59,278 bases of DNA from Deltaproteobacteria bacterium (GTDB lineage: Bacteria; Desulfobacterota; Dissulfuribacteria; Dissulfuribacterales; QOAL01): the NCBI GenBank assembly GCA_026986785.1, contig JALSNW010000005.1:1-59278 (forward strand), written 5' to 3'. Under the pieces are notes generated by a model, which saw nothing but the letters and a program-made list of their open reading frames with translations, was not told the DNA's origin and ran no database searches. Both the position numbers and the translations under genes were made by a program. Below, one piece after another: positions 1 to 59,278 of the stretch (its first letter is position 1; the number at the start of each line of letters is the position of its first letter).

Positions 1-26
1 ATTGGGTACCACTTCACCAATCCGTG

Positions 27-170
27 ATGAATCCCAGATAGTTGAAGCCAAAAGGATTCACAACCTTGCTTAACCAGCATTGTTGGCTGGCAGTTGAAGT
101 ACCAAAGTGCCTTTAACATGCCCTCTGACCCATGTCTTCGGTAAAATTGCGAGCTGCATAATTTCGAGTT
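27..170 (+). repeat. MITE-like intergenic repeat, copy 1 (degenerate)
   Basis: The left end (about 27-48) resembles the inverted end AATCCNGGATTAT followed by TTGAAG. The right end at 147-162 reads TTGCGAGCTGCATAAT. The inner stretch from about 92 (GTTGAAGTACCAAAGTGC) aligns by eye with the repeat at 22526-22594 and with 9088-9151. This is one of at least seven related sequences in the window. It has no coding capacity, and mobility is inferred only from the inverted ends and dispersion. Confidence 0.55.
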
Positions 171-200
171 CAAAGAATCAAAATTTTGGGAGAAAAACCC

Positions 201-350
201 ATGGATGTGATCTTAGATCTAATAATTTACTTCATAATCTCCCTTTTTACCCGTAATTATAAAGAAACTCCAAATGATGATAGGGAGACTCTGTCTTTTA
301 TGATATTTGACGATACGGACAAAGATTGGTTTGACTCAAAAGATGATTAG
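201..350 (+). CDS. Possible small single-pass membrane protein (49 aa)
   Basis: A short frame starts with ATG seven bases after GGAG and ends at TAG 348-350. The peptide has a hydrophobic N-terminal stretch (VILDLIIYFIISLF, residues 3-16) and a very acidic C-terminus with repeated Asp. This would fit a small inner-membrane protein. I do not recognise a family. An antisense frame of 61 codons covers 298-483, so at most one of the two is likely real; I prefer this one for its ribosome binding site and composition. It sits between the left-edge repeat and the kup leader. Confidence 0.3.
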   Translation: MDVILDLIIYFIISLFTRNYKETPNDDRETLSFMIFDDTDKDWFDSKDD

Positions 351-559
351 TTTGGATCGGTCGTCCCTGGTTTCCATGCCAAATCTCTGAAATTTTTTCA
401 TCTGGCTTAGTACCTTCTTCCCCATATTCCTCCATCTGTTTTAACTGGTGTATTTCAGGTCTTTCTATAATTGACATGTCCATATCCCATAAGTAGGTTT
501 CTATTTTTCCATCAAAAATTTTTTAAGATCAATTAATTATGTGGATATTGTCACAACTT

Positions 560-640
560 GGCATTGTCAGGTCTCAAAAGAGCACTCATGGATACAGAGT
601 ACTCCAACATTAGTGCTCGGCTCTTTGTATGGGTGAGAGA
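560..640 (+). promoter_or_regulatory. Structured leader upstream of kup
   Basis: GAGCACT at 580-586 is perfectly complementary to AGTGCTC at 612-618, and the loop contains the palindrome GAGTACTC (597-604). A competing pairing exists between AAAGAG (577-582) and CTCTTT (621-626), which shares bases 580-582. Two alternative stems in a potassium-transporter leader suggest a switch or attenuator. I could not match it to the c-di-AMP (ydaO) consensus or another riboswitch class. No U-tract terminator follows, so any control would more likely be at translation. Confidence 0.35.
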
Positions 641-710
641 TCCGAGTGATTGGCTTATCTTGATGAGGTAAGTGTTTCAAACATGGCCTTGAGTCCTATG
701 AGAGCCGTCT

Positions 711-2636
711 ATGCCTATTTTCTCCAATAAAAAAAGACAAGCCAGAGATTTGTCAAAACTCATGCTTCTGGCCTTGGGTGTAGTCTTTGGCGACATTGGC
801 ACCAGCCCCCTTTATGCCATAAGGGAATGTTTCCACGGTGATTATTCTGTTTCTGTGACCCATGCCAACGTACTGGGTGTCCTCTCCTTGATGTTTTGGA
901 CCCTTCTTCTGGTTGTCATGATAAAGTACCTGTCGTTTATCATGAGGGCGGACAACGATGGTGAAGGGGGTGTTCTGGCACTTGCTGCTCTTCTGAAGAC
1001 CAGAGATATGAGTACACGAAATCTGCATTGGTTCTTGATGGGAATTGGGCTTTTTGCAGCCTGTTTGTTGTACGGTGATGGCATGATCACGCCGGCAATA
1101 TCCGTTTTGAGTGCAGTTGAGGGGCTCCACGTCATCACTCCTTTCTTCGATCCCTATATCGTACCTATGACCATATTGATACTCTCTGGTCTGTTTGTGT
1201 TACAAAAACATGGTACAGCAAGGGTGGGTAGGCTCTTCGGGCCTATAATCCTACTTTGGTTCTTGGTGCTTGGTCTGCTTGGCACCTTTCAGATCTTACG
1301 GCATCCACAGGTTCTCGTTGCCCTGTTTCCCTGGTATGGGATAGAGTTCTTGCTACACAACCATCTGCCCGGTTTTTTCGTATTGGGAGCTGTCTTTCTA
1401 GTGGCTACAGGTGCCGAAGCGCTTTATGCAGATATGGGGCATTTCGGCAAGCGGCCTATTCGTGCCATATGGGTTATCTTGGTGTTTCCAATGCTGGTAC
1501 TGAACTACTTTGGTCAGGGGGCTTTACTGCTCAAATATCCCGAGCTTTCTTATCATCCCTTCTATGGTCTTGTTCCCCATTGGGCTGTCATTCCTGTTTT
1601 GATACTGGCTACTTTGGCTACCATCATTGCCTCTCAGGCAGTTATCACTGGTGCCTTTTCCCTTACGAGCCAGGCGATCCAATTGGGTTACTTGCCCCGG
1701 CTCAGGATAGTGCACACTTCTTCTTCTCAGATGGGTCAGATCTATGTGGCTCCAGTCAATTGGTTGCTGATGTTATGTACCATAGGTCTGGTGCTTGGTT
1801 TCAAGTCATCCAGTAAGCTGGCTGCGGCCTATGGCGTAGCTGTTACCTCCACGATGCTTATCACCACGACCTTGTTCTACTTCGTAGCACGTCAAAGGTG
1901 GGGGTGGAGTCGTCTGAGCAGTGGACTTGTCTCGATCATTTTCTATATGGTGGACCTGCCTTTTTTCTTTGCAAATATCATAAAGATAATGCATGGGGCC
2001 TGGTTTCCCTTGGCAATTGCAGGGATCTTCTTTTTTGTGATGTTGACCTGGAAGCAGGGGCGTGAACAGCTTGCAGGACAGCTGAAAAGTATTACGCCGA
2101 AACTGGAAGAATTCATGGCCATGTTGCGCAAGGATCCACCAACAAGGGTGAATGGCCAGGCCATCTTCCTCACAGGTAGTCACAGGAGCATCCCTGCGAT
2201 TCTTCTGCACAATATGAGGCACAACAAGATCATTCATTCCCAGGTGGCCTTGCTTCATTTTAGGACAGAAGAGATCCCACGAGTGCCCAATTTTGAAAAA
2301 GTCGAAATTGAAAACCTGGGAAGTGGTTTACGGCTTGTGATAGTCCATATTGGATTCATGGAAGAGCCCAGGATTGCCAGTATTTTTTCATTATTGCGTG
2401 ACAAGGGATTGGATTTTCGGCTTGAACAGACAAGTTTTTTCCTTGGGCGAGAGAGACTTACTGTTGGGCCAGAGCCACGGATGGGGCATTTTCGTGCAAA
2501 TCTTTTTCTTTTCTTGGCGCGTAATGCAGCGGATGCAGCAACCTTTTTTGATGTGCCTCAAGGGCAGAGCATAGAAATTGGTGTGCCACTGCAACTCGGT
2601 GGTAGGAAGGCGAGTGATAAGAAATTGTGTTGGTGA
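711..2636 (+). CDS. kup: Kup-type potassium:proton symporter
   Basis: This is a 641-residue inner-membrane potassium uptake protein of the Kup/HAK/KT family. The family signature GDIGTSPLYA lies at residues 27-36, and GDGMITPAISVLSAVEG, the second conserved block, at about 121-137. About twelve hydrophobic segments run to residue 450, followed by a soluble C-terminal domain of about 190 residues, as in Escherichia coli Kup (622 residues). The start ATG has only a weak ribosome binding site, but the protein begins directly ahead of the conserved first helix. It stands alone, with a structured leader upstream and the sigma54-controlled nif operon beginning 400 bases downstream. Confidence 0.95.
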   Translation: MPIFSNKKRQARDLSKLMLLALGVVFGDIGTSPLYAIRECFHGDYSVSVTHANVLGVLSLMFWTLLLVVMIKYLSFIMRADNDGEGGVLALAALLKTRDMSTRNLHWFLMGIGLFAACLLYGDGMITPAISVLSAVEGLHVITPFFDPYIVPMTILILSGLFVLQKHGTARVGRLFGPIILLWFLVLGLLGTFQILRHPQVLVALFPWYGIEFLLHNHLPGFFVLGAVFLVATGAEALYADMGHFGKRPIRAIWVILVFPMLVLNYFGQGALLLKYPELSYHPFYGLVPHWAVIPVLILATLATIIASQAVITGAFSLTSQAIQLGYLPRLRIVHTSSSQMGQIYVAPVNWLLMLCTIGLVLGFKSSSKLAAAYGVAVTSTMLITTTLFYFVARQRWGWSRLSSGLVSIIFYMVDLPFFFANIIKIMHGAWFPLAIAGIFFFVMLTWKQGREQLAGQLKSITPKLEEFMAMLRKDPPTRVNGQAIFLTGSHRSIPAILLHNMRHNKIIHSQVALLHFRTEEIPRVPNFEKVEIENLGSGLRLVIVHIGFMEEPRIASIFSLLRDKGLDFRLEQTSFFLGRERLTVGPEPRMGHFRANLFLFLARNAADAATFFDVPQGQSIEIGVPLQLGGRKASDKKLCW

Positions 2637-2889
2637 ATGTGAGATAGATCCCTTTTTTTCGAAACATGTAACATGTGTTGGGCGCTGTCTTTAAAATATA
2701 GTCAATTCAGCTAAGAAGTTGGGTAAACGCCAAAAGTTATCCATGGTGCCCCTGAAATATTAGATCCGACAAATCAGCCCTGCCACATTATCATCCGTGG
2801 ATTTTCTGCCCCATTTAAGGCCCATGATATCCCTACATTATAACCATGCATACAGGCCCCCTACCAAAATGTAATCGGTTCTTCATTTT

Positions 2890-2905
2890 TGTAGGACATC
2901 CAACA
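2890..2905 (+). promoter_or_regulatory. NifA upstream activator site (TGT-N10-ACA)
   Basis: TGTAGGACATCCAACA fits the NifA enhancer consensus TGT-N10-ACA exactly. It lies about 100 bases upstream of the -24/-12 promoter at 2997-3012, the usual distance. nifA itself is encoded in the same island, which makes the match more credible. Confidence 0.7.
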
Positions 2906-2996
2906 AACCGGTTAGCCTCTACAGAAAGACTCTCTCCATTTTTTAATCTTCCTCGTTAACCTTCTGATATAACAGAATAAAAAATATCATCCTTCG

Positions 2997-3012
2997 TGGC
3001 ATGCCCCTTGCG
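2997..3012 (+). promoter_or_regulatory. Sigma54 promoter of nifENB
   Basis: TGGCATGCCCCTTGCG matches the -24/-12 consensus TGGCACG-N4-TTGCA with one change in the -24 element and one in the last -12 base. The GG and GC doublets have the required spacing. The predicted transcript start is near 3022, giving a leader of about 27 bases to the nifE start at 3050. Confidence 0.75.
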
Positions 3013-3049
3013 CATATAACTAGAAAATCAACAGCTTATGGAGGCGGAG

Positions 3050-4456
3050 ATGAAGACAGCAGCTCTTGAAGGGCGACTGAAACAGATACATGTCAAGGGG
3101 GAAAGGCCTCTTGATATCGAGTGTAACAGGGATAGCCTTGCCGGTGCAGTGAGCCAACGGGCATGTACCTTCTGTGGTTCCAGGGTGGTCCTTTATCCCA
3201 TTGCGGATGCCCTGCATCTCGTGCATGGCCCAATTGGCTGTGCGGTCTATACATGGGACATCCGGGGTGCACTTTCCTCAGGGCCTGAGCTGCACAGGCT
3301 CTCTTTCTCAACAGATCTCCAGGAACGTGATGTGATTTTTGGCGGAGAGGAGAAGCTCTACCGTGCCTTGTCTGAACTCATAGATCGTCATGCCCCCAGG
3401 GCTGCCTTCGTATATTCGACCTGTATCGTGGGCATAATTGGAGATGATATTGATGCCGTGTGCAAAAAGGTAGAGGCAGAGAAGGCTATTCCTGTGATTC
3501 CCGTCAAGTCGGAAGGCTTCAAAGGGAATAAGAGGGCAGGCTACAGGGCGGCATGCAATGCCATGTCCCGTCTCATCGGCACGGGAGATGTTACTGGATT
3601 CTCTCCGTTTTCAGTGAACATCATGGGTGATTTCAATATTGCAGGGGAGATTTGGCTCATAAGAGACTATTACCAGCGTATGGGAATAGAGGTGGTTGCA
3701 AACATCACTGGAGATGGCAGGGTGGACAACATCAGGAAGGCACATGGCGCAGCCCTCAATGTAGTTCAATGCTCAGGCTCCACCATGCAACTCGCCCAAA
3801 TGATGGAAGAAGAATACGGTATTCCCTGGATAAGGGTGTCGTATTTTGGGATCGAGGACATGTCTGAGGCCCTGTACGACATAGCACGCTTCTTTGGGGA
3901 GAAAAAGCTCATGGAGAAGACCCAGAGGGTGGTCCGGGAAGAGGTTTCATGGCTTATGCCCAGGCTCGAAGAATACAGAAAGGCACTTTCCGGGAGAAGG
4001 GCAGCCATTTACGTAGGGGGATCCTTCAAGGCATTTTCCCTGGTGAAGGCATTCAGGCTCATTGATATGAAGGTGGTTCTTGTAGGTTCCCAGACCGGCA
4101 CCAGGGAAGACTATCAGGAACTCGAGGCAATTACAGATCCAGGTACCATCATAGTGGACGACTCCAACCCGCTCGAGCTCACTGCGTTTCTCAAGGAAAA
4201 GGGCGTGGATGTTTTTGTTGGTGGGGTAAAGGAACGGCCAATCGCCTACAAGCTCGGCATAGGTTTCTGTGACCACAATCATGAACGAAAGAAGCCCCTG
4301 GCAGGCTTTGAGGGCATGCTCAACTTTGCCAGGGAGATCTATTCAACGGTTATGAGCCCTGTGTGGCGATTCGTGCCGGAAAAGCCATGTTGTCCTGAAA
4401 GGTTACACGATGATGATATTGCCTCAGGTATGGCAGCCAGGCGTAATGCCGTTTGA
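3050..4456 (+). CDS. nifE: Nitrogenase FeMo-cofactor scaffold protein NifE
   Basis: NifE pairs with NifN in an alpha2beta2 scaffold where the NifB product is matured to FeMo-cofactor. The sequence has the NifD/NifE fold signatures: CTFCGSRVVLYPIADALHLV, HGPIGCAVY, STDLQERDVIFGGEEKL, and the NifE-specific GDFNIAGEIW where NifD has GEYNIGGDG. The His that would anchor the cofactor in NifD is replaced by HNHERKKPLAGFEG near the C-terminus, typical of NifE. An upstream ATG at 3038 is in frame, but GGAGG at 3040-3044 sits five bases before the ATG at 3050, so I start there (468 residues). It is the first gene of nifE-nifN-nifB behind a sigma54 promoter. Confidence 0.95.
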   Translation: MKTAALEGRLKQIHVKGERPLDIECNRDSLAGAVSQRACTFCGSRVVLYPIADALHLVHGPIGCAVYTWDIRGALSSGPELHRLSFSTDLQERDVIFGGEEKLYRALSELIDRHAPRAAFVYSTCIVGIIGDDIDAVCKKVEAEKAIPVIPVKSEGFKGNKRAGYRAACNAMSRLIGTGDVTGFSPFSVNIMGDFNIAGEIWLIRDYYQRMGIEVVANITGDGRVDNIRKAHGAALNVVQCSGSTMQLAQMMEEEYGIPWIRVSYFGIEDMSEALYDIARFFGEKKLMEKTQRVVREEVSWLMPRLEEYRKALSGRRAAIYVGGSFKAFSLVKAFRLIDMKVVLVGSQTGTREDYQELEAITDPGTIIVDDSNPLELTAFLKEKGVDVFVGGVKERPIAYKLGIGFCDHNHERKKPLAGFEGMLNFAREIYSTVMSPVWRFVPEKPCCPERLHDDDIASGMAARRNAV

Positions 4457-4471
4457 ACATGGAGGAATAAT

Positions 4472-5833
4472 ATGAATTCTAAAGGACCTGATTACATTTC
4501 GACTACCAACGCATGCAAGCTGTGTAGGCCCCTTGGGGCATGTCTGGCATTCAGGGGCATGGAGGGAACCGTAGCGTTTCTTCACGGCTCCCAGGGCTGC
4601 GCTACATATATGAGACGTTACATAATCAGCCATTACAACGAGCCCATGGATATAGCATCTTCGTCCCTTTCGGAAAAGCACGCTGTTTACGGCGGTGGGC
4701 CGAATCTGAAGCTGGGGCTTTCAAACGTGCAAAAAAAATATGCCCCTAAAATGATAGGTATAGCTACTACCTGCCTTACGGAAACCATTGGAGATGACGT
4801 CAACATGTATCTTCGAGAGTATGAGAGAGAATATGATGGCAAGGATGATCTTCCCTGTTTTGTAAACGTCTCGTCTCCAAGTTATTCAGGTACGCACATG
4901 CAAGGATTTCACGGGGCAGTCAGGGCTGTTGTCGAGCAGATGACAGAGGGAGGGCCTGTAACCGGCTGCGTGAATCTGCTGCCCGGTTTCGTATCCTGTG
5001 CAGACTATCGCTATCTTTCTGAGGTGATGGCGGATTTCGGGCTGGACCATACAACGCTTCCCGATCTTTCTCTCACAATGGATAGGCCTGCACTCCTTGA
5101 ATATGAGAAGGTGCCAGGCGGAGGAACCCCGCTTCATCGAATAAGGGCAATGGGGCGAAGCTGCGCCACCATTGAATTTGGAAGGACGCTTGGTGAAGAC
5201 GAGAGTGCAGGCCGCCTTCTTCTTTCCCGTTTCGGGGTCAAGCGATTTCGGACAGGTATGCCTTTGGGGATAAGAGAGAGTGATGATTTTTTCAATATCC
5301 TCTCAGAGATTTCAGGACGTGAGATGCCTGAAAAGCATAGGCTCGAGCGGGGAAGGTTGGTGGATGCCTATGTGGATGGCCACAAGTATCTGTTCGGCAA
5401 ACGTGCCGTGGTGTATGGGGAAGAGGATCTCGTTACGGGAATGGTTTCGTTCCTTTCAGAAATAGGGATACAGACTGTCCTTTGTGCATCTGGAGAGACC
5501 TCTGGAAGACTTGTCCAGGCAATAAGAGCTGTTACGGATGGTATCCTGGCTGACCAACCTGAAGTTCATGAAGGCATGGACTTTCATGAGATATCAAACA
5601 GGGCAGAGGCGCTTGCTCCTGACATAATTGTTGGGCATTCCAAAGGATATCCTCTTGCGCGCAAACTCGGCGTTCCACTTATCCGTGTGGGATTCCCTAT
5701 TCATGACAGAATAGGTGGCCAGCGCATCCTGCATCTCGGCTACCGGGGGGCACAGATGCTTTTTGACACCATTGTAAACACAGTGATAGCGCATACTCAG
5801 GAGCTTTCAGATATTGGATATTCATACATGTAG
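4472..5833 (+). CDS. nifN: Nitrogenase FeMo-cofactor scaffold protein NifN
   Basis: NifN is the beta-like partner of NifE in the cofactor scaffold. It carries the NifK/NifN N-terminal signature NACKLCRPLGACLAFRGMEG, then HGSQGCATYMRRY, and TTCLTETIGDDV, matching the positions of the three P-cluster cysteines of NifK. It lacks the rest of the NifK active-site context. At 453 residues it has the usual NifN length. GGAGG precedes the start by six bases. The gap to nifE is 15 bases and to nifB 37 bases, so the three genes form one transcript. Confidence 0.95.
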   Translation: MNSKGPDYISTTNACKLCRPLGACLAFRGMEGTVAFLHGSQGCATYMRRYIISHYNEPMDIASSSLSEKHAVYGGGPNLKLGLSNVQKKYAPKMIGIATTCLTETIGDDVNMYLREYEREYDGKDDLPCFVNVSSPSYSGTHMQGFHGAVRAVVEQMTEGGPVTGCVNLLPGFVSCADYRYLSEVMADFGLDHTTLPDLSLTMDRPALLEYEKVPGGGTPLHRIRAMGRSCATIEFGRTLGEDESAGRLLLSRFGVKRFRTGMPLGIRESDDFFNILSEISGREMPEKHRLERGRLVDAYVDGHKYLFGKRAVVYGEEDLVTGMVSFLSEIGIQTVLCASGETSGRLVQAIRAVTDGILADQPEVHEGMDFHEISNRAEALAPDIIVGHSKGYPLARKLGVPLIRVGFPIHDRIGGQRILHLGYRGAQMLFDTIVNTVIAHTQELSDIGYSYM

Positions 5834-5870
5834 GGTCTTGTACAGGCAGACTGGATCAGGGGGCAGAATT

Positions 5871-7163
5871 ATGACAACGGATACGTACAGGGATATAACG
5901 AGGCATCCATGTTTCAATGCAGAGGTCAAGGGCAGGTTCGGGAGGGTCCACCTTCCTGTGGCGCCAAGGTGCAACATACAATGCAATTACTGTAATAGGA
6001 GATATGACTGCGTGAACGAATCCAGGCCAGGGGTGACGAGTAGTATAATAACCCCCAAGCAGGCCCTGACATATCTGGACCGGGTGCTTGAAAAGGAGCC
6101 GAGGATCACGGTGGCAGGAATAGCAGGTCCTGGGGACCCTTTTGCCAATTCGGTTGCTACTCTTGAGACCATGCGTCTTATCAGGAGGAAATATCCGGAT
6201 ATGATCCTATGTCTGGCATCAAACGGTATGAACCTTGCCCGTCATGTGCCCGAACTTGCAGAGATAGGACTCTCGCATGTAACGGTAACAATAAATGCTG
6301 TTGATCCTGAGATCGGCGCCAGAATCTATGCCTATGTAATAGATAACAAAGTGATTTATAGAGGGATCCTGGGTGCTGAACTCCTGCTTGCCCGGCAGAT
6401 CAAGGCAGTCGAACTCCTCAAGGCGCACGGTATTACAGTGAAGATCAACACTATAGTTATCCCAGGGATCAACAGGAATCATGTTGTTGATATAGCCGTC
6501 AGGATGAACGAACTCGGGGCAGATCTGATGAACTGTATGGCCCTGTATCCAAATGCAGGTACACCTTTCGGGGATATAGAAGAGCCTTGTGCCTCAGAAA
6601 TGGAGGAGATAAGGGCAGAAGTTGAACAATACATTCCCCAGATGAGGCACTGTACAAGATGCAGGGCAGATGCCGTGGGCCTTCTTGATGATGATCTTAC
6701 AGGAGAGATGAGGGGATGTCTTTCAGTATGTGCCTCACTGACACCTTCATGCCCAAGCTCTCAACTGGATCGTCCCTATGTGGCAGTGGCTACACTGGAA
6801 GGTGTGCTGGTAAACCAGCACCTTGGTGAGGCTGAACGGTTTCAGGTATGGAAGCGGGATGATGATGGAAGTTTCAGCCTGGTAGAAGAGAGACCCGCTC
6901 CTCCTCCTGGTGGTGGAGAACTACGATGGAGAAACATAACGAGGATCCTATCTGACTGTAGAGCCATACTGGTGAATGACCTTGGCTCAACTCCGCATAA
7001 GATCCTGACTGAAAATGGTGTAAAGCCCGTACTCATGGCAGGATTCATAGAACATGGACTTGAAGCGGTATACAGTGGCAAGGGATCCAGGGGGCTTCAG
7101 GCACGGATACGGAAGTGTTCCTCAAAGGGCTCCTGTGCTGGTGGTGGCGCAGGCTGTGGCTGA
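5871..7163 (+). CDS. nifB: Radical SAM FeMo-cofactor biosynthesis protein NifB with NifX-like C-terminus
   Basis: NifB fuses two 4Fe-4S clusters and inserts the central carbide to make NifB-co, the core of FeMo-cofactor. HPCF is at residues 12-15, the radical SAM motif CNIQCNYC at 34-41 (C34, C38, C41), and the SAM-binding GPGD loop at about 86-89. CTRC and further C-terminal cysteines could bind the substrate clusters. Residues from about 300 form a NifX/NafY-like cofactor-binding domain, and the tail is rich in Gly and Cys. An in-frame ATG at 5814 overlaps nifN; I choose 5871, which follows a purine-rich GGGGGCAG and matches the family N-terminus. A paralogue lies at 14419-15705. Confidence 0.95.
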   Translation: MTTDTYRDITRHPCFNAEVKGRFGRVHLPVAPRCNIQCNYCNRRYDCVNESRPGVTSSIITPKQALTYLDRVLEKEPRITVAGIAGPGDPFANSVATLETMRLIRRKYPDMILCLASNGMNLARHVPELAEIGLSHVTVTINAVDPEIGARIYAYVIDNKVIYRGILGAELLLARQIKAVELLKAHGITVKINTIVIPGINRNHVVDIAVRMNELGADLMNCMALYPNAGTPFGDIEEPCASEMEEIRAEVEQYIPQMRHCTRCRADAVGLLDDDLTGEMRGCLSVCASLTPSCPSSQLDRPYVAVATLEGVLVNQHLGEAERFQVWKRDDDGSFSLVEERPAPPPGGGELRWRNITRILSDCRAILVNDLGSTPHKILTENGVKPVLMAGFIEHGLEAVYSGKGSRGLQARIRKCSSKGSCAGGGAGCG

Positions 7164-7185
7164 ATCTTGTCTGATATCATTCAGA

Positions 7186-7212
7186 AACGGCGGCTCTATG
7201 CCGCCATTTTTG
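7186..7212 (+). terminator. Intrinsic terminator after nifB
   Basis: GGCGGC (7189-7194), a five-base loop and GCCGCC (7200-7205) are followed by ATTTTTG. The hairpin lies 23 bases past the nifB stop and closes the nifENB transcript ahead of the convergent nifA. Confidence 0.85.
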
Positions 7213-7322
7213 TGGTATGATCTTTTTTACCTCTTTAGGCCTTGGGCGCTTTTCGGTAATTTTTTAGCTTTATTGTCTATTTTATTTTGTGGTGTGTTTG
7301 TGTTGAGTGTGGGGGGGGAGCA

Positions 7323-9017
7323 TCAGCAATACTCCTTAGGCTTTACAATACCGTATTTCTTTATCCTATAGCCTATTTGACGTTGGGTCAGTCCCAGTTC
7401 TCTTGCTGCCCTTATCTGCACCCATCCATGACGTATCAAGGCAGCCTCTATCTCTTTTTTTTCGATTTCCTCGAGTGACTTGTAGCCTGTCACTGCCGGT
7501 GACTCGCCATAGCAGACCATGTTCCCTGCCTCTACAGGTTTCTTTTCTCCTCTTTGCTCACTGGCTGATGAATCTTCAACCGTGTCAGGAACTGTTCGGA
7601 GATTTCCTTTCAGGTCCTTCAGTGTAAGGACATCAGAAGTGGCCAGTATGACCAGGCGCTCAATTAGGTTCTGTAGTTCCCTTACATTGCCTGGCCAGTC
7701 ATACTCCATGAGCCTTTCCAGGAATTCCCTGCTCATACGGATATCCCTGCCGTTTCTCTCATTGCTGAGTTTCAGGAAGTGATGAAGCAGCAGAGGGATG
7801 TCATCCCGGCGGTTTCGAAGTGGAGGCAGGTGCAGGGGGACAACATTCAGCCTATAGTAGAGGTCGGCCCTGAAGTTACCTGCACCGACAGCCCTTTCCA
7901 GGTCCACGTTTGTGGCAGCAATGATCCTCACGTCCACCTTTCTTGTTCGTGTTGAACCTATTCTTTCAAACTGCTGCTCTTGAAGTACCCTCAGCATCTT
8001 TGCCTGGAGCTCTATGGGAATTTCTCCTATTTCATCAAGAAATAGCGTGCCTCCGTCCGCAAGCTCGAATCTACCAGCCCTGGCAGTAACAGCACCTGTG
8101 AATGCCCCTTTCTCATGGCCGAACAGTTCACTTTCAAGAAGCGCTGCAGGAAGTGCTGCGCAGTTCACCCTGAGAAACGGCATGTTGTGACGCGGGCTTG
8201 CCTCATGTATTGCCCTTGCCACCAGCTCTTTGCCAGTGCCGGATTCCCCGAGTAGCAGAACAGTTGCCCTGCTTGGCGCCACTCTCTCTATATTCCAGAA
8301 TACCTCCTGCATTTCCTTGGAACTGCCAACAATGAAGTGGCGCTTGAATCTGGCATGAAGTAGTGCCTTGAGTTTCTTGTTCTCGGCCCTGAGCTGTTTT
8401 TTTTCAGATACGATGGTGCGGTTGAGTATGAGGAACTGGGACAGGAGGGTGGAAAGGATCATGAGGAATCTCATATCAGCCTCGAGTCTTACCTCTGGTC
8501 CGAAGAGGCGATCAACACTCAGCACTCCTTCTGGAGATTCATTGAGCATGATAGGGACCCCAATGAAGGAGACAGCACTCTTGCTTATTGTCTTTCTCGA
8601 CCCTGTACGGTTGAGAAAGAGCGGTTCCTTTGCGATATCAGGTACAATGAAAGGCTGTCGGCTGCGGAATATCCTGCCGGTTATTCCTTCATCAATGTGA
8701 TAGACGCCCTTTTGCATCTCCTCGTGAGAGAGCCCGTATGATGCCCTTATACGAAGCTGCTCCCTCTTTCTGTCGAAAAGGACGATGCTGGCCCGTTCCA
8801 TTTGCAATATGTCATGAAGTATCTTCAGGATCGATGCAAATACAGTGTCAATGTCATTGACTGCAGAGCTGATGAGCCTGGAGATGCTGTAAAGCGCCTG
8901 GACCTCCAGTGCCTCGGTTGTCGTCTCTCCCGGCCTTGCCATGGTCATATCTGATTTCTCCGTCCCTTTTTCTGAATGCCGTAAGACTTTCATGGCCAGT
9001 GCCTTTGTGCAGAACAT
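7323..9017 (-). CDS. nifA: NifA, sigma54-dependent activator of nif genes
   Basis: NifA binds TGT-N10-ACA sites and drives sigma54 RNA polymerase at nif promoters. An N-terminal GAF domain spans about 40-200. The AAA+ domain has Walker A GESGTGKE (257-264), the sigma54-contacting GAFTGA (304-309) and Walker [11 protein letters not shown] (322-331). A Fis-type helix-turn-helix ([20 protein letters not shown]) ends the 564-residue protein. The start is uncertain: the given one lies four bases from a MITE-like repeat whose inverted end supplies an AGGA, while ATGs at 8993 and 8948 have comparable binding sites. It is transcribed opposite to the operons it probably controls. The GAF domain and neighbours argue for NifA over NtrC. 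Confidence 0.93.
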
Positions 9018-9019
9018 GA

Positions 9020-9163
9020 ATGTTCATCCTGGATTATGTACTTCAATTGCATGAAGAAATGTCCACGTTCGTTTTCGGGCATGGAAGTATATCCAAAGTA
9101 CGTCTGCGTATCCTTTGCCTTGCATCTTTGTCCAGATTGTGGGCTGCATAATCCTGGTTCATT
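9020..9163 (+). repeat. MITE-like intergenic repeat, copy 2
   Basis: The left end ATCCTGGATTATGTAC (9026-9041) is an imperfect inverted match of the right end GCTGCATAATCCTGG (9143-9157). The interior from 9088 to 9151 aligns with copies 1 and 6. The left end nearly abuts the nifA start, so the repeat lies in the nifA leader. Confidence 0.7.
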
Positions 9164-9650
9164 GAAGCAAAAGACGTCCCCAGTACGTAAGTAAAAGCAA
9201 TAACCATACCTGTGATCGTTTTGCTCCCGAAGCTGTAGGGATGATTGAGTGATAGCACGATGCAGGAGCACCTTGTTGGTGGGTTTTTATATAGAAAAGA
9301 CAAGATGAGACAATAATGGCCCAGGAGGCCGTTGCCGTTGATGTTCCTATATTGAAGACAAAAGATAGCCTCATTTTTACAATTTTGAAAAGAATAACTT
9401 CACAAATGAATGCTTGATTCACAAAATTGAAATATTATTTTTTTCTCTATCACTGTGGCCACTGTCCTGGGCAGGGTACTGAAATATTGTCCTCATCTCT
9501 GTACATTTTTTATGCCATGTGTATTGTTACCTACGTAATTGTAGCTTTGCCTTCAAAATCGAACCTCGCGCTACACTCTTCCAATAGACATCCTTTGTTG
9601 GAATCATTCTCTCTATATATATCTGCTTGTTATTTTTGATAAATATAAGC

Positions 9651-9666
9651 TGGCACAGCTCTTGTA
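9651..9666 (+). promoter_or_regulatory. Sigma54 promoter of the nifH operon
   Basis: TGGCACAGCTCTTGTA matches the -24/-12 consensus except for T in place of C in the -12 TTGCA. The transcript should start near 9677, about 60 bases before nifH. A perfect TGT-N10-ACA was not found upstream; TGT-N10-ACG at 9520-9535 is the best near-match, 130 bases upstream. Confidence 0.8.
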
Positions 9667-9685
9667 CTTATCCTTTCCAAACTAG

Positions 9686-10561
<876 letters not shown>

Positions 10562-10610
10562 AAAAGTCGTTGAGATGTGATTTTAACCTTGAACGAACTG
10601 GAGAGACAAG

Positions 10611-10961
10611 ATGCTGATGATAAGAGCGATAGTAAGGCCTGAAAAGAGTGATGCCATAATGGCCGCCCTGATGGATGCTGGTTTCCCGGCAGTAACCAAG
10701 TACTCGGTGGCTGGAAGGGGAAAGCAGCGGGGTATCAGGATAGGCGACATAACCTATGACGAGATACCAAAGACCATGCTCATGTCTGTCGTGAACGAAG
10801 AGGACAAGGAGTTTGTGGTACAGACCATCATGGATGCCGCTCGTTCCGGGGAGAAGGGTGCCTTTGGAGATGGCAAGATATTCATAAGCGACGTTGACGA
10901 GGTGTATACCATAAGTTCCGGGAAAAAGGAGGTTGCAAGACCTGTTGAGGAGGAGCTGTGA
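10611..10961 (+). CDS. nifI1: P-II-type nitrogenase regulator NifI1
   Basis: This is a GlnB-like protein of 116 residues. Together with NifI2 it inhibits nitrogenase directly when nitrogen is sufficient, with 2-oxoglutarate relieving the block (known from methanogens). The P-II features are the N-terminal MIRAIVRPEK strand, GRGKQRGI at the T-loop position, and GDGKIFISDVDEVYTI at the C-terminal strand. The T-loop lacks the uridylylated Tyr context of GlnB. The position between nifH and nifD is diagnostic. Its stop overlaps the nifI2 start as TGATG, which suggests translational coupling. Confidence 0.95.
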   Translation: MLMIRAIVRPEKSDAIMAALMDAGFPAVTKYSVAGRGKQRGIRIGDITYDEIPKTMLMSVVNEEDKEFVVQTIMDAARSGEKGAFGDGKIFISDVDEVYTISSGKKEVARPVEEEL

Positions 10962-11335
10962 TGAGGGAAGTGGTGGCCATAGTAAGGATCAATAGGATGA
11001 ATCAGACAAAACAAGCCCTTTCCGATGTAGGTATAGATTCCTTTTTTGCAAGGGAGGCACAGGGAAGAGGAAAGGGTTTTGTAAACCCAATAGTGCTCAA
11101 GGGAGCTGAGCAGGGCTATGAAGAGGCTGCCGAGGTACTAGGTGAAAAGGGCAAGCTCTATCCGAAACGTATGATTACAGTAGTGGTGGAGGAGGCTGAT
11201 GTGGAAAAGGTGGTGAATGCCCTCATGGCCGCAAACCAGACAGGTATGCCGGGTGATGGCAAGATATTTGTTATGCCTGTAAGGGATGCCATAAGGGTGC
11301 GGACTGCTGAAACCGGAGTGGCTGCCATCTCGTGA
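10961..11335 (+). CDS. nifI2: P-II-type nitrogenase regulator NifI2
   Basis: The second GlnB-like subunit has 124 residues and forms a hetero-complex with NifI1 on the MoFe protein. It shows MREVVAIVRINRM at the first strand, AQGRGKGF, and GDGKIFVMPVRDAIRVRT at the end, with a longer loop than NifI1 (KGAEQGYEEAAEVLGEKGKL), as expected for NifI2. The start ATG overlaps the nifI1 stop by one base and follows GAGGAGG. A GTG three bases upstream is an alternative. Confidence 0.94.
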   Translation: MREVVAIVRINRMNQTKQALSDVGIDSFFAREAQGRGKGFVNPIVLKGAEQGYEEAAEVLGEKGKLYPKRMITVVVEEADVEKVVNALMAANQTGMPGDGKIFVMPVRDAIRVRTAETGVAAIS

Positions 11336-11374
11336 GCAGAGCGGATGGCATTGATACAGAATTTGGAGAAAGAC

Positions 11375-13018
11375 ATGGCAATAGTAACAGCAGATGAGAA
11401 ACTGAGGCAATGGGACCCGGAAGAGATAAAGGCAAAGCTCATAAGTATCTATCCGCCAAAGGTGGCAAGGAAACGTGCCAGGCAGATCATGATAAATGAG
11501 GCCCTTGAAGAGGGCTCGCCGGAGATCATGGCGAATGTCAGGACGATCCCGGGGATCATTACCATGAGGGGTTGTACCTATGCAGGGTGTAAGGGTGTGA
11601 TCATGGGACCTACACGTGACATAGTGCATCTTGTCCACGGCCCCATAGGATGTTCGTTCTATGCATGGCTTACCCGCAGGAATCAGACAAATGCCGGCCC
11701 TGACGGTGAGAATTATATGACCTACTGCTTCTCCACTGACATGCAGGAGTCGGATATCATCTTTGGCGGCGAGAAGAAACTTGCCCAGGCCATACAGGAG
11801 ATCTACGACCTCATGCATCCAAAGGCAATAGCAGTCTTTGCCACCTGTCCCGTGGGGCTAATTGGAGACGATATCCATACGGTTGCAAGGAATATGAAGG
11901 AGAGGCTCGGGGACTGCAATGTGTTTGCCTTCAGTTGTGAGGGTTACAAGGGTGTAAGCCAGTCTGCTGGCCACCATATTGCCAATAATCAGATATTCAG
12001 ACATGTGATCGGCGAAAATGATGAGCCAAAGGAGGGAAAGTACAGAATAAATCTACTTGGAGAATACAATATTGGCGGTGACGGTTTTGAGATAGATAGG
12101 ATATTCAAAAGGTGTGGCATAACCAATATCGCCACTTTTTCAGGCAATTCCACCTATGATCAGTTCGCCTCAGCTCATCAAGCAGATCTGAACTGTGTGA
12201 TGTGTCACCGCTCCATCAACTATGTTGCAGACATGCTTGAGATCAGATTCGGTATTCCCTGGGTCAAGGTGAATTTTATTGGCGCAAACGCCACGGCAAA
12301 GTCTCTTCGCAAGATAGCAGCGTACTTCAATGACAGAGAGCTTGAACAAAGGATCGAAGCGGTGATTGCAAACGAGCTGCCCGAAGTGGAAAAGGTCCTT
12401 GAAGAGGTGCGGCCCCGCACTGAGGGAAAGACTGTAATGCTCTTTGTGGGAGGTTCAAGGGCTCACCACTACCAGGAACTTTTCCGTGAACTTGGCATGA
12501 AAGTCCTCTCGGCAGGTTATGAATTTGCACACCGCGATGACTACGAAGGACGCAGGGTGCTTCCGTTTATCAAGGTGGATGCAGACAGCAGGAATATAGA
12601 AGAGATAGAGGTCGAGCCAGACGAGAGGCGTTACAGACCGAGAAAGAGCCCCGAAGAGATGGAGGTACTGGAAAAGGCTGGGATAAAATTCAAGCATTAT
12701 GAGGGGCTTGCTCCTGACATGCCGCCAGGGACCCTGGTGATAGATGACCTGAATCAGCATGAAGCTGAAAAACTGGTCGAGCTCCTAGAACCCGATCTCT
12801 TCTGTGCGGGTATAAAGGAGAAGTATTCCATTCAAAAGCTCGGTGTACCCATGAAACAGCTCCACAGCTATGACTCTGGCGGTCCTTATGCAGGTTTCAG
12901 AGGGGCGATCAATTTCTATAGAGAGATAGACAGACTGGTGAATAGCAGGGTGTGGAGCTATATGAAGGCACCCTGGCAAGAAGAGCCGCAGCTTTCAGCC
13001 GCCTATGTCAACGGATAG
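11375..13018 (+). CDS. nifD: Nitrogenase MoFe protein alpha subunit NifD
   Basis: NifD carries FeMo-cofactor and half the P-cluster. The P-cluster cysteines are C67 (RGCTYAG), C93 (HGPIGC) and C158 (ATCPVGLIGDD). The cofactor ligands are C277 (NCVMCHRS) and H497 (QLHSYDSGGPY). Q196 and H200 (GVSQSAGHHIAN) match the catalytic Gln and His of the Mo enzyme, against a V- or Fe-only type. A charged insertion of about 50 residues (about 399-450) is like that of clostridial NifD. The ATG at 11375 follows GGAG by seven bases; an in-frame ATG at 11345 has no such site. Length is 547 residues. Confidence 0.97.
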   Translation: MAIVTADEKLRQWDPEEIKAKLISIYPPKVARKRARQIMINEALEEGSPEIMANVRTIPGIITMRGCTYAGCKGVIMGPTRDIVHLVHGPIGCSFYAWLTRRNQTNAGPDGENYMTYCFSTDMQESDIIFGGEKKLAQAIQEIYDLMHPKAIAVFATCPVGLIGDDIHTVARNMKERLGDCNVFAFSCEGYKGVSQSAGHHIANNQIFRHVIGENDEPKEGKYRINLLGEYNIGGDGFEIDRIFKRCGITNIATFSGNSTYDQFASAHQADLNCVMCHRSINYVADMLEIRFGIPWVKVNFIGANATAKSLRKIAAYFNDRELEQRIEAVIANELPEVEKVLEEVRPRTEGKTVMLFVGGSRAHHYQELFRELGMKVLSAGYEFAHRDDYEGRRVLPFIKVDADSRNIEEIEVEPDERRYRPRKSPEEMEVLEKAGIKFKHYEGLAPDMPPGTLVIDDLNQHEAEKLVELLEPDLFCAGIKEKYSIQKLGVPMKQLHSYDSGGPYAGFRGAINFYREIDRLVNSRVWSYMKAPWQEEPQLSAAYVNG

Positions 13019-13079
13019 ACAAGGGTTTGAAGTTCAGGCATGAAAAATAGGAGAGAGATGTGAATACGGAGGTGAGATC

Positions 13080-14453
13080 ATGTTGCTCAGACACACACCG
13101 TCAAGGATAATCGAGCGTAAGGCGGTCACAATCAACCCGGCAAAGACTTGCCAGCCCATAGGTGCCATGTATGCTGCCCTCGGGGTACACGGTTGTCTTC
13201 CGCACAGCCATGGCTCCCAGGGCTGCTGTGCATATCACAGGTCAACACTTACCAGGCATTACAAGGAGCCTATTCTTGCAGCCACGAGTTCTTTTACAGA
13301 AGGGGCATCGGTCTTCGGTGGGCAGGCGAATCTACTGCAGGCATTCAACAATATCTTCACGGTCTATGACCCGGATGTCATAGCTGTTCATACCACCTGC
13401 CTGTCAGAGACCATAGGTGATGATCTGCCCCAGATCAGAAAGAAGGCATTGAAGGAGGGAAAGATTCCCGAGGGCAAGTATGTAATGTGTGCCTCCACAC
13501 CAAGCTATGTAGGTTCTCATGTCACTGGTTTCTCTGCCATGGTAAAGGCAATGACCGAGTTTTCCCAGTCCACCGGAAAGAGAAACGGCAAGGTGAATAT
13601 CTTGCCTGGATGGGTGGAGCCTGCCGATATGGAGGAGATAAAACGTATCCTATCTCTTATGGGTATCGATGCCATCGTCATGCCTGACACTTCAGGGGTG
13701 CTGAACACACCGCTTACAGGCAGGTTCAGCATGTTCCCAAGGGGTGGAACCACCATGGAGGAGATAAAGGCAACCGGAGACGCCATTGCAACTGTTGCAC
13801 TTGGTAGATGGTGCTCAGAAGAGGCTGCGCTCGCCCTGGACAAGATGCATCAGGTCCCCTGCAATGTGATAGATATGCCTTTTGGACTCAAGGCAACAGA
13901 CCGGTTCATAGATACGCTCAGAAGTGTGGCCGGTGTATCGGTGCCTGAGGCAATTGACGTGGAGCGCGGGCAGCTCGTTGACATGATAAGTGACATGCAC
14001 CAGTGGGTCTATCACAAGAAGGTGGCACTTGCAGGTGATCCGGATCAGCTCATATCCATGACAGAATTTCTTGTCTCCATCGATATGTGGCCTACACACA
14101 TAGTTACTGGTACGCCAGGCAAGAAGTTCGAGAAGAGGATAAGGGAGATATGCGCCGAGCTGCCTTACGAGGTGAATGTCAAGGCTAAAGGGGATCTCTT
14201 CTTGCTCCATCAGTGGATAAAGAACGGGCCTGTTGATCTCCTCATCTCCAATACCTATGGAAAGTACATTGCCAGAGACGAAGACATCCCTCTGGTTAGA
14301 TGGGGATTTCCCATCTTGGACAGGCAAGGGCATCAATACTTCCCCACCGTTGGTTACAGAGGCGGATTGAGATTGCTTGAGAAGATACTTTCCGCCCTGT
14401 TGGACAGAAAGGACAGAGATGACGATGAAGTCCAGTTCGAATTGGTCATTTGA
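13080..14453 (+). CDS. nifK: Nitrogenase MoFe protein beta subunit NifK
   Basis: NifK completes the MoFe protein and supplies the other P-cluster ligands: C24 (NPAKTCQPIGAMYAALG), C49 (HGSQGC) and C107 (HTTCLSETIGDD). At 457 residues it lacks the roughly 50-residue N-terminal arm that Azotobacter NifK wraps around NifD. This is known for the anaerobe-type enzymes and agrees with the NifD insertion. GGAGGTGA lies before the start. Its 3' end overlaps the likely start of the next gene by 35 bases. Confidence 0.97.
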   Translation: MLLRHTPSRIIERKAVTINPAKTCQPIGAMYAALGVHGCLPHSHGSQGCCAYHRSTLTRHYKEPILAATSSFTEGASVFGGQANLLQAFNNIFTVYDPDVIAVHTTCLSETIGDDLPQIRKKALKEGKIPEGKYVMCASTPSYVGSHVTGFSAMVKAMTEFSQSTGKRNGKVNILPGWVEPADMEEIKRILSLMGIDAIVMPDTSGVLNTPLTGRFSMFPRGGTTMEEIKATGDAIATVALGRWCSEEAALALDKMHQVPCNVIDMPFGLKATDRFIDTLRSVAGVSVPEAIDVERGQLVDMISDMHQWVYHKKVALAGDPDQLISMTEFLVSIDMWPTHIVTGTPGKKFEKRIREICAELPYEVNVKAKGDLFLLHQWIKNGPVDLLISNTYGKYIARDEDIPLVRWGFPILDRQGHQYFPTVGYRGGLRLLEKILSALLDRKDRDDDEVQFELVI

Positions 14454-15705
14454 TTGCATGGCATGTCACAGAACAGGAAACGGTAAAGATCTCATGGAAA
14501 TGAGGACAGATATGCCTGGATCGACAAAACCTACTCATGGACATGGTGGGATCAGGATCAAGCTCCCAGTTGCCCCTGTCAGAAATCATATGCTTCGCGC
14601 CAACATGGAAGCCGTAATAAATATGTCCGACAGGCATTTTGGCAACAGGCAAAAGGCTGGTGGAGCCAGTGCAATCTCCCCAGAGGACGCCCTCATATGG
14701 CTCAACGAGTTTTCCGAGTCTGAGCCAGAGATCTCAGCTGTAGAACTAAGTGGTCCAGGTGATGCCCTCGCCTCGCTATCTTTTACCATAGAGACATTGA
14801 GGCATATTTCAGTGTGGAATCCAGAGGTTCCGCGGGAGATAAGCACCATAGGAGTGGGTGGTACCCAGTGTGCTGTAGCGCTTGTCGATGCAGGGGCAAG
14901 GGGAGTCAATATCGAACTGAACAGCACCGAGCCCCGCACACTTTCGAGGATGTATGCATGGATCAGGCCTGCACACCGCACACTACCGCTTTCTGAAGCA
15001 TCTGAGTTGCTTGCAGCGACTCAGATGGAGTCAGTAAAGGCATTTTCCCGGGTAGGGCTCAGGGTAAATATCCGAACCATACTCTTCATAGGCATCAATG
15101 ATGCAGAGATTGAGATGCTTGCAGAAAAGGCATCAGTAGCGGGGGCCTCATCAATGGAGCTCTTCCTGTTGGGTAATAGTGATATGACGCAACCGCCTGC
15201 ATCTGAAGTGAGGGAAAAGATGCGGGAGCTTTGTACTGCCATTAGCCCTATACTTTCTGTGGCAGATTGCTCCGACATGGAAACAATAGAGGCATGTACC
15301 AGGGACATCGGCAGTGCAGACGGGGGACAGCATGGAGGCATGCCCCTTCCTTATCCCTCCTCCGCACACCGCAATGTTGCAGTTGCAAGTCTCTCAGGTG
15401 TGGATGTGGATCTTCATCTCGGCCAAGCAGGGCACTTTCTTATCTATGGTCCACGGAAAGATGGCCTGGTGAGCTTACTTGGTGTCAGGCATGTGCCGTT
15501 TGAACCAGGGTCAATGGGGCGCTGGGAAGCCCTGGTAGAAGATGTCCTGTATGATTGTTTCTGCGTTGTGGCAGAGGACGCAGGACATGTCCCGTGCAGG
15601 GTGCTTGGGGAATGCGGCATCCGGGTTTTGAAATGGAAGGAAGGCATAGAGGATATTGTCGATGCACTCTATGGTGGAGGAAGGAAGAAAAGGGGTTTGA
15701 AATAA
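14419..15705 (+). CDS. NifB paralogue without radical SAM cysteines, NifX-like C-terminus
   Basis: At 428 residues this matches NifB (430) in length and aligns along it by eye: LPVAP (49-53), SGPGD (111-115), NSTEPRTLSRMYAWI, VNIRTILFIGIND and a C-terminal NifX-like domain with VAVASLSGVDVDLHLGQA. The radical SAM slot after LPVAP reads VRNHMLRAN where NifB has RCNIQCNYC, so all three cluster cysteines are gone, as is HPCF. It cannot bind the radical SAM cluster in the usual way. I infer a cofactor carrier, scaffold or regulator derived from NifB. The ATG at 14419 follows AAAGGA and overlaps nifK; 14458 and 14494 are alternatives. The frame is intact, which argues against a decayed gene. Confidence 0.8.
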   Translation: MTMKSSSNWSFDCMACHRTGNGKDLMEMRTDMPGSTKPTHGHGGIRIKLPVAPVRNHMLRANMEAVINMSDRHFGNRQKAGGASAISPEDALIWLNEFSESEPEISAVELSGPGDALASLSFTIETLRHISVWNPEVPREISTIGVGGTQCAVALVDAGARGVNIELNSTEPRTLSRMYAWIRPAHRTLPLSEASELLAATQMESVKAFSRVGLRVNIRTILFIGINDAEIEMLAEKASVAGASSMELFLLGNSDMTQPPASEVREKMRELCTAISPILSVADCSDMETIEACTRDIGSADGGQHGGMPLPYPSSAHRNVAVASLSGVDVDLHLGQAGHFLIYGPRKDGLVSLLGVRHVPFEPGSMGRWEALVEDVLYDCFCVVAEDAGHVPCRVLGECGIRVLKWKEGIEDIVDALYGGGRKKRGLK

Positions 15706-15717
15706 AAGGAGAAAGAC

Positions 15718-16023
15718 ATGACTGTAGCCCAGCGTCAGATAATCATGTGCCAGAGTTTTCGGGTCTCAGGAGAGAAGAAGGGAATATGTCACAGGCACAC
15801 AGAAGGATTTCTTCAGTATGTGGAAGAAGAGGTGCTTGATCGCGGGCTCGACTGCCTTGTTTGTGCCTCTACATGCCTGAAACAGTGTGAACACGGTCCT
15901 GTCATGGTGATACAGCCTGAGAATTGGTGGTTTGGCAGAGTTGACAGCGAGGATGTGATCGATGCCATTCTCGATGGTGTGGAGGATGGTGAGCCGCCAT
16001 CAGAATATCTACTTGCAAATTGA
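15718..16023 (+). CDS. Thioredoxin-like [2Fe-2S] ferredoxin
   Basis: A 101-residue ferredoxin of the thioredoxin-fold type. C11, C24, C53 and C57 match the ligand spacing of this family (C-x12-C and C-x3-C); C46 and C49 are extra. CEHGPVMVIQPENWWFGRV is the family's conserved C-terminal block. The Clostridium pasteurianum relative is known to bind the nitrogenase MoFe protein, so a role in electron supply to, or protection of, nitrogenase is reasonable here. AAAGGAG precedes the start, and the gap to the NifB paralogue is 12 bases. Confidence 0.88.
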   Translation: MTVAQRQIIMCQSFRVSGEKKGICHRHTEGFLQYVEEEVLDRGLDCLVCASTCLKQCEHGPVMVIQPENWWFGRVDSEDVIDAILDGVEDGEPPSEYLLAN

Positions 16024-16066
16024 AGATTGCCCCAATCAAGCTTGGTATGCGAAGGGAGATGTAGAC

Positions 16067-16615
16067 ATGATTCACTTTCATGGCACAACAGCCAAGGGTT
16101 CAGGATATCCCCATGAATCACCGGTCCGTGAAGGCATGCATGGACATGGTGGAGACGACCTCAGTGAAGGCTTTTTCAGAGAGGGAGAGCAGTTTCTTCG
16201 TACTGCCTCAGCAGGGTGGCGCAGACGCAGGGATGTCTTCACCCCTTCAATCATTTACAACCTTACTGCCATGGCAATCGAAAGGTTCATCATGTTTGCG
16301 CTGGTACGTTTCGGGCTGATGCCCGACAATCATACGATGTATGATCTTGTTAATGCAATGGAGGAGCATTTCCCTGGTCTTCTTGGTGAGACTGGAGAAG
16401 AGCTCCTCTGGATGGGTGGCTTTCAGGAGATATGCAGCCTTTCCATATTCAAGATCAGCAGCCCTGCTGCTGAAGACATCCCTCGCATGATAGATGCTGC
16501 AGCAAGGGTACGGGAACTGGTATGCGATGTTTGTAGTGCAGGATCCTGCCCTGGACGACATGATTGCCGAAATGCGCCTTGGGCGCAAAGAGGTAACAAA
16601 AAGAGAATTTCATGA
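16067..16615 (+). CDS. HEPN-like helical protein of the nif operon
   Basis: The 182-residue product (from the ATG at 16067, after GGGAG) is mostly helical. Residues about 60-100 (IIYNLTAMAIERFIMFALVR then YDLVNAMEEHF) follow the HEPN pattern of a long helix, a short turn and a [T/Y]-DL-like helix. I do not know a named nif gene of this type. The last 30 residues (from SAGSCPGRHDCRNAPW) are unlike the rest, while a +1 frame from about 16520 to 16676 encodes a more protein-like end (DPALDDMIAEMRLGRKEV), so a frameshift near 16520-16550 is possible. It lies 43 bases after the ferredoxin and is the last gene of the nif run. Confidence 0.6.
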   Translation: MIHFHGTTAKGSGYPHESPVREGMHGHGGDDLSEGFFREGEQFLRTASAGWRRRRDVFTPSIIYNLTAMAIERFIMFALVRFGLMPDNHTMYDLVNAMEEHFPGLLGETGEELLWMGGFQEICSLSIFKISSPAAEDIPRMIDAAARVRELVCDVCSAGSCPGRHDCRNAPWAQRGNKKRIS

Positions 16616-16701
16616 ACCAGAGTTAGGAGATCTTTTTACAGTGTTCAGGATCTGTGTTAATCAGTTGGGGAGATAGTGTAATTTATAAAGTTCAATCTTG
16701 G

Positions 16702-16760
16702 ACAATAATTCAAAGGGATTGTTTTTTTTAAGCACTTTAAATGCATGATTCAAGATCATG
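16702..16760 (+). repeat. MITE-like repeat, one end only (copy 3)
   Basis: The stretch AATTCAAAGGGATTG, a T-run and ATGCATGATTCAAGATCATG aligns with the right part of copy 4 (20500-20559) and with the inverse of 58401-58470. Only one end type is recognisable. It lies directly upstream of the next gene's ribosome binding site. Confidence 0.45.
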
Positions 16761-16783
16761 CCTTGACAAAAGGAGTCTATCCC

Positions 16784-18745
16784 ATGTCCAACCGGCTTTT
16801 ATCCGAGCAGTCTCCCTATCTGCAGCAGCATGCCTCCAATCCAGTAGATTGGTATCCATGGTGTGATGAAGCATTTCAGATGGCTCGCAGCAATAATATC
16901 CCTGTCTTTGTCTCGATAGGCTACAGCGCATGTCACTGGTGCCACGTCATGGAACGAGAGGTTTTTGAAGATCGCCAAATAGCCGCCTTTCTCAATGAGA
17001 ACATGGTTTGTATAAAGGTTGACCGGGAAGAGAGACCTGATATCGACATGCATTTTCAGCAGGTCTATCAGGCGCTACATGGTAGGGGAGGGGGGTGGCC
17101 CCTGACCATATTTCTTTCCCCTTCCCTTAAGCCGGTATATGCTGCTACCTACCTTCCTCCATACAGCATAGGAGGAATGAGTGGCTTTATGGATGTTGTC
17201 TCAAGGATTGTCACTGTTTGGAAGGAGAATCCTGGGAAGCTGGAAGATGCAGGGGGTCGGCTCCTGGAATTTATAGGGGGCATAAGGCATCACGTTTCTG
17301 GTATGGATGGCCCCCCTGAGGATATTGAAAAGCGCTTTCTGAACGAGGTTCAAGGGATCTATGACCCTGAATGGGGCGGATTTTCCCCTGCTCCCAAATT
17401 TCCATCCACCTCCATCATCGATACACTTATGGTTGTGGGATTGCTTGAACAGAGAAAGATTGCTCTGGATATGGCAATGGAGAGCCTGCGTCGAATGGCC
17501 TCAGGAGGTATGCATGATCTTGTGGATGGAGGCTTTTGCCGCTACAGCGTGGATTCAACATGGTTGGTTCCCCACTTTGAGAAGATGACCTGTGACAATG
17601 CCCTCCTTAGTGCCACCTATTTCAAGGCATGGAGGATCAGTGGAGAAAAGTTCATGCTTGACACAGCCCTCTCCACTGTCGAGTTTATGCTGGAGAAGAT
17701 GTGCGAAGCTGATCTCTTCTATTCCTCAAGCGATGCTGATAGCGAGGGGAAAGAAGGGGAGTATTTTGTCTTTTCCCTGGATGAGGCTGTCGATGCCTTT
17801 GTTAAGGCTGGCTTTACCCACGGGCAGGCCTACCGGATGGCTGACCATCTCTCAATTACCACTCATGGGAATTTCCAGGGCGCATCAATAGTTAGGATAA
17901 AGGAAGGAGAAGCACCAGATGGTCTTGAAAGGGCGATGGCAGCCCTTAAAGAATTGAGAGCCATGAGGTGCTATCCCTTCATAGATAGAAAGATCATAAC
18001 GGCATGGAACGCCATGATGATAAGTTCCTTGTTTCTTCTCTCAAGTACTTTGCCAGAATATGGAACAAGGGCTGTTCGAAGCCTTGAAAGGCTTCTTGAT
18101 AAGATGTGGAGGAAAGGACGCCTCTATCACTCATCCCTTCCTGAGACCGATCCTGTCATACCTGCATTTCTCGACGATCATGCATTTCTTGTTCAGGCCC
18201 TGATATGGGCATTTCAACATACAATGGACAGACATATGCTCGAGATGGCTGAATTACTCGCCCAGGAGGCACTTGACAGGTTCTTCCACAATGGAAGATG
18301 GTTCTACAGTCGTCAGGAGTTTGAGATCCCAGCCCATGACCAGGACTCTGCCTGCCCCTCCAGTTCTGCAGTCATGGTGTCGGCCTTTATGTCGCTTCAC
18401 AGCCTCACAGGTAATACGAGGTGGATGGAGGCTGCCCGCAAAGGCCTGTTCCAGGCCACTTCTTTTATGAAAGGGTTTCCTGCAGCTCACGGTACTGCAG
18501 TCTATAATGCCATGCGCCTGAAACATGGAGACATTGTAATCCATGGCAAACCTGAATTACTCCAGAAAGACTGGAACAGACTGACAGAGCCTGTAGTTTA
18601 TCCTTTTATCCTACTCTCTCCTGAACCTGGTGTTTCAGGCTACATTATATGTCACGGGAGCTCATGTACTGCTTCCGTGGCCAGTGTTGATGAGGTGTTG
18701 CACGAGATCAGGAGGATTGCAGCACAACTTAGTGCTTTAAGGTGA
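16784..18745 (+). CDS. Thioredoxin domain-containing YyaL/DUF255 family protein
   Basis: This is a 653-residue protein of the YyaL/SSP411 family, with an N-terminal thioredoxin-like domain and a C-terminal six-hairpin glycosidase-like domain. N-terminal hallmarks are [31 protein letters not shown] with the CxxC pair, and [29 protein letters not shown] and [11 protein letters not shown] continue the family pattern. The molecular function is unsettled in the literature. AAAGGAG nine bases before the ATG at 16784 fixes the start; the longer frame from 16745 lies in a repeat. Its 3' end overlaps the convergent gene by 17 bases. Confidence 0.9.
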
Positions 18746-20300
18746 GTAAAGAACAGTTTTTCTTCACCACTATCTCCACTCGCCTATTCATTGCCCTGTG
18801 TTCTTCTGTATCGTTTGGGACTATCGGCCTTTTCTCTCCATAGCCAACTATCTTGATACGCATCGAGGGAATCCCTCTTGCGATTAGATAATCTGCAACT
18901 GCTCTGGCCCTTTGTCTGGACAATTGGTAGTTGTATGAATCCGAGCCAATGTTGTCCGTATGTCCGGCAACTATTATCTGATTGTAGTCATAACCTTTAA
19001 GTACATCCACCACTGAATCCAGGACCTTTATGGCCTGGGGTCTCAGGTTGTATTTGTTGAAATCGAAGAGAATGGAACTGCCCAGGGTCAGCCTGGCCTG
19101 ACATCTTTCTTCTTTCAGGCTCACTGGTGCGAAACGCCTTATGTCAAAGGGGACTTTCCTTCCATTTTCCACAAGAGAAAGCACCAGTGCCACCTGGAAG
19201 CGAGGTCCCTGGAAATATTGGACTTCAACTTCATGTAGCCCCTTTTCCAGATTGATGGATGAGATTTTTTCCCTTGGCGGATGAATGCCATCATTGTCTA
19301 TGACAGTCTTGCCATCTATGATGAATTTGGCTCCGTCGTCACTGAGCAGAGAAAAGGTATATGTCCCAGACTTGGGGATATAAATCTTTCCTTTGTAGTC
19401 TATTGCAAACCATTCGAATCTGTTTGTAACACCAGGGAAACCCTTTTGAAAGTCTTGGGGAGGTATGTTGAGAACAGCACTATAGATCTTACCCACAGGT
19501 TTGAGCCGTGAAAAATCAGGAAGCCTGGATGTACCAGGCCTGATGAAATATATATTGCCCTGGAATATGAAAGGGTTTCTGGACGTAGTGCCAAATACGC
19601 CAGCAAGGTCTCTGCCTTGTACTACAGAATTGTATATCTGCCTGATCTGGGACCTGTCGAGTACACAGGCATAGAGCCTTAGATCATCAATGGAACCTAC
19701 AAAATAGCGTCCATCCACCACATTTGCCCCAATTGCGATATAATTTTGGTCTGTCAAAGGCAATCTGGACGAGTACATCTCTGCCTCTTGTCGTCCATCG
19801 ACGTATAGGATCACATGACCATTACTCATCCTCCTTGTTACTGCAATAAAGTGCCATTTCCCGTCTGTTAGTCTTGAGCTGGAAACTATGCTCCTGTCAG
19901 GGTTGCCTGTAAAGAAACAAGCCCTGTCGTTCAATATGGAGAGGATGTAATCATTGTGGACACGTGGTACATCAGACCATATGATACCGTTTCCTTCGAA
20001 ACACTGGTTACCTCTCAGGGAGGGCTTCGTGGTCTTTAGCCAAAGCGTGATGGTAAAGTCCCTTCCAAGGCGCTGAGGAATCTCTATATAGTCCCTGCCT
20101 CCAAACCAAAATGCCTCACCGATTATACCGCGAACGCATCTTGGGGCCCCTACTATCTGACCGTCGTAAGTCATGCATTTGTCAAACGAGTAATAAAAAC
20201 TCTGGCAGTTATCATTTGCCCTTGCAACTCCATGAAAAAAGAACAACGTCAAAAAAGTTAAGAGTGCAAATATATGATACGCATATTTATTGAGTATCAT
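18729..20300 (-). CDS. Exported LamG-PA14-OmpA fusion protein
   Basis: The 523-residue protein starts with a signal peptide ([16 protein letters not shown], cleavage near 28). A LamG-like sandwich spans about 45-225 ([36 protein letters not shown]). A PA14-like domain spans about 255-395 ([29 protein letters not shown]). An OmpA peptidoglycan-binding domain spans about 410-515 ([20 protein letters not shown], then NRRVEI). It is probably periplasmic or outer-membrane linked and anchored to the cell wall while binding a carbohydrate. The order LamG-PA14-OmpA is unusual. GGAGG precedes the start. A repeat-rich gap separates it from the beta-helix gene. Confidence 0.85.
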
Positions 20301-20398
20301 TCGTCTTTGCCTCCAGGCCTATTTTTTTCATTCTAAGTTAAGACCATTTATAAAATTTACAACATTGGCGCATGACAGGGAAAAGCAATTCCTGGGGC

Positions 20399-20561
20399 TT
20401 GTCCTGGATTATGCAATTCACAAGCTTGTCGAAGATGAGGATCAGGGGGTGGGTTAGAGGTATACTGCAAGGCTTTGAGAACAAAGCATAACAATTATGC
20501 AATCATTCAAGGGAATTATTCTTTTTTCAGGCATTTTGAGTGCATAATCCTGGTTCAAGCG
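20399..20561 (+). repeat. MITE-like intergenic repeat, copy 4
   Basis: The left end GTCCTGGATTATGCAATTCA (20401-20420) is inverted with respect to the right end GAGTGCATAATCCTGG (20538-20553). The right inner part (CATTCAAGGGAATTATTC, T-run, CAGGCATTTTGAG) recurs at 16702-16760, inverted at 22480-22525 and inverted at 58405-58470. Confidence 0.7.
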
Positions 20562-20603
20562 CCTGAGAGGCAATCCTTAATCACATTAGGGAATTTATAG
20601 CAA

Positions 20604-20634
20604 GTCCTGCCTCCTGCCTCCTGCCTCCTGCCTG
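20604..20634 (+). repeat. Heptamer tandem repeat
   Basis: The seven-base unit CCTGCCT is repeated head to tail about four times between 20604 and 20634. It is noncoding and sits just past a MITE-like repeat; such tracts can vary in length by slippage. Confidence 0.8.
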
Positions 20635-20705
20635 AAGACCTATGGATATTGAATAACATCGCATGATTAGTGCTTATGGGGGATAAAGGCATATTTTTCT
20701 GGTGC

Positions 20706-22430
20706 CTAAATCTCTCCTTTTACGTTTTCTGGCCTCTTGGGGGCCTTGTCGTTGACGATAATCGTCAGGCCTGCAGAGGCGGAACCATTTTTGCCATCTA
20801 TGACTGTAAGGGTTACGTTATAGGTGCCTTTATGGGAATAAGAGTGGGTTGCAGGCATGGAACCTGTTTTTGTACCATCTCCGAAATCGAGCCTGTAGGT
20901 GATCTGGTCTCCATCTGGATCGATTGCACCTGCCGAAAATCTGATCACTGTCTTTGGGTTTTCCACTGTGGTATGATCTGCCCTTAAATATTCTATGACA
21001 GGGTCTTGGTTGGTAACTTGTTCTTCTGCCTCAAAGGCCCCCATGTCCATATTCCCGCTTTGGGGCCTTGGCGCCTTGTTCTGGTATTTCACATATTGAT
21101 ATGAAGGTTCCACGCCCATAGGGATGATATCTGCCAGATCGATGCCCGAGTCAATACAAGGGGAATCGGCTTGCAATCTGTAGTCTGCCTGGCCCATGTC
21201 TAAAAAGCCTGGCCATGTGCCTGAAAGATTGCCCCCATCATCATCGATGTGGCCCCTGAAGTTTGGGCCTTCGTGGGATTGTCTCCACCCTGTCTTCAAC
21301 CAGTTGTTCCTGAGCATTAAGGTGCCGTCCCTGTTCAAGAGGGCAAGGTGGTTTCCAGGGGCAGTCACGTATATGATATTGTTAATGGCTATGCATGATT
21401 CTGCCTGGCTCGATAGCCTCAAGAGGGTGGTATTTCCATTCCTTTTCGAAATCACCGTGTTGTTATAGAAGTAAAGGGTACCCTTTCTATATCGAGACAG
21501 GTTGCCAGAGTCTCCTCCATAGTGGATTATCTGGCTGTTTCCATCGTCTGATCTTTCCACGATTATATTTCCATAGACATATGTCTTTTGATAGGAAGGC
21601 ATATCTATAAGTTCCCTGTAGCTTGAATCCACCAGGTCTATCTGCCGGTTCCCTCCTTCAATCCAGTTATATCTGATGATTGTGCCTGCCGAGCGATCCT
21701 TTAGGTTGTTTCCGCCGCATCCCTGCCTGAGAGGTCCAAAATAATTGAACTGGAATATGATGCCCTTTGCCTCGGTATAGTTGTTGTGTTGATAATAACT
21801 GCCTTCGATCCCATTGTCATAGATGTGACAAGCCTCTACGAGGATATTGGCTGCATCGTGACATGCAAAGAAGCCATTTCCGCATCCATGTAGCCTGCAA
21901 TTTCTTATGGTGATATGATCTCCTTCGATTATATAGATTGAAGTGGCATTTTTGGAATAGTATTTCATCTGGCCGTGATCGTCCCTGAACCAATATGGTG
22001 GCCTGGCATTTCTTATGTCAAGAGCTTCGATTACGATAAAGGTAGGAGGAAGACTGGATTTGTTTGATCCACCTATGTTTATGATACCCCGCTCTTCAGA
22101 CCAAAAGTCCAGCTGGCGCCTGGTGGTTGCCTGGCTACCGTCTATTATGGGAAGCTGTCCTTGGGGGCCTGGCACTCCTCTGACCGTGATGGGCATGGTA
22201 GATGTACCAGCCTTGTCTATGACCCATTTTTCGTGGTAAGGCTGAACCCTGTAGTGGATCAATACCGTATCTCCAGGCGAAAGGTTCTCCCAGGGTACAT
22301 CTCCAATATTTACAAATGCCTTGCCTGGTCCTACTTCATAGACAGTGGCATTGGCTGCGGGCAAAAGACCCGATCCAAGGAGGATACAAAGCAATAAAAA
22401 AAAGCAATACCAAGAGAAAAATTTTTTCAT
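20706..22430 (-). CDS. Exported right-handed beta-helix protein with PKD domain
   Basis: The protein has 574 residues from the ATG at 22430, chosen because it begins a good signal peptide (MKKFFSWYCFFLLLCILLGS, cleavage near ANA). Residues about 30-400 form a right-handed parallel beta-helix with repeated strand-turn units (ITIRNCRLHGCGNG, NILVEACHIYDNGIEG, GIIFQFNYFGP), as in polysaccharide lyases and surface adhesins. SPCIDSG and NMDMGAF close the helix, as in many exported beta-helix proteins. A PKD domain follows near 470-560 (DPDGDQITYRLDFGDG, YNVTLTVIDGKNG). A secreted or surface carbohydrate-active role is inferred. A MITE-like repeat lies in its leader. Confidence 0.85.
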   Translation of the reverse strand: MKKFFSWYCFFLLLCILLGSGLLPAANATVYEVGPGKAFVNIGDVPWENLSPGDTVLIHYRVQPYHEKWVIDKAGTSTMPITVRGVPGPQGQLPIIDGSQATTRRQLDFWSEERGIINIGGSNKSSLPPTFIVIEALDIRNARPPYWFRDDHGQMKYYSKNATSIYIIEGDHITIRNCRLHGCGNGFFACHDAANILVEACHIYDNGIEGSYYQHNNYTEAKGIIFQFNYFGPLRQGCGGNNLKDRSAGTIIRYNWIEGGNRQIDLVDSSYRELIDMPSYQKTYVYGNIIVERSDDGNSQIIHYGGDSGNLSRYRKGTLYFYNNTVISKRNGNTTLLRLSSQAESCIAINNIIYVTAPGNHLALLNRDGTLMLRNNWLKTGWRQSHEGPNFRGHIDDDGGNLSGTWPGFLDMGQADYRLQADSPCIDSGIDLADIIPMGVEPSYQYVKYQNKAPRPQSGNMDMGAFEAEEQVTNQDPVIEYLRADHTTVENPKTVIRFSAGAIDPDGDQITYRLDFGDGTKTGSMPATHSYSHKGTYNVTLTVIDGKNGSASAGLTIIVNDKAPKRPENVKGEI

Positions 22431-22848
22431 GATAGTGTCCCTGTAGTGTCCTTTCTTCTGGCACTTATCCCAGATTATGCCCAATTGCCTGAAAAGATTA
22501 AATCCTTTTTGTTGCCAGGCATTTCAAATACCAAAGCACATCTAACGTGTCCTCAACTTCACATCTCCGGCAGAGTTCTGAACTGCCTGATCTGTGATTG
22601 GCTTGTCCAATCCAGGTGACACCCAAGACTGCATTGTTCGTGCCATAAGGAGTCGAAGTGGGCCTGCATCAATTTGTCAATGTTTCTCTACCCCTTTCAT
22701 CGCATGTTGTGTTTGAAAAAGCACACACTTTTCAAGATGGTGCCTACCCCCTTTCAGGTGTATTGATGGGAGATTATTGAAGGTGCATGATTTTCTGTAA
22801 TTGCAAAAAAAACTGTTTCATTGGGCAGCCGAGGTTGTATGATCTGGC
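22431..22848. other. Intergenic region between tonB and the beta-helix gene
   Basis: This gap of about 420 bases contains the MITE-like repeat at 22463-22594. From 22600 to 22848 I see no gene and no clear terminator for the long B12 operon ending at 22849. Confidence 0.5.
22463..22594 (-). repeat. MITE-like intergenic repeat, copy 5 (degenerate)
   Basis: The left end CCCAGATTATGCCCAATTG is the inverted end type. The interior at 22526-22580 (AAATACCAAAGCACATCTAA and onward) aligns with copy 1 at 98-150. The right end has decayed to AACTGCCTGATC. Confidence 0.55.
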
Positions 22849-23652
22849 TCAACTGCTCAATTTGAATACTATGTCCATCTTTATTCTAAGTGGTGGTTTT
22901 AGTTCCGATGGGGGCGGAGGAAGGGGGCTGGATGCACGTAGTGTCTCGATGGCTGCCCTGTTTAGGATCCGGAAGGGGCACTTGGAGACGATTTCTACAA
23001 GTTCGATGTTGCCCTTTTCGTCTATTGAAAAAGAGACTTTCACCTTGCCCTGTCTACCAAAGACCCTTGCATTATAGGGATAGAATTTGTGTGCCTCTAT
23101 GATCCTTCTTACGAGTGAGAGATACCTGCCCTTAATATGCGAACTGGCAGATTTGACCTCTGATCCAGATAGGGATGAGGCCCTGTCGGTCGACCTGGCT
23201 GTATCTCTGCCACCATGGGCCTTTGGCGCAACCGTGGCTGCTACGGTTTCCTCCTGACGAGGCCCTTCATGAAATACCTTGGATTGTTTTATCTCAGGCA
23301 CACTCTCTTTTTTTGTCTTTTCTACAGGCCGAGGTCTTGGGGATCTTTTCTTTTGCGATTTCCTTTTTGCCTTGACCCGTTTCTTTGAACAGGGAACGTG
23401 TTTTCTCTTAAAAGCCCTTTTCCTTGTCTGCTTCCTTTCCTGGTGTTTGTTTATTGCAACCTTGTCGTTGTCTTTGGCCAGCATCTTTGGAGGTGGACCT
23501 TGGCCTTTTGAGCCAGCAAGGACTATTTCGAGCCCTCTTTCATTGGTATTTTTTTCTTTAGGGTAGTGCGCAAGGAGGATAAGGCCATGGAGAACCAGTG
23601 AAAACATGAAAAAATAGACAAGCCTATCATTTTGATAATCGACTGGCATCAT
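22849..23652 (-). CDS. tonB: TonB energy-transducing protein
   Basis: TonB spans the periplasm and transmits ExbBD-derived energy to outer-membrane receptors. One N-terminal helix (LVYFFMFSLVLHGLILLAHY, residues 10-29) with the SHLS-like His at LVLHG is followed by a long linker and a C-terminal TonB domain (about 185-267: GKVKVSFSIDEKGNIELVEI, AAIETLRASSPLPPPP). The linker is unusual: instead of Pro-Glu/Pro-Lys repeats it is crowded with Lys and Arg (about 70-115). Length is 267 residues. It is the last gene of the B12 operon and overlaps the exbD stop. Confidence 0.88.
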   Translation of the reverse strand: MMPVDYQNDRLVYFFMFSLVLHGLILLAHYPKEKNTNERGLEIVLAGSKGQGPPPKMLAKDNDKVAINKHQERKQTRKRAFKRKHVPCSKKRVKAKRKSQKKRSPRPRPVEKTKKESVPEIKQSKVFHEGPRQEETVAATVAPKAHGGRDTARSTDRASSLSGSEVKSASSHIKGRYLSLVRRIIEAHKFYPYNARVFGRQGKVKVSFSIDEKGNIELVEIVSKCPFRILNRAAIETLRASSPLPPPPSELKPPLRIKMDIVFKLSS

Positions 23653-24062
23653 CTTGGCTCCTTGAGCCTCGTCTCAACCCTTATCTTGGTGAACCCTGTT
23701 TCCCTTGCCGCATCCATGGCCTGGATGACAAGGTAAACGGGTGTGTCCCGTTGGGCCCTTATCTCCAGTTCCTTGAGGTGCATCTGTCTTGGGATGCCTG
23801 AAAGAGATGTTACAAGACTGTCTGCCACGATCCTCTGGCCGTTGAGATAGAAGGTGCCGTCAGCCGTGATGGATATGATGGTAGGGACATGTCTTACTGC
23901 TACTCCATGACTGCTTTCAGGGAGATCCACCACCATTTGTTGTTCTGTGACAAAATTACTCGCAAGCATGAAATAGATGAGAAGGAGAAAGACTATGTCA
24001 ATTAGCGGTGTTACAGGAACGAGTGGTTTTGATCCCTGGGAAAGAGGATGTCTACGTCTCAC
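23649..24062 (-). CDS. exbD: Biopolymer transport protein ExbD
   Basis: ExbD has 137 residues with a short cytoplasmic head, one membrane helix and a periplasmic domain. The helix PLIDIVFLLLIYFMLASNF carries the proton-conducting Asp in LIDIVF. Its start overlaps the exbB stop and its end overlaps tonB. Together these form the proton-driven motor that energises TonB, here apparently devoted to the corrinoid receptor at 30862. Confidence 0.93.
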   Translation of the reverse strand: MRRRHPLSQGSKPLVPVTPLIDIVFLLLIYFMLASNFVTEQQMVVDLPESSHGVAVRHVPTIISITADGTFYLNGQRIVADSLVTSLSGIPRQMHLKELEIRAQRDTPVYLVIQAMDAARETGFTKIRVETRLKEPR

Positions 24063-24709
24063 TATGCCTCCTCACTCCTTTGATCTCTTTGCCACATGGC
24101 CTTCAGGAATAGAAAGGCGGCCTCTTGCAGTTGTTCCTCAATGGATTTTATCCTCGAAAGCAAGAACCTGTGCCCGACTATCAATATTATGGCCACGCCG
24201 AGCCCCAGGGCTGTCGTGAGCATTGCCTCCCAGATGCCACCAGCAAGGCTAGAGGCATTTACCTGTCCACCGGCAGCTTCTATGACCATGAAGGCCTTGA
24301 TGAGGCCTGTGACTGTGCCAAGAAGGCCAAGTAGAGGACTCACTGCAGCAAGGGTGGCCATAAGGTCGAGGTATCTCGAGGCAAGACCCACCTGAATATC
24401 CACGTGGTGATCCAAGACCGTTTCCACTGCCCTGATATCAGTTCCTTCAATGCACATTGCATCGAGGAACATATTGGCAACAGGGCCATTGGAATCTTCA
24501 ATTTGGGATAAATGCCTTTCAAAGGCATGTCTTGAAGAATTAGCCCCTAACTGTTTGAGAAATGTCCTGTCCGCGTTGGAAATCCGCCAGATGAAGTATA
24601 GTCTCTCGAGAAATATTCCAAGACCGAGTACTGAGCAAAAAAGAATGGGCCAGACGAGCACCCCTCCTTTCAACAAAAATCCATAGGTACTCATGGTTAT
24701 ATCTACCAT
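24062..24709 (-). CDS. exbB: Biopolymer transport protein ExbB (MotA/TolQ/ExbB family)
   Basis: ExbB has 215 residues with three membrane helices: VLVWPILFCSVLGLGIFLERL near the N-terminus, then LDLMATLAAVSPLLGLLGTVTGLIKAF and IWEAMLTTALGLGVAIILIVG. The last two hold the family signature LLGLLGTVTG...A. It forms the pentameric channel around ExbD. It overlaps cbiK at its start and exbD at its end by one base each, which shows tight operon structure. Confidence 0.93.
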   Translation of the reverse strand: MVDITMSTYGFLLKGGVLVWPILFCSVLGLGIFLERLYFIWRISNADRTFLKQLGANSSRHAFERHLSQIEDSNGPVANMFLDAMCIEGTDIRAVETVLDHHVDIQVGLASRYLDLMATLAAVSPLLGLLGTVTGLIKAFMVIEAAGGQVNASSLAGGIWEAMLTTALGLGVAIILIVGHRFLLSRIKSIEEQLQEAAFLFLKAMWQRDQRSEEA

Positions 24710-25617
24710 TACCCCCTCCCTTCAGGTATTACTTTCAAGGCATCAGCTATGTGTTTGATAAAGAGGTGTCTTATGCGTTTGGATCCAAGAAGGCCTTTTC
24801 TTATAATCTTGGTTGTAATGTCATGGGATTCCAATATGGCCTTCCAACTGTTGTCATTTCCCTCCATGTCCTCCATGACGTGGAGTCCTGCCACAAGCAT
24901 CAATGGGACAAGGACACACTTTCCGAGACCAGCCTTTCTCACCTCTTTGGCAATATCTTCTACTCCTGGACGTCCTTCTATCACCCCTATCCATGCCCTT
25001 TTTATCCCTTTTTGCCTTATCATTTGCTCAAGGGCCAGATAACTGCTCCAAGCGGCGTGATCTGTTCCATGGCCTACGAAGATCATGGCCTCTTTCCCTG
25101 TGTCAGAGTAGTCTTTGGCCAATTCAATAAGCTCTTCTGCTACAATGATATAATCCTCGTACGACCAAAGAAGAGGTAGGCCTATACAGGTCCTCATGGG
25201 GGATGAAACAGAATCAGCGACGAGACGATGGAATTCGTGCCCTGCCAATAGGTGTACCGATTGTATAAGTGCCCACCGATAGCCTCGTCGTGAGAGGGAT
25301 GTGAGATTTTGGGGCAACAGGTGTGCTGTATGGGCCTTCCCCCTAACTTTTGCCTCCATGTCCCGGACTATCCTGGAGGTCAGGGCAAGGGATACAGGGT
25401 GGGGATCAAACCTTTCCTTCACCTCGTCCAAAAGGCATTGATAAAGGGCCGTGGACTTGGTGCTGCCAAAAACACTTAGGATTATGGGCAGTTCTTTGTC
25501 CTGCACGTTTTTTTCAAACTCCTGTCTATGAAAATTTGTGCTGCCTAACAGCAACAGATAGGTCCTTCCGGGTTGTGGGGCTTTATTGTAACATGAATTT
25601 AAATTTTGTAACACCAC
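24709..25617 (-). CDS. cbiK: Sirohydrochlorin cobaltochelatase CbiK
   Basis: CbiK is a class II chelatase that inserts cobalt into sirohydrochlorin in anaerobic B12 synthesis. The core begins at LPIILSVFGSTKSTAL. The metal-binding histidines are seen in VHLLAGHEFHRL, FVGHGTDHAAW and LMLVAGLHVMEDMEG. At 302 residues it carries an N-terminal extension of about 43 residues that is not needed for the fold and is not a clear signal peptide; an internal GTG near 25506, preceded at a distance by AGGAG, could be the true start. Its place in the B12 operon supports cobalt rather than iron as the metal. Confidence 0.88.
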   Translation of the reverse strand: MVLQNLNSCYNKAPQPGRTYLLLLGSTNFHRQEFEKNVQDKELPIILSVFGSTKSTALYQCLLDEVKERFDPHPVSLALTSRIVRDMEAKVRGKAHTAHLLPQNLTSLSRRGYRWALIQSVHLLAGHEFHRLVADSVSSPMRTCIGLPLLWSYEDYIIVAEELIELAKDYSDTGKEAMIFVGHGTDHAAWSSYLALEQMIRQKGIKRAWIGVIEGRPGVEDIAKEVRKAGLGKCVLVPLMLVAGLHVMEDMEGNDNSWKAILESHDITTKIIRKGLLGSKRIRHLFIKHIADALKVIPEGRG

Positions 25618-25641
25618 AAGGTGTTGCCTTCCTTGACAAAT

Positions 25642-26682
25642 TTATCTGGTGCCCTTTGACTTGTTTCCCAATATGAACCAGATAATCACAGGGGCCCCTA
25701 TTATGGCTGTTACTGCGTTGAGAGGAAGGACAGCCTGCTGGCCTGGAAGCTGTGCCACCGTGTCTGCGATAAGGGCAGTGATCCCGCCAGCAAGTGCAGT
25801 GGCTGGAAGTAGGAGACGATGATCCGATGTATGGATAATGGCACGTGCAAGATGTGGTACAGCGATCCCTATGAATCCAACTGTCCCACAAAATGCCGTA
25901 ATGTCACCCACCATGAGGGCAGTCAAGACAAGTATTGCCAGGCGTAATCTTTCATGGTTGATCCCCATACTCCTTGCGTAGGCCTCACCAAGTAGCAGAC
26001 CATTGAGGGGTTTTGCCAAGGGTATGGACAATAAGAGGAGCACGACACATATGGGTATAAAGATCCTGAGTTGAGCCCAGGTCACCGATCCAAAGTTACC
26101 AAAGGTCCAGGCAAGATATGCCTGAACCATCTCCGGCCTGCTGAAGTGGATGAGTACACTTACTACGCTGCCAATGGCAAAGCTTCCAAGGATCCCTACT
26201 ATCAAGATGGTCATCACATCCTCTACGTATCTTGCAAGGAGCAGTATGATAAAGAGCACCATTCCAGCCCCAATGGCCGATGCGGATATGAGCATCACAT
26301 TGCCTCCAATGCCGAGTCCAGAGAGGAAAGATGTCCTTTTCATGAAAGAGCTGGTGCCGAGCACTACCAGGGCTACTCCAAGGCTTGCACCCGAGGTGAT
26401 CCCCAAGACTGACGGGCCTGCAAGGGGATTTCTAAAAAGGGTCTGCATCATGAGCCCGCTTACTGCGAGGCCCGCACCTGCAGTCACAGCGCAAAGGGCC
26501 TTCGGGAGCCTAAAAACGAACACAATCAATCTCCAGCCTTCGTTGAGGCAGGTCTTGCCAAAGATGATGGCCAGTACACTGGCTGGTGGGATGTATATGC
26601 TCCCGGTAGCTATGTCCAGGACAAAGGCCGCGGACAAAAGGAGCACCAAAGACAGAAAGGAAAAGGAGTACTGTCTGTTCAT
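25642..26682 (-). CDS. btuC: Corrinoid ABC transporter permease (FecCD/BtuC family)
   Basis: This is a 346-residue permease of the BtuC/FecCD family with about ten membrane helices. Family signatures include GAGLAVSGLMMQTLFRNPLAGPSVLGITSGA and the cytoplasmic GTVGFIGIAVPHLAR loop, which touches the ATPase. The family also carries iron-siderophores; the cobalamin riboswitch in front and cobO, cbiK and btuB as neighbours point to corrinoids. Start and stop overlap the substrate-binding protein gene. Confidence 0.88.
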   Translation of the reverse strand: MNRQYSFSFLSLVLLLSAAFVLDIATGSIYIPPASVLAIIFGKTCLNEGWRLIVFVFRLPKALCAVTAGAGLAVSGLMMQTLFRNPLAGPSVLGITSGASLGVALVVLGTSSFMKRTSFLSGLGIGGNVMLISASAIGAGMVLFIILLLARYVEDVMTILIVGILGSFAIGSVVSVLIHFSRPEMVQAYLAWTFGNFGSVTWAQLRIFIPICVVLLLLSIPLAKPLNGLLLGEAYARSMGINHERLRLAILVLTALMVGDITAFCGTVGFIGIAVPHLARAIIHTSDHRLLLPATALAGGITALIADTVAQLPGQQAVLPLNAVTAIIGAPVIIWFILGNKSKGTR

Positions 26683-27857
26683 CGTAGTTGCTGGTAATAA
26701 AAGGGTCTGTATCCAGGTGTGAGTCCTGGGTGAAATATATGGATGAGGTCTGCAAGCACGCGGTCAGCCCGAAGCACACCAGAATCCCAATAGTCGTTTC
26801 CCCCAAGGCTGTTTACCCGCCGGTTGTTGTTGTAGATTTTGCCTGTCCTTACTGCCTTGAATGAAAGGAGTCTCGGGTCTGTCCTTGCTATGTCTGAAAG
26901 GGATGTCCATGTGCCGGTGTTGATCCAATAATCAGCGTTTTTACCTCTGTCATAGACAACCTCCAGATCCATTGGGATACTGCCAGCGCTGTTTGTCTCC
27001 TTGAAGATATAACACGCACCTGCGTCCTTGATGAATCTTGCCACGAAACTCTTTCCTCCAGGCACGTACCATCTGCCGCCAAAAGGTATATTTGTAACTA
27101 CAGTAGGGCATGAAGGCCTTTTTGATGCCATCTTGGAAAGATCGATATATCTTTGTCTCACTCGTTGGAATATGTTATCCGCCTCTTTCTGCCTGTCCAG
27201 AAACAGACCGAAGAATTTTATCCACTCTGCCCTGCCAAGGGGATGCCTTTCCATGTACTCGGCACATACTATCACCTTTAGCCCTGCCTCCTGGAGCTTG
27301 GGATGGATATCCCTGAATCCGCCTGTAGCATATGTAAATATTACCTCTGGATGGAGTTCCAGGATGGACTCAATACTCACGTCAAGCCCTTGTCCCACAT
27401 CCTTTATTTTCCCCTGTTCAAACCCTCGTCTTATTCCAGGGGTGTTGGACGTGGCAGGCCTGCTTGCCCCTATGATCTTGTTGGTGGCGTCAAGGGCATC
27501 TATGAGTCCATAGTATGTAGATGATAGGACAACCATGCTTTTGACCGGGACACGGATAATACTGCACCTGTCCCTTAGCCCATTGGCCTTGGAAATGTTG
27601 TCTTTATCCTTGGTATCCAAAAGGATGTAACAAAAGTCCTTTCTCGCCCCCTTCCACGGATTTTTTACAACCACCTTGGTCATGCCAGGGCCCAAGGTCT
27701 CTGCCGAAAAGTTCATGCTGTAATCTATATGAAGCTGTGAGGCAAAGACTTGGCAGGAGGCAGGGACAAAAAGAAGCGTAAAAGCCAAGACCATTTTCTC
27801 TTTCAGGGCCAGTATGTGCCAAGGGCTTTTTTTTGTCTTTTTATCTTTTCTTTCCAT
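26679..27857 (-). CDS. btuF: Corrinoid ABC transporter substrate-binding protein (BtuF-like)
   Basis: This periplasmic-binding protein of the FecB/BtuF class has up to 392 residues. A hydrophobic signal (MVLAFTLLFVPASCQVFA) lies at residues 22-39 of the long frame; an ATG at 27794 would give a shorter leader and end the 55-base overlap with the upstream gene, but would leave no positive N-region. The binding fold is seen in IVVLSSTYYGLIDALDATNKIIG, SIESILELHPEVIFTY and ELKVIV-like strands. DYWINTGTWTSLSDIARTDP and IYNNNRRVNSLGGNDYWDSG are typical of the corrinoid/siderophore group. Confidence 0.85.
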   Translation of the reverse strand: MERKDKKTKKSPWHILALKEKMVLAFTLLFVPASCQVFASQLHIDYSMNFSAETLGPGMTKVVVKNPWKGARKDFCYILLDTKDKDNISKANGLRDRCSIIRVPVKSMVVLSSTYYGLIDALDATNKIIGASRPATSNTPGIRRGFEQGKIKDVGQGLDVSIESILELHPEVIFTYATGGFRDIHPKLQEAGLKVIVCAEYMERHPLGRAEWIKFFGLFLDRQKEADNIFQRVRQRYIDLSKMASKRPSCPTVVTNIPFGGRWYVPGGKSFVARFIKDAGACYIFKETNSAGSIPMDLEVVYDRGKNADYWINTGTWTSLSDIARTDPRLLSFKAVRTGKIYNNNRRVNSLGGNDYWDSGVLRADRVLADLIHIFHPGLTPGYRPFYYQQLR

Positions 27858-28792
27858 GATTCAATGTCTTTGTATGAGAATTCGAATACCACGTATCGAG
27901 GCCTTGTGAGCCTGATTAGGCCATCCGTGGCAGGCAGGGTGAATGGATCGTGTCTGTCGAGCTGCATGACGTGTCTTCTGGCATCTTGAAATCTCTCCCA
28001 GAAGTCTCTTCCTCTTGGCCTTTGTCCGGACTTTTTGGTTTTTTTTGCATAGGAACCAGAAAGGGTGCAGGTCAGATGGAGGGCTACGACGTCTTTTATT
28101 GGGAAGAAGGGGGAGCGAAGACGTTCCTCAAGGTATGAGATAGCCTCTTCCTCATTTTCAAATCCTCCTCCATCAAGGAGCATGTGTCCGGTGTCAAGGA
28201 CGATGCCGCATCTTTTATACGCCATGTTCGAAAGGATGAAGCCAAATTGCCCATGCCCCCCAAGGGTGAAGCTTCCTGGCCACCACAGGTTTTCAAACAA
28301 TACATAGCCTTCGAATTGGCTTTTCATCACGGCCTGGTCCATTATCTGACAGCTTATCTTCAAGGTGTCTTTCCAGTGGAGATCCATCTTCCAATCAAAG
28401 ACCCGATCTATACATACGTGTGCAGGATGAAAGACCACGTAGGAGCAGCCCAATGTGCTGGCAAGGTTCATCTGCTCGACATAGGTTTCAAGAAGAGTTG
28501 CTTTCCCCTGCCCTCCGTAAAAATTCCAGGCGTTTTCAAGGTCTCCAAATATTTTTTCAAGGCCAGCCAAGTCCTCTTCCCATATCTCTTTTATCAGGAC
28601 GAAAAATCGAAGGTGGACCCCTTTAACCAGCCCCTTTGGGATATCTTCATCGCAAAGGCCCTCCACAGGGTAAAGCTCTATGCCATCGAAGCCCTGGGAG
28701 TGAACAAATTCTTCGAGTCTCTGCCAGTCCTTTTCAAAGAGGGCAAGATCTGCCTTATGGGTGGAAAAATTCAGGAGAAAAGATGGTCTCAA
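27803..28792 (-). CDS. AP-endonuclease-2-like TIM-barrel protein, candidate CbiR
   Basis: The 329-residue protein has the xylose isomerase-like TIM barrel with metal-site motifs on successive strands: VVFHPAH, VLFENLWW, GIVLDTGHMLLDGG and VVALHLTC. CbiR of Akkermansia belongs to this fold and cleaves the nucleotide loop of cobamides so that they can be rebuilt with another lower base; its relatives occur in B12 gene clusters. The place between cobO and the corrinoid binding protein, behind a cobalamin riboswitch, makes CbiR the best guess. A plain sugar-phosphate isomerase is the alternative. It overlaps cobO by four bases. Confidence 0.65.
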   Translation of the reverse strand: MRPSFLLNFSTHKADLALFEKDWQRLEEFVHSQGFDGIELYPVEGLCDEDIPKGLVKGVHLRFFVLIKEIWEEDLAGLEKIFGDLENAWNFYGGQGKATLLETYVEQMNLASTLGCSYVVFHPAHVCIDRVFDWKMDLHWKDTLKISCQIMDQAVMKSQFEGYVLFENLWWPGSFTLGGHGQFGFILSNMAYKRCGIVLDTGHMLLDGGGFENEEEAISYLEERLRSPFFPIKDVVALHLTCTLSGSYAKKTKKSGQRPRGRDFWERFQDARRHVMQLDRHDPFTLPATDGLIRLTRPRYVVFEFSYKDIESWKEKIKRQKKALGTYWP

Positions 28793-29319
28793 AACTCTAT
28801 GCCCCTCTGGGCCTTGATACCTTTGATGTACGGGTGCTTTATCACTTTCATCTCGGTGACGAGATCGGCCATATCTATGAGCTCTTTGGGTGCATCTCTG
28901 CCTGTTATCACTACATGAAGCCCCGGGGGTCTGTGCTTGAAGGTGTCCAGGGCATCGTTCAAATCTACCATAGAATAGTTCAATACATAGGTGAATTCAT
29001 CAAGGACGACCATGTGGTATTTCCCTGAGGTGATGGCTGTCTTTGCCTTTCCCCAGGCAGAACGGGCAGCCTCCTTGTCTGCCTCTGGATCGTTCGATTT
29101 CCAGGTAAAGCCCCTTCCAAGGACCTGGAAGTCGATGAGATCTGAAAAACGTTTCACTGCCTCCATCTCACCATATTTCCATGACCCTTTTATGAATTGT
29201 AAGAATGCGCTCTTCATGCCATGGCCAGCAGCCCTCATACTCATGCCAAGGGCGGCAGTTGTCTTCCCTTTCCCATGACCAGTAAAGACTATCAAGAGAC
29301 CTTTGGTCTTGTGTTCCAC
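28789..29319 (-). CDS. cobO: Cob(I)yrinic acid a,c-diamide adenosyltransferase CobO
   Basis: CobO transfers the adenosyl group of ATP to Co(I) corrinoids. The modified P-loop GHGKGKTTAALG starts at residue 14, followed by FLQFIKGSWKYGE and VVLDEFTYVLNY, with GRDAPKELIDMADLVTEM near the end, all conserved in CobA/CobO. Length is 176 residues, as usual. In this operon it can adenosylate both imported cobinamides and precursors made de novo. Confidence 0.95.
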   Translation of the reverse strand: MEHKTKGLLIVFTGHGKGKTTAALGMSMRAAGHGMKSAFLQFIKGSWKYGEMEAVKRFSDLIDFQVLGRGFTWKSNDPEADKEAARSAWGKAKTAITSGKYHMVVLDEFTYVLNYSMVDLNDALDTFKHRPPGLHVVITGRDAPKELIDMADLVTEMKVIKHPYIKGIKAQRGIEF

Positions 29320-29394
29320 TTTTCTTCTCCTCTATGTAGATCTGAAATACTTCTGTTAAAGATATTTGTCCGAGCACAGCTGATTTTCATGCTG

Positions 29395-30732
29395 TCAGGG
29401 CCTATCCATGAGCCTTGTTGAATTTTTGCCTTCAACCATGCGTGACAGGCTCATTATAGTGGAGGATACCAGTTCCCTTGTCTGTGGGTGGTTTTTCTCC
29501 TCGGGCCTTGTCATGGTCGCAACTACAGGTCGCCTCGGTATATGTTCTTCCATGACCTCGAAGAGCTGGCTGGCAGAGCCAATAGGTATGACCTTGCCGG
29601 CTGTTTCATTTAGGCGGCCTGGCCTAATACCTTGTGACATTGTCAATACGTGCCTGCCCATTTCCAAGGCCTTCTCGATGATGGTCAGATTCCACTCATA
29701 GGCATTGTCAACCCAGGGCCCGGCATTGATGACGAGATCGCACTCTGCAATATTGGCAATGGCCGATTTGATGGTGTCTTGATCTGCCTCTCTGCCAGGA
29801 TGCAGACTCAGGCATTTTGCCCCAAGGCATTTTGCCACATAATAATCCACATCGTTTGACAGCAAGATCCCAGTAGTGATTTCATATCCTTCTTGGGCAA
29901 GCATCCTGTACAGGCAGGCACCCGTGCCCATCCCAGCAACCACGAAGAGTCTGCCTTTTTTGCCATCTCCACTTATCTCGATAGAGCCGAGGCGGCTGTC
30001 GAAACAGGCCCTTTCAAAATCGTATAGCCAGGCCACTGTTTTTGATGTGAGCACCTCTTCTGGATATCCACAACCCCTGACTGCCCCATCCTTTAGCAAC
30101 ATCACCCTGTCCGATATCTTTGCAGCAATGTCTATGTCATGCATGGAACAGAGGATGGTTGTCCCCTTGTCCCTGCAAAGTCTTCTTAGGATGGACATGA
30201 GCTCGAGCCTGTGTTTCAGATCCAGGTAGGCTGTTGGTTCATCGAGAAGAAGTAGCTCCGGCTCCTGGCAAATGGCCCTGGCAATAAGGAGCTTTTGTAT
30301 CTGTCCATCACTTAGGCTTGAAAAGTCCCTGCCTCCAAGCTCTTGTGCATTGACCAAATAGAGGGCATCTTCTACTGCTTTCTTGTCCTGAGAAGAAAGC
30401 CTTCCTGTAAGGCCTGTATATGGATAGCGCCCCAATGCAACGAATTGATAGACAGAGAAGAGGGCAGGGGCCACTTTTTCTGTGAGGACCACTGCCATTG
30501 TGCGCGCAAGTTCGGCCCGGGGATATTCCGTAAGGGGTTTGGCCTTTAAGTAAATTTGTCCTGATACCGGTTTGATATGCCTTGAAATAGTGCGAAGAAG
30601 CGTGGTCTTTCCTGTCCCATTTGGGCCGAGAAGACTCACGAATTCACCCTTTTCAAACTCCAGGCTGATATCAGATATGACCCTTTTCCTCCTGTATCCG
30701 ACAGATAGATCCTGTAATTTTAGTATGTTCAA
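29395..30732 (-). CDS. btuD: Corrinoid ABC transporter ATPase (BtuD-like) with extra C-terminal domain
   Basis: The first 245 residues are a FecE/BtuD ATPase: Walker A GPNGTGKTT (36-44), signature SLSDGQIQKL, Walker B LLLLDEPTAYLD and the switch His in SMHDIDIA. About 190 further residues form a second, Rossmann-like domain (GRLFVVAGMGTGACLYRML, ITTGILLSNDVDYYVAKCLG, VINAGPWVDNAYEW), absent from ordinary BtuD. I do not know its function. AGGAGG at 30739-30744 lies six bases before a TTG at 30732, which I take as start; a GTG at 30768 would put the binding site inside the gene. Confidence 0.87.
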   Translation of the reverse strand: MNILKLQDLSVGYRRKRVISDISLEFEKGEFVSLLGPNGTGKTTLLRTISRHIKPVSGQIYLKAKPLTEYPRAELARTMAVVLTEKVAPALFSVYQFVALGRYPYTGLTGRLSSQDKKAVEDALYLVNAQELGGRDFSSLSDGQIQKLLIARAICQEPELLLLDEPTAYLDLKHRLELMSILRRLCRDKGTTILCSMHDIDIAAKISDRVMLLKDGAVRGCGYPEEVLTSKTVAWLYDFERACFDSRLGSIEISGDGKKGRLFVVAGMGTGACLYRMLAQEGYEITTGILLSNDVDYYVAKCLGAKCLSLHPGREADQDTIKSAIANIAECDLVINAGPWVDNAYEWNLTIIEKALEMGRHVLTMSQGIRPGRLNETAGKVIPIGSASQLFEVMEEHIPRRPVVATMTRPEEKNHPQTRELVSSTIMSLSRMVEGKNSTRLMDRP

Positions 30733-30861
30733 ACCACTCCTCCTATCCTGCAAAGAACAGTAGGGCACACAGGCAAGGGGGAAACCCCCTGCCCGTGATA
30801 CCAGGCCCCCCTTTTTTTCGAATAGGGGAGATTGGAACAGTCATCCACACGTTCGATAGGC

Positions 30862-32913
30862 TCAAAATTCATATCTATATTCAAAGAGCCAGTGCCTGCC
30901 TGGAAGGGGAAACTCTGGCTTTTCATAGTAAAATTCATCGAATATGTTTGCTACCTGGAAACTTATATGATTTTGTTTCAAGAAGGTGAAGCCAAGGTAG
31001 AGATCCACTACTGTAAATGGCTGATATTCGATGATGGGATACCCTGGTGCATACCAGTCGTAGTCCTTCCTCTTACCCACATACCGTGCGGTTATTCTTC
31101 CATCAAAGAGGCCGTCATCATAATCAAGGCCATAGTTGAGCTTCCAGTGGGCCACGTTATGGATATCGCGCCAGCCCTTGTCCTCCAGCTTTTCCCTGGA
31201 ATAAAACAGCCTTGTGCCATCCACATACAGTTCGATCTTCCTGTGCCAGTTGAATGCCTTGCCCGCGTTCCAGTGGAATTTGAATTCCAGCCCACTCATC
31301 TCTGCATCCGAGCTGTTGCTAAAGGTGGTGAGATTGCCTTTCGTGACCCGGCTTATCTTGTCGTTGACGTTGGTGACGAAGTAGGTGACATCAGAGAAGA
31401 CCCCGAGTTTTTGCGGCCCCCAACTCACACCCCCATCCCATGTCCAACTGGTCTCTGGATCCAGGTCTGGATTGCCCTTGGTTATCATGATCGTATCTCC
31501 TACATGCCTTTCGGAATAACCAGCCATTTTATCGGCGGTTGGGGGTACAAAGGCCTTTCCTATAGTGGTATGGAGGCTTAGATTCCGCCAATTATACCTG
31601 AGCCCTGCCCTGGGGCTTATTGTATCGAACGATTCACTGCCCGGGGTGAAATCCATCTTGTAGGGTGTGTTTTTTGTCTCGAGATCAAAATAGTCATAGC
31701 GGAAACCCGCATTTAGGATGAGGCGTTCGTTGAGAAATCTCCAGTTGGTCTCAGTAAAGAATGCCCAGTTTTTCCTCTCACAGTTTGGCATCCATGGGGC
31801 CTTTCTCGAGCCGTCCCTGTTATAGCCTTTGCTGTCACGATAGATCTTTTCATAATCGACCCCAAAGGTGATATTGTGTACATCAAAGAGCTGATACATG
31901 TTCTGTAATTGCATACCCCACCATTTCGTCTCCCCATAGTACGAGTGATATGGATCTACAGAGACGTATCCTTGAGACGCAGGTATGTATTCGTATTTTT
32001 TGTAATAGTCACTACTCTCCTTGGAGCCATATAGGACGAATAGGCTTTTATTGTCTCCCCATGTGCCTTCTATGCGAAAATCCCCACCGTATCTTTCAAT
32101 GTCTTTCTGGCCTTGCTGCTCATCGAAGTAGAATAGGGCGCCAGGTGTCTCTATATCGTTTCCATAATACCAGTCACCCTTTAGATCTGCCCTCCAATCC
32201 TTAAGGAATTGGCTTCCAAGACGCAGGCTGCCATAGCCTATGTTATAAGTGGTGCCTGGCCGGGAACCGTGATCGTTTCCAAGTTCGATATCGGTATTTC
32301 GGTTGAGCGTAGAGGTGGTGAGGTCGAAGTCCAATAGGGGGAGGAGCCTACCTCCAATATGGGTGCCAGCATTCCATGTATTGAAACTGCCTGCCTGTCC
32401 ATATATCCGGCCCTTCAACTTTCCAGTGGATTTCATGGTTATTACGTTTACCACGCCCCCCATTGCCTCTGCGCCATACAAAGATGAAGCAGGGCCTTTT
32501 AGCACCTCTATCCGTTCTATGTTGTCCAGGGTGATGGTGGAAAGATTGGTTGCCCCGGCAGGACGCCCGTCAATGAGGAGAAGAGAGTGTTTGGTTATGC
32601 CTGAAAATTCAGGCCTGAATCCCCTGATTCCTATCCCAGACAGTTCTCCAGGATATTGGATTACATCCACCGTGGAATGTTTTTTCAGTATCTCTGTAAG
32701 ATCGTGACCCGGGGTCTGTTCTATCTCTTTTCGATCAATTACGTCTACCACAGCCGGAACGTCCCTTACTGGCTCAGGGGTCCTCGTTGCAGTGACTACT
32801 ATGGAATCCATGTGGTAACTTTCGTCCTTGTCTCCCTGGGCCAGACAGTCCACACCTCCAAAGACAATGACAGACAGAGCCATAATAAAGCTAAGACTCC
32901 TCGAAAAAGCCAT
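30862..32913 (-). CDS. btuB: TonB-dependent corrinoid receptor (BtuB-like)
   Basis: A 683-residue outer-membrane receptor. A signal peptide (about 1-25) is followed by the TonB box DSIVVTATRTP, a plug domain (about 45-160: DLTEILKKHSTVDV, GIGIRGF, LLLIDGRPAGATN, IERIEVLKGPASSLYGAEAMGGVVNVIT) and a 22-strand barrel ending in the C-terminal Phe (WLFEYRYEF). Specificity for cobamides is inferred from the cobalamin riboswitch and terminator directly upstream. It is the first gene of a ten-gene operon with its own ABC transporter and ExbB-ExbD-TonB. Confidence 0.93.
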   Translation of the reverse strand: MAFSRSLSFIMALSVIVFGGVDCLAQGDKDESYHMDSIVVTATRTPEPVRDVPAVVDVIDRKEIEQTPGHDLTEILKKHSTVDVIQYPGELSGIGIRGFRPEFSGITKHSLLLIDGRPAGATNLSTITLDNIERIEVLKGPASSLYGAEAMGGVVNVITMKSTGKLKGRIYGQAGSFNTWNAGTHIGGRLLPLLDFDLTTSTLNRNTDIELGNDHGSRPGTTYNIGYGSLRLGSQFLKDWRADLKGDWYYGNDIETPGALFYFDEQQGQKDIERYGGDFRIEGTWGDNKSLFVLYGSKESSDYYKKYEYIPASQGYVSVDPYHSYYGETKWWGMQLQNMYQLFDVHNITFGVDYEKIYRDSKGYNRDGSRKAPWMPNCERKNWAFFTETNWRFLNERLILNAGFRYDYFDLETKNTPYKMDFTPGSESFDTISPRAGLRYNWRNLSLHTTIGKAFVPPTADKMAGYSERHVGDTIMITKGNPDLDPETSWTWDGGVSWGPQKLGVFSDVTYFVTNVNDKISRVTKGNLTTFSNSSDAEMSGLEFKFHWNAGKAFNWHRKIELYVDGTRLFYSREKLEDKGWRDIHNVAHWKLNYGLDYDDGLFDGRITARYVGKRKDYDWYAPGYPIIEYQPFTVVDLYLGFTFLKQNHISFQVANIFDEFYYEKPEFPLPGRHWLFEYRYEF

Positions 32914-32980
32914 GTTCTTCCTCCTCTCCTGTTATGTTTTGCCAGCATGAGAGGAGAAAAGGGGCAGAGGCAAGAAGCCA

Positions 32981-33018
32981 AAAGAAAAGGCCCGGATCCA
33001 GATAATCACCGGGCCTTT
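32981..33018 (-). terminator. Intrinsic terminator between riboswitch and btuB
   Basis: On the minus strand AAAGGCCCGG (33009-33018) pairs perfectly with CCGGGCCTTT (32986-32995), followed by TCTTTT. It lies downstream of the cobalamin aptamer and before the btuB start, so ligand binding probably favours this hairpin. Confidence 0.9.
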
Positions 33019-33060
33019 GGAAAAGGCATTGCTCAAGTGACTTGGAACTTGATCCGCGAA

Positions 33061-33245
33061 GTCCCTGTTTTTCTCCCCCCAGGCCGGTCTACCGGCTCGT
33101 AGATCATCCTACTTGCTGCGCCTTCCCATTACGTATTGCTAACAGTGGCATTTTCGCAGCTTTCGTACCTACTCACGGTTGCGGGCCAGCGCCGGAATCT
33201 CACCGGACTTCCCGATTATCCCTGAAGACAGGGCACCTGAGGTGT
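33061..33245 (-). ncRNA. Cobalamin riboswitch
   Basis: Read on the minus strand, the aptamer shows AGTCCGGTGAGATTCCGG and GCTGGCCCGCAACCGTGAG, the conserved core of the cobalamin class. The B12 box AGCCGGTAGACCGGCC lies within 33079-33098. A closing stem is formed by CCCTGT (33228-33233 region) and ACAGGG (33062-33067). With the terminator that follows, it should shut off the uptake operon when cobalamin is plentiful. Confidence 0.95.
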
Positions 33246-33260
33246 TACTTTTTAAATTGT

Positions 33261-33290
33261 CGTATAATTAATTGGAAAAATCACTGCCAA
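33261..33290 (-). promoter_or_regulatory. Probable sigma70-type promoter of the B12 operon
   Basis: On the minus strand TTGGCA (33285-33290), an 18-base spacer and TATACG (33261-33266) lie just ahead of the riboswitch. The match is fair. The promoter overlaps the end of a gene remnant. Confidence 0.5.
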
Positions 33291-33534
33291 AGTCAAGTAA
33301 AAAATCTCGTTCTCCTAATTTTTTTTCATGGACCTGATCCAGCCATTTACGAAGTCCCGAGGCCCAGTCCTTCTTGAGGGCCTCTTTGGCATGACCCCAT
33401 TTGCCACTGACCGTGCCAGTGGAATATGTAGAGTCCACCCTGTGATCCATAATGGCAGCTACAACCTTGCCCGTTTCACAATCCAAGAACTCTGCCCCGA
33501 TGCTGGCCTCTCCCACATTGAGCGATTCCCCCTA
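33268..33534 (-). pseudogene. Remnant of a DUF3313-like lipoprotein gene
   Basis: Only the C-terminal part remains, starting right after an in-frame TAG. GESLNVGEASIGAEFLD, TGKVVAAIMDHR, then W-x-HAKEALKKDWASGLRKWLD follow the pattern of DUF3313 lipoproteins (strand, D-x-x-TG turn, WA-x-x-LR-x-x-LD helix). There is no signal peptide or lipobox upstream, and the neighbouring gene begins 28 bases away, so the 5' two thirds are lost. A GTG at 33516 could in theory start an 82-residue protein. Its 3' end now overlaps the B12 operon promoter. Confidence 0.55.
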
Positions 33535-33561
33535 TGTGAGGATGTTTGATTCACTGATTGT

Positions 33562-34941
33562 CTACTTCTCCACCTGGTATCCAGCATTTATCCAGGCCTT
33601 CATGCCACCAGCCAGGCTGTGTACGTGGGTGAATCCGTGACGCTGGAGAAAACTGGCAGCTATGTTGCCTCTATACCCCACCCCACAGTAGACTATCACC
33701 TCTTCATCCCTCGGTATATCCGGGATTTGTTTCAAAAGGATATTCAGGGGTAGATGCCTGGCCTCTTTGATATGACCTGAGTCCCATTCCATCTGGGAGC
33801 GCACGTCGAATAGGTGCCCGTATCTTCCTGAACTCAGTTTTTCGTGAAGTCTCGAGGCTGAGATCTGCCATAGGTGTTCGATGGGCATTCCTGCCTCTTG
33901 CCAGGCTGTGATTCCCCCGTATAGATATCCAATGATGTTGTCATAGCCTATCCTGTGGAGCTGGTTCGTCATCTCTTTGTAGGCATCTTCTCCTGTCACC
34001 ACCAATATGAGTTCGGACTCGGGCTCAAGGACCATACCTATCCAGTTGGCGGTCTGTGGGGCAAGTCCTATGTTGATTGACCCCGGGATGTGTACGCCAC
34101 CAAAGGCTGCCGTATCTCTCGTATCCAATACTACCGCCCCATTTCCCATGAAATTCTTTACCTGGACAGGACTGAGATCTCGCACTATGGGGCATCTTTC
34201 AAGGAGGGGCGGGCCTTCCATGTTGGTGCTAATGATGTGTGAGAAGCTCTTTGGCCTCTCTGGGAAATTTTTGGTCATCTCTTTGTGGAAATCCTCAAAG
34301 GAAAGCCCCAGGACAGGTATGTGGGCCATCTCAAAACCGATTGTAGAATTGGGCTTGGAGCTCATGCCCCGGCCACAAAGAGAGCCTTCACCGTGGGCGG
34401 GATAGATCTCCATATTGGCAGGCAAACCACCCAGTTTGTTGTGAAGAGAGTCATAGAGATTCTTTATCTGTTCCTCTATCAATTCTTTCCCTGCAAGGTC
34501 AGGCCTTCCAATATCCCCTACAAACAGGCAATCGCCAGTCAATACGAACCAGGGTTCTTCCGCCCTACCAAGATCTGTCACCAGGATCGACATGGAATGG
34601 GGTGTATGTCCTGGGGTTTTGAGAAATTCAAGGCGAACATTGCCCAGTTCTATTACTTGGTGTTCCTTCAACTCCTTGTGGGGGAATCTCACAGGACTGC
34701 CTTCCATGAAATAGATATCGGCACCTGTACGGGATCTCAGTTCCTGGTTTCCGCTTACGTGATCTGCATGTATATGGGTCTCGAAGATATGGGTTATTTC
34801 CATCCCATTGATCCTGGCAGACGATATATAGTCCTGCACGTCCCTCTTAGGATCGACAACACAGGCCTTTCTTGCCATTGGACAGCCAATCAGATAAGAA
34901 AGACATCCCATACCTTTTACCAAAAACTGCTTGAAAAACAT
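33562..34941 (-). CDS. Metallo-beta-lactamase-fold hydrolase with two rhodanese domains
   Basis: The 459-residue protein has an ETHE1-like metallo-hydrolase domain (about 1-245) with THIHADH at 55-61, GHTPHS and GDCLFVGDIGRPDL. Persulfide dioxygenases share this signature. Two rhodanese domains follow. The first (about 262-355) lacks the catalytic Cys: its loop reads VVTGED. The second (about 365-455) has VYCGVGYRG with the active-site Cys. Sulfane sulfur handling is the likely role, but a strict anaerobe would not use the dioxygenase reaction, so transfer or sensing may be more apt. AAGGAG precedes the start. Confidence 0.85.
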   Translation of the reverse strand: MFFKQFLVKGMGCLSYLIGCPMARKACVVDPKRDVQDYISSARINGMEITHIFETHIHADHVSGNQELRSRTGADIYFMEGSPVRFPHKELKEHQVIELGNVRLEFLKTPGHTPHSMSILVTDLGRAEEPWFVLTGDCLFVGDIGRPDLAGKELIEEQIKNLYDSLHNKLGGLPANMEIYPAHGEGSLCGRGMSSKPNSTIGFEMAHIPVLGLSFEDFHKEMTKNFPERPKSFSHIISTNMEGPPLLERCPIVRDLSPVQVKNFMGNGAVVLDTRDTAAFGGVHIPGSINIGLAPQTANWIGMVLEPESELILVVTGEDAYKEMTNQLHRIGYDNIIGYLYGGITAWQEAGMPIEHLWQISASRLHEKLSSGRYGHLFDVRSQMEWDSGHIKEARHLPLNILLKQIPDIPRDEEVIVYCGVGYRGNIAASFLQRHGFTHVHSLAGGMKAWINAGYQVEK

Positions 34942-35316
34942 GGTAATTCTCCTTTTTTGCTCGTTATTTGCAGACCAGAGATCTCACTTTTTCGAATGCA
35001 TTATATAGCCGGATTATACACTATTGTCTTGGGCAAACTTGCGAGCTGCACGATCCAGGACAAATGCCCCAAAAAGACAAAGAACATAGTCTGTTATATC
35101 ATGACATGCTGCGTTAGGGCAAATGTGATACCCCCTAAGTTATTCTACATTTTCTCGGATAAATATTTTCACCCAAAAGGCGAAGATTTTTCCGCCGCGC
35201 ATCTTGGGCAAACTTGCGAGCTGCATAATCCGGGTTAATATTGAGGCTGGTCGAAGTCTTCACAACTTGGGTATCCAAATAGTTACGAGGCACTGGGGCA
35301 AAAAGGAGAAAAGAAG
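34942..35316. other. Divergent intergenic region with repeats
   Basis: This region of about 375 bases lies between two divergent genes. Most of it (34996-35238) is MITE-like repeat sequence. The rest contains only the ribosome binding sites of the flanking genes. Confidence 0.6.
34996..35238 (+). repeat. Composite MITE-like repeat, copy 6
   Basis: Two nearly identical right ends, at 35028-35050 and 35205-35227, share 23 bases including GCAAACTTGCGAGCTGCA, followed by CGATCCAGG and TAATCCGGG. A left-type end GCCGGATTATACAC lies at 35008-35021. This looks like two nested or tandem copies. Confidence 0.65.
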
Positions 35317-35580
35317 ATGTATCGCGCACCAACCCATAGGTGGTATCTGGAAAGAATAATATGGCTCATAGCTGGCATCGTGGTGGTAGGGGGGATCTGC
35401 CTGGGCTTACTGGTTCATCCCTACTGGTTTGCCTTGCCCATACTGGCAGGGATCAATATGATCATATTTTCGTTTACAGGTTTTTGTCCGATGGCAGTAA
35501 TCTTGAACAAGACCTTTCACATAAAACCACTAATCAGTAGAGACGACATTGATGAAAAAAGGGCATTACATGAAAGATAG
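35317..35580 (+). CDS. DUF2892 (YgaP-like) inner-membrane protein
   Basis: An 87-residue protein with two membrane helices (RIIWLIAGIVVVGGICLGLLV and YWFALPILAGINMIIFSFTGF), then GFCPMAVILNKTFHIK. This is the DUF2892 pattern, which is often fused to or next to rhodanese domains, as in YgaP. Here it is divergent from a rhodanese-containing protein, which suggests a shared role in sulfane sulfur or thiosulfate handling. AAGGAG lies before the ATG. Confidence 0.8.
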   Translation: MYRAPTHRWYLERIIWLIAGIVVVGGICLGLLVHPYWFALPILAGINMIIFSFTGFCPMAVILNKTFHIKPLISRDDIDEKRALHER

Positions 35581-35601
35581 TAGCAAGCCAGAGCTCGTGT
35601 C

Positions 35602-36255
35602 TTAGACCTTGAGTGTTGGCCTTTTCCCATCCATCCTCATGGCCAGATTGTTCCAGTCTATTTCATGGAGGTTTCGGACCTGGCTATTTAGAAACCCTGA
35701 TTTCATGGCGATTTTTCTCTTGGCCCGATCTTTGATGCCGTGGAAAGGCAGCATCGCCGCTATCGCCCTGTTTTTGGCCCTTTCATCAGGACTCAGCACG
35801 TCTTGCCGTCTGGTATAGTAAGGATCCTCCCCAGGCCGACACGGCTTGTTGAAGACATTGAAGTGGCGGCAGGCAAGGGGTCTCATTGGATGGATGGAGC
35901 ATGCCCCCTCTATCAGGAAAGGGCAGGCCGAGCCCTTTCTGAAATGTGCCAACTGCCTCTTTAGGACCTGACGCTCAGGCCCCATCATCTTCTCTATCAC
36001 ATACCAATATATGCCCACCACTTCCAGGGGATAGACAGGAATTGTCACATGTGTGGAACAACAGGTAGAACATCCCTTTGTACAGGCAAGCCTGTCTCCA
36101 CGGCTGATCCTTTTGTGTATGGCCGTGGCTATTGCCTTGTCAGCAATGAAATATGCATCCAAGAGCATGGGGAGCCAGGAGATGGAGGCCTCTTCAGGAA
36201 AACACAGACGTTTGATATCTTGTGACTGGTTGTATCTTTTTTTCTTCTTTTTCAT
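35602..36255 (-). CDS. YkgJ-family cysteine cluster protein
   Basis: This protein of about 217 residues has the CxxCxxxCC-type metal-binding cluster of the YkgJ family: CTKGCSTCCSTHV, then CPFL-x4-CSIHPMRPLACRHFN. Such proteins bind zinc or an Fe-S cluster; functions are mostly unknown. A longer version starting at a TTG at 36297, directly after the cbiB stop, is possible; I choose the ATG before KKKKKR. It follows cobQ and cbiB in the same direction, so it is probably co-transcribed with them. Confidence 0.8.
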   Translation of the reverse strand: MKKKKKRYNQSQDIKRLCFPEEASISWLPMLLDAYFIADKAIATAIHKRISRGDRLACTKGCSTCCSTHVTIPVYPLEVVGIYWYVIEKMMGPERQVLKRQLAHFRKGSACPFLIEGACSIHPMRPLACRHFNVFNKPCRPGEDPYYTRRQDVLSPDERAKNRAIAAMLPFHGIKDRAKRKIAMKSGFLNSQVRNLHEIDWNNLAMRMDGKRPTLKV

Positions 36256-36297
36256 GGCGTGTCGATCCAGTAGAATCCCTATTTTGTTTTTGGCCAA

Positions 36298-37290
36298 TCA
36301 AAAAAATGCAAGGACGAGAGTTGGAATGATAAAGATGGAGAAAAAGCTTAGACTACACGTATACAGAAGACGTACTGCCTGCCTGATATGTGAGGGACGG
36401 GCAGTCGCCCCTTCCATGTTTATCACAGGATAACGTCTTGTCTTACCGAAGTAGGTGGCCTTGCCCCCGAGCCTGACATCGAGCGCAGCAGCAAATGCCG
36501 ATTCTGGAAATCCAGAATTTGGGCTTTCATGCAGGTGTGCACAGTTGAAAACGCACGAAAAGACCCTCCTCGGGCTCGATCCCCAAAATAGGGCATTTAC
36601 GGCTATTACAGGCACTGAAAGCCTTGCAGGAATGAGGTTGGCAAGGTCATCCATTCGGGCAGCAAGCCTACCAAAAAATCTATATCTATCGTCCTTGTAT
36701 CCAATCATGGAATCGAGGGTGCTTATCATCTTGAAACATATACAAAGGGCAGGACCTCCAAGGGCTGCATAAAAAAACGGGGAGATTATGCCATCGACAA
36801 GGTTTTCTGAAACGGTTTCAATGACTGCCTTGGATATGTCTTCTTCTGTCATCTCCTTGGTATCCCTGCTGACTAGCATGGAGATCTTTTCCCTGGCCGA
36901 TATCAGGTCGTTGTTTTCAAGACAGTGTGACACCTCGAGGGCTTCATCTGCCAAACACTTTAGACTTATACAGAAATATATTGCTACTGAGGCCACTATA
37001 AATAACACTATAAAAGAATATGTCTTCAGCCAGTCAAAGACCAGATAGGCACCAAGATAAGTGGCTATCACCAGCACTGCAGCCATTATGGAACCAGAGA
37101 GCATCTCGGGCCAGCGGCTCGCCCTTGCTATCTTTTCACAGGCATTGATGATCGCCCCCATCATCCTAACCGGGTGGGGCAGATCCGTCCGGTCACCAAG
37201 CGTCAAGTCCAGTAAGATCGCAGTGGCCAATATGGCTGCCCCTTCTTTGCCCAGAAAAAAAAGGTGCGAAAAGGCAAAATCAATGCCCAT
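36298..37290 (-). CDS. cbiB: Adenosylcobinamide-phosphate synthase CbiB
   Basis: CbiB is an integral membrane enzyme that attaches aminopropanol (phosphate) to adenosylcobyric acid. The family blocks are LDLTLGDRTDLPHPVRMMGAII near the N-terminus, SRDTKEMTEEDISKAVIETV, ENLVDGIISPFFYAALGGP, MISTLDSMIGYKDDRYRFFG and ESAFAAALDVRLGG. Length is 330 residues with about five membrane helices. It overlaps cobQ by 11 bases. It would rebuild the nucleotide loop on corrinoids opened by the CbiR-like protein. Confidence 0.95.
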   Translation of the reverse strand: MGIDFAFSHLFFLGKEGAAILATAILLDLTLGDRTDLPHPVRMMGAIINACEKIARASRWPEMLSGSIMAAVLVIATYLGAYLVFDWLKTYSFIVLFIVASVAIYFCISLKCLADEALEVSHCLENNDLISAREKISMLVSRDTKEMTEEDISKAVIETVSENLVDGIISPFFYAALGGPALCICFKMISTLDSMIGYKDDRYRFFGRLAARMDDLANLIPARLSVPVIAVNALFWGSSPRRVFSCVFNCAHLHESPNSGFPESAFAAALDVRLGGKATYFGKTRRYPVINMEGATARPSHIRQAVRLLYTCSLSFFSIFIIPTLVLAFF

Positions 37291-38782
37291 ACAAAATGCC
37301 TATTAGGGATTCCATGTCGCATGCCCCTTCAAACCAGTCTGCAAGGAGATCAAACTGCAAGGCCTTGAACCTCTTGTAATTGAAGGAAGAGGACACTTCT
37401 TTCATACCGTGTCTTCGCCTGACAAGATTCAAGAGGGCAGATCTGAATGTGTCGTTTTCAAAGATACCATGGATATAGGTACCCAACACCCCACGTTTTT
37501 CGTCGAATACACCGATTTCTGGTCCTAATCCCTGTCCCAGTCCCTCGCATTCCTCTTTGCACCATGTCCGGCCCATGTGGATCTCATAGCCCTGGATCTC
37601 CATTTCCTGGAGGGAAAGAGCAGGGTTGAATAGTCCAAATCTCACCTGCCTGAGGGTCTTTTCAGGGGCCATGACCGTGTGGACAGGAAGGAGTGACAAG
37701 CCCTTGTATGTGCCAGCCCTTCCATCCGTGCCATATTCGTCGACTATCTCCTGGCCGAGCATCTGGTAACCTCCGCAGATACCTACGATCAAGCCATCTC
37801 CGCAGACAAACCGCTCGAGCCATTCAAACCAACCCCTATCCCTCAGAAATGCGAGATCCGAAGTGGTAGCCTTGGTCCCGGGAATGATGATCATGTGGCA
37901 GCCGGCTGCCTCCTGGGGGTTGGCAACGATCTTTATCCCCACACCGGGCTCGAATGAAAAGGGGGAAAAGTCAGTGAAATTACTTATTCGAGGAAGCCTT
38001 ATTACGGCAATTTCGAGGTCTGCCAAAGTGTGGTCTTTCGATGTGAGCCTTTTTACAAATACACCGTCTTCTTCATCCACGTGTATGTCCCTAAACCATG
38101 GAAGCACCCCCAGGACAGGTACAGGGACTATCTGGCCAAACATCTCTATCCCTGGCTCGAGGAGGCGCACGTCCCCCCTGAACTTGTTTATCAAGAAGGC
38201 CTTGATCAAAGATCGATGCCTTGGCCGAACAAGGTCGAAGGTACCCTTCAGGCTTGCGAACACCCCACCTCTGTCTATGTCAGAGACTATTATCACAGGG
38301 GCGCCTGCATATTCAGCCATCTTCATATTTACTATATCTGTCTTTTGTAGATTGATCTCGGCAGGGCTGCCTGCCCCCTCCATCACTATCACCTCGTAAT
38401 CCTTTGCAAGGCTGTCATATGCCCTGGTCACCACATCCCAGTGGATACGGGATCGTTCATAATAGCTGACAGCCGAAAGGTGCCCCCTTGCCTGGCCCAT
38501 GAGGATCACCTGGCTCGTTGAATCTGCCGATGGTTTTAGCAGGACAGGATTCATCCTCACGTCAGGCACGAGACCACAGGCCTCGGCCTGGAATACCTGT
38601 GCCCTTCCCATCTCCTTGCCATCGGCTGTCACAAAGGAATTAAGGGCCATGTTCTGGGCCTTGAAGGGCGCCACCCTTATCCCCCTTCTCTTTAATGCAC
38701 GGCAAAAGGCAGCTACTATGATGCTTTTGCCCACGCCTGAGCCTGTTCCTTGAAACATTATGGCCTTTGTTGGTGATCTCAT
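37280..38782 (-). CDS. cobQ: Cobyric acid synthase CobQ/CbiP
   Basis: CobQ amidates four side chains of the corrin ring using glutamine and ATP. The N-terminal dethiobiotin synthetase-like domain has AIMFQGTGSGVGKS (8-21) and APFKAQNMALNS. The C-terminal glutaminase domain has GICGGYQMLGQEIVDE with the catalytic Cys and YEIHMGRT. The 500 residues are the usual length. It is the first gene of a short leftward group cobQ-cbiB-ykgJ. No cobalamin riboswitch is visible upstream, unlike the uptake operon. Confidence 0.96.
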   Translation of the reverse strand: MRSPTKAIMFQGTGSGVGKSIIVAAFCRALKRRGIRVAPFKAQNMALNSFVTADGKEMGRAQVFQAEACGLVPDVRMNPVLLKPSADSTSQVILMGQARGHLSAVSYYERSRIHWDVVTRAYDSLAKDYEVIVMEGAGSPAEINLQKTDIVNMKMAEYAGAPVIIVSDIDRGGVFASLKGTFDLVRPRHRSLIKAFLINKFRGDVRLLEPGIEMFGQIVPVPVLGVLPWFRDIHVDEEDGVFVKRLTSKDHTLADLEIAVIRLPRISNFTDFSPFSFEPGVGIKIVANPQEAAGCHMIIIPGTKATTSDLAFLRDRGWFEWLERFVCGDGLIVGICGGYQMLGQEIVDEYGTDGRAGTYKGLSLLPVHTVMAPEKTLRQVRFGLFNPALSLQEMEIQGYEIHMGRTWCKEECEGLGQGLGPEIGVFDEKRGVLGTYIHGIFENDTFRSALLNLVRRRHGMKEVSSSFNYKRFKALQFDLLADWFEGACDMESLIGILYGH

Positions 38783-39151
38783 CTATGGAATAGGGGAGAC
38801 AAGGTGAGCATTGATGTGTCAACTGTTTTGAGATGGAGGTTTGACATAACAAGTACAAAATAGATTAAACAAGGGATAGAGGCAATAATTTTGCCTGAAA
38901 ACTTGAATTTGAGCAGATGTTGAATTAAATATGGAACTGCTTTTTATATCATAAATGCTTTATTGCCTGCAGCCCTGCCCGCGAAACAAGAAGATTCGTT
39001 ACAATCCCCAGACAAATTAGGATAGTGGCGCAGCCTGGCAAAAGTGTATCTCCAAAGGTACACCCACACCAGGACAATGATTTGGTTGCAAAGGGCTTGC
39101 AGGGCTTTTTCTTGTTGTGGAACTATAATCAAAGTAGTCGAGGAGATATCT
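38783..39151. other. Divergent intergenic region cobQ-hisS
   Basis: This gap of about 370 bases lies between divergent genes. TTGACA at 38841-38846 with ATTAAA 17 bases on (38864-38869) is a possible rightward promoter. No B12 box, tRNA or frame was found that I would defend. Confidence 0.5.
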
Positions 39152-40423
39152 GTGGCTATAAAGGCAGTCAGAGGATTCAAGGACATACTTCCAGAAGAGG
39201 CGCTGGCCAGGGTGAGGATAGAGGATACTGCCAGAGAGATCTTTGATCTGTGCGGTCTCAAGGAGATCAGGACCCCTATCTTAGAGAAGACCGAGGTCTT
39301 CAAGCGAGGAATAGGTGAACATACAGACATAGTAGAGAAGGAGATGTATACCTTTCTCGACAGGAATGGTGATTCCTTGACCCTCCGTCCAGAGGCCACC
39401 GCAGGGATCGTCAGGGCGGTGATCCAGCATAAACTCTATGGCAAGAGCCCCCTTCTCAAGCTCTTCACCATGGGCCCTATGTTCCGCCACGAAAGGCCGC
39501 AAAAGGGTAGGCTTCGGCAGTTTCATCAGGTCAATGTGGAATATCTTGGTTCTAGGGAACCGGCATCTGATGCAGAGATAGTCTGGCTGGCCTGGGAGAT
39601 GGTTACCAGGCTTGCTGGTTCGGAGGATCTACTGGTAGAGATAAATTCCCTTGGATGTGAAAAGTGCAGGCCTCTTCATAGGGCAGACTTAAAGGTCTAC
39701 CTCGAGAACAACAAGGGAGACCTCTGCGAGGATTGCCAGCGAAGGATGAAGCTAAATCCCTTGAGGATATTCGATTGCAAGAACGAAGAATGCAGGCGCA
39801 ATCTTCTCCTTGCCCCTGTCATGAAGCACTATCTCTGTCCCGATTGTTCCGAGCACCTGGGGGCCGTGTTGGATATACTTGAGGCATACGGGGTGCCCTT
39901 TGTACAGAATCCCTATTTGGTAAGGGGGCTTGATTACTATGTGAGGACAACATTTGAGATAACCTCCAAGAGGCTTGGTGCCCAGAGCACAGTTGCAGCA
40001 GGGGGGCGGTACGATGGCCTGGTAGGCCTCATGGGAGGGCCGGACATACCTGGGGTCGGTATGGCAGTCGGGGTGGAAAGACTCCTTCTCCTCATGGAGG
40101 GGTCTGTTGCCCCAAAAGGTATAGATCTTTTCATTGCTGCCCTTGGCCAGGATGCCAGGGATGAATCCTATTTCTGGATAGGATATCTGAGACGCAAGGG
40201 AGTTGGTGTGGAATTCTCCTTCGAGGACAAAAGTCTCAAGGCCCAGATGAAACAGGCCGACAAGGCAGGCGCCCGCTATTGTCTCATTGTAGGTGAGCAG
40301 GAGCTTGACAAAGAGGTGGCCATCTTAAGGGACATGGAGACCAAACAACAAGAAGAGATAGAGCTTGACGACCTTCCAGAGGCACTCGTGGAAAGGATAA
40401 GGAACAAGAAAGCAGGAGACTAA
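39152..40423 (+). CDS. hisS: Histidyl-tRNA synthetase
   Basis: A class II synthetase that charges tRNA-His. Motif 1 lies at IRTPILEKTEVFKRGIGEHTDIV, motif 2 at MGPMFRHERPQKGRLRQFHQ, the histidine A motif at LVRGLDYYVRTTFEI and motif 3 at GVGMAVGVERLLLL; an anticodon-binding domain follows. A longer frame begins at 39044, but the conserved start (AIKAVRGFKDILP) follows a GTG at 39152 with GAGGAG seven bases upstream. That gives 423 residues, the normal length. aspS starts five bases after the stop. Confidence 0.97.
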   Translation: MAIKAVRGFKDILPEEALARVRIEDTAREIFDLCGLKEIRTPILEKTEVFKRGIGEHTDIVEKEMYTFLDRNGDSLTLRPEATAGIVRAVIQHKLYGKSPLLKLFTMGPMFRHERPQKGRLRQFHQVNVEYLGSREPASDAEIVWLAWEMVTRLAGSEDLLVEINSLGCEKCRPLHRADLKVYLENNKGDLCEDCQRRMKLNPLRIFDCKNEECRRNLLLAPVMKHYLCPDCSEHLGAVLDILEAYGVPFVQNPYLVRGLDYYVRTTFEITSKRLGAQSTVAAGGRYDGLVGLMGGPDIPGVGMAVGVERLLLLMEGSVAPKGIDLFIAALGQDARDESYFWIGYLRRKGVGVEFSFEDKSLKAQMKQADKAGARYCLIVGEQELDKEVAILRDMETKQQEEIELDDLPEALVERIRNKKAGD

Positions 40424-40427
40424 GATT

Positions 40428-42227
40428 ATGGAATCGATGGGAGGGCTGAAACGCACCCATGACTGTTACAGTATCACTGAGGAAAGTCTTGAGGCAGAAG
40501 TAGTACTCATGGGATGGGTACACCGTCGCCGTGACCACGGTGGACTTATATTCGTGGACCTTAGAGATAGGAAGGGGATTACACAGGTAGTATTCGCACC
40601 AGAGGTGGACGAAAAGGCCCATCAGAAGGCCCATTCTTTGAGGAGCGAATATGTGATAGCCGTAAGGGGCAAGGTGCGAAGACGTCCAGAGGGCATGGAA
40701 AACCCCAAGATAAAGACCGGAATGGTAGAGGTCGCCTGTACTGAGCTGAGGATCCTCAATACCTCCAAGACCCCTCCTTTTCCCCTTGACGAGGATAGGG
40801 AGGTATCAGAGAGCGTGCGCCTCAAGTATAGGTATATCGACCTTAGAAAGGCCCACATGGTGGCAAATCTCACCTTGAGACATAGGGTCTGCCAGGCCAT
40901 GAGGGAGTATCTGAGCAGACATGATTTTCTAGAGATAGAGACCCCTATGCTTACCAGGAGCACCCCAGAGGGGGCGAGGGATTATCTCGTGCCCAGCCGC
41001 GTGAATCCTGGCAGGTTTTATGCCCTTCCCCAGTCGCCACAGCTCTTCAAGCAGATCCTAATGATCGCTGGCATGGAGAGGTACTTTCAGATAGTGCGCT
41101 GCTTCAGAGATGAAGACCTGCGGGCTGACAGGCAGCCCGAATTCACCCAGTTGGATATGGAGATGTCCTTCATAGACGAGGAGGACATAATGGGCCTTAT
41201 CGAGGGATTGATGCAGCATGTGTTTTCCAATGCCTTAGGGGTGGAGCTCAATCCCCCGTTTCCGCGGTTGACCTATCAAGAGGCAATGGAACGCTTTGGA
41301 ACCGACAGGCCTGACACGAGATTTGGTCTGGAGCTGGTGGACATAACTGACATAGCATCTGGATGTGGGCTCAAGGTCTTCAATACCATTGTAGAAAGTG
41401 GAGGAGTGGTAAAGGCCATAAACGGCAAGGGCATGGCAGATCTTTCCAGAAAGGACCTGGATGTGCTAACTGAATTTGCCCAATCCTTTGGGGCAAAAGG
41501 GTTGGCCTGGGTGAAGATAAAGGAAGAGGGAAGTTGGCAGTCTCCAATAGCGAAATTTTTCAAACATAATGAACAGCAGGAGATAATGGAAAGACTTCAG
41601 GCAGTCCCAGGTGATATATTGTTTTTCGGAGCGGATACTGCAGAGACCGTTTACAGGGTACTCGGAGAACTCAGGCTCGAACTTGCCAGAAGACGCAATC
41701 TATTGCCTGGGAAGGGTTTCAATTTCGTCTGGGTTACCCATTTCCCCCTGTTGGAATTCGACGAGGATGAAGGCCGGTTCAAGGCCCTTCATCATCCATT
41801 TACTGCCCCAAGCAAGGAGGACCTGGACCTTTTGGACACAGAGCCCTCCAGGGTGCGTTCAAGGGCCTATGACCTCGTCTTGAACGGCATAGAGATAGGC
41901 GGTGGAAGTATTCGTATACACCAGGAGGCCGTGCAAAAAAGGGTCTTCAAGGCCTTGAATATCAGTGATGAAGAGGCTGAAGAAAAGTTTGGTTTTCTAC
42001 TCGAGGCCCTTACCCTCGGCGCCCCACCTCATGGTGGCATAGCCTTTGGTTTGGATAGGTTGGTCATGCTCATGGCTGGCCGTGACACCATCAGGGACGT
42101 GATTGCATTTCCAAAGACCCAAAAGGCCCAGTGTCTCATGACACATGCACCGGCAGAAGTCAGTATGGCCCAGCTTGCAGAGCTATATCTAAGGCCTGAC
42201 TGGCAAAGAGAAGAAGACCTTTCTTAG
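40428..42227 (+). CDS. aspS: Aspartyl-tRNA synthetase
   Basis: A class II synthetase of 599 residues. An N-terminal OB-fold anticodon domain (VLMGWVHRRRDHGGLIFVDL) precedes the catalytic domain with FLEIETPMLTRSTPEGARDYLVPSR, QSPQLFKQILM, FRDEDLRADRQPEFTQLDME and the C-terminal GGIAFGLDRLVMLMAG; a bacterial GAD insertion domain lies between. The length and insertion are typical of the bacterial enzyme. Whether it is discriminating or also serves tRNA-Asn cannot be told from the sequence by eye. Confidence 0.97.
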   Translation: MESMGGLKRTHDCYSITEESLEAEVVLMGWVHRRRDHGGLIFVDLRDRKGITQVVFAPEVDEKAHQKAHSLRSEYVIAVRGKVRRRPEGMENPKIKTGMVEVACTELRILNTSKTPPFPLDEDREVSESVRLKYRYIDLRKAHMVANLTLRHRVCQAMREYLSRHDFLEIETPMLTRSTPEGARDYLVPSRVNPGRFYALPQSPQLFKQILMIAGMERYFQIVRCFRDEDLRADRQPEFTQLDMEMSFIDEEDIMGLIEGLMQHVFSNALGVELNPPFPRLTYQEAMERFGTDRPDTRFGLELVDITDIASGCGLKVFNTIVESGGVVKAINGKGMADLSRKDLDVLTEFAQSFGAKGLAWVKIKEEGSWQSPIAKFFKHNEQQEIMERLQAVPGDILFFGADTAETVYRVLGELRLELARRRNLLPGKGFNFVWVTHFPLLEFDEDEGRFKALHHPFTAPSKEDLDLLDTEPSRVRSRAYDLVLNGIEIGGGSIRIHQEAVQKRVFKALNISDEEAEEKFGFLLEALTLGAPPHGGIAFGLDRLVMLMAGRDTIRDVIAFPKTQKAQCLMTHAPAEVSMAQLAELYLRPDWQREEDLS

Positions 42228-42254
42228 GGATACGGCACAATACAGGAGAAAGAT

Positions 42255-44072
42255 ATGATCAAATGGAATCCTGACAAAGGGTTACTGTGTTACACAAAGG
42301 AATACAGGTTGGCAGACGTTGAGGAACCAGATCTCATGAGGGATCTTTTCCCATATAAGGAGGTCTGCCGGATAGCCTTTGACAACAAGTACTTGGTCCC
42401 GCAGCCCTGCCGGGATATGCTCATAACGGATACAACCTTCAGGGACGGACAGCAGGCCAGGCCACCTTATACAGTGGAACAGATAAGCAAGATCTTTGAT
42501 TTCCTACACAGGATGGCTGGTCCAAAGGGGATCATCAGGCAATCGGAATTCTTTCTTTACACCGACAAGGACAAGAAGGCAGTGGCCGTCTGCCAGGAAA
42601 AGGGCTATCCCTATCCAGAGATCACAGGCTGGATAAGGGCCAAGAAGGAAGATCTGCAACTGGTCAAAGAGATGGAGCTTGAGGAAACTGGTATCCTCAC
42701 CTCCGCCTCTGACTATCATATCTTCCTGAAGCTCAAAAAGACCAGGAAGGAGGCTATGGAGGGCTATCTCTCCATAGTTCGGTCTGCCCTGGATCTTGGT
42801 ATCAGGCCCAGGTGTCACTTCGAGGACATCACAAGGGCCGATATCTATGGTTTTTGCATACCATTTGCAATAGAACTCATGAAGCTCAGGGAAGAAAGCG
42901 GCATAGATATAAAGATCAGGATGTGTGACACCATGGGATATGGCATAACCTATCCTGGTGCTGCCTTGCCAAGAAGTGTTCCCAAGGTGGTGAGGGCCAT
43001 GATCGACGATGCAGGTGTCCCAGGGGAACTCCTCGAGTGGCACGGGCACAATGATTTCCACAAGGTGGTGATAAATGCCACCACCGCCTGGCTCTATGGC
43101 TGCGGTGTCATAAATGGTACGCTCCTGGGCTTTGGGGAAAGGACAGGGAACACACCCCTCGAGGCCCTTCTCATCGAGAGGATTGCCCTCAGAGGTGATG
43201 CAGATGGTATAGATACCAGGGTCATAACGGAAATGGCCGAATATTTTGCAAAGGAATTGAATGTCCACATACCTGCCAACTATCCCCTTGTTGGAGAAGA
43301 TTTCAATGCCACGAGCGCTGGCGTGCATGCCGACGGTCTCCTAAAGAACGAAGAGATCTACAATATCTTCGACACTGCAAAGATACTCGGAAGGCCGGTA
43401 TCTGTTATTATATCCGACAAGTCGGGTACAGCCGGCATTGCCCACTGGATCAATACCCATCTTGGCCTCAAGGGTTCTCAGCAGATAGACAAGAGACACC
43501 CTGGTATTGTCAAGATATACAAACAGATAATGAAACAATACGAAGAGGGCAGGGTCACTTCCATGTCAAAGTCCGAGATGGAAAATCTTGCAAGGAAATA
43601 TCTGCCAGAGCTGTTCACATCCGACTTTGACAGGCTCAAAAAGCGGGCCCACAAATTGGCATTCCATCTCGTGGAAGAACTCGTTGAGACCCCTGAGATC
43701 CGCTCTATGGATCCAGCGCGCATGGAGCCCTTGCTGAAAAGGGTGTTGGATGAAAATCCATTTATCCAATTTCTATATGTGGTGAATGCTGAGGGGGAAA
43801 AGATCACCCATAATATCACGCACATAGAGGACAGGAGCAAATATGCATCCTTCCAATTGGACAGTGATTTTTCAGGCAGGCCATGGTTCATCGCACCCAT
43901 AAAAGATGGCAAGATACACGTCACTGATTTTTATACATCCAGGATTACCAATGCGCTCTGTATTACTGTCTCGGGCCCTGTCAGAAACGAAAATGACGAG
44001 ATAGTCGGTGTCCTTGGCATAGATATACGTTTTGAGGACCTTGCAAAGATGGATGGTGATAACAATGAATAA
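42255..44072 (+). CDS. Homocitrate/isopropylmalate synthase-like enzyme with Cache-like C-terminus
   Basis: Residues 50-370 form a DRE-TIM barrel as in homocitrate synthase, isopropylmalate synthase and Re-citrate synthase: ITDTTFRDGQQ at 57-67 and the metal-binding HGHND at 263-267, with GNTPLE at 299-304. The last 105 residues or so look like a Cache/PDC sensor (SGRPWFIAPIKDGKI, TDFYTSRITNALCITVSGPV, VGVLGIDIRFEDL), without membrane helices. The product could be homocitrate, needed for FeMo-cofactor since nifV is not in the window, or citrate. The Cache part suggests ligand control inside the cell. AGGAG precedes the start; length 605. Confidence 0.75.
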   Translation: MIKWNPDKGLLCYTKEYRLADVEEPDLMRDLFPYKEVCRIAFDNKYLVPQPCRDMLITDTTFRDGQQARPPYTVEQISKIFDFLHRMAGPKGIIRQSEFFLYTDKDKKAVAVCQEKGYPYPEITGWIRAKKEDLQLVKEMELEETGILTSASDYHIFLKLKKTRKEAMEGYLSIVRSALDLGIRPRCHFEDITRADIYGFCIPFAIELMKLREESGIDIKIRMCDTMGYGITYPGAALPRSVPKVVRAMIDDAGVPGELLEWHGHNDFHKVVINATTAWLYGCGVINGTLLGFGERTGNTPLEALLIERIALRGDADGIDTRVITEMAEYFAKELNVHIPANYPLVGEDFNATSAGVHADGLLKNEEIYNIFDTAKILGRPVSVIISDKSGTAGIAHWINTHLGLKGSQQIDKRHPGIVKIYKQIMKQYEEGRVTSMSKSEMENLARKYLPELFTSDFDRLKKRAHKLAFHLVEELVETPEIRSMDPARMEPLLKRVLDENPFIQFLYVVNAEGEKITHNITHIEDRSKYASFQLDSDFSGRPWFIAPIKDGKIHVTDFYTSRITNALCITVSGPVRNENDEIVGVLGIDIRFEDLAKMDGDNNE

Positions 44073-44153
44073 GCCACCATCGCTCTGGCTTGACAATTAT
44101 ACAAGACAGGCCGATGTCGTTCATACAACACGCTTTGCCAAGAGAAGGTATTG
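44066..44153 (+). other. Possible 29-codon coupling ORF
   Basis: A small frame starts with an ATG that overlaps the stop of the preceding gene (ATGAATAA) and ends with a TGA that overlaps the TTG start of the next (TTGA). The peptide MNKPPSLWLDNYTRQADVV and its basic end look protein-like. It may couple translation, or be the true N-terminus of the radical SAM protein split by a frameshift. Confidence 0.3.
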
Positions 44154-45854
44154 AGACAGGGCTACAGGGTTAAGATCCATGAGATAGGCGCTGTCAAAAA
44201 GCGCTGGAAAGACCGTATAGCAGTGGCCCTGGTGTTTCCCGATACCTATGGCCTGGGTATGTCGAACCTGGGATATCAACGGGTATACGAACTCTTGAAT
44301 GGATATGATCAGGTGGTGGCCGAGCGTTTCTTCCTGCCAGGGCCCCCTTTTCATGGAGTAGGACTTCGTTCCATAGAGTCGAATCGTGGCCTCAGTGAAT
44401 TCGATATCATCCTGTTTTCCATAAGCTTTGAGTACAGCTATCTGAATATCCCGATAATCCTAAGGCAAGGTGGCCTTGGCCTTTTCGTCAAAGACAGGAC
44501 AGATTCCTCCTCGCCCTTGGTCCTTGCGGGGGGGGTGGCATGCCAGATAAATCCTGAGCCAATAGCCCCCTTTATCGATGCCTTCGTTCTGGGTGACTTC
44601 GAAGCCCTCTGTCCAGGTTTCGTGAGATTTCTCCAGGACAATTATCCCAGGGTGGAAGATAAGAAAGAAACGCTTCTGGAGCGCCTTGTGTCTATGTGCC
44701 CGGGTGTATACGTGCCTTTGTTTTGCCCAGAGCAGTTTTATGGGGATGACAGGGTTGAGCCTGCCATAGAGGAAAGAAGCCCGGAAATATTGCCCCACAC
44801 AGTGGTATTATCCGACAGGGCAGCCTTTTCCAATACATTTCTTTTAGAGGTTAGTAGGGGGTGTGGAAGGGGATGCAGGTTCTGTGCTGCTGGCTATGTG
44901 TACCGTCCTCCAAGGCCTTGGCCCATGACAAGTATAAGACAGACCCTGGCCCTGTCCAAGGAGACCAGTAAGATAGGGCTTGTGGGGCTTGAATTCATGG
45001 AAGAGAAGGGGCTTTGTCAGCTGGTATCGAGTCTTTTGGAGGATGGGTTTCAGATCGGCTTTTCCTCATTGAGGGCAGATGCCGTAACGGATGATTTTGC
45101 CCGTCTCCTTGCAGCCTCTGGCTCGAAAACCGCTACCATCGCTGCCGAAGCCGGTTCTGAAAGGCTCAGAAAGACAATCAATAAACATCTTTCAGAGAAT
45201 CAATTGCTGGGATGTTGCGATATACTCCTCAGTGCTGGCATACGGAATCTCAAGCTTTATTTCATGTTGGGTCTTCCCTTTGAACAGGATGAAGACGTTG
45301 AAGACATGATAAGGCTTAGCAAGGAGATACTCGGCATGTTGGTCCTTGTTGGCAAAGAACGGGGGCGCCTCGGTCGCCTGACTGTTTCAGTGTCCACCTT
45401 TGTGCCCAAGGCCTGGACACCTTTTCAGTGGGCCGGTTTCGTGGATATGGAAACGCTGAAGTACAGGCGTAAAATGCTTGAAAAGGCCCTTAGGGGCAAG
45501 GCCAATTGCAGGCTCAAGCTTGATTCTCCGGACAAGGCCATGGTCCAGGCAGTCTTGAGTAGGGGAGATAGAAGGCTCGGCCTCGATCTTGTGCCTTACA
45601 GATTGAAAGGCATGGGAAGTAAGAAGATCGTCAAGAAAATCTCTCCTATTGCCGAAAAATATCTTAAAGAAAGGGCAAAGGATGAATTTTTCCCCTGGGA
45701 GGTCATTAAACATAGGGTGAAAAGGGAATTCCTATATTCTCAATGGAAAAAGGCAGAAAGGGGGCTGGAGACACCTTTCTGCCATCTGGAAAAGTGTAGG
45801 AAATGTGGCGCATGCAGAGGATTGGAGCTGATTGATGGCCCCGGAAAACCTTGA
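44151..45854 (+). CDS. B12-binding-type radical SAM protein (TIGR03960-like)
   Basis: The 567-residue protein has a Rossmann-like N-terminal part similar to B12-binding domains (VALVFPDTYGLGMSNLGYQR, LVLAGGVACQINPEPIAPF) and a radical SAM core with CGRGCRFCAAGY (CX3CX2C). A Cys cluster CHLEKCRKCGAC ends it. It resembles the TIGR03960 family, whose substrate is unknown. The start is a TTG with poor spacing to AAGG, overlapping the stop of a small frame, so the N-terminus is uncertain. It follows the synthase-like gene and overlaps the DUF342 gene by 20 bases. Confidence 0.82.
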   Translation: MRQGYRVKIHEIGAVKKRWKDRIAVALVFPDTYGLGMSNLGYQRVYELLNGYDQVVAERFFLPGPPFHGVGLRSIESNRGLSEFDIILFSISFEYSYLNIPIILRQGGLGLFVKDRTDSSSPLVLAGGVACQINPEPIAPFIDAFVLGDFEALCPGFVRFLQDNYPRVEDKKETLLERLVSMCPGVYVPLFCPEQFYGDDRVEPAIEERSPEILPHTVVLSDRAAFSNTFLLEVSRGCGRGCRFCAAGYVYRPPRPWPMTSIRQTLALSKETSKIGLVGLEFMEEKGLCQLVSSLLEDGFQIGFSSLRADAVTDDFARLLAASGSKTATIAAEAGSERLRKTINKHLSENQLLGCCDILLSAGIRNLKLYFMLGLPFEQDEDVEDMIRLSKEILGMLVLVGKERGRLGRLTVSVSTFVPKAWTPFQWAGFVDMETLKYRRKMLEKALRGKANCRLKLDSPDKAMVQAVLSRGDRRLGLDLVPYRLKGMGSKKIVKKISPIAEKYLKERAKDEFFPWEVIKHRVKREFLYSQWKKAERGLETPFCHLEKCRKCGACRGLELIDGPGKP

Positions 45855-47661
45855 AAACATGGTATCTGTGGAGGGATTGGATGCCTACACAAGTGTTGAT
45901 GATATTGACGAAGTAGAAGATTATGAGGGCCAAGAGGAGTCTGAGGAGACCTTTTCAGAGACAACCCCTCCAGAAAAGATAGCCAAATGGATCCGAGAGT
46001 CAGGCGAGGACATGAAACATGGTTCGGATATCCTGGCCACCACCATGGATCTACCCCCGGTAAACAGGGTGAAACCTGAGAATTTCATCAAGGCCTTGCA
46101 TATAGTCTTCAGTGAGTATGGCATCAACAAGATACCGGACGAGATAACGGAAGCGATTCTGCAAAGGGAATTCGAAAGCTTTGAGTTTCTCGTCCCTGCC
46201 AGGGTAAAACACCTCCAGCCAAGGCATGTGGAGATCAATACGTTTCCAGAGATCTCCACATTGACCATTAGGGGGGCAGAGCCAGTAGATGGCAATGATG
46301 GTTCTATAGAGGTTTTTTTCGACTTTCGTATCCAGCCTGGCAAGTACCTACCAGATGGAAGTATAGACTTTAGAGAGATCAACCGTTTTCCTCAGGCATG
46401 TGAAGATGAGTGCGTTTTTCGTGTCTATCAACCTACCCCAGGTTCACCTGGCACGGATGCCTATGGACTTCCTATCGCCCCAAAGCCAGGCAGCCCCTTC
46501 CCTGTGAAACCTGGAGATGGGCTCAGAGAGGAGAATGGTTATGACGAGGAACGGAAAGAGCACTACAAGGACTATTTTTGTAAGAAAGCAGGGATCATAG
46601 TATGTGAATTCGAGGGGCCTGCTGATCCACAAAACATCCGTGCCATATCCATCAAGAACGAGATAGTAGTCAAGGACATCGATTTCACCACTGGCAGTCT
46701 CAAGGGACAGGCAGGTGAGCTCAGATGCAAGGCCAATGTGTTGGTGGAAGGGGATATCAGGGGGCATTTTTCTGTGGTCATAGATGGGGCGTTGAATGTC
46801 AAAGGGGCCGTGGAGGGTGCGACCGTGGATGCCACAGGCCCAGTTGTGGCTGCATTCGTCAGGAATTTTCTTCGGTCTGGAAATGACATGGAGATAGGCT
46901 CAGCCCGAAATGCCACTCTTGTGGCAAGTCAGACGGCAAAGATCAAAAGGGAACTGGCAGAATGCCAGATAAAGGCCCCATATATACTGTTTCAACCCCA
47001 TGGGAATCCGGAGATCATGATTGGTCGGACCATCGCCGAGGCAGATATGGTGAAGGGTGGTCCCTTGAACGTGAGAAACATCTTTGAGATAGAGATCGGA
47101 AAGAGGCTGTTCGAGACCCTCGCCCAGCTCCAGAGACAATATTGTGAGCTCGAAGAGGAGGAGGTGCGGACTGCTGCAAGCCTCAGGGATAGGGGTGCGG
47201 TAATGGGAAGAAAGCTAAAGCTTGCCTCTTCCATACTCGATGATGAACAAAAGAAGTTCATCCCTGTCATCAAGCAGTTTGCCACCATGATACTGCTGGG
47301 GAAGATACCAATAGGCAAGATAAAGGAGAGGGTCCTGAATTTCGAGCAGTCCTACGGGGCTGATTTTCGCAGTATCGTAAGGCATCTCAAGTTGATGGTG
47401 GATATACAGGAACACTTGACAGAGATAACCGAGCAAAAGGATCTGCTTGCAAAGCAAAAGGAACAGGTGGAGGCTGCAATTGCTGAACTTAGTGTGGATA
47501 TAAAGGGGAGACTGGCCTCTGCTGGGCAGGTAATCGTTAGGTGTGATGGAAGAGAGAAGAGGTGGTCTCTCAAGAATGCCAATATAAAGAATTTTCATAT
47601 AGTCATGAAATACGATCCAAAAAGGGGGCCATATTTTATCGACAAGGATGGCAATGAGTAG
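45835..47661 (+). CDS. DUF342/FapA-type protein
   Basis: The 608-residue cytoplasmic protein contains the DUF342 (FapA) beta-helix region at about 250-420 (GELRCKANVLVEGDIRGHFSVVIDG, VKGAVEGATVDA, and AKIKRELAECQIKAPYI) and a long coiled coil at 420-560. The N-terminal 60 residues are acidic. FapA-type proteins act in polymer assembly or signalling in several bacteria, but no general function is settled. The ATG at 45835 lies inside the preceding gene and follows GGAG by seven bases. It ends five bases from the convergent PilZ gene. Confidence 0.8.
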   Translation: MAPENLENMVSVEGLDAYTSVDDIDEVEDYEGQEESEETFSETTPPEKIAKWIRESGEDMKHGSDILATTMDLPPVNRVKPENFIKALHIVFSEYGINKIPDEITEAILQREFESFEFLVPARVKHLQPRHVEINTFPEISTLTIRGAEPVDGNDGSIEVFFDFRIQPGKYLPDGSIDFREINRFPQACEDECVFRVYQPTPGSPGTDAYGLPIAPKPGSPFPVKPGDGLREENGYDEERKEHYKDYFCKKAGIIVCEFEGPADPQNIRAISIKNEIVVKDIDFTTGSLKGQAGELRCKANVLVEGDIRGHFSVVIDGALNVKGAVEGATVDATGPVVAAFVRNFLRSGNDMEIGSARNATLVASQTAKIKRELAECQIKAPYILFQPHGNPEIMIGRTIAEADMVKGGPLNVRNIFEIEIGKRLFETLAQLQRQYCELEEEEVRTAASLRDRGAVMGRKLKLASSILDDEQKKFIPVIKQFATMILLGKIPIGKIKERVLNFEQSYGADFRSIVRHLKLMVDIQEHLTEITEQKDLLAKQKEQVEAAIAELSVDIKGRLASAGQVIVRCDGREKRWSLKNANIKNFHIVMKYDPKRGPYFIDKDGNE

Positions 47662-47665
47662 GTTT

Positions 47666-48295
47666 TCAGTCCTTTTTTTTGTTATGTGCCTGTTCCCTTT
47701 TTTTCCTCCTGAGCCTTAGTTGCAACACCTGGCGGCTGAAGATATGTTCTATCAGCTTTTCCTGATCGTCTTCAGTAATCCATATGAATTGTACGGCAGT
47801 AAAGAATTTGTCATTTTGTTGGGCCCTTCGCACCACCTTCCCAAAGCAATTGAAGAAATAGTGTTCTGGCAACAGACCGATGTAGAGCTCGAGGATAGTG
47901 CCTGGAGTCATCTCTTTCTTGGACATGAACCCTATACCCTTTGCGCTTAGATCCACTTTGTAGACCCTGGTGCATCTGTCCTGTTGGTTCGAGGAGTCAC
48001 AGGTGTTGACAAGGTTCAAAAGGAGTGTCAATTTTTGGTCGAGTACCTCCAGTATGGCAGCAAGGTCTGAATCCTTCTCCTTGAGCCGTTTCAGGTGTTT
48101 TTTTATGCCTTTTTGCACTGTGGGATGACATGATTCCACCCAGGGGTCCCTCAGGCCCTCCATGTATTCGTTGAGCTTTTCTTCGTAGGTCTGCTCAGAT
48201 ATCTCCTTGAAGCCCATTAGCACTCTGTCTTTAATCCTTATACTTTCTCTCTTTTCCATGGCTCTGTTTCGGTCATTCTTCATGTCTTTAACCAT
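47666..48295 (-). CDS. PilZ-domain protein with helical insertion
   Basis: The 209-residue protein has an RESIR (R-x3-R) motif near residue 17 and DLSAKGIGFMS (D-x-S-x-x-G) near 115, the two c-di-GMP-binding motifs of PilZ domains. Between them lies a charged helical stretch of about 90 residues, longer than the usual 20-30, so the two halves are split or the motif pair is coincidental. A Lys/Arg-rich tail ends it. The start overlaps the motB stop (TAATG), so a role in c-di-GMP control of the flagellar motor is likely. Confidence 0.7.
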   Translation of the reverse strand: MVKDMKNDRNRAMEKRESIRIKDRVLMGFKEISEQTYEEKLNEYMEGLRDPWVESCHPTVQKGIKKHLKRLKEKDSDLAAILEVLDQKLTLLLNLVNTCDSSNQQDRCTRVYKVDLSAKGIGFMSKKEMTPGTILELYIGLLPEHYFFNCFGKVVRRAQQNDKFFTAVQFIWITEDDQEKLIEHIFSRQVLQLRLRRKKREQAHNKKKD

Positions 48296-49053
48296 TAATC
48301 CAGGGGCAGTGGCTCCTGTTCAAGGATGCCTTTTTCATCCAAGGGTCTGACCTCGAAGTTGTCTGGATTCTTTGGTTGCAGGAATACTATCTCCACCCTC
48401 CTGTTTTTGGCCCTGTGTTCAGGTGTATCATTGAGGGCCAGGGGTCGACTTGGTCCATATCCGATGGCTGCCATCCTTCGTGGATCAATGGAGTGCCTGC
48501 TCAAGAGATACACTACCACCGTTGCAGCCCTGGCTGCAGAAAGGTGCCAGTTTGACTCGAAAAGACCAGTGACAGGGGAATCGTCTGTGTGGCCGCTAAC
48601 TATGACATCTCCAGGGACAGTCTCTATTATTCCCCTTATCTTGTCCAAGATGGGCTTGGATTCGGGTTTCAACTGGTCGCTTCCTGGGTCAAAGGTGATT
48701 TCATCGTTCATACGAAGGACTACTCGATCATTGAGGGCCTCCACCTGCACCTCTCCCTTGATGAGTTCCAGTTTTATAGCAGACTTGATCTTTTCAAGTA
48801 TCACATCCACTGAGAAAACAGGATTAAAGTCCCTGGATACAATGTCGATACCCTTTGGTATATCCAGGGTGATTTCCTGTTTCTGAACCCCAAAGGCCTT
48901 TTCGAGAGAACCTGATACCTCCTTGTACATGGCAGGGTCTGTGGTGGAAAATGACAGGAGGAGGACAAAGAAACACAGGAGCAGAGACATGAGGTCACCA
49001 AAGGTGACCATCCACATAGGGGCCCCTTTGGGGCATTCACATTTCTTGCCCAT
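48295..49053 (-). CDS. motB: Flagellar stator protein MotB
   Basis: MotB has 252 residues with one N-terminal helix MWMVTFGDLMSLLLCFFVLL bearing the proton-binding Asp (D20), a plug/linker and an OmpA peptidoglycan-binding domain (VSGHTDDSPVTGLFESNWHLS, IGYGPSRPLALNDTPEHRAKNRRVEI). It anchors the stator to the cell wall. A CxC pair (KKCECPKG) at the extreme N-terminus is typical of this sub-group. It follows motA by three bases and has GGAGG before its start. Confidence 0.94.
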   Translation of the reverse strand: MGKKCECPKGAPMWMVTFGDLMSLLLCFFVLLLSFSTTDPAMYKEVSGSLEKAFGVQKQEITLDIPKGIDIVSRDFNPVFSVDVILEKIKSAIKLELIKGEVQVEALNDRVVLRMNDEITFDPGSDQLKPESKPILDKIRGIIETVPGDVIVSGHTDDSPVTGLFESNWHLSAARAATVVVYLLSRHSIDPRRMAAIGYGPSRPLALNDTPEHRAKNRRVEIVFLQPKNPDNFEVRPLDEKGILEQEPLPLD

Positions 49054-49056
49054 TGT

Positions 49057-49821
49057 TTAACTTCCCTCCTCGCTGGATCCCCTGGCCTTGGGAGGCAGAA
49101 AGGTCTTGAGTAGTTCTTCCAGTACCCGGGGATTGAGGCCTTTTTGAAGGCCCAATACCCCTTCCAGAACGAGCCTCTTGTTCAATTCTTCTTCTTGGCT
49201 TCTTCTCTTTAGTTTGTCGGCAATGGGTAGGGCAATGAGGTTGGCCATGATGGCACCATAGAGGGTCGTAAGAAGTGCTACGGCCATTGCAGGGCCGATG
49301 CTCGAAGGATCGGACATGTTGCCAAGCATGTTCACCAGGCCTACAAGGGTTCCGATCATCCCAAAGGCTGGTGCCGCATCCCCTATGGCATCGAAAATAC
49401 CCTTGCCAAGGCCGTGTCTTTCCAGGGTTAGGTCGATCTCCTTTTCAAGTACGTCCTGGATAAATTCTGCTTCGTGTCCATCTACACAATACATTATGGC
49501 CTTTTTGAGGAACGGGTCGTCGATTGGCTGTTTCTCCAGCTTAAGTAGCCCTTCCTTTCTGGCTATATTGGAAAGGGTTACCAGTTCCTGGATTATCTCT
49601 TCAGGTGGGCGTGCCTTTGCAAAAAATGCCTTCATCGCAACGCTCATGCTGTTGAGGATATCTGGAAGGGTGAAGCGTATGAAGGTTGCGGCAGTAGCGC
49701 CGCCAACCACTATCAATATGGAGGGGACGTCTACAAAGGCAGTCAATGATCCGCCCAGGAGAATAGCACTGACAATTAGAACCATGCCGGCGACAAGGCC
49801 GATTACAGTCCCGATATCCAT
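49057..49821 (-). CDS. motA: Flagellar stator protein MotA
   Basis: MotA has 254 residues with four membrane helices and a cytoplasmic loop: MDIGTVIGLVAGMVLIVSAIL, VPSILIVVGGATAATFI, then GDAAPAFGMIGTLVGLVNML and AMAVALLTTLYGAIMANLIALPIADKL, the last two with the MotA/PomA signatures. It forms the proton channel with MotB. The N-terminal sequence is closer to PomA/MotA of the short-loop type. No other flagellar genes are in the window. Confidence 0.94.
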   Translation of the reverse strand: MDIGTVIGLVAGMVLIVSAILLGGSLTAFVDVPSILIVVGGATAATFIRFTLPDILNSMSVAMKAFFAKARPPEEIIQELVTLSNIARKEGLLKLEKQPIDDPFLKKAIMYCVDGHEAEFIQDVLEKEIDLTLERHGLGKGIFDAIGDAAPAFGMIGTLVGLVNMLGNMSDPSSIGPAMAVALLTTLYGAIMANLIALPIADKLKRRSQEEELNKRLVLEGVLGLQKGLNPRVLEELLKTFLPPKARGSSEEGS

Positions 49822-49879
49822 AAAAGTATAAAAATCCCCCTTTGATTATTCGTTCAGATGGCTCGGTTTATCTTTTCTC

Positions 49880-52800
49880 CTAATCGGAAGATTGGGGATT
49901 ATTGATAAGGGGGTATTGGAGTGTATTCAGAAGATTATTGATTTTTTTAAGGGAGGCCTTACCCCTGACTGCAAGTTCTGGAGCGAATATTACAACCATG
50001 AATTCCCAGATACAGAGCTCGAGTTCCTGGAGATTTTTCATGTCTGCCCCATGGGGAGGGATGTCTTTTTGTCTAATTCTTTCCAAGACAGGAAGAAATT
50101 GTTGGAATCTTTTCTGCTTTTCCAGGTCCCGGGCAGGGTTTTCCAGGGCACGCTGTATCCTGGTTTCCAGTGCCCTGACAAACCTGGGCATCTGAATGAT
50201 GAATTCCAGATCTCGATCCATTGGAAAGCGTTCATCGACAAGAAGTTTCGTCAATTGATCTATTTGGCTCAACACCCTTGTGCCATAGCCACCAGGCAGT
50301 GGCCTCTGGTCTATCTTGATCCTTTCTCCCAGATAACTCTCAAGGGTAGAAACAACCCTGTGTATATGTGAGACAATGGTGTGGCACTCCCTTACAAGAG
50401 TTTGTCTGATCTGCCTTGCCCTTTCTTGAAATTCAAGACAAGAAGGTAGTTTGTCCCATGTGCCAAAACATCTGGAGCATACAAGCTCCAGAATATTTAC
50501 CTCGAGTTGTTCAGGCGCCAGGAGATATCTGGGCCACATGGCCCTTATATGGGGCCTTCTGGAGAGGACATCTTGGAGCATCTTTTTTACTTCCTTGTTG
50601 ATAAAGGATATCTCCTGCCTGAGTTCCCTCTGTAACAGGCATTGTAAGCCAGACCTGCTTTTTTCAAGGGCCTTTTCACGGCTGGGGAAGAGTCTTAGCC
50701 ACACTTCATTGCCTTTTCCGTCTCCTGGAACGATAGCCGGATAGGCCCTGATCCTGATTCCATTAACCATGCCCACATCTATCACTTTTGGAATCTTGTC
50801 GAGGTCAGTTGTATCCATCCTTTTTTCCCAACTGGCACAAGCCCTTTCCCAGCATGGCAGGCCGAGTAGTTTGTCTCTGGAGTGTTCGAGGTATTTCTCC
50901 TTGAGGTATGAAATATCCCTGGACGCCTCGATTACCTGGTTTTTCTCGTCGAGTATCTCCACCCTCATCCTCAGGTGAGGAGGCAGCTCTGGCACTTGGG
51001 CCAGGTCTTTGTAGGTCAGCTTCGTGTGGAGGATGGTAGAAAGCTCCTCGACGAGGATGTCTCTGAAGCTGCCTGTCTTGCCAGTGATGTTGTTGCAGAT
51101 TTGGGAAGCCATCTTGTCATAGTCGAAGATGTTGGCCCTGATATTTTTGGGTAGGTGCCTCAGGATGAATTTTACCTTTTCCTCCAAGAAGCCAGGTACC
51201 ATCCATTCGAGCACTGTTGTATCTATTTCACCAATGAGCGCCAGGGGGATGCCTATACTGATCCCGTCTTCCTCCATACCAGGGCAGAATCTATAGGTGA
51301 GGGGGAGGTCATTGCCAGATATCTCGATATGTCCCGGATAGAGAAGGTTGGCCGTTTGCTTCCTGTCATGTTCAAAGAGTTTGTCCTCCTGCAATCTCAG
51401 GTAGTGATCACGGCCTGCCATGGCCTTTATTGCCTTTCTGAGGTCCGTCTCGTCCCTGATCTCCATCCCTGAATCTTTTTCAAGCCTGAAAAGACCTCTC
51501 ATAAAGAATTCCTCAAGTGCTTCTTGGTCTATCAATGAACCAATGTTTCTCGTCCTTTCTTCAATGTCTTTCAGCCTGTTCAGTACCTCTCGGTTGTGTT
51601 CATTGAAGCCAAACCTGTTTTTCAAGGCACATGCGGCCAGCCCCTCCGAGATGAGGAGCCTTCTTGCCAGTTCGGGCTCTACCCTCTTCAGGGAGACAGG
51701 CCTCCCTGATATTATGGTAAGGCCATAAAGGGTGACTTTTTCAGTGCAGATAGCCTCTCCCCTGCTACTTGACCACCTGGGTTCAAGGTATGAATATTTG
51801 CAAAGGGGGCGCCCGAACTCTTCGATCCATTCTGGTTGTATAGGGGCTACAGTCCTGGCATAGAGCCTCGAGGTCCTGATCTGTTCAGCAGACACGATCC
51901 ATTGAGGCCCTTTTCTGAACAGGCTGGAACCTGGAAATATGGCCAATTCTTTACCCTTGGCACCCGTGTATATATTGGTCTCCTTCTTAAAGGCGATGTT
52001 TCCAAGAAATCCAGAAAGTACACACCTGTGGATCGCATCTCTCAAGGGCTGGTCAGGCTTTGCGGTAATACTTTTAAAAAGTTTTTTATCTATCTTTTGT
52101 TTCGAGATTTTTATGTCGTTTAATGTTGATAGGAGCTGGTCGAAGATATCTTCCCACTCCCTCATCCTCGGGAATGAGAGGAAGTGTTGTCGGCAGAATC
52201 GCCTTAGGGCATTGTTGCCAAAACCCCTCTTCTTCATGGATATCCATAGGTCCCAGAGGTTTATCCAGGTGATGAAATCACTGGATTCGTCTTGAAACAT
52301 CCCATGAGCAGCCGTGGCCTCTGCCTCCTTTTCAACGGGTCTTTGCCTTGGGTCCTGGATGGAAAGTGCAGAGGCTATAATGAGCATCTCCCTGAGACAG
52401 CCCTGCCGTACAGCCTGTATGAGCATCCTTGAAAGCCTTGGATCAAGAGGCAGTCTTGCCATCTTTTTCCCAAGGCCAGTAAGTCTTTCCCCCGAGTCCA
52501 TTGCCCCAAGTTCCTTCAGGGTGTGTATGCCTTCCCTTATGGCGCTCTTCTGGGGGCTGTCCACAAAGGGAAATATGTCAACTGGTCCTTGGCCAAGATA
52601 CAATAGCCTGAGGATAACTTCTGCAAGATTGCACCTGAGGATCTCGGGCGGGGTGAAATCAGGGCGACAAAGGTAGTCCTCTATGGAGTAGAGTCTCAAG
52701 CAAAGGCCAGACTCTATCCTTCCTGCCCTACCAGTCCTTTGATCTGCACTGGCTTTGGATATCTTGGTTATGGGAAGGGCCTTTGTATGGGTATTGACGT

Positions 52801-53737
52801 TATAGCTTGAGATGCGAGCTAGACCTGAATCCACCACATATCTGATGCCAGGGACAGTAATGGAGGTTTCTGCAATATTTGTGGCCAGGATGATCTTTTG
52901 CTTGGGGGATGGAGAGAAGATCCTTGCCTGATCTCTTGATGAAAGACGTGCAAAAAGAGGTAGTATTGAACATTCTTCTTGTAGACAGCCTGCCAGTATG
53001 TTTTTGGTCTCAAGGATATCCCGTTCCGTGGGTAGAAATACCAGGATATCACCGGAACGGTCTGTTGTTCGTATTTTCTTCACGGCCCATTTCACTTGTT
53101 CCTGGAGATCATTCTTTCGCCCACGGCCCATTGTCAATGGATCTACATGGATCACCTCCACAGGATAGGTCCTTCCCTCGACCTCTACCACCGGGGGATT
53201 GTCGAAAAAACGCTCGAATTTTTCAACCTCCATGGTGGCAGATGTGATGACGAGTTTGAGGTCTTTTCTCCTGGCAAGAAGCCGCTTCAACATGCCAGCG
53301 AGCAGGTCTATGTTCAGGCTCCTTTCATGGGCTTCATCGAGGATCACGGTATCATAGGCATAGAGGAATCTATCAGATTGCATTTCGGCCAAGAGCATGC
53401 CATCGGTTACGAATTTTATCTTGGTAGCTCTACTGGTCTTGTCATGAAAGCGGATTTTGTATCCCACCACATCTTTTCCAAAAGATGAATCTCTAAGCTC
53501 CTGGGCAACCCGCTTGGCTACGGATATGGCAGCCAGTCTTCTGGGCTGTGTACACACGATGCGGCCCTTTGTGCCTCGCCCTGCCGCGAGACAGATCTTG
53601 GGTAGTTGGGTGGACTTTCCGGAACCGGTCTCACCCGTGACAATCACTACCTGGTTGTGCTTTATGTGATGGACCAGCCTGGTCCATGATCTACAAATCG
53701 GTAGTCCAGGCTGGCATTTTATCCTGTTGGAGCGCAA
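49880..53737 (-). CDS. hrpA: ATP-dependent RNA helicase HrpA
   Basis: HrpA is a DEAH-box helicase of 1285 residues, as in Escherichia coli (1300), where it helps resolve stalled ribosomes. Motif I GETGSGKS lies at 35-42, DEAH at about 128 (VILDEAHERSLNIDLL), then SATMEVEKF and the C-terminal RecA motifs TNIAETSITVPGIRYVVDSG and QRTGRAGR. The HA2, OB-fold and DUF3418 regions follow. The start is a TTG without a clear ribosome binding site, 20 bases from the upstream gene's stop; an alternative start further in would remove little. Confidence 0.93.
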   Translation of the reverse strand: MRSNRIKCQPGLPICRSWTRLVHHIKHNQVVIVTGETGSGKSTQLPKICLAAGRGTKGRIVCTQPRRLAAISVAKRVAQELRDSSFGKDVVGYKIRFHDKTSRATKIKFVTDGMLLAEMQSDRFLYAYDTVILDEAHERSLNIDLLAGMLKRLLARRKDLKLVITSATMEVEKFERFFDNPPVVEVEGRTYPVEVIHVDPLTMGRGRKNDLQEQVKWAVKKIRTTDRSGDILVFLPTERDILETKNILAGCLQEECSILPLFARLSSRDQARIFSPSPKQKIILATNIAETSITVPGIRYVVDSGLARISSYNVNTHTKALPITKISKASADQRTGRAGRIESGLCLRLYSIEDYLCRPDFTPPEILRCNLAEVILRLLYLGQGPVDIFPFVDSPQKSAIREGIHTLKELGAMDSGERLTGLGKKMARLPLDPRLSRMLIQAVRQGCLREMLIIASALSIQDPRQRPVEKEAEATAAHGMFQDESSDFITWINLWDLWISMKKRGFGNNALRRFCRQHFLSFPRMREWEDIFDQLLSTLNDIKISKQKIDKKLFKSITAKPDQPLRDAIHRCVLSGFLGNIAFKKETNIYTGAKGKELAIFPGSSLFRKGPQWIVSAEQIRTSRLYARTVAPIQPEWIEEFGRPLCKYSYLEPRWSSSRGEAICTEKVTLYGLTIISGRPVSLKRVEPELARRLLISEGLAACALKNRFGFNEHNREVLNRLKDIEERTRNIGSLIDQEALEEFFMRGLFRLEKDSGMEIRDETDLRKAIKAMAGRDHYLRLQEDKLFEHDRKQTANLLYPGHIEISGNDLPLTYRFCPGMEEDGISIGIPLALIGEIDTTVLEWMVPGFLEEKVKFILRHLPKNIRANIFDYDKMASQICNNITGKTGSFRDILVEELSTILHTKLTYKDLAQVPELPPHLRMRVEILDEKNQVIEASRDISYLKEKYLEHSRDKLLGLPCWERACASWEKRMDTTDLDKIPKVIDVGMVNGIRIRAYPAIVPGDGKGNEVWLRLFPSREKALEKSRSGLQCLLQRELRQEISFINKEVKKMLQDVLSRRPHIRAMWPRYLLAPEQLEVNILELVCSRCFGTWDKLPSCLEFQERARQIRQTLVRECHTIVSHIHRVVSTLESYLGERIKIDQRPLPGGYGTRVLSQIDQLTKLLVDERFPMDRDLEFIIQMPRFVRALETRIQRALENPARDLEKQKRFQQFLPVLERIRQKDIPPHGADMKNLQELELCIWEFMVVIFAPELAVRGKASLKKINNLLNTLQYPLINNPQSSD

Positions 53738-53757
53738 TTCAGATGTTCGCAGGGGGT

Positions 53758-54399
53758 TCAGATGAGGTTATTCAGATAGGGATTAGTCTTTTTTTGGTTT
53801 CCCAGGGTATCTGTGGGCCTTGGACCATAATCATGGCCTGGCAGGACTATAGTTTCATCAGGCAGGGGCAGGATCCTCTCCTTGAGGGATTTCATCAAGG
53901 TGTTCATATCCCCCCCTGGCAGATCCGTTCTCCCAACCGCATCGATGAAGAGTGTGTCACCAGTAACCAGATATCCATGTCCAAACAGGCAGACAGAGCC
54001 AGGTGAATGGCCTGGGGTATGGATCACCTTGAAGCGCAACCTCCCTACTTCGATCTCTTGTCCGTCTTCCAGGTATCCGTCAGCAGGGGGGGCTGGCTCA
54101 AACCCCCAAGACCTGAACATTTCCACGATTTGGGGTTCTCGAAAGAGTATATCATCATCCCTGTGCATGTACACCGGGGCACCTGTCAGGGCCTTCATGC
54201 GTGCATTTCCACAGGTATGGTCTGGATGCCCGTGGGTATTGACTATTGCCTTGAGATTCAAGGTCGACTCCTTGATGTTTCTCGATAGGAGTTCCTCGCT
54301 GCCTGCTGGATCAATGATTATGGCCTCTTTGGTATGGGGACAACCTATGATATAGGCCCTCACCTGTAATGGCCCTACGGTGTATTCCTCAAGTATCAT
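53758..54399 (-). CDS. Glyoxalase II-like metallo-hydrolase
   Basis: This 213-residue metallo-beta-lactamase-fold protein has HGHPDH (in VNTHGHPDHTCGN), HTPGHSPGSVCLF, GDTLFIDAVGRTDLPGGD and LPGHDYGP, as in small hydroxyacylglutathione hydrolase-like enzymes. The substrate cannot be named. A longer frame begins at 54486 but overlaps yacG; the ATG at 54399 follows AGGTG and begins the conserved fold. It lies directly upstream of hrpA. Confidence 0.85.
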   Translation of the reverse strand: MILEEYTVGPLQVRAYIIGCPHTKEAIIIDPAGSEELLSRNIKESTLNLKAIVNTHGHPDHTCGNARMKALTGAPVYMHRDDDILFREPQIVEMFRSWGFEPAPPADGYLEDGQEIEVGRLRFKVIHTPGHSPGSVCLFGHGYLVTGDTLFIDAVGRTDLPGGDMNTLMKSLKERILPLPDETIVLPGHDYGPRPTDTLGNQKKTNPYLNNLI

Positions 54400-54451
54400 G
54401 TTCACCTGCCTATTTCTTGCCTGTCTATATCCGTCAAGTATCTTCAAGGTA

Positions 54452-54685
54452 TTAATTGACTGTCTTTTCCTCGGCCTCGGTGTCAAGATTCAGGTATGAT
54501 GGTGGTGAAGGGATACGATATTCTCCCTTTAGCCAAGAACCAAGATCTGCCATTTGGCACCTCTTGGAACAAAAGGGCCTGTATAGATTGGTACGAAAAT
54601 CTACCTCTTGCCCACATCTTGGACACCTTCTAACCGTGTCTTTTCTTGTTTTCATACTATCCAATGAGATGGTCATGCTCTTCAT
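54452..54685 (-). CDS. yacG: Zinc-binding DNA gyrase inhibitor YacG
   Basis: A small zinc protein with the C4 finger CPRCG and FCSKRC, followed by [16 protein letters not shown], the YacG signature. In Escherichia coli YacG binds GyrB and blocks DNA binding. Three possible ATG starts exist (54685, 54676, 54655); the innermost would give a protein of 67 residues closer to the usual length. Confidence 0.88.
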
Positions 54686-54711
54686 TCACAAGTAACGACT
54701 AATACGACAAG

Positions 54712-55377
54712 TTACAACAGAGAGGGTTTTCTGCGCCTCTTTCTGCTGGAAAACAGGCCAAGGAGCCAGCCTATCAAAAGGACGCCTCCCCCTGCCAGGA
54801 ACCATTTTACATTGGAATTTGCCTCGAGATTATTCACCCTTTGCCTCAATGAGATAAGCTGTGCGTTGGCCTGGCTCAATCTTTTTTGGGTTTCGGAAAG
54901 CATTTTTTTTGTCTGGACCACATTGGCCGCATCTTGTTTGAGACTTTCATAAGCGCTCTTTATGCTGTCCCTCTCAGAGATGCATCTTGTCAGTTGTTTT
55001 TTGAAGTCCGAGCCTGTCTCAGAGAGTTGGTCCATCTCTTGTTTCAGTTTCTGATACCTCTGTCTGAGTGCTTGATTTTGCTTTCTCAACGCCTCGAGTT
55101 GCATCTTGGCAGGCGGGCTTTGGGTGAGATACCTCCGCAAGATCCAACCTTCCTTGCCACGAGGGGTCCTTACAAAGGCCCATGCGTCCTCCTCTTTGAG
55201 CAATTCTACCTGGGTACCATCTGCCAAGATGGCTATAATTTTTCTGGTATTGCCCTTTCCTGTCCTCAGGGGGACTTCGCTGGATGGTGCTACATAAAGG
55301 CTGGATGCAAATACATCTGCTGTAACAATAGTCAGAAAGAGAAAGATCAATAGGGGGATTTTTGTACTCATATCCAT
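54712..55377 (-). CDS. SH3-domain and membrane-anchor protein (TIGR04211-like)
   Basis: This protein of 221 residues has a signal peptide (IPLLIFLFLTIVTADVFA), an SH3b domain (YVAPSSEVPLRTGKGNTRKI, then WAFVRTPRGKEGWILRRYL), a long coiled coil (about 90-190) and a C-terminal membrane helix (WFLAGGGVLLIGWLLGLF) with a basic end. This is the YgiM/TIGR04211 layout, thought to act in the cell envelope. The start is uncertain: ATG 55377 or 55371, or GTG 55398. Confidence 0.85.
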   Translation of the reverse strand: MDMSTKIPLLIFLFLTIVTADVFASSLYVAPSSEVPLRTGKGNTRKIIAILADGTQVELLKEEDAWAFVRTPRGKEGWILRRYLTQSPPAKMQLEALRKQNQALRQRYQKLKQEMDQLSETGSDFKKQLTRCISERDSIKSAYESLKQDAANVVQTKKMLSETQKRLSQANAQLISLRQRVNNLEANSNVKWFLAGGGVLLIGWLLGLFSSRKRRRKPSLL

Positions 55378-55678
55378 TAGATTAGTGTATCCTTTCACAA
55401 TCGGATTTCAAGGCATCCAAAGATCCGACACCTTTTATGATAACTTGTAGTGTCCAGGACATTTTAGGTGAAAAAAAGCAGCATGCAACTCAAAAAAAGA
55501 AAAATCTTGGGAAACACCTGTAATTCATTGGGTTTTGCTCCTTTTTCTATTGCGTTTAGAATATGGCAGACGTATAAAATCTCTAACCTTGATTGTGGAG
55601 TATGTTTAATGCCTCAGATAGGGTTAGGTATAGGGTTGGAGTTTTTTCGATCCGCAAGAACAAGCAGGAGGAAATCTT
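55378..55678. other. Divergent intergenic region before the TRAP-type binding protein
   Basis: This gap of about 300 bases lies between divergent genes. A rightward frame (55468-55872) overlaps the next gene out of frame and is not supported. I see an AGGAGG at 55669-55674 for the next gene and no clear promoter. Confidence 0.5.
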
Positions 55679-56770
55679 ATGGACAGGCGGAGTTTACTCA
55701 AAAAAGGTGTATTGGCAGGGGCAGCAGTTGCAGCGTCATCGGCCTTGGGCACGAGTTCAGCCCAGGCCGTTGTCACGGGAAAGCAGATAAAATGGCGAAT
55801 GGTCACATCTTGGCCCCCAGCTTTTCCCATCCTTCAGACTGGCGTGGAGAGGTTTGCAAAGCGGGTAGGTGAACTTACCGGCGGTAGGCTAAGCATACAG
55901 GTCTATGCAGGAGGCGAGTTGGTGCCGCCCCTTGGGGTCTTTGATGCCGTCTCTTCTGGTTCTGTTCAATGTGGTCACAGTGCTGCCTATTATTGGGCTG
56001 GAAAGTGCAATGCGGCCCAGTGGTTTACTTGCGTCCCTTTTGGCATGGATGCCCAGGGGATGAACGCCTGGTTTTACTTTGGCAATGGCCTCAAGTTATG
56101 GGAAGAGGTCTACGCCCCGTTCAATCTCATACCCAGGCCTGCTGGCAATACCGGTGTCCAGATGGGTGGTTGGTTCAATAAGAAGATAGAATCCATGGAC
56201 GATTTCAAGGGACTCAAGATGAGGATACCTGGTCTTGGTGGCAAGGTGATTGCCAAGGCCGGTGGTGCGGTCGTTCTCTTGCCAGGGGGTGAGATCTACA
56301 CATCTCTCGAAAGGGGTGTGATCGATGCCACAGAGTGGATAGGACCGTGTCACGATATTCGAATGGGCTTTTACAAGGTTGCCAAATACTATTATTATCC
56401 AGGGTGGCACGAGCCGGGCAGTGCCCTTGAGCTCATAATGAACAAAAAGGCCTACGAGGCCTTGCCCAGCGATATCAGGGCCGCCTTGGATACGGCAGCT
56501 TCAGAGCTGAATGTGCAGATGCTGTCGGAGTTCGAGACCGAAAACGCCAAGGCGCTTTCACAATTGAAGAGTTTTCATAAGATCCGGCTCTTGCGTTTCC
56601 CGGACAAGGTTCTCGAGGGCCTCAAGGTACTTGCCGCAGAGACCATTGAGGAAACCGCATCCAAAGATCCCCAGGCAAATAAGGTGAACGAGGATTTTAT
56701 GACATTCAAAAAACAACTTGCAGCATGGAACAAGATATCTGAAAAATCCTATTATGATTCTATGCTGTAG
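55679..56770 (+). CDS. TRAP-type transporter substrate-binding protein (DctP/TakP family)
   Basis: A 363-residue periplasmic binding protein. The N-terminus MDRRSLLKKGVLAGAAVAAS with its RR pair looks like a Tat signal peptide, ending near AQA. The DctP fold shows WRMVTSWPPAFPILQTGVERF, GGRLSIQVYAGGELVPPLGVFDAVSSG, MDDFKGLKMRIPGLGGKVIAKAGGAVV and GEIYTSLERGVIDATEW, close to the TakP group that binds 2-oxo acids. No TRAP permease gene is nearby; it stands alone before a sensor kinase. AGGAGG precedes the start. Confidence 0.9.
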   Translation: MDRRSLLKKGVLAGAAVAASSALGTSSAQAVVTGKQIKWRMVTSWPPAFPILQTGVERFAKRVGELTGGRLSIQVYAGGELVPPLGVFDAVSSGSVQCGHSAAYYWAGKCNAAQWFTCVPFGMDAQGMNAWFYFGNGLKLWEEVYAPFNLIPRPAGNTGVQMGGWFNKKIESMDDFKGLKMRIPGLGGKVIAKAGGAVVLLPGGEIYTSLERGVIDATEWIGPCHDIRMGFYKVAKYYYYPGWHEPGSALELIMNKKAYEALPSDIRAALDTAASELNVQMLSEFETENAKALSQLKSFHKIRLLRFPDKVLEGLKVLAAETIEETASKDPQANKVNEDFMTFKKQLAAWNKISEKSYYDSML

Positions 56771-56891
56771 AGGGCCGGTTGCCTTTTGGGACACAAGAGG
56801 ATGAGAAGATCTTCTTGTCCTGATGAAGATATGACATGGCTCGATCGACTCCAAGGAGGGCCTGGAGGCCCCAAGGTCTCCAGGCGAAATA

Positions 56892-58433
56892 ATGACCTCG
56901 AGGACCCTTAGTAGGCATCTGAAAGAGGGAATAAAACGGCTTTGTGGACCCCTCGGTGTGATAGACATCGGGTTCCTTGTCCTCAGGGGTATTACAGTCT
57001 TTGGAGGTATCGCTTGGCTGCTTCTTGCCCCTTTGTCCGCCAATGAAAAGGAAGATCTTGCCAAGGCCCTGATCGCCTTCACCATCTATAGCACTCTTCT
57101 CTATCTCTATATCTTCAAAAGGCCAGAGAAGATCCGCTATGCCTATATCGCCTCCCTGTTTCTTGACATGGTCTTTGTCTTTTTCCTTGTCAGTTTTCAT
57201 AGGGATCTCAATAATAGCTTTTTCCTCGGGTACTATCTCCTAACTGCCCTTCATACATTCTACTTTGGTCCAAAGTTCGGGGCCGCTGTTGCCACCATCT
57301 CTGGCATCATGTACCTGATTAACGTTATGCCCTATCTCGGTAGCATACACTGGACCGACCAGGCCTTGAGGATAGCCTTTCTATATCTGATAGCCATCCC
57401 TCTCGGCCTACTTTCGGAGAAGCTGAGGAGAGACAAGGACAGGATAGAGGATCTGAACAAGAGGCTTGAGGCATCCATCGCCTATTTGAAGAGGACCCAG
57501 GCCAGGTTGGTCGAGGCAGAGAAATTGGCTGCCATGGGCAGGCTCACTTATGACATTGCCCACGAGATCAGAAACCCCCTTTCTGCCTTGGGAGGTATGG
57601 CCAGGCGCCTTGACAAATACATACCAGAGGGGACAAAGGAGAAGGACTATCTCAAGGTCATACTCAATGAGGCAGAAAGGCTGGAGGCAATATTGAAGGA
57701 CGTCATGATACTGTCCTCCGAGCAATTCCGCTTCGAACTGAAAAGAGGTGACATAAATAGGCCGGTAAGGGATGCTGTGAAGTTTTTTTGTGATATGTGT
57801 CAGAGTGGCAAGATCAGGTTGGTGGAGAACTATCAACCCGATCTTCCAAGGATATATTTTGATTATGATCAGATCAAACAGGCAACGGGTAACTTGATAA
57901 CAAATGCCATTGATGCAGTAAGCCAGGAGGGAGGTGTCATCTCTGTAAGGACCGGGACCAGGATGCAAAATGAGGTCTTGTGGGTAACTGTATCCATCAA
58001 CAATAGTGGCAAACCCATACCAAAGGAGGAACTGGATCTCATATTTCAGCCCTTTTACTCCACAAAGAAGATCGGGGTTGGAACTGGTTTGGGACTTGCC
58101 ATCGTTCAGAAGATCATGGAGGAACACAGGGGATACATCGATGTGGAGAGTGAAGAACTTACAGGGACTACCTTTACCCTATATTTCCCATATCAAAGCG
58201 AGGAAGAAGACAAGAAGATCCAGTGCTGGCAATACATAAAGTGTGGCATTGAAAAGGATCCAACAAGACGTTGCCCAGCCTATCCATATTTCGGCAGGAT
58301 ATGTTGGGCCATAGCAGGTACCATGTGCGAGGGCAGGGTAATGGGCACCTATGCGGAAAAGATAAAAGAATGCAAGAACTGCCCCTTCTACCAGCAGTGT
58401 CATGAACCCGGATTATCTACTTCAGAGACCTGA
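56892..58433 (+). CDS. Membrane sensor histidine kinase with two-CW-type Cys-rich tail
   Basis: The 513-residue kinase has an N-terminal membrane region with about five helices (25-180), a short coiled coil, HisKA with HEIRNPLSALGG (His near 228) and HATPase with NLITNAIDAV and GVGTGLGLAIVQKIMEEHRG. Residues 435-503 are Cys-rich: CWQYIKCG, RRCPAYPYFGRICWAIAGT, then CKNCPFYQQC, resembling the two-CW domain. The last ten residues lie in a MITE-like repeat. A hairpin (CCTGGAG...CTCCAGG, 56860-56884) precedes the start, and there is no clear ribosome binding site. No response regulator is adjacent. Confidence 0.88.
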   Translation: MTSRTLSRHLKEGIKRLCGPLGVIDIGFLVLRGITVFGGIAWLLLAPLSANEKEDLAKALIAFTIYSTLLYLYIFKRPEKIRYAYIASLFLDMVFVFFLVSFHRDLNNSFFLGYYLLTALHTFYFGPKFGAAVATISGIMYLINVMPYLGSIHWTDQALRIAFLYLIAIPLGLLSEKLRRDKDRIEDLNKRLEASIAYLKRTQARLVEAEKLAAMGRLTYDIAHEIRNPLSALGGMARRLDKYIPEGTKEKDYLKVILNEAERLEAILKDVMILSSEQFRFELKRGDINRPVRDAVKFFCDMCQSGKIRLVENYQPDLPRIYFDYDQIKQATGNLITNAIDAVSQEGGVISVRTGTRMQNEVLWVTVSINNSGKPIPKEELDLIFQPFYSTKKIGVGTGLGLAIVQKIMEEHRGYIDVESEELTGTTFTLYFPYQSEEEDKKIQCWQYIKCGIEKDPTRRCPAYPYFGRICWAIAGTMCEGRVMGTYAEKIKECKNCPFYQQCHEPGLSTSET

Positions 58434-58559
58434 AAAAAGACAATTCCTTTGAATGGGTGCATGGTCAGCATGCATCATTTGTTGTGGAGCACGTGAAGTA
58501 TCAAAATACAGAAGGGCGTCATCCCAGGTAAGATCGGAAGCTGCATGATCTTGGGATGA
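58401..58559 (-). repeat. MITE-like repeat, copy 7
   Basis: The left end CATGAACCCGGATTATCTAC (58401-58420) and the right end AAGCTGCATGATCTTGGGAT (58538-58557) are imperfect inverted repeats. The inner left part, read in reverse, matches copies 3 and 4 (CATTCAAAGGAATTG, then T-run, CAGG). It overlaps the last 33 bases of the kinase gene. Confidence 0.65.
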
Positions 58560-58633
58560 AAGAAGACCAGGGGCATTTGCCAGATATAAACCAGCAACAA
58601 GCCCCCGACCCCCATTGGATCAACGTTTTTCCC

Positions 58634-58867
58634 CTACATACACCAACACCATAGCCATCTGCCAGCCTTTACACAGCATGGGGTATTGCCAGGGCTGGAG
58701 ATGATAAGTGTGGCCTTTATGTCATTGATCTCTTTCAGGGGATGTCTGTATAGGTCACATTCGTTCAGGATCTTGACCTCCCTCCCCTTGGGTGGCTCTA
58801 CGCCTATGACCTCGCCATCCTTGTCGTAAAGTACCTTGAAATACGCTTTGGGTCCCTTTTCGCTCAT
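58634..58867 (-). CDS. Small protein with Cys/Trp-rich C-terminus
   Basis: A 77-residue protein with an excellent ribosome binding site (AAAGGAGG before the ATG). The N-terminal half is charged (AYFKVLYDKDGEVIGVEPPKG); the C-terminus is PCCVKAGRWLWCWCM, with four Cys and three Trp in 15 residues. I do not recognise a family. It follows the partial TonB-dependent receptor gene by 38 bases in the same direction, so the two are likely co-transcribed. Metal or cofactor binding, or a precursor peptide, would fit, but nothing proves it. Confidence 0.65.
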   Translation of the reverse strand: MSEKGPKAYFKVLYDKDGEVIGVEPPKGREVKILNECDLYRHPLKEINDIKATLIISSPGNTPCCVKAGRWLWCWCM

Positions 58868-58905
58868 GTTCTCCTCCTTTGTTGTGCATTTTTTCTGATC
58901 CCGAC

Positions 58906-59278
58906 TCAGAACCAGAAGGTTATCCTCGTAAATATGAAACGCTTAGGGCATATTGTGGGATTTGACGGGTCGGTATCTTGAAAACTGAAGTGGTGATCCA
59001 ATAGGTTTTTCCCCTCAAGTTCTATCATCCCATATCTCTTGGGTAGCCTGTAGCGAATGGAAAGATCCAGTACCCAGAAATGATCCCTGCCATAATAGGT
59101 ACCATATTGACGATTTCCAAAAATGCCTGATTGCCATACGGCAGTAGCATTGAACCTTGCCCCAAAACCAATTGGTAGAAATAGGCCAACCGACAAGGGT
59201 AGCCTGTGGGTTTCAAGGCAGACTATATCTTCTTCTCCTGGCTGATAATCCGTTCTGTCAAATTTTTCATACTGGTAT
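58906..59278 (-). CDS. TonB-dependent receptor, 3' part (runs off the window)
   Basis: The last 123 residues or so of an outer-membrane barrel. Amphipathic strands such as EKFDRTDYQPGEEDIVCLET, LSVGLFLPIGFGARFNATAV, HFWVLDLSIRYRLPK and the terminal RFIFTRITFWF with the C-terminal Phe are typical of TonB-dependent receptors, as is ELEGKNLLDHHF near the end. The frame is open to the right edge, so the start and ligand are unknown. Confidence 0.8.
   Translation of the reverse strand, partial: YQYEKFDRTDYQPGEEDIVCLETHRLPLSVGLFLPIGFGARFNATAVWQSGIFGNRQYGTYYGRDHFWVLDLSIRYRLPKRYGMIELEGKNLLDHHFSFQDTDPSNPTICPKRFIFTRITFWF

Follow-up and report, generated by a model that had tools for sequence, protein, structure and literature searches.

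A predicted Re-citrate synthase with a cytosolic Cache domain, most likely a built-in sensor, in a Desulfobacterota genome with nif genes

Which acid is made by a soluble synthase that shares a stretch of DNA with nitrogenase genes, and what does a sensor domain do at its C terminus? The question was raised by one gene in the window, by which we mean the whole stretch of DNA analyzed here (59,278 nt of contig JALSNW010000005.1). The initial annotation had read its 605-aa product as a homocitrate or citrate synthase-like enzyme with an intracellular Cache-like domain, and had proposed that it either supplies homocitrate for FeMo-cofactor or acts as a Re-citrate synthase. Judging from sequence and predicted structure, we consider that the gene encodes a DRE-TIM Re-citrate synthase whose cytosolic Cache domain is most likely a built-in allosteric sensor (probability of roughly 0.8). 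We infer the catalytic activity from what is reported of the Syntrophus aciditrophicus enzyme, and likewise infer ligand binding, allostery, and ligand class. The gene and its parts are as follows.

42255–44072, plus strand: predicted Re-citrate synthase carrying a Cache domain at its C terminus, 605 aa (open reading frame with ATG start; Pfam)
42423–43238, plus strand: HMGL-like DRE-TIM catalytic domain, residues 57–328 (Pfam PF00682, 97.4 bits, cut-off 29)
42426–42455, plus strand: ITDTTFRDGQQ core motif, residues 58–67 (alignment of relatives)
42810–42818, plus strand: R186-x-H188 (in 113/113 aligned family members; absent from six NifV sequences)
43035–43055, plus strand: EWHGHND, residues 261–267 (H263 and H265 in 113/113)
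43293–43472, plus strand: post-barrel region like HCS_D2, residues 347–406 (Pfam 19.7 bits, under the cut-off of 27)
43608–44069, plus strand: C-terminal Cache/PDC domain with N-terminal helices, residues 452–605 (AlphaFold model, structure alignment, PF22673 and PF02743)
43878–43889, plus strand: Cache pocket motif R542-P-W544-F545 (aligns with R-x-W-Y of PctA)
44022–44024, plus strand: Cache pocket residue D590 (aligns with the motif Asp of PctA)

Catalytic residues are conserved. Residues R63, D64, Q66, and Q67 of the core motif, to which we assign the catalytic/metal role usual in the DRE-TIM family, are kept in 112 of 113 aligned relatives (the remaining one has a gap); H263 and H265 of EWHGHND are presumably metal ligands; and H358 and Y369 of the post-barrel region occur in all 113. 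R186-x-H188 may have a role in the choice of substrate. These counts come from a 113-row alignment without 18 of the 32 loci L001–L032, which thins near relatives (the leuA locus L002 and the cimA locus L003 are among those left out). One locus with a broken frame (L096) was kept out of all alignments and another (L137) out of the tree; the alignments A2 and A3 have 66 and 64 rows, respectively. An AlphaFold model of the full protein (mean pLDDT 88.4, pTM 0.73) resembled homocitrate and isopropylmalate synthases, with a Foldseek match to homocitrate synthase 6ktq at E = 1e-24.

The protein is 61% identical over 602 aligned positions, Cache domain included, to the product of locus L151 in genome G477, which we take to be S. 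aciditrophicus SB. An order-wide search found one family copy in G477, encoding a protein of 629 aa and 71,766 Da. This fits the tagged subunit of ∼72.9 kDa of the S. aciditrophicus Re-citrate synthase (SYN_02536) that Kim et al. reportedly purified in 2013 and are said to have found active with only oxaloacetate and acetyl-CoA. If G477 is indeed that organism, its Re-citrate synthase has the same HMGL plus Cache architecture and the same gene order as ours; the window protein differs in lacking ∼25 residues of C-terminal tail and in nothing essential. Enzymes of this kind are already known, and the best-studied relative probably shares the architecture. An excerpt of a published account also counts S. 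aciditrophicus among the sources of known Re-citrate synthases (PMC12016533). The shared order, hisS-aspS-synthase, involves the two genes upstream.

40428–42227, plus strand: aspS, directly upstream of the synthase (Pfam tRNA-synt_2 and GAD)
39044–40423, plus strand: hisS, upstream of aspS (tblastn; pairs with hisS of L151, Pfam tRNA-synt_His)

Across the family, 39 of the 77 Cache-bearing loci that have >1.5 kb of upstream sequence carry aspS immediately before the synthase gene, and three more have it slightly further off.

The family extends to enzymes that end before the Cache domain. A Re-citrate synthase was reportedly described from Clostridium kluyveri by Li et al. in 2007, and this enzyme and its anammox homologs have the catalytic domain in common with the window protein. 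Over residues 1–450 the Kuenenia (L147) and Brocadia (L144) proteins are 59.6% and 60.3% identical to it, but anammox members stop near 457–463 aa, without the Cache domain that the window protein has. The Cache-less Kuenenia hertensis relative (L147) falls inside the family in our tree, and the part of PMC8027424 available to us gives 55.1% identity between a K. stuttgartiensis gene and the C. kluyveri Re-citrate synthase. Of 99 near relatives, 65 matched at E ≤ 1e-60, with identity down to 58%–59%.

Genome content is consistent with this assignment. The host genome (G000; 99.2% complete) has no match to the Si-citrate synthase family PF00285, and three DRE-TIM-related proteins were found in it: the window protein, LeuA, and citramalate synthase, the latter two over their cut-offs. 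We then turned to 394 genomes of the phylum with completeness ≥90%. The Re family was present in 200 of these and PF00285 (a family that takes in related enzymes, methylcitrate synthase among them) in 212; 157 genomes had the Re family only, 169 PF00285 only, 43 both, and 25 neither (Fisher P = 5e-42 in a test that ignores kinship). With 43 genomes having both and 25 neither, the two citrate synthases are mostly, not completely, exclusive. The 61% identity, the gene order, and the absence and near-exclusion of the Si enzyme lend good support to the Re-citrate synthase half of the original proposal; homocitrate synthesis as the main role did not hold up, for reasons given below. At the barrel, acetyl-CoA and oxaloacetate would be joined to citrate, from which 2-oxoglutarate and then glutamate are reached, and the host, an anaerobe without Si-citrate synthase, would have the Re enzyme as its citrate source.

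The C-terminal domain is well supported as a Cache fold. MCP-like_PDC_1 (PF22673) matches residues 491–597 at 64.5 bits (cut-off 27) and dCache_1 (PF02743) residues 473–596 at 45.1 bits, just at its cut-off of 45; both match all 64 family members scanned (E ≤ 0.01). Predicted alone, residues 452–605 gave a Cache fold (pLDDT 87.2, pTM 0.83), most similar to KinD (4jgo_B; Z 15.8, rmsd 3.6, 143 aligned residues), followed by McpA (Z 14.8), PctC with GABA (5ltv_A; Z 14.1, rmsd 3.6, 139 aligned), CitA (Z 14.1), and Tlp3 with isoleucine (Z 13.5). The domain that the initial annotation had recognized on a DRE-TIM synthase is therefore borne out by Pfam over cut-off, by the KinD match, and by structure prediction of the C-terminal residues. 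Its proposed range of 495–605 roughly agrees with the Pfam matches; the modeled domain with its N-terminal helices begins farther upstream, near residue 452. The claim that the protein lacks a membrane helix was also upheld: we found no transmembrane helix, the highest 19-residue Kyte–Doolittle mean being 1.03.

This location sets the domain apart. Cache domains make up, according to the portion of PMC12889525 available, the largest extracytoplasmic sensor family and usually lie outside the cytoplasm between membrane helices, a placement that the 605-aa protein does not share. KinD, Tlp3, PctA, PctC, and CtaA have a fold like that of the window Cache domain, and the pocket residues of PctA (R-x-W-[YF], Y, D) are alike, but these are extracytoplasmic receptor domains, whereas ours sits on a soluble enzyme free of membrane helices. 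A search of the open-license literature found no published description of a Cache domain on a Re-citrate synthase. A looser parallel is YkuI of Bacillus subtilis, an EAL protein with a C-terminal PAS/Cache-like domain that is soluble and may be cytosolic, so that a cytosolic Cache-like domain would not be unique. The YkuI_C family matches 24 of 64 members (PDB chain 2bas, E = 7.7e-4); in YkuI the Cache-like domain is joined to EAL and in the window protein to a metabolic synthase. LeuA and homocitrate synthase likewise are DRE-TIM synthases with a C-terminal domain and possible feedback, but there the domain is of the LeuA_dimer/RAM type and not a Cache fold; leucine acts on LeuA through a quite different regulatory domain.

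We examined conservation of the pocket among relatives. The Cache domain is present in 97 of the 113 aligned proteins; 13 end without it, and three (L108, L121, and L139, which we left out of the count of Cache changes) are cut or partial. W544, S562, and D590 are invariant over the 97, and F545 (96), T571 (96), T565 (94), and R542 (92) nearly so, even where identity to the window domain drops to about 28%–33%. The 13 Cache-less relatives retain the catalytic residues, which suggests that the Cache domain is dispensable for catalysis in this family. Because the pocket is near-invariant while Cache-less relatives exist, we read the domain as a probable regulatory sensor in the cytosol, and the direct feedback on the enzyme that had been suggested from its layout is plausible. 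A small metabolite, which might be an amino acid or another carboxylate, would enter the pocket formed by R542, W544, F545, Y560, and D590; its binding would alter enzyme activity or assembly, and it would be one that reflects either the glutamate branch or the cell's nitrogen state.

It is rather unlikely, by comparison, that the domain is merely a structural or oligomerization module in which ligand sensing has been lost. Cache-less relatives exist, and PAS and Cache domains also serve in dimerization, according to the accessible part of PMC8694187; yet the residues that align with a chemoreceptor ligand pocket are near-invariant in a domain that otherwise drifts to ∼30% identity.

In a profile alignment with PctA, the pocket residues correspond to the R-x-W-Y, Y, and D elements of the motif for amino-acid binding, given in the part of the source at hand as [YFWL]xxxx[RK]xW[YFW]..[YFW]..D (dCache_1AA; PMC11237719). 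The full motif occurs in 11 of the 97 Cache-bearing relatives, and the motif minus its first position in 90 of 97 (and in 13 of 9,700 shuffled tails). At that first position, five residues before R542, the window protein has S537, and unlike amino-acid sensors it thus lacks the first aromatic; a strict dCache_1AA amino-acid sensor was therefore rejected, and an amino acid as the ligand is a guess. Among other Cache structures with a comparable Z, the ligands include citrate, pyruvate, and dicarboxylates, and a complex of KinD with pyruvate has been solved (title of 4jgp); a small carboxylate or an amino acid appears likely.

The fusion is not private to one lineage, a possibility that we discarded because Cache-bearing loci span many phyla. 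By record titles and phylum labels, which may be wrong for metagenome-assembled genomes, these loci belong to Thermodesulfobacteriota, Nitrospirota, Spirochaetota, Omnitrophota, Elusimicrobiota, Lentisphaerota, Fibrobacterota, Margulisiibacteriota, and Auribacterota; the domain is absent from the Planctomycetota and Bacillota relatives seen. Presence or absence of the Cache domain changed at least three times on a quick tree, in which outgroup branches are long and rooting is uncertain. A Cache domain with a near-invariant pocket on a soluble citrate synthase, in many anaerobic lineages, points to a possible control at the entry to glutamate: through it, a small metabolite probably adjusts the initial step in making glutamate. 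The enzyme of S. aciditrophicus has reportedly already been produced in E. coli, which would make it a ready test system.

Could the protein instead be, or double as, the synthase that provides homocitrate for FeMo-cofactor, or could its citrate replace homocitrate in diazotrophs without NifV? The window has nif genes at 3038–14453, with nifE, nifB, nifA, nifH, nifD, and nifK over their cut-offs and a NifN-like protein below its own.

11345–13018, plus strand: nifD (NCBIfam nifD, 671.8 bits, cut-off 653.55)

Right after nifK, positions 14377–15702 encode a protein of 442 aa that matches NifB below threshold (90 vs. 344 bits); a separate nifB over cut-off is located at 5814–7163.

No nifV was found in the window, as had been noticed before, and a search of the host genome was also negative at the curated cut-off. 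A separate nifV together with a normal citrate synthase, the pair held to speak against the original proposal, did not turn up in the host genome either, where neither gene was found. To see whether this was a wider pattern, we surveyed 85 of the 100 nif-positive genomes (37 with the Re family only and 48 with the Si family only, leaving out 15 with both citrate synthases), using a profile of six NifV proteins and match classes (full-length, shortened, ambiguous) that we set by E-value, matched span, and open-frame length. Full-length NifV was detected in three of 37 Re-only genomes versus 43 of 48 Si-only genomes, and any NifV candidate in 15 of 37 versus 47 of 48. The other Re-only genomes had shortened NifV-like matches (11), an ambiguous match (one), or none (22, from nine families); the other Si-only genomes had ambiguous matches (four) or none (one, G060). 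The missing nifV is thus real and wider than expected, and the scarcity of full-length NifV in nif-positive genomes dependent on the Re enzyme raises the question of which acid sits in their nitrogenase cofactor. The 11 shortened matches among 37 lower the contrast between Re-only and Si-only genomes. They are possibly split or truncated NifV. The shortened matches were seen in G122, G147, G191, G211, G338, G369, and G400 (f50) and in G235, G273, G310, and G417 (f84); they cover profile positions ∼7–268, and most lie on the nifD contig, within ∼10 kb of nifD.

Supply of the cofactor acid by this protein nevertheless remains unlikely. In its favor are the nif genes in the window, a genome without NifV in which leuA and cimA are the only other DRE-TIM genes found, the contrast in full-length NifV just described, and a statement, in the part of PMC9968304 available, that the MoFe protein carries sub-stoichiometric citrate in strains deleted for nifV. 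Against it, the Re family is independent of nifD (counted at E up to 1e-190): it is present in 52 of 100 nif-positive and 148 of 294 nif-negative genomes (odds ratio 1.07, P = 0.82), as expected of a general citrate synthase and unlike an enzyme dedicated to nif. The protein scores 136.1 bits against the NifV model TIGR02660 (cut-off 462.9), although this cut-off also excludes many of the phylum's NifV-like proteins that are linked to nif, and R186-x-H188, universal in the family, is found in none of the six aligned NifV. The S. aciditrophicus enzyme reportedly uses only oxaloacetate, the shortened NifV-like matches in 11 of 37 genomes weaken the contrast, and G060 has nif with neither NifV nor the Re enzyme. 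Our low estimate reflects the equal frequency of the family without nif, a signature unlike that of NifV, and the lack of both enzymes in G060. A main function in homocitrate synthesis was rejected on the strength of the model score, the independence from nif, and the active-site signature. That in NifV-less Desulfobacterota diazotrophs the Re enzyme might also furnish the FeMo-cofactor acid, as homocitrate made from 2-oxoglutarate in a side reaction or as citrate for a cofactor able to work with it, with Cache tuning by nitrogen state, is a long shot.

Another DRE-TIM activity, such as that of 2-isopropylmalate or citramalate synthase, is very improbable: the protein has sub-threshold NCBIfam matches to all related DRE-TIM families, but the genome already encodes leuA and citramalate synthase over cut-off, in the catalytic-part tree the family stands apart from the rows for nifV and leuA (100% SH-aLRT; outgroup branches are long), and a Pfam scan (E up to 1) found no LeuA_dimer, RAM, or leucine-type regulatory domain. 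LeuA and citramalate synthase were accordingly rejected as identities, since G000 encodes both elsewhere; the LeuA equivalog score is 94.1 bits against a cut-off of 598.7.

No NCBIfam model reaches its cut-off for the 605-aa protein, and proteins of this family, unnamed by any such model, are therefore easily given the name of a homocitrate or isopropylmalate synthase; as a rule for annotation, they should be labeled as neither. Finally, we noted a cobalamin/corrinoid block on the minus strand of the window (22849–38782), with genes for TonB, TolQ/ExbB-like proteins, a CbiK-like chelatase, a BtuC-like permease, cobA, CobD/CbiB, a CobQ-like amidotransferase, and a TonB-dependent receptor.
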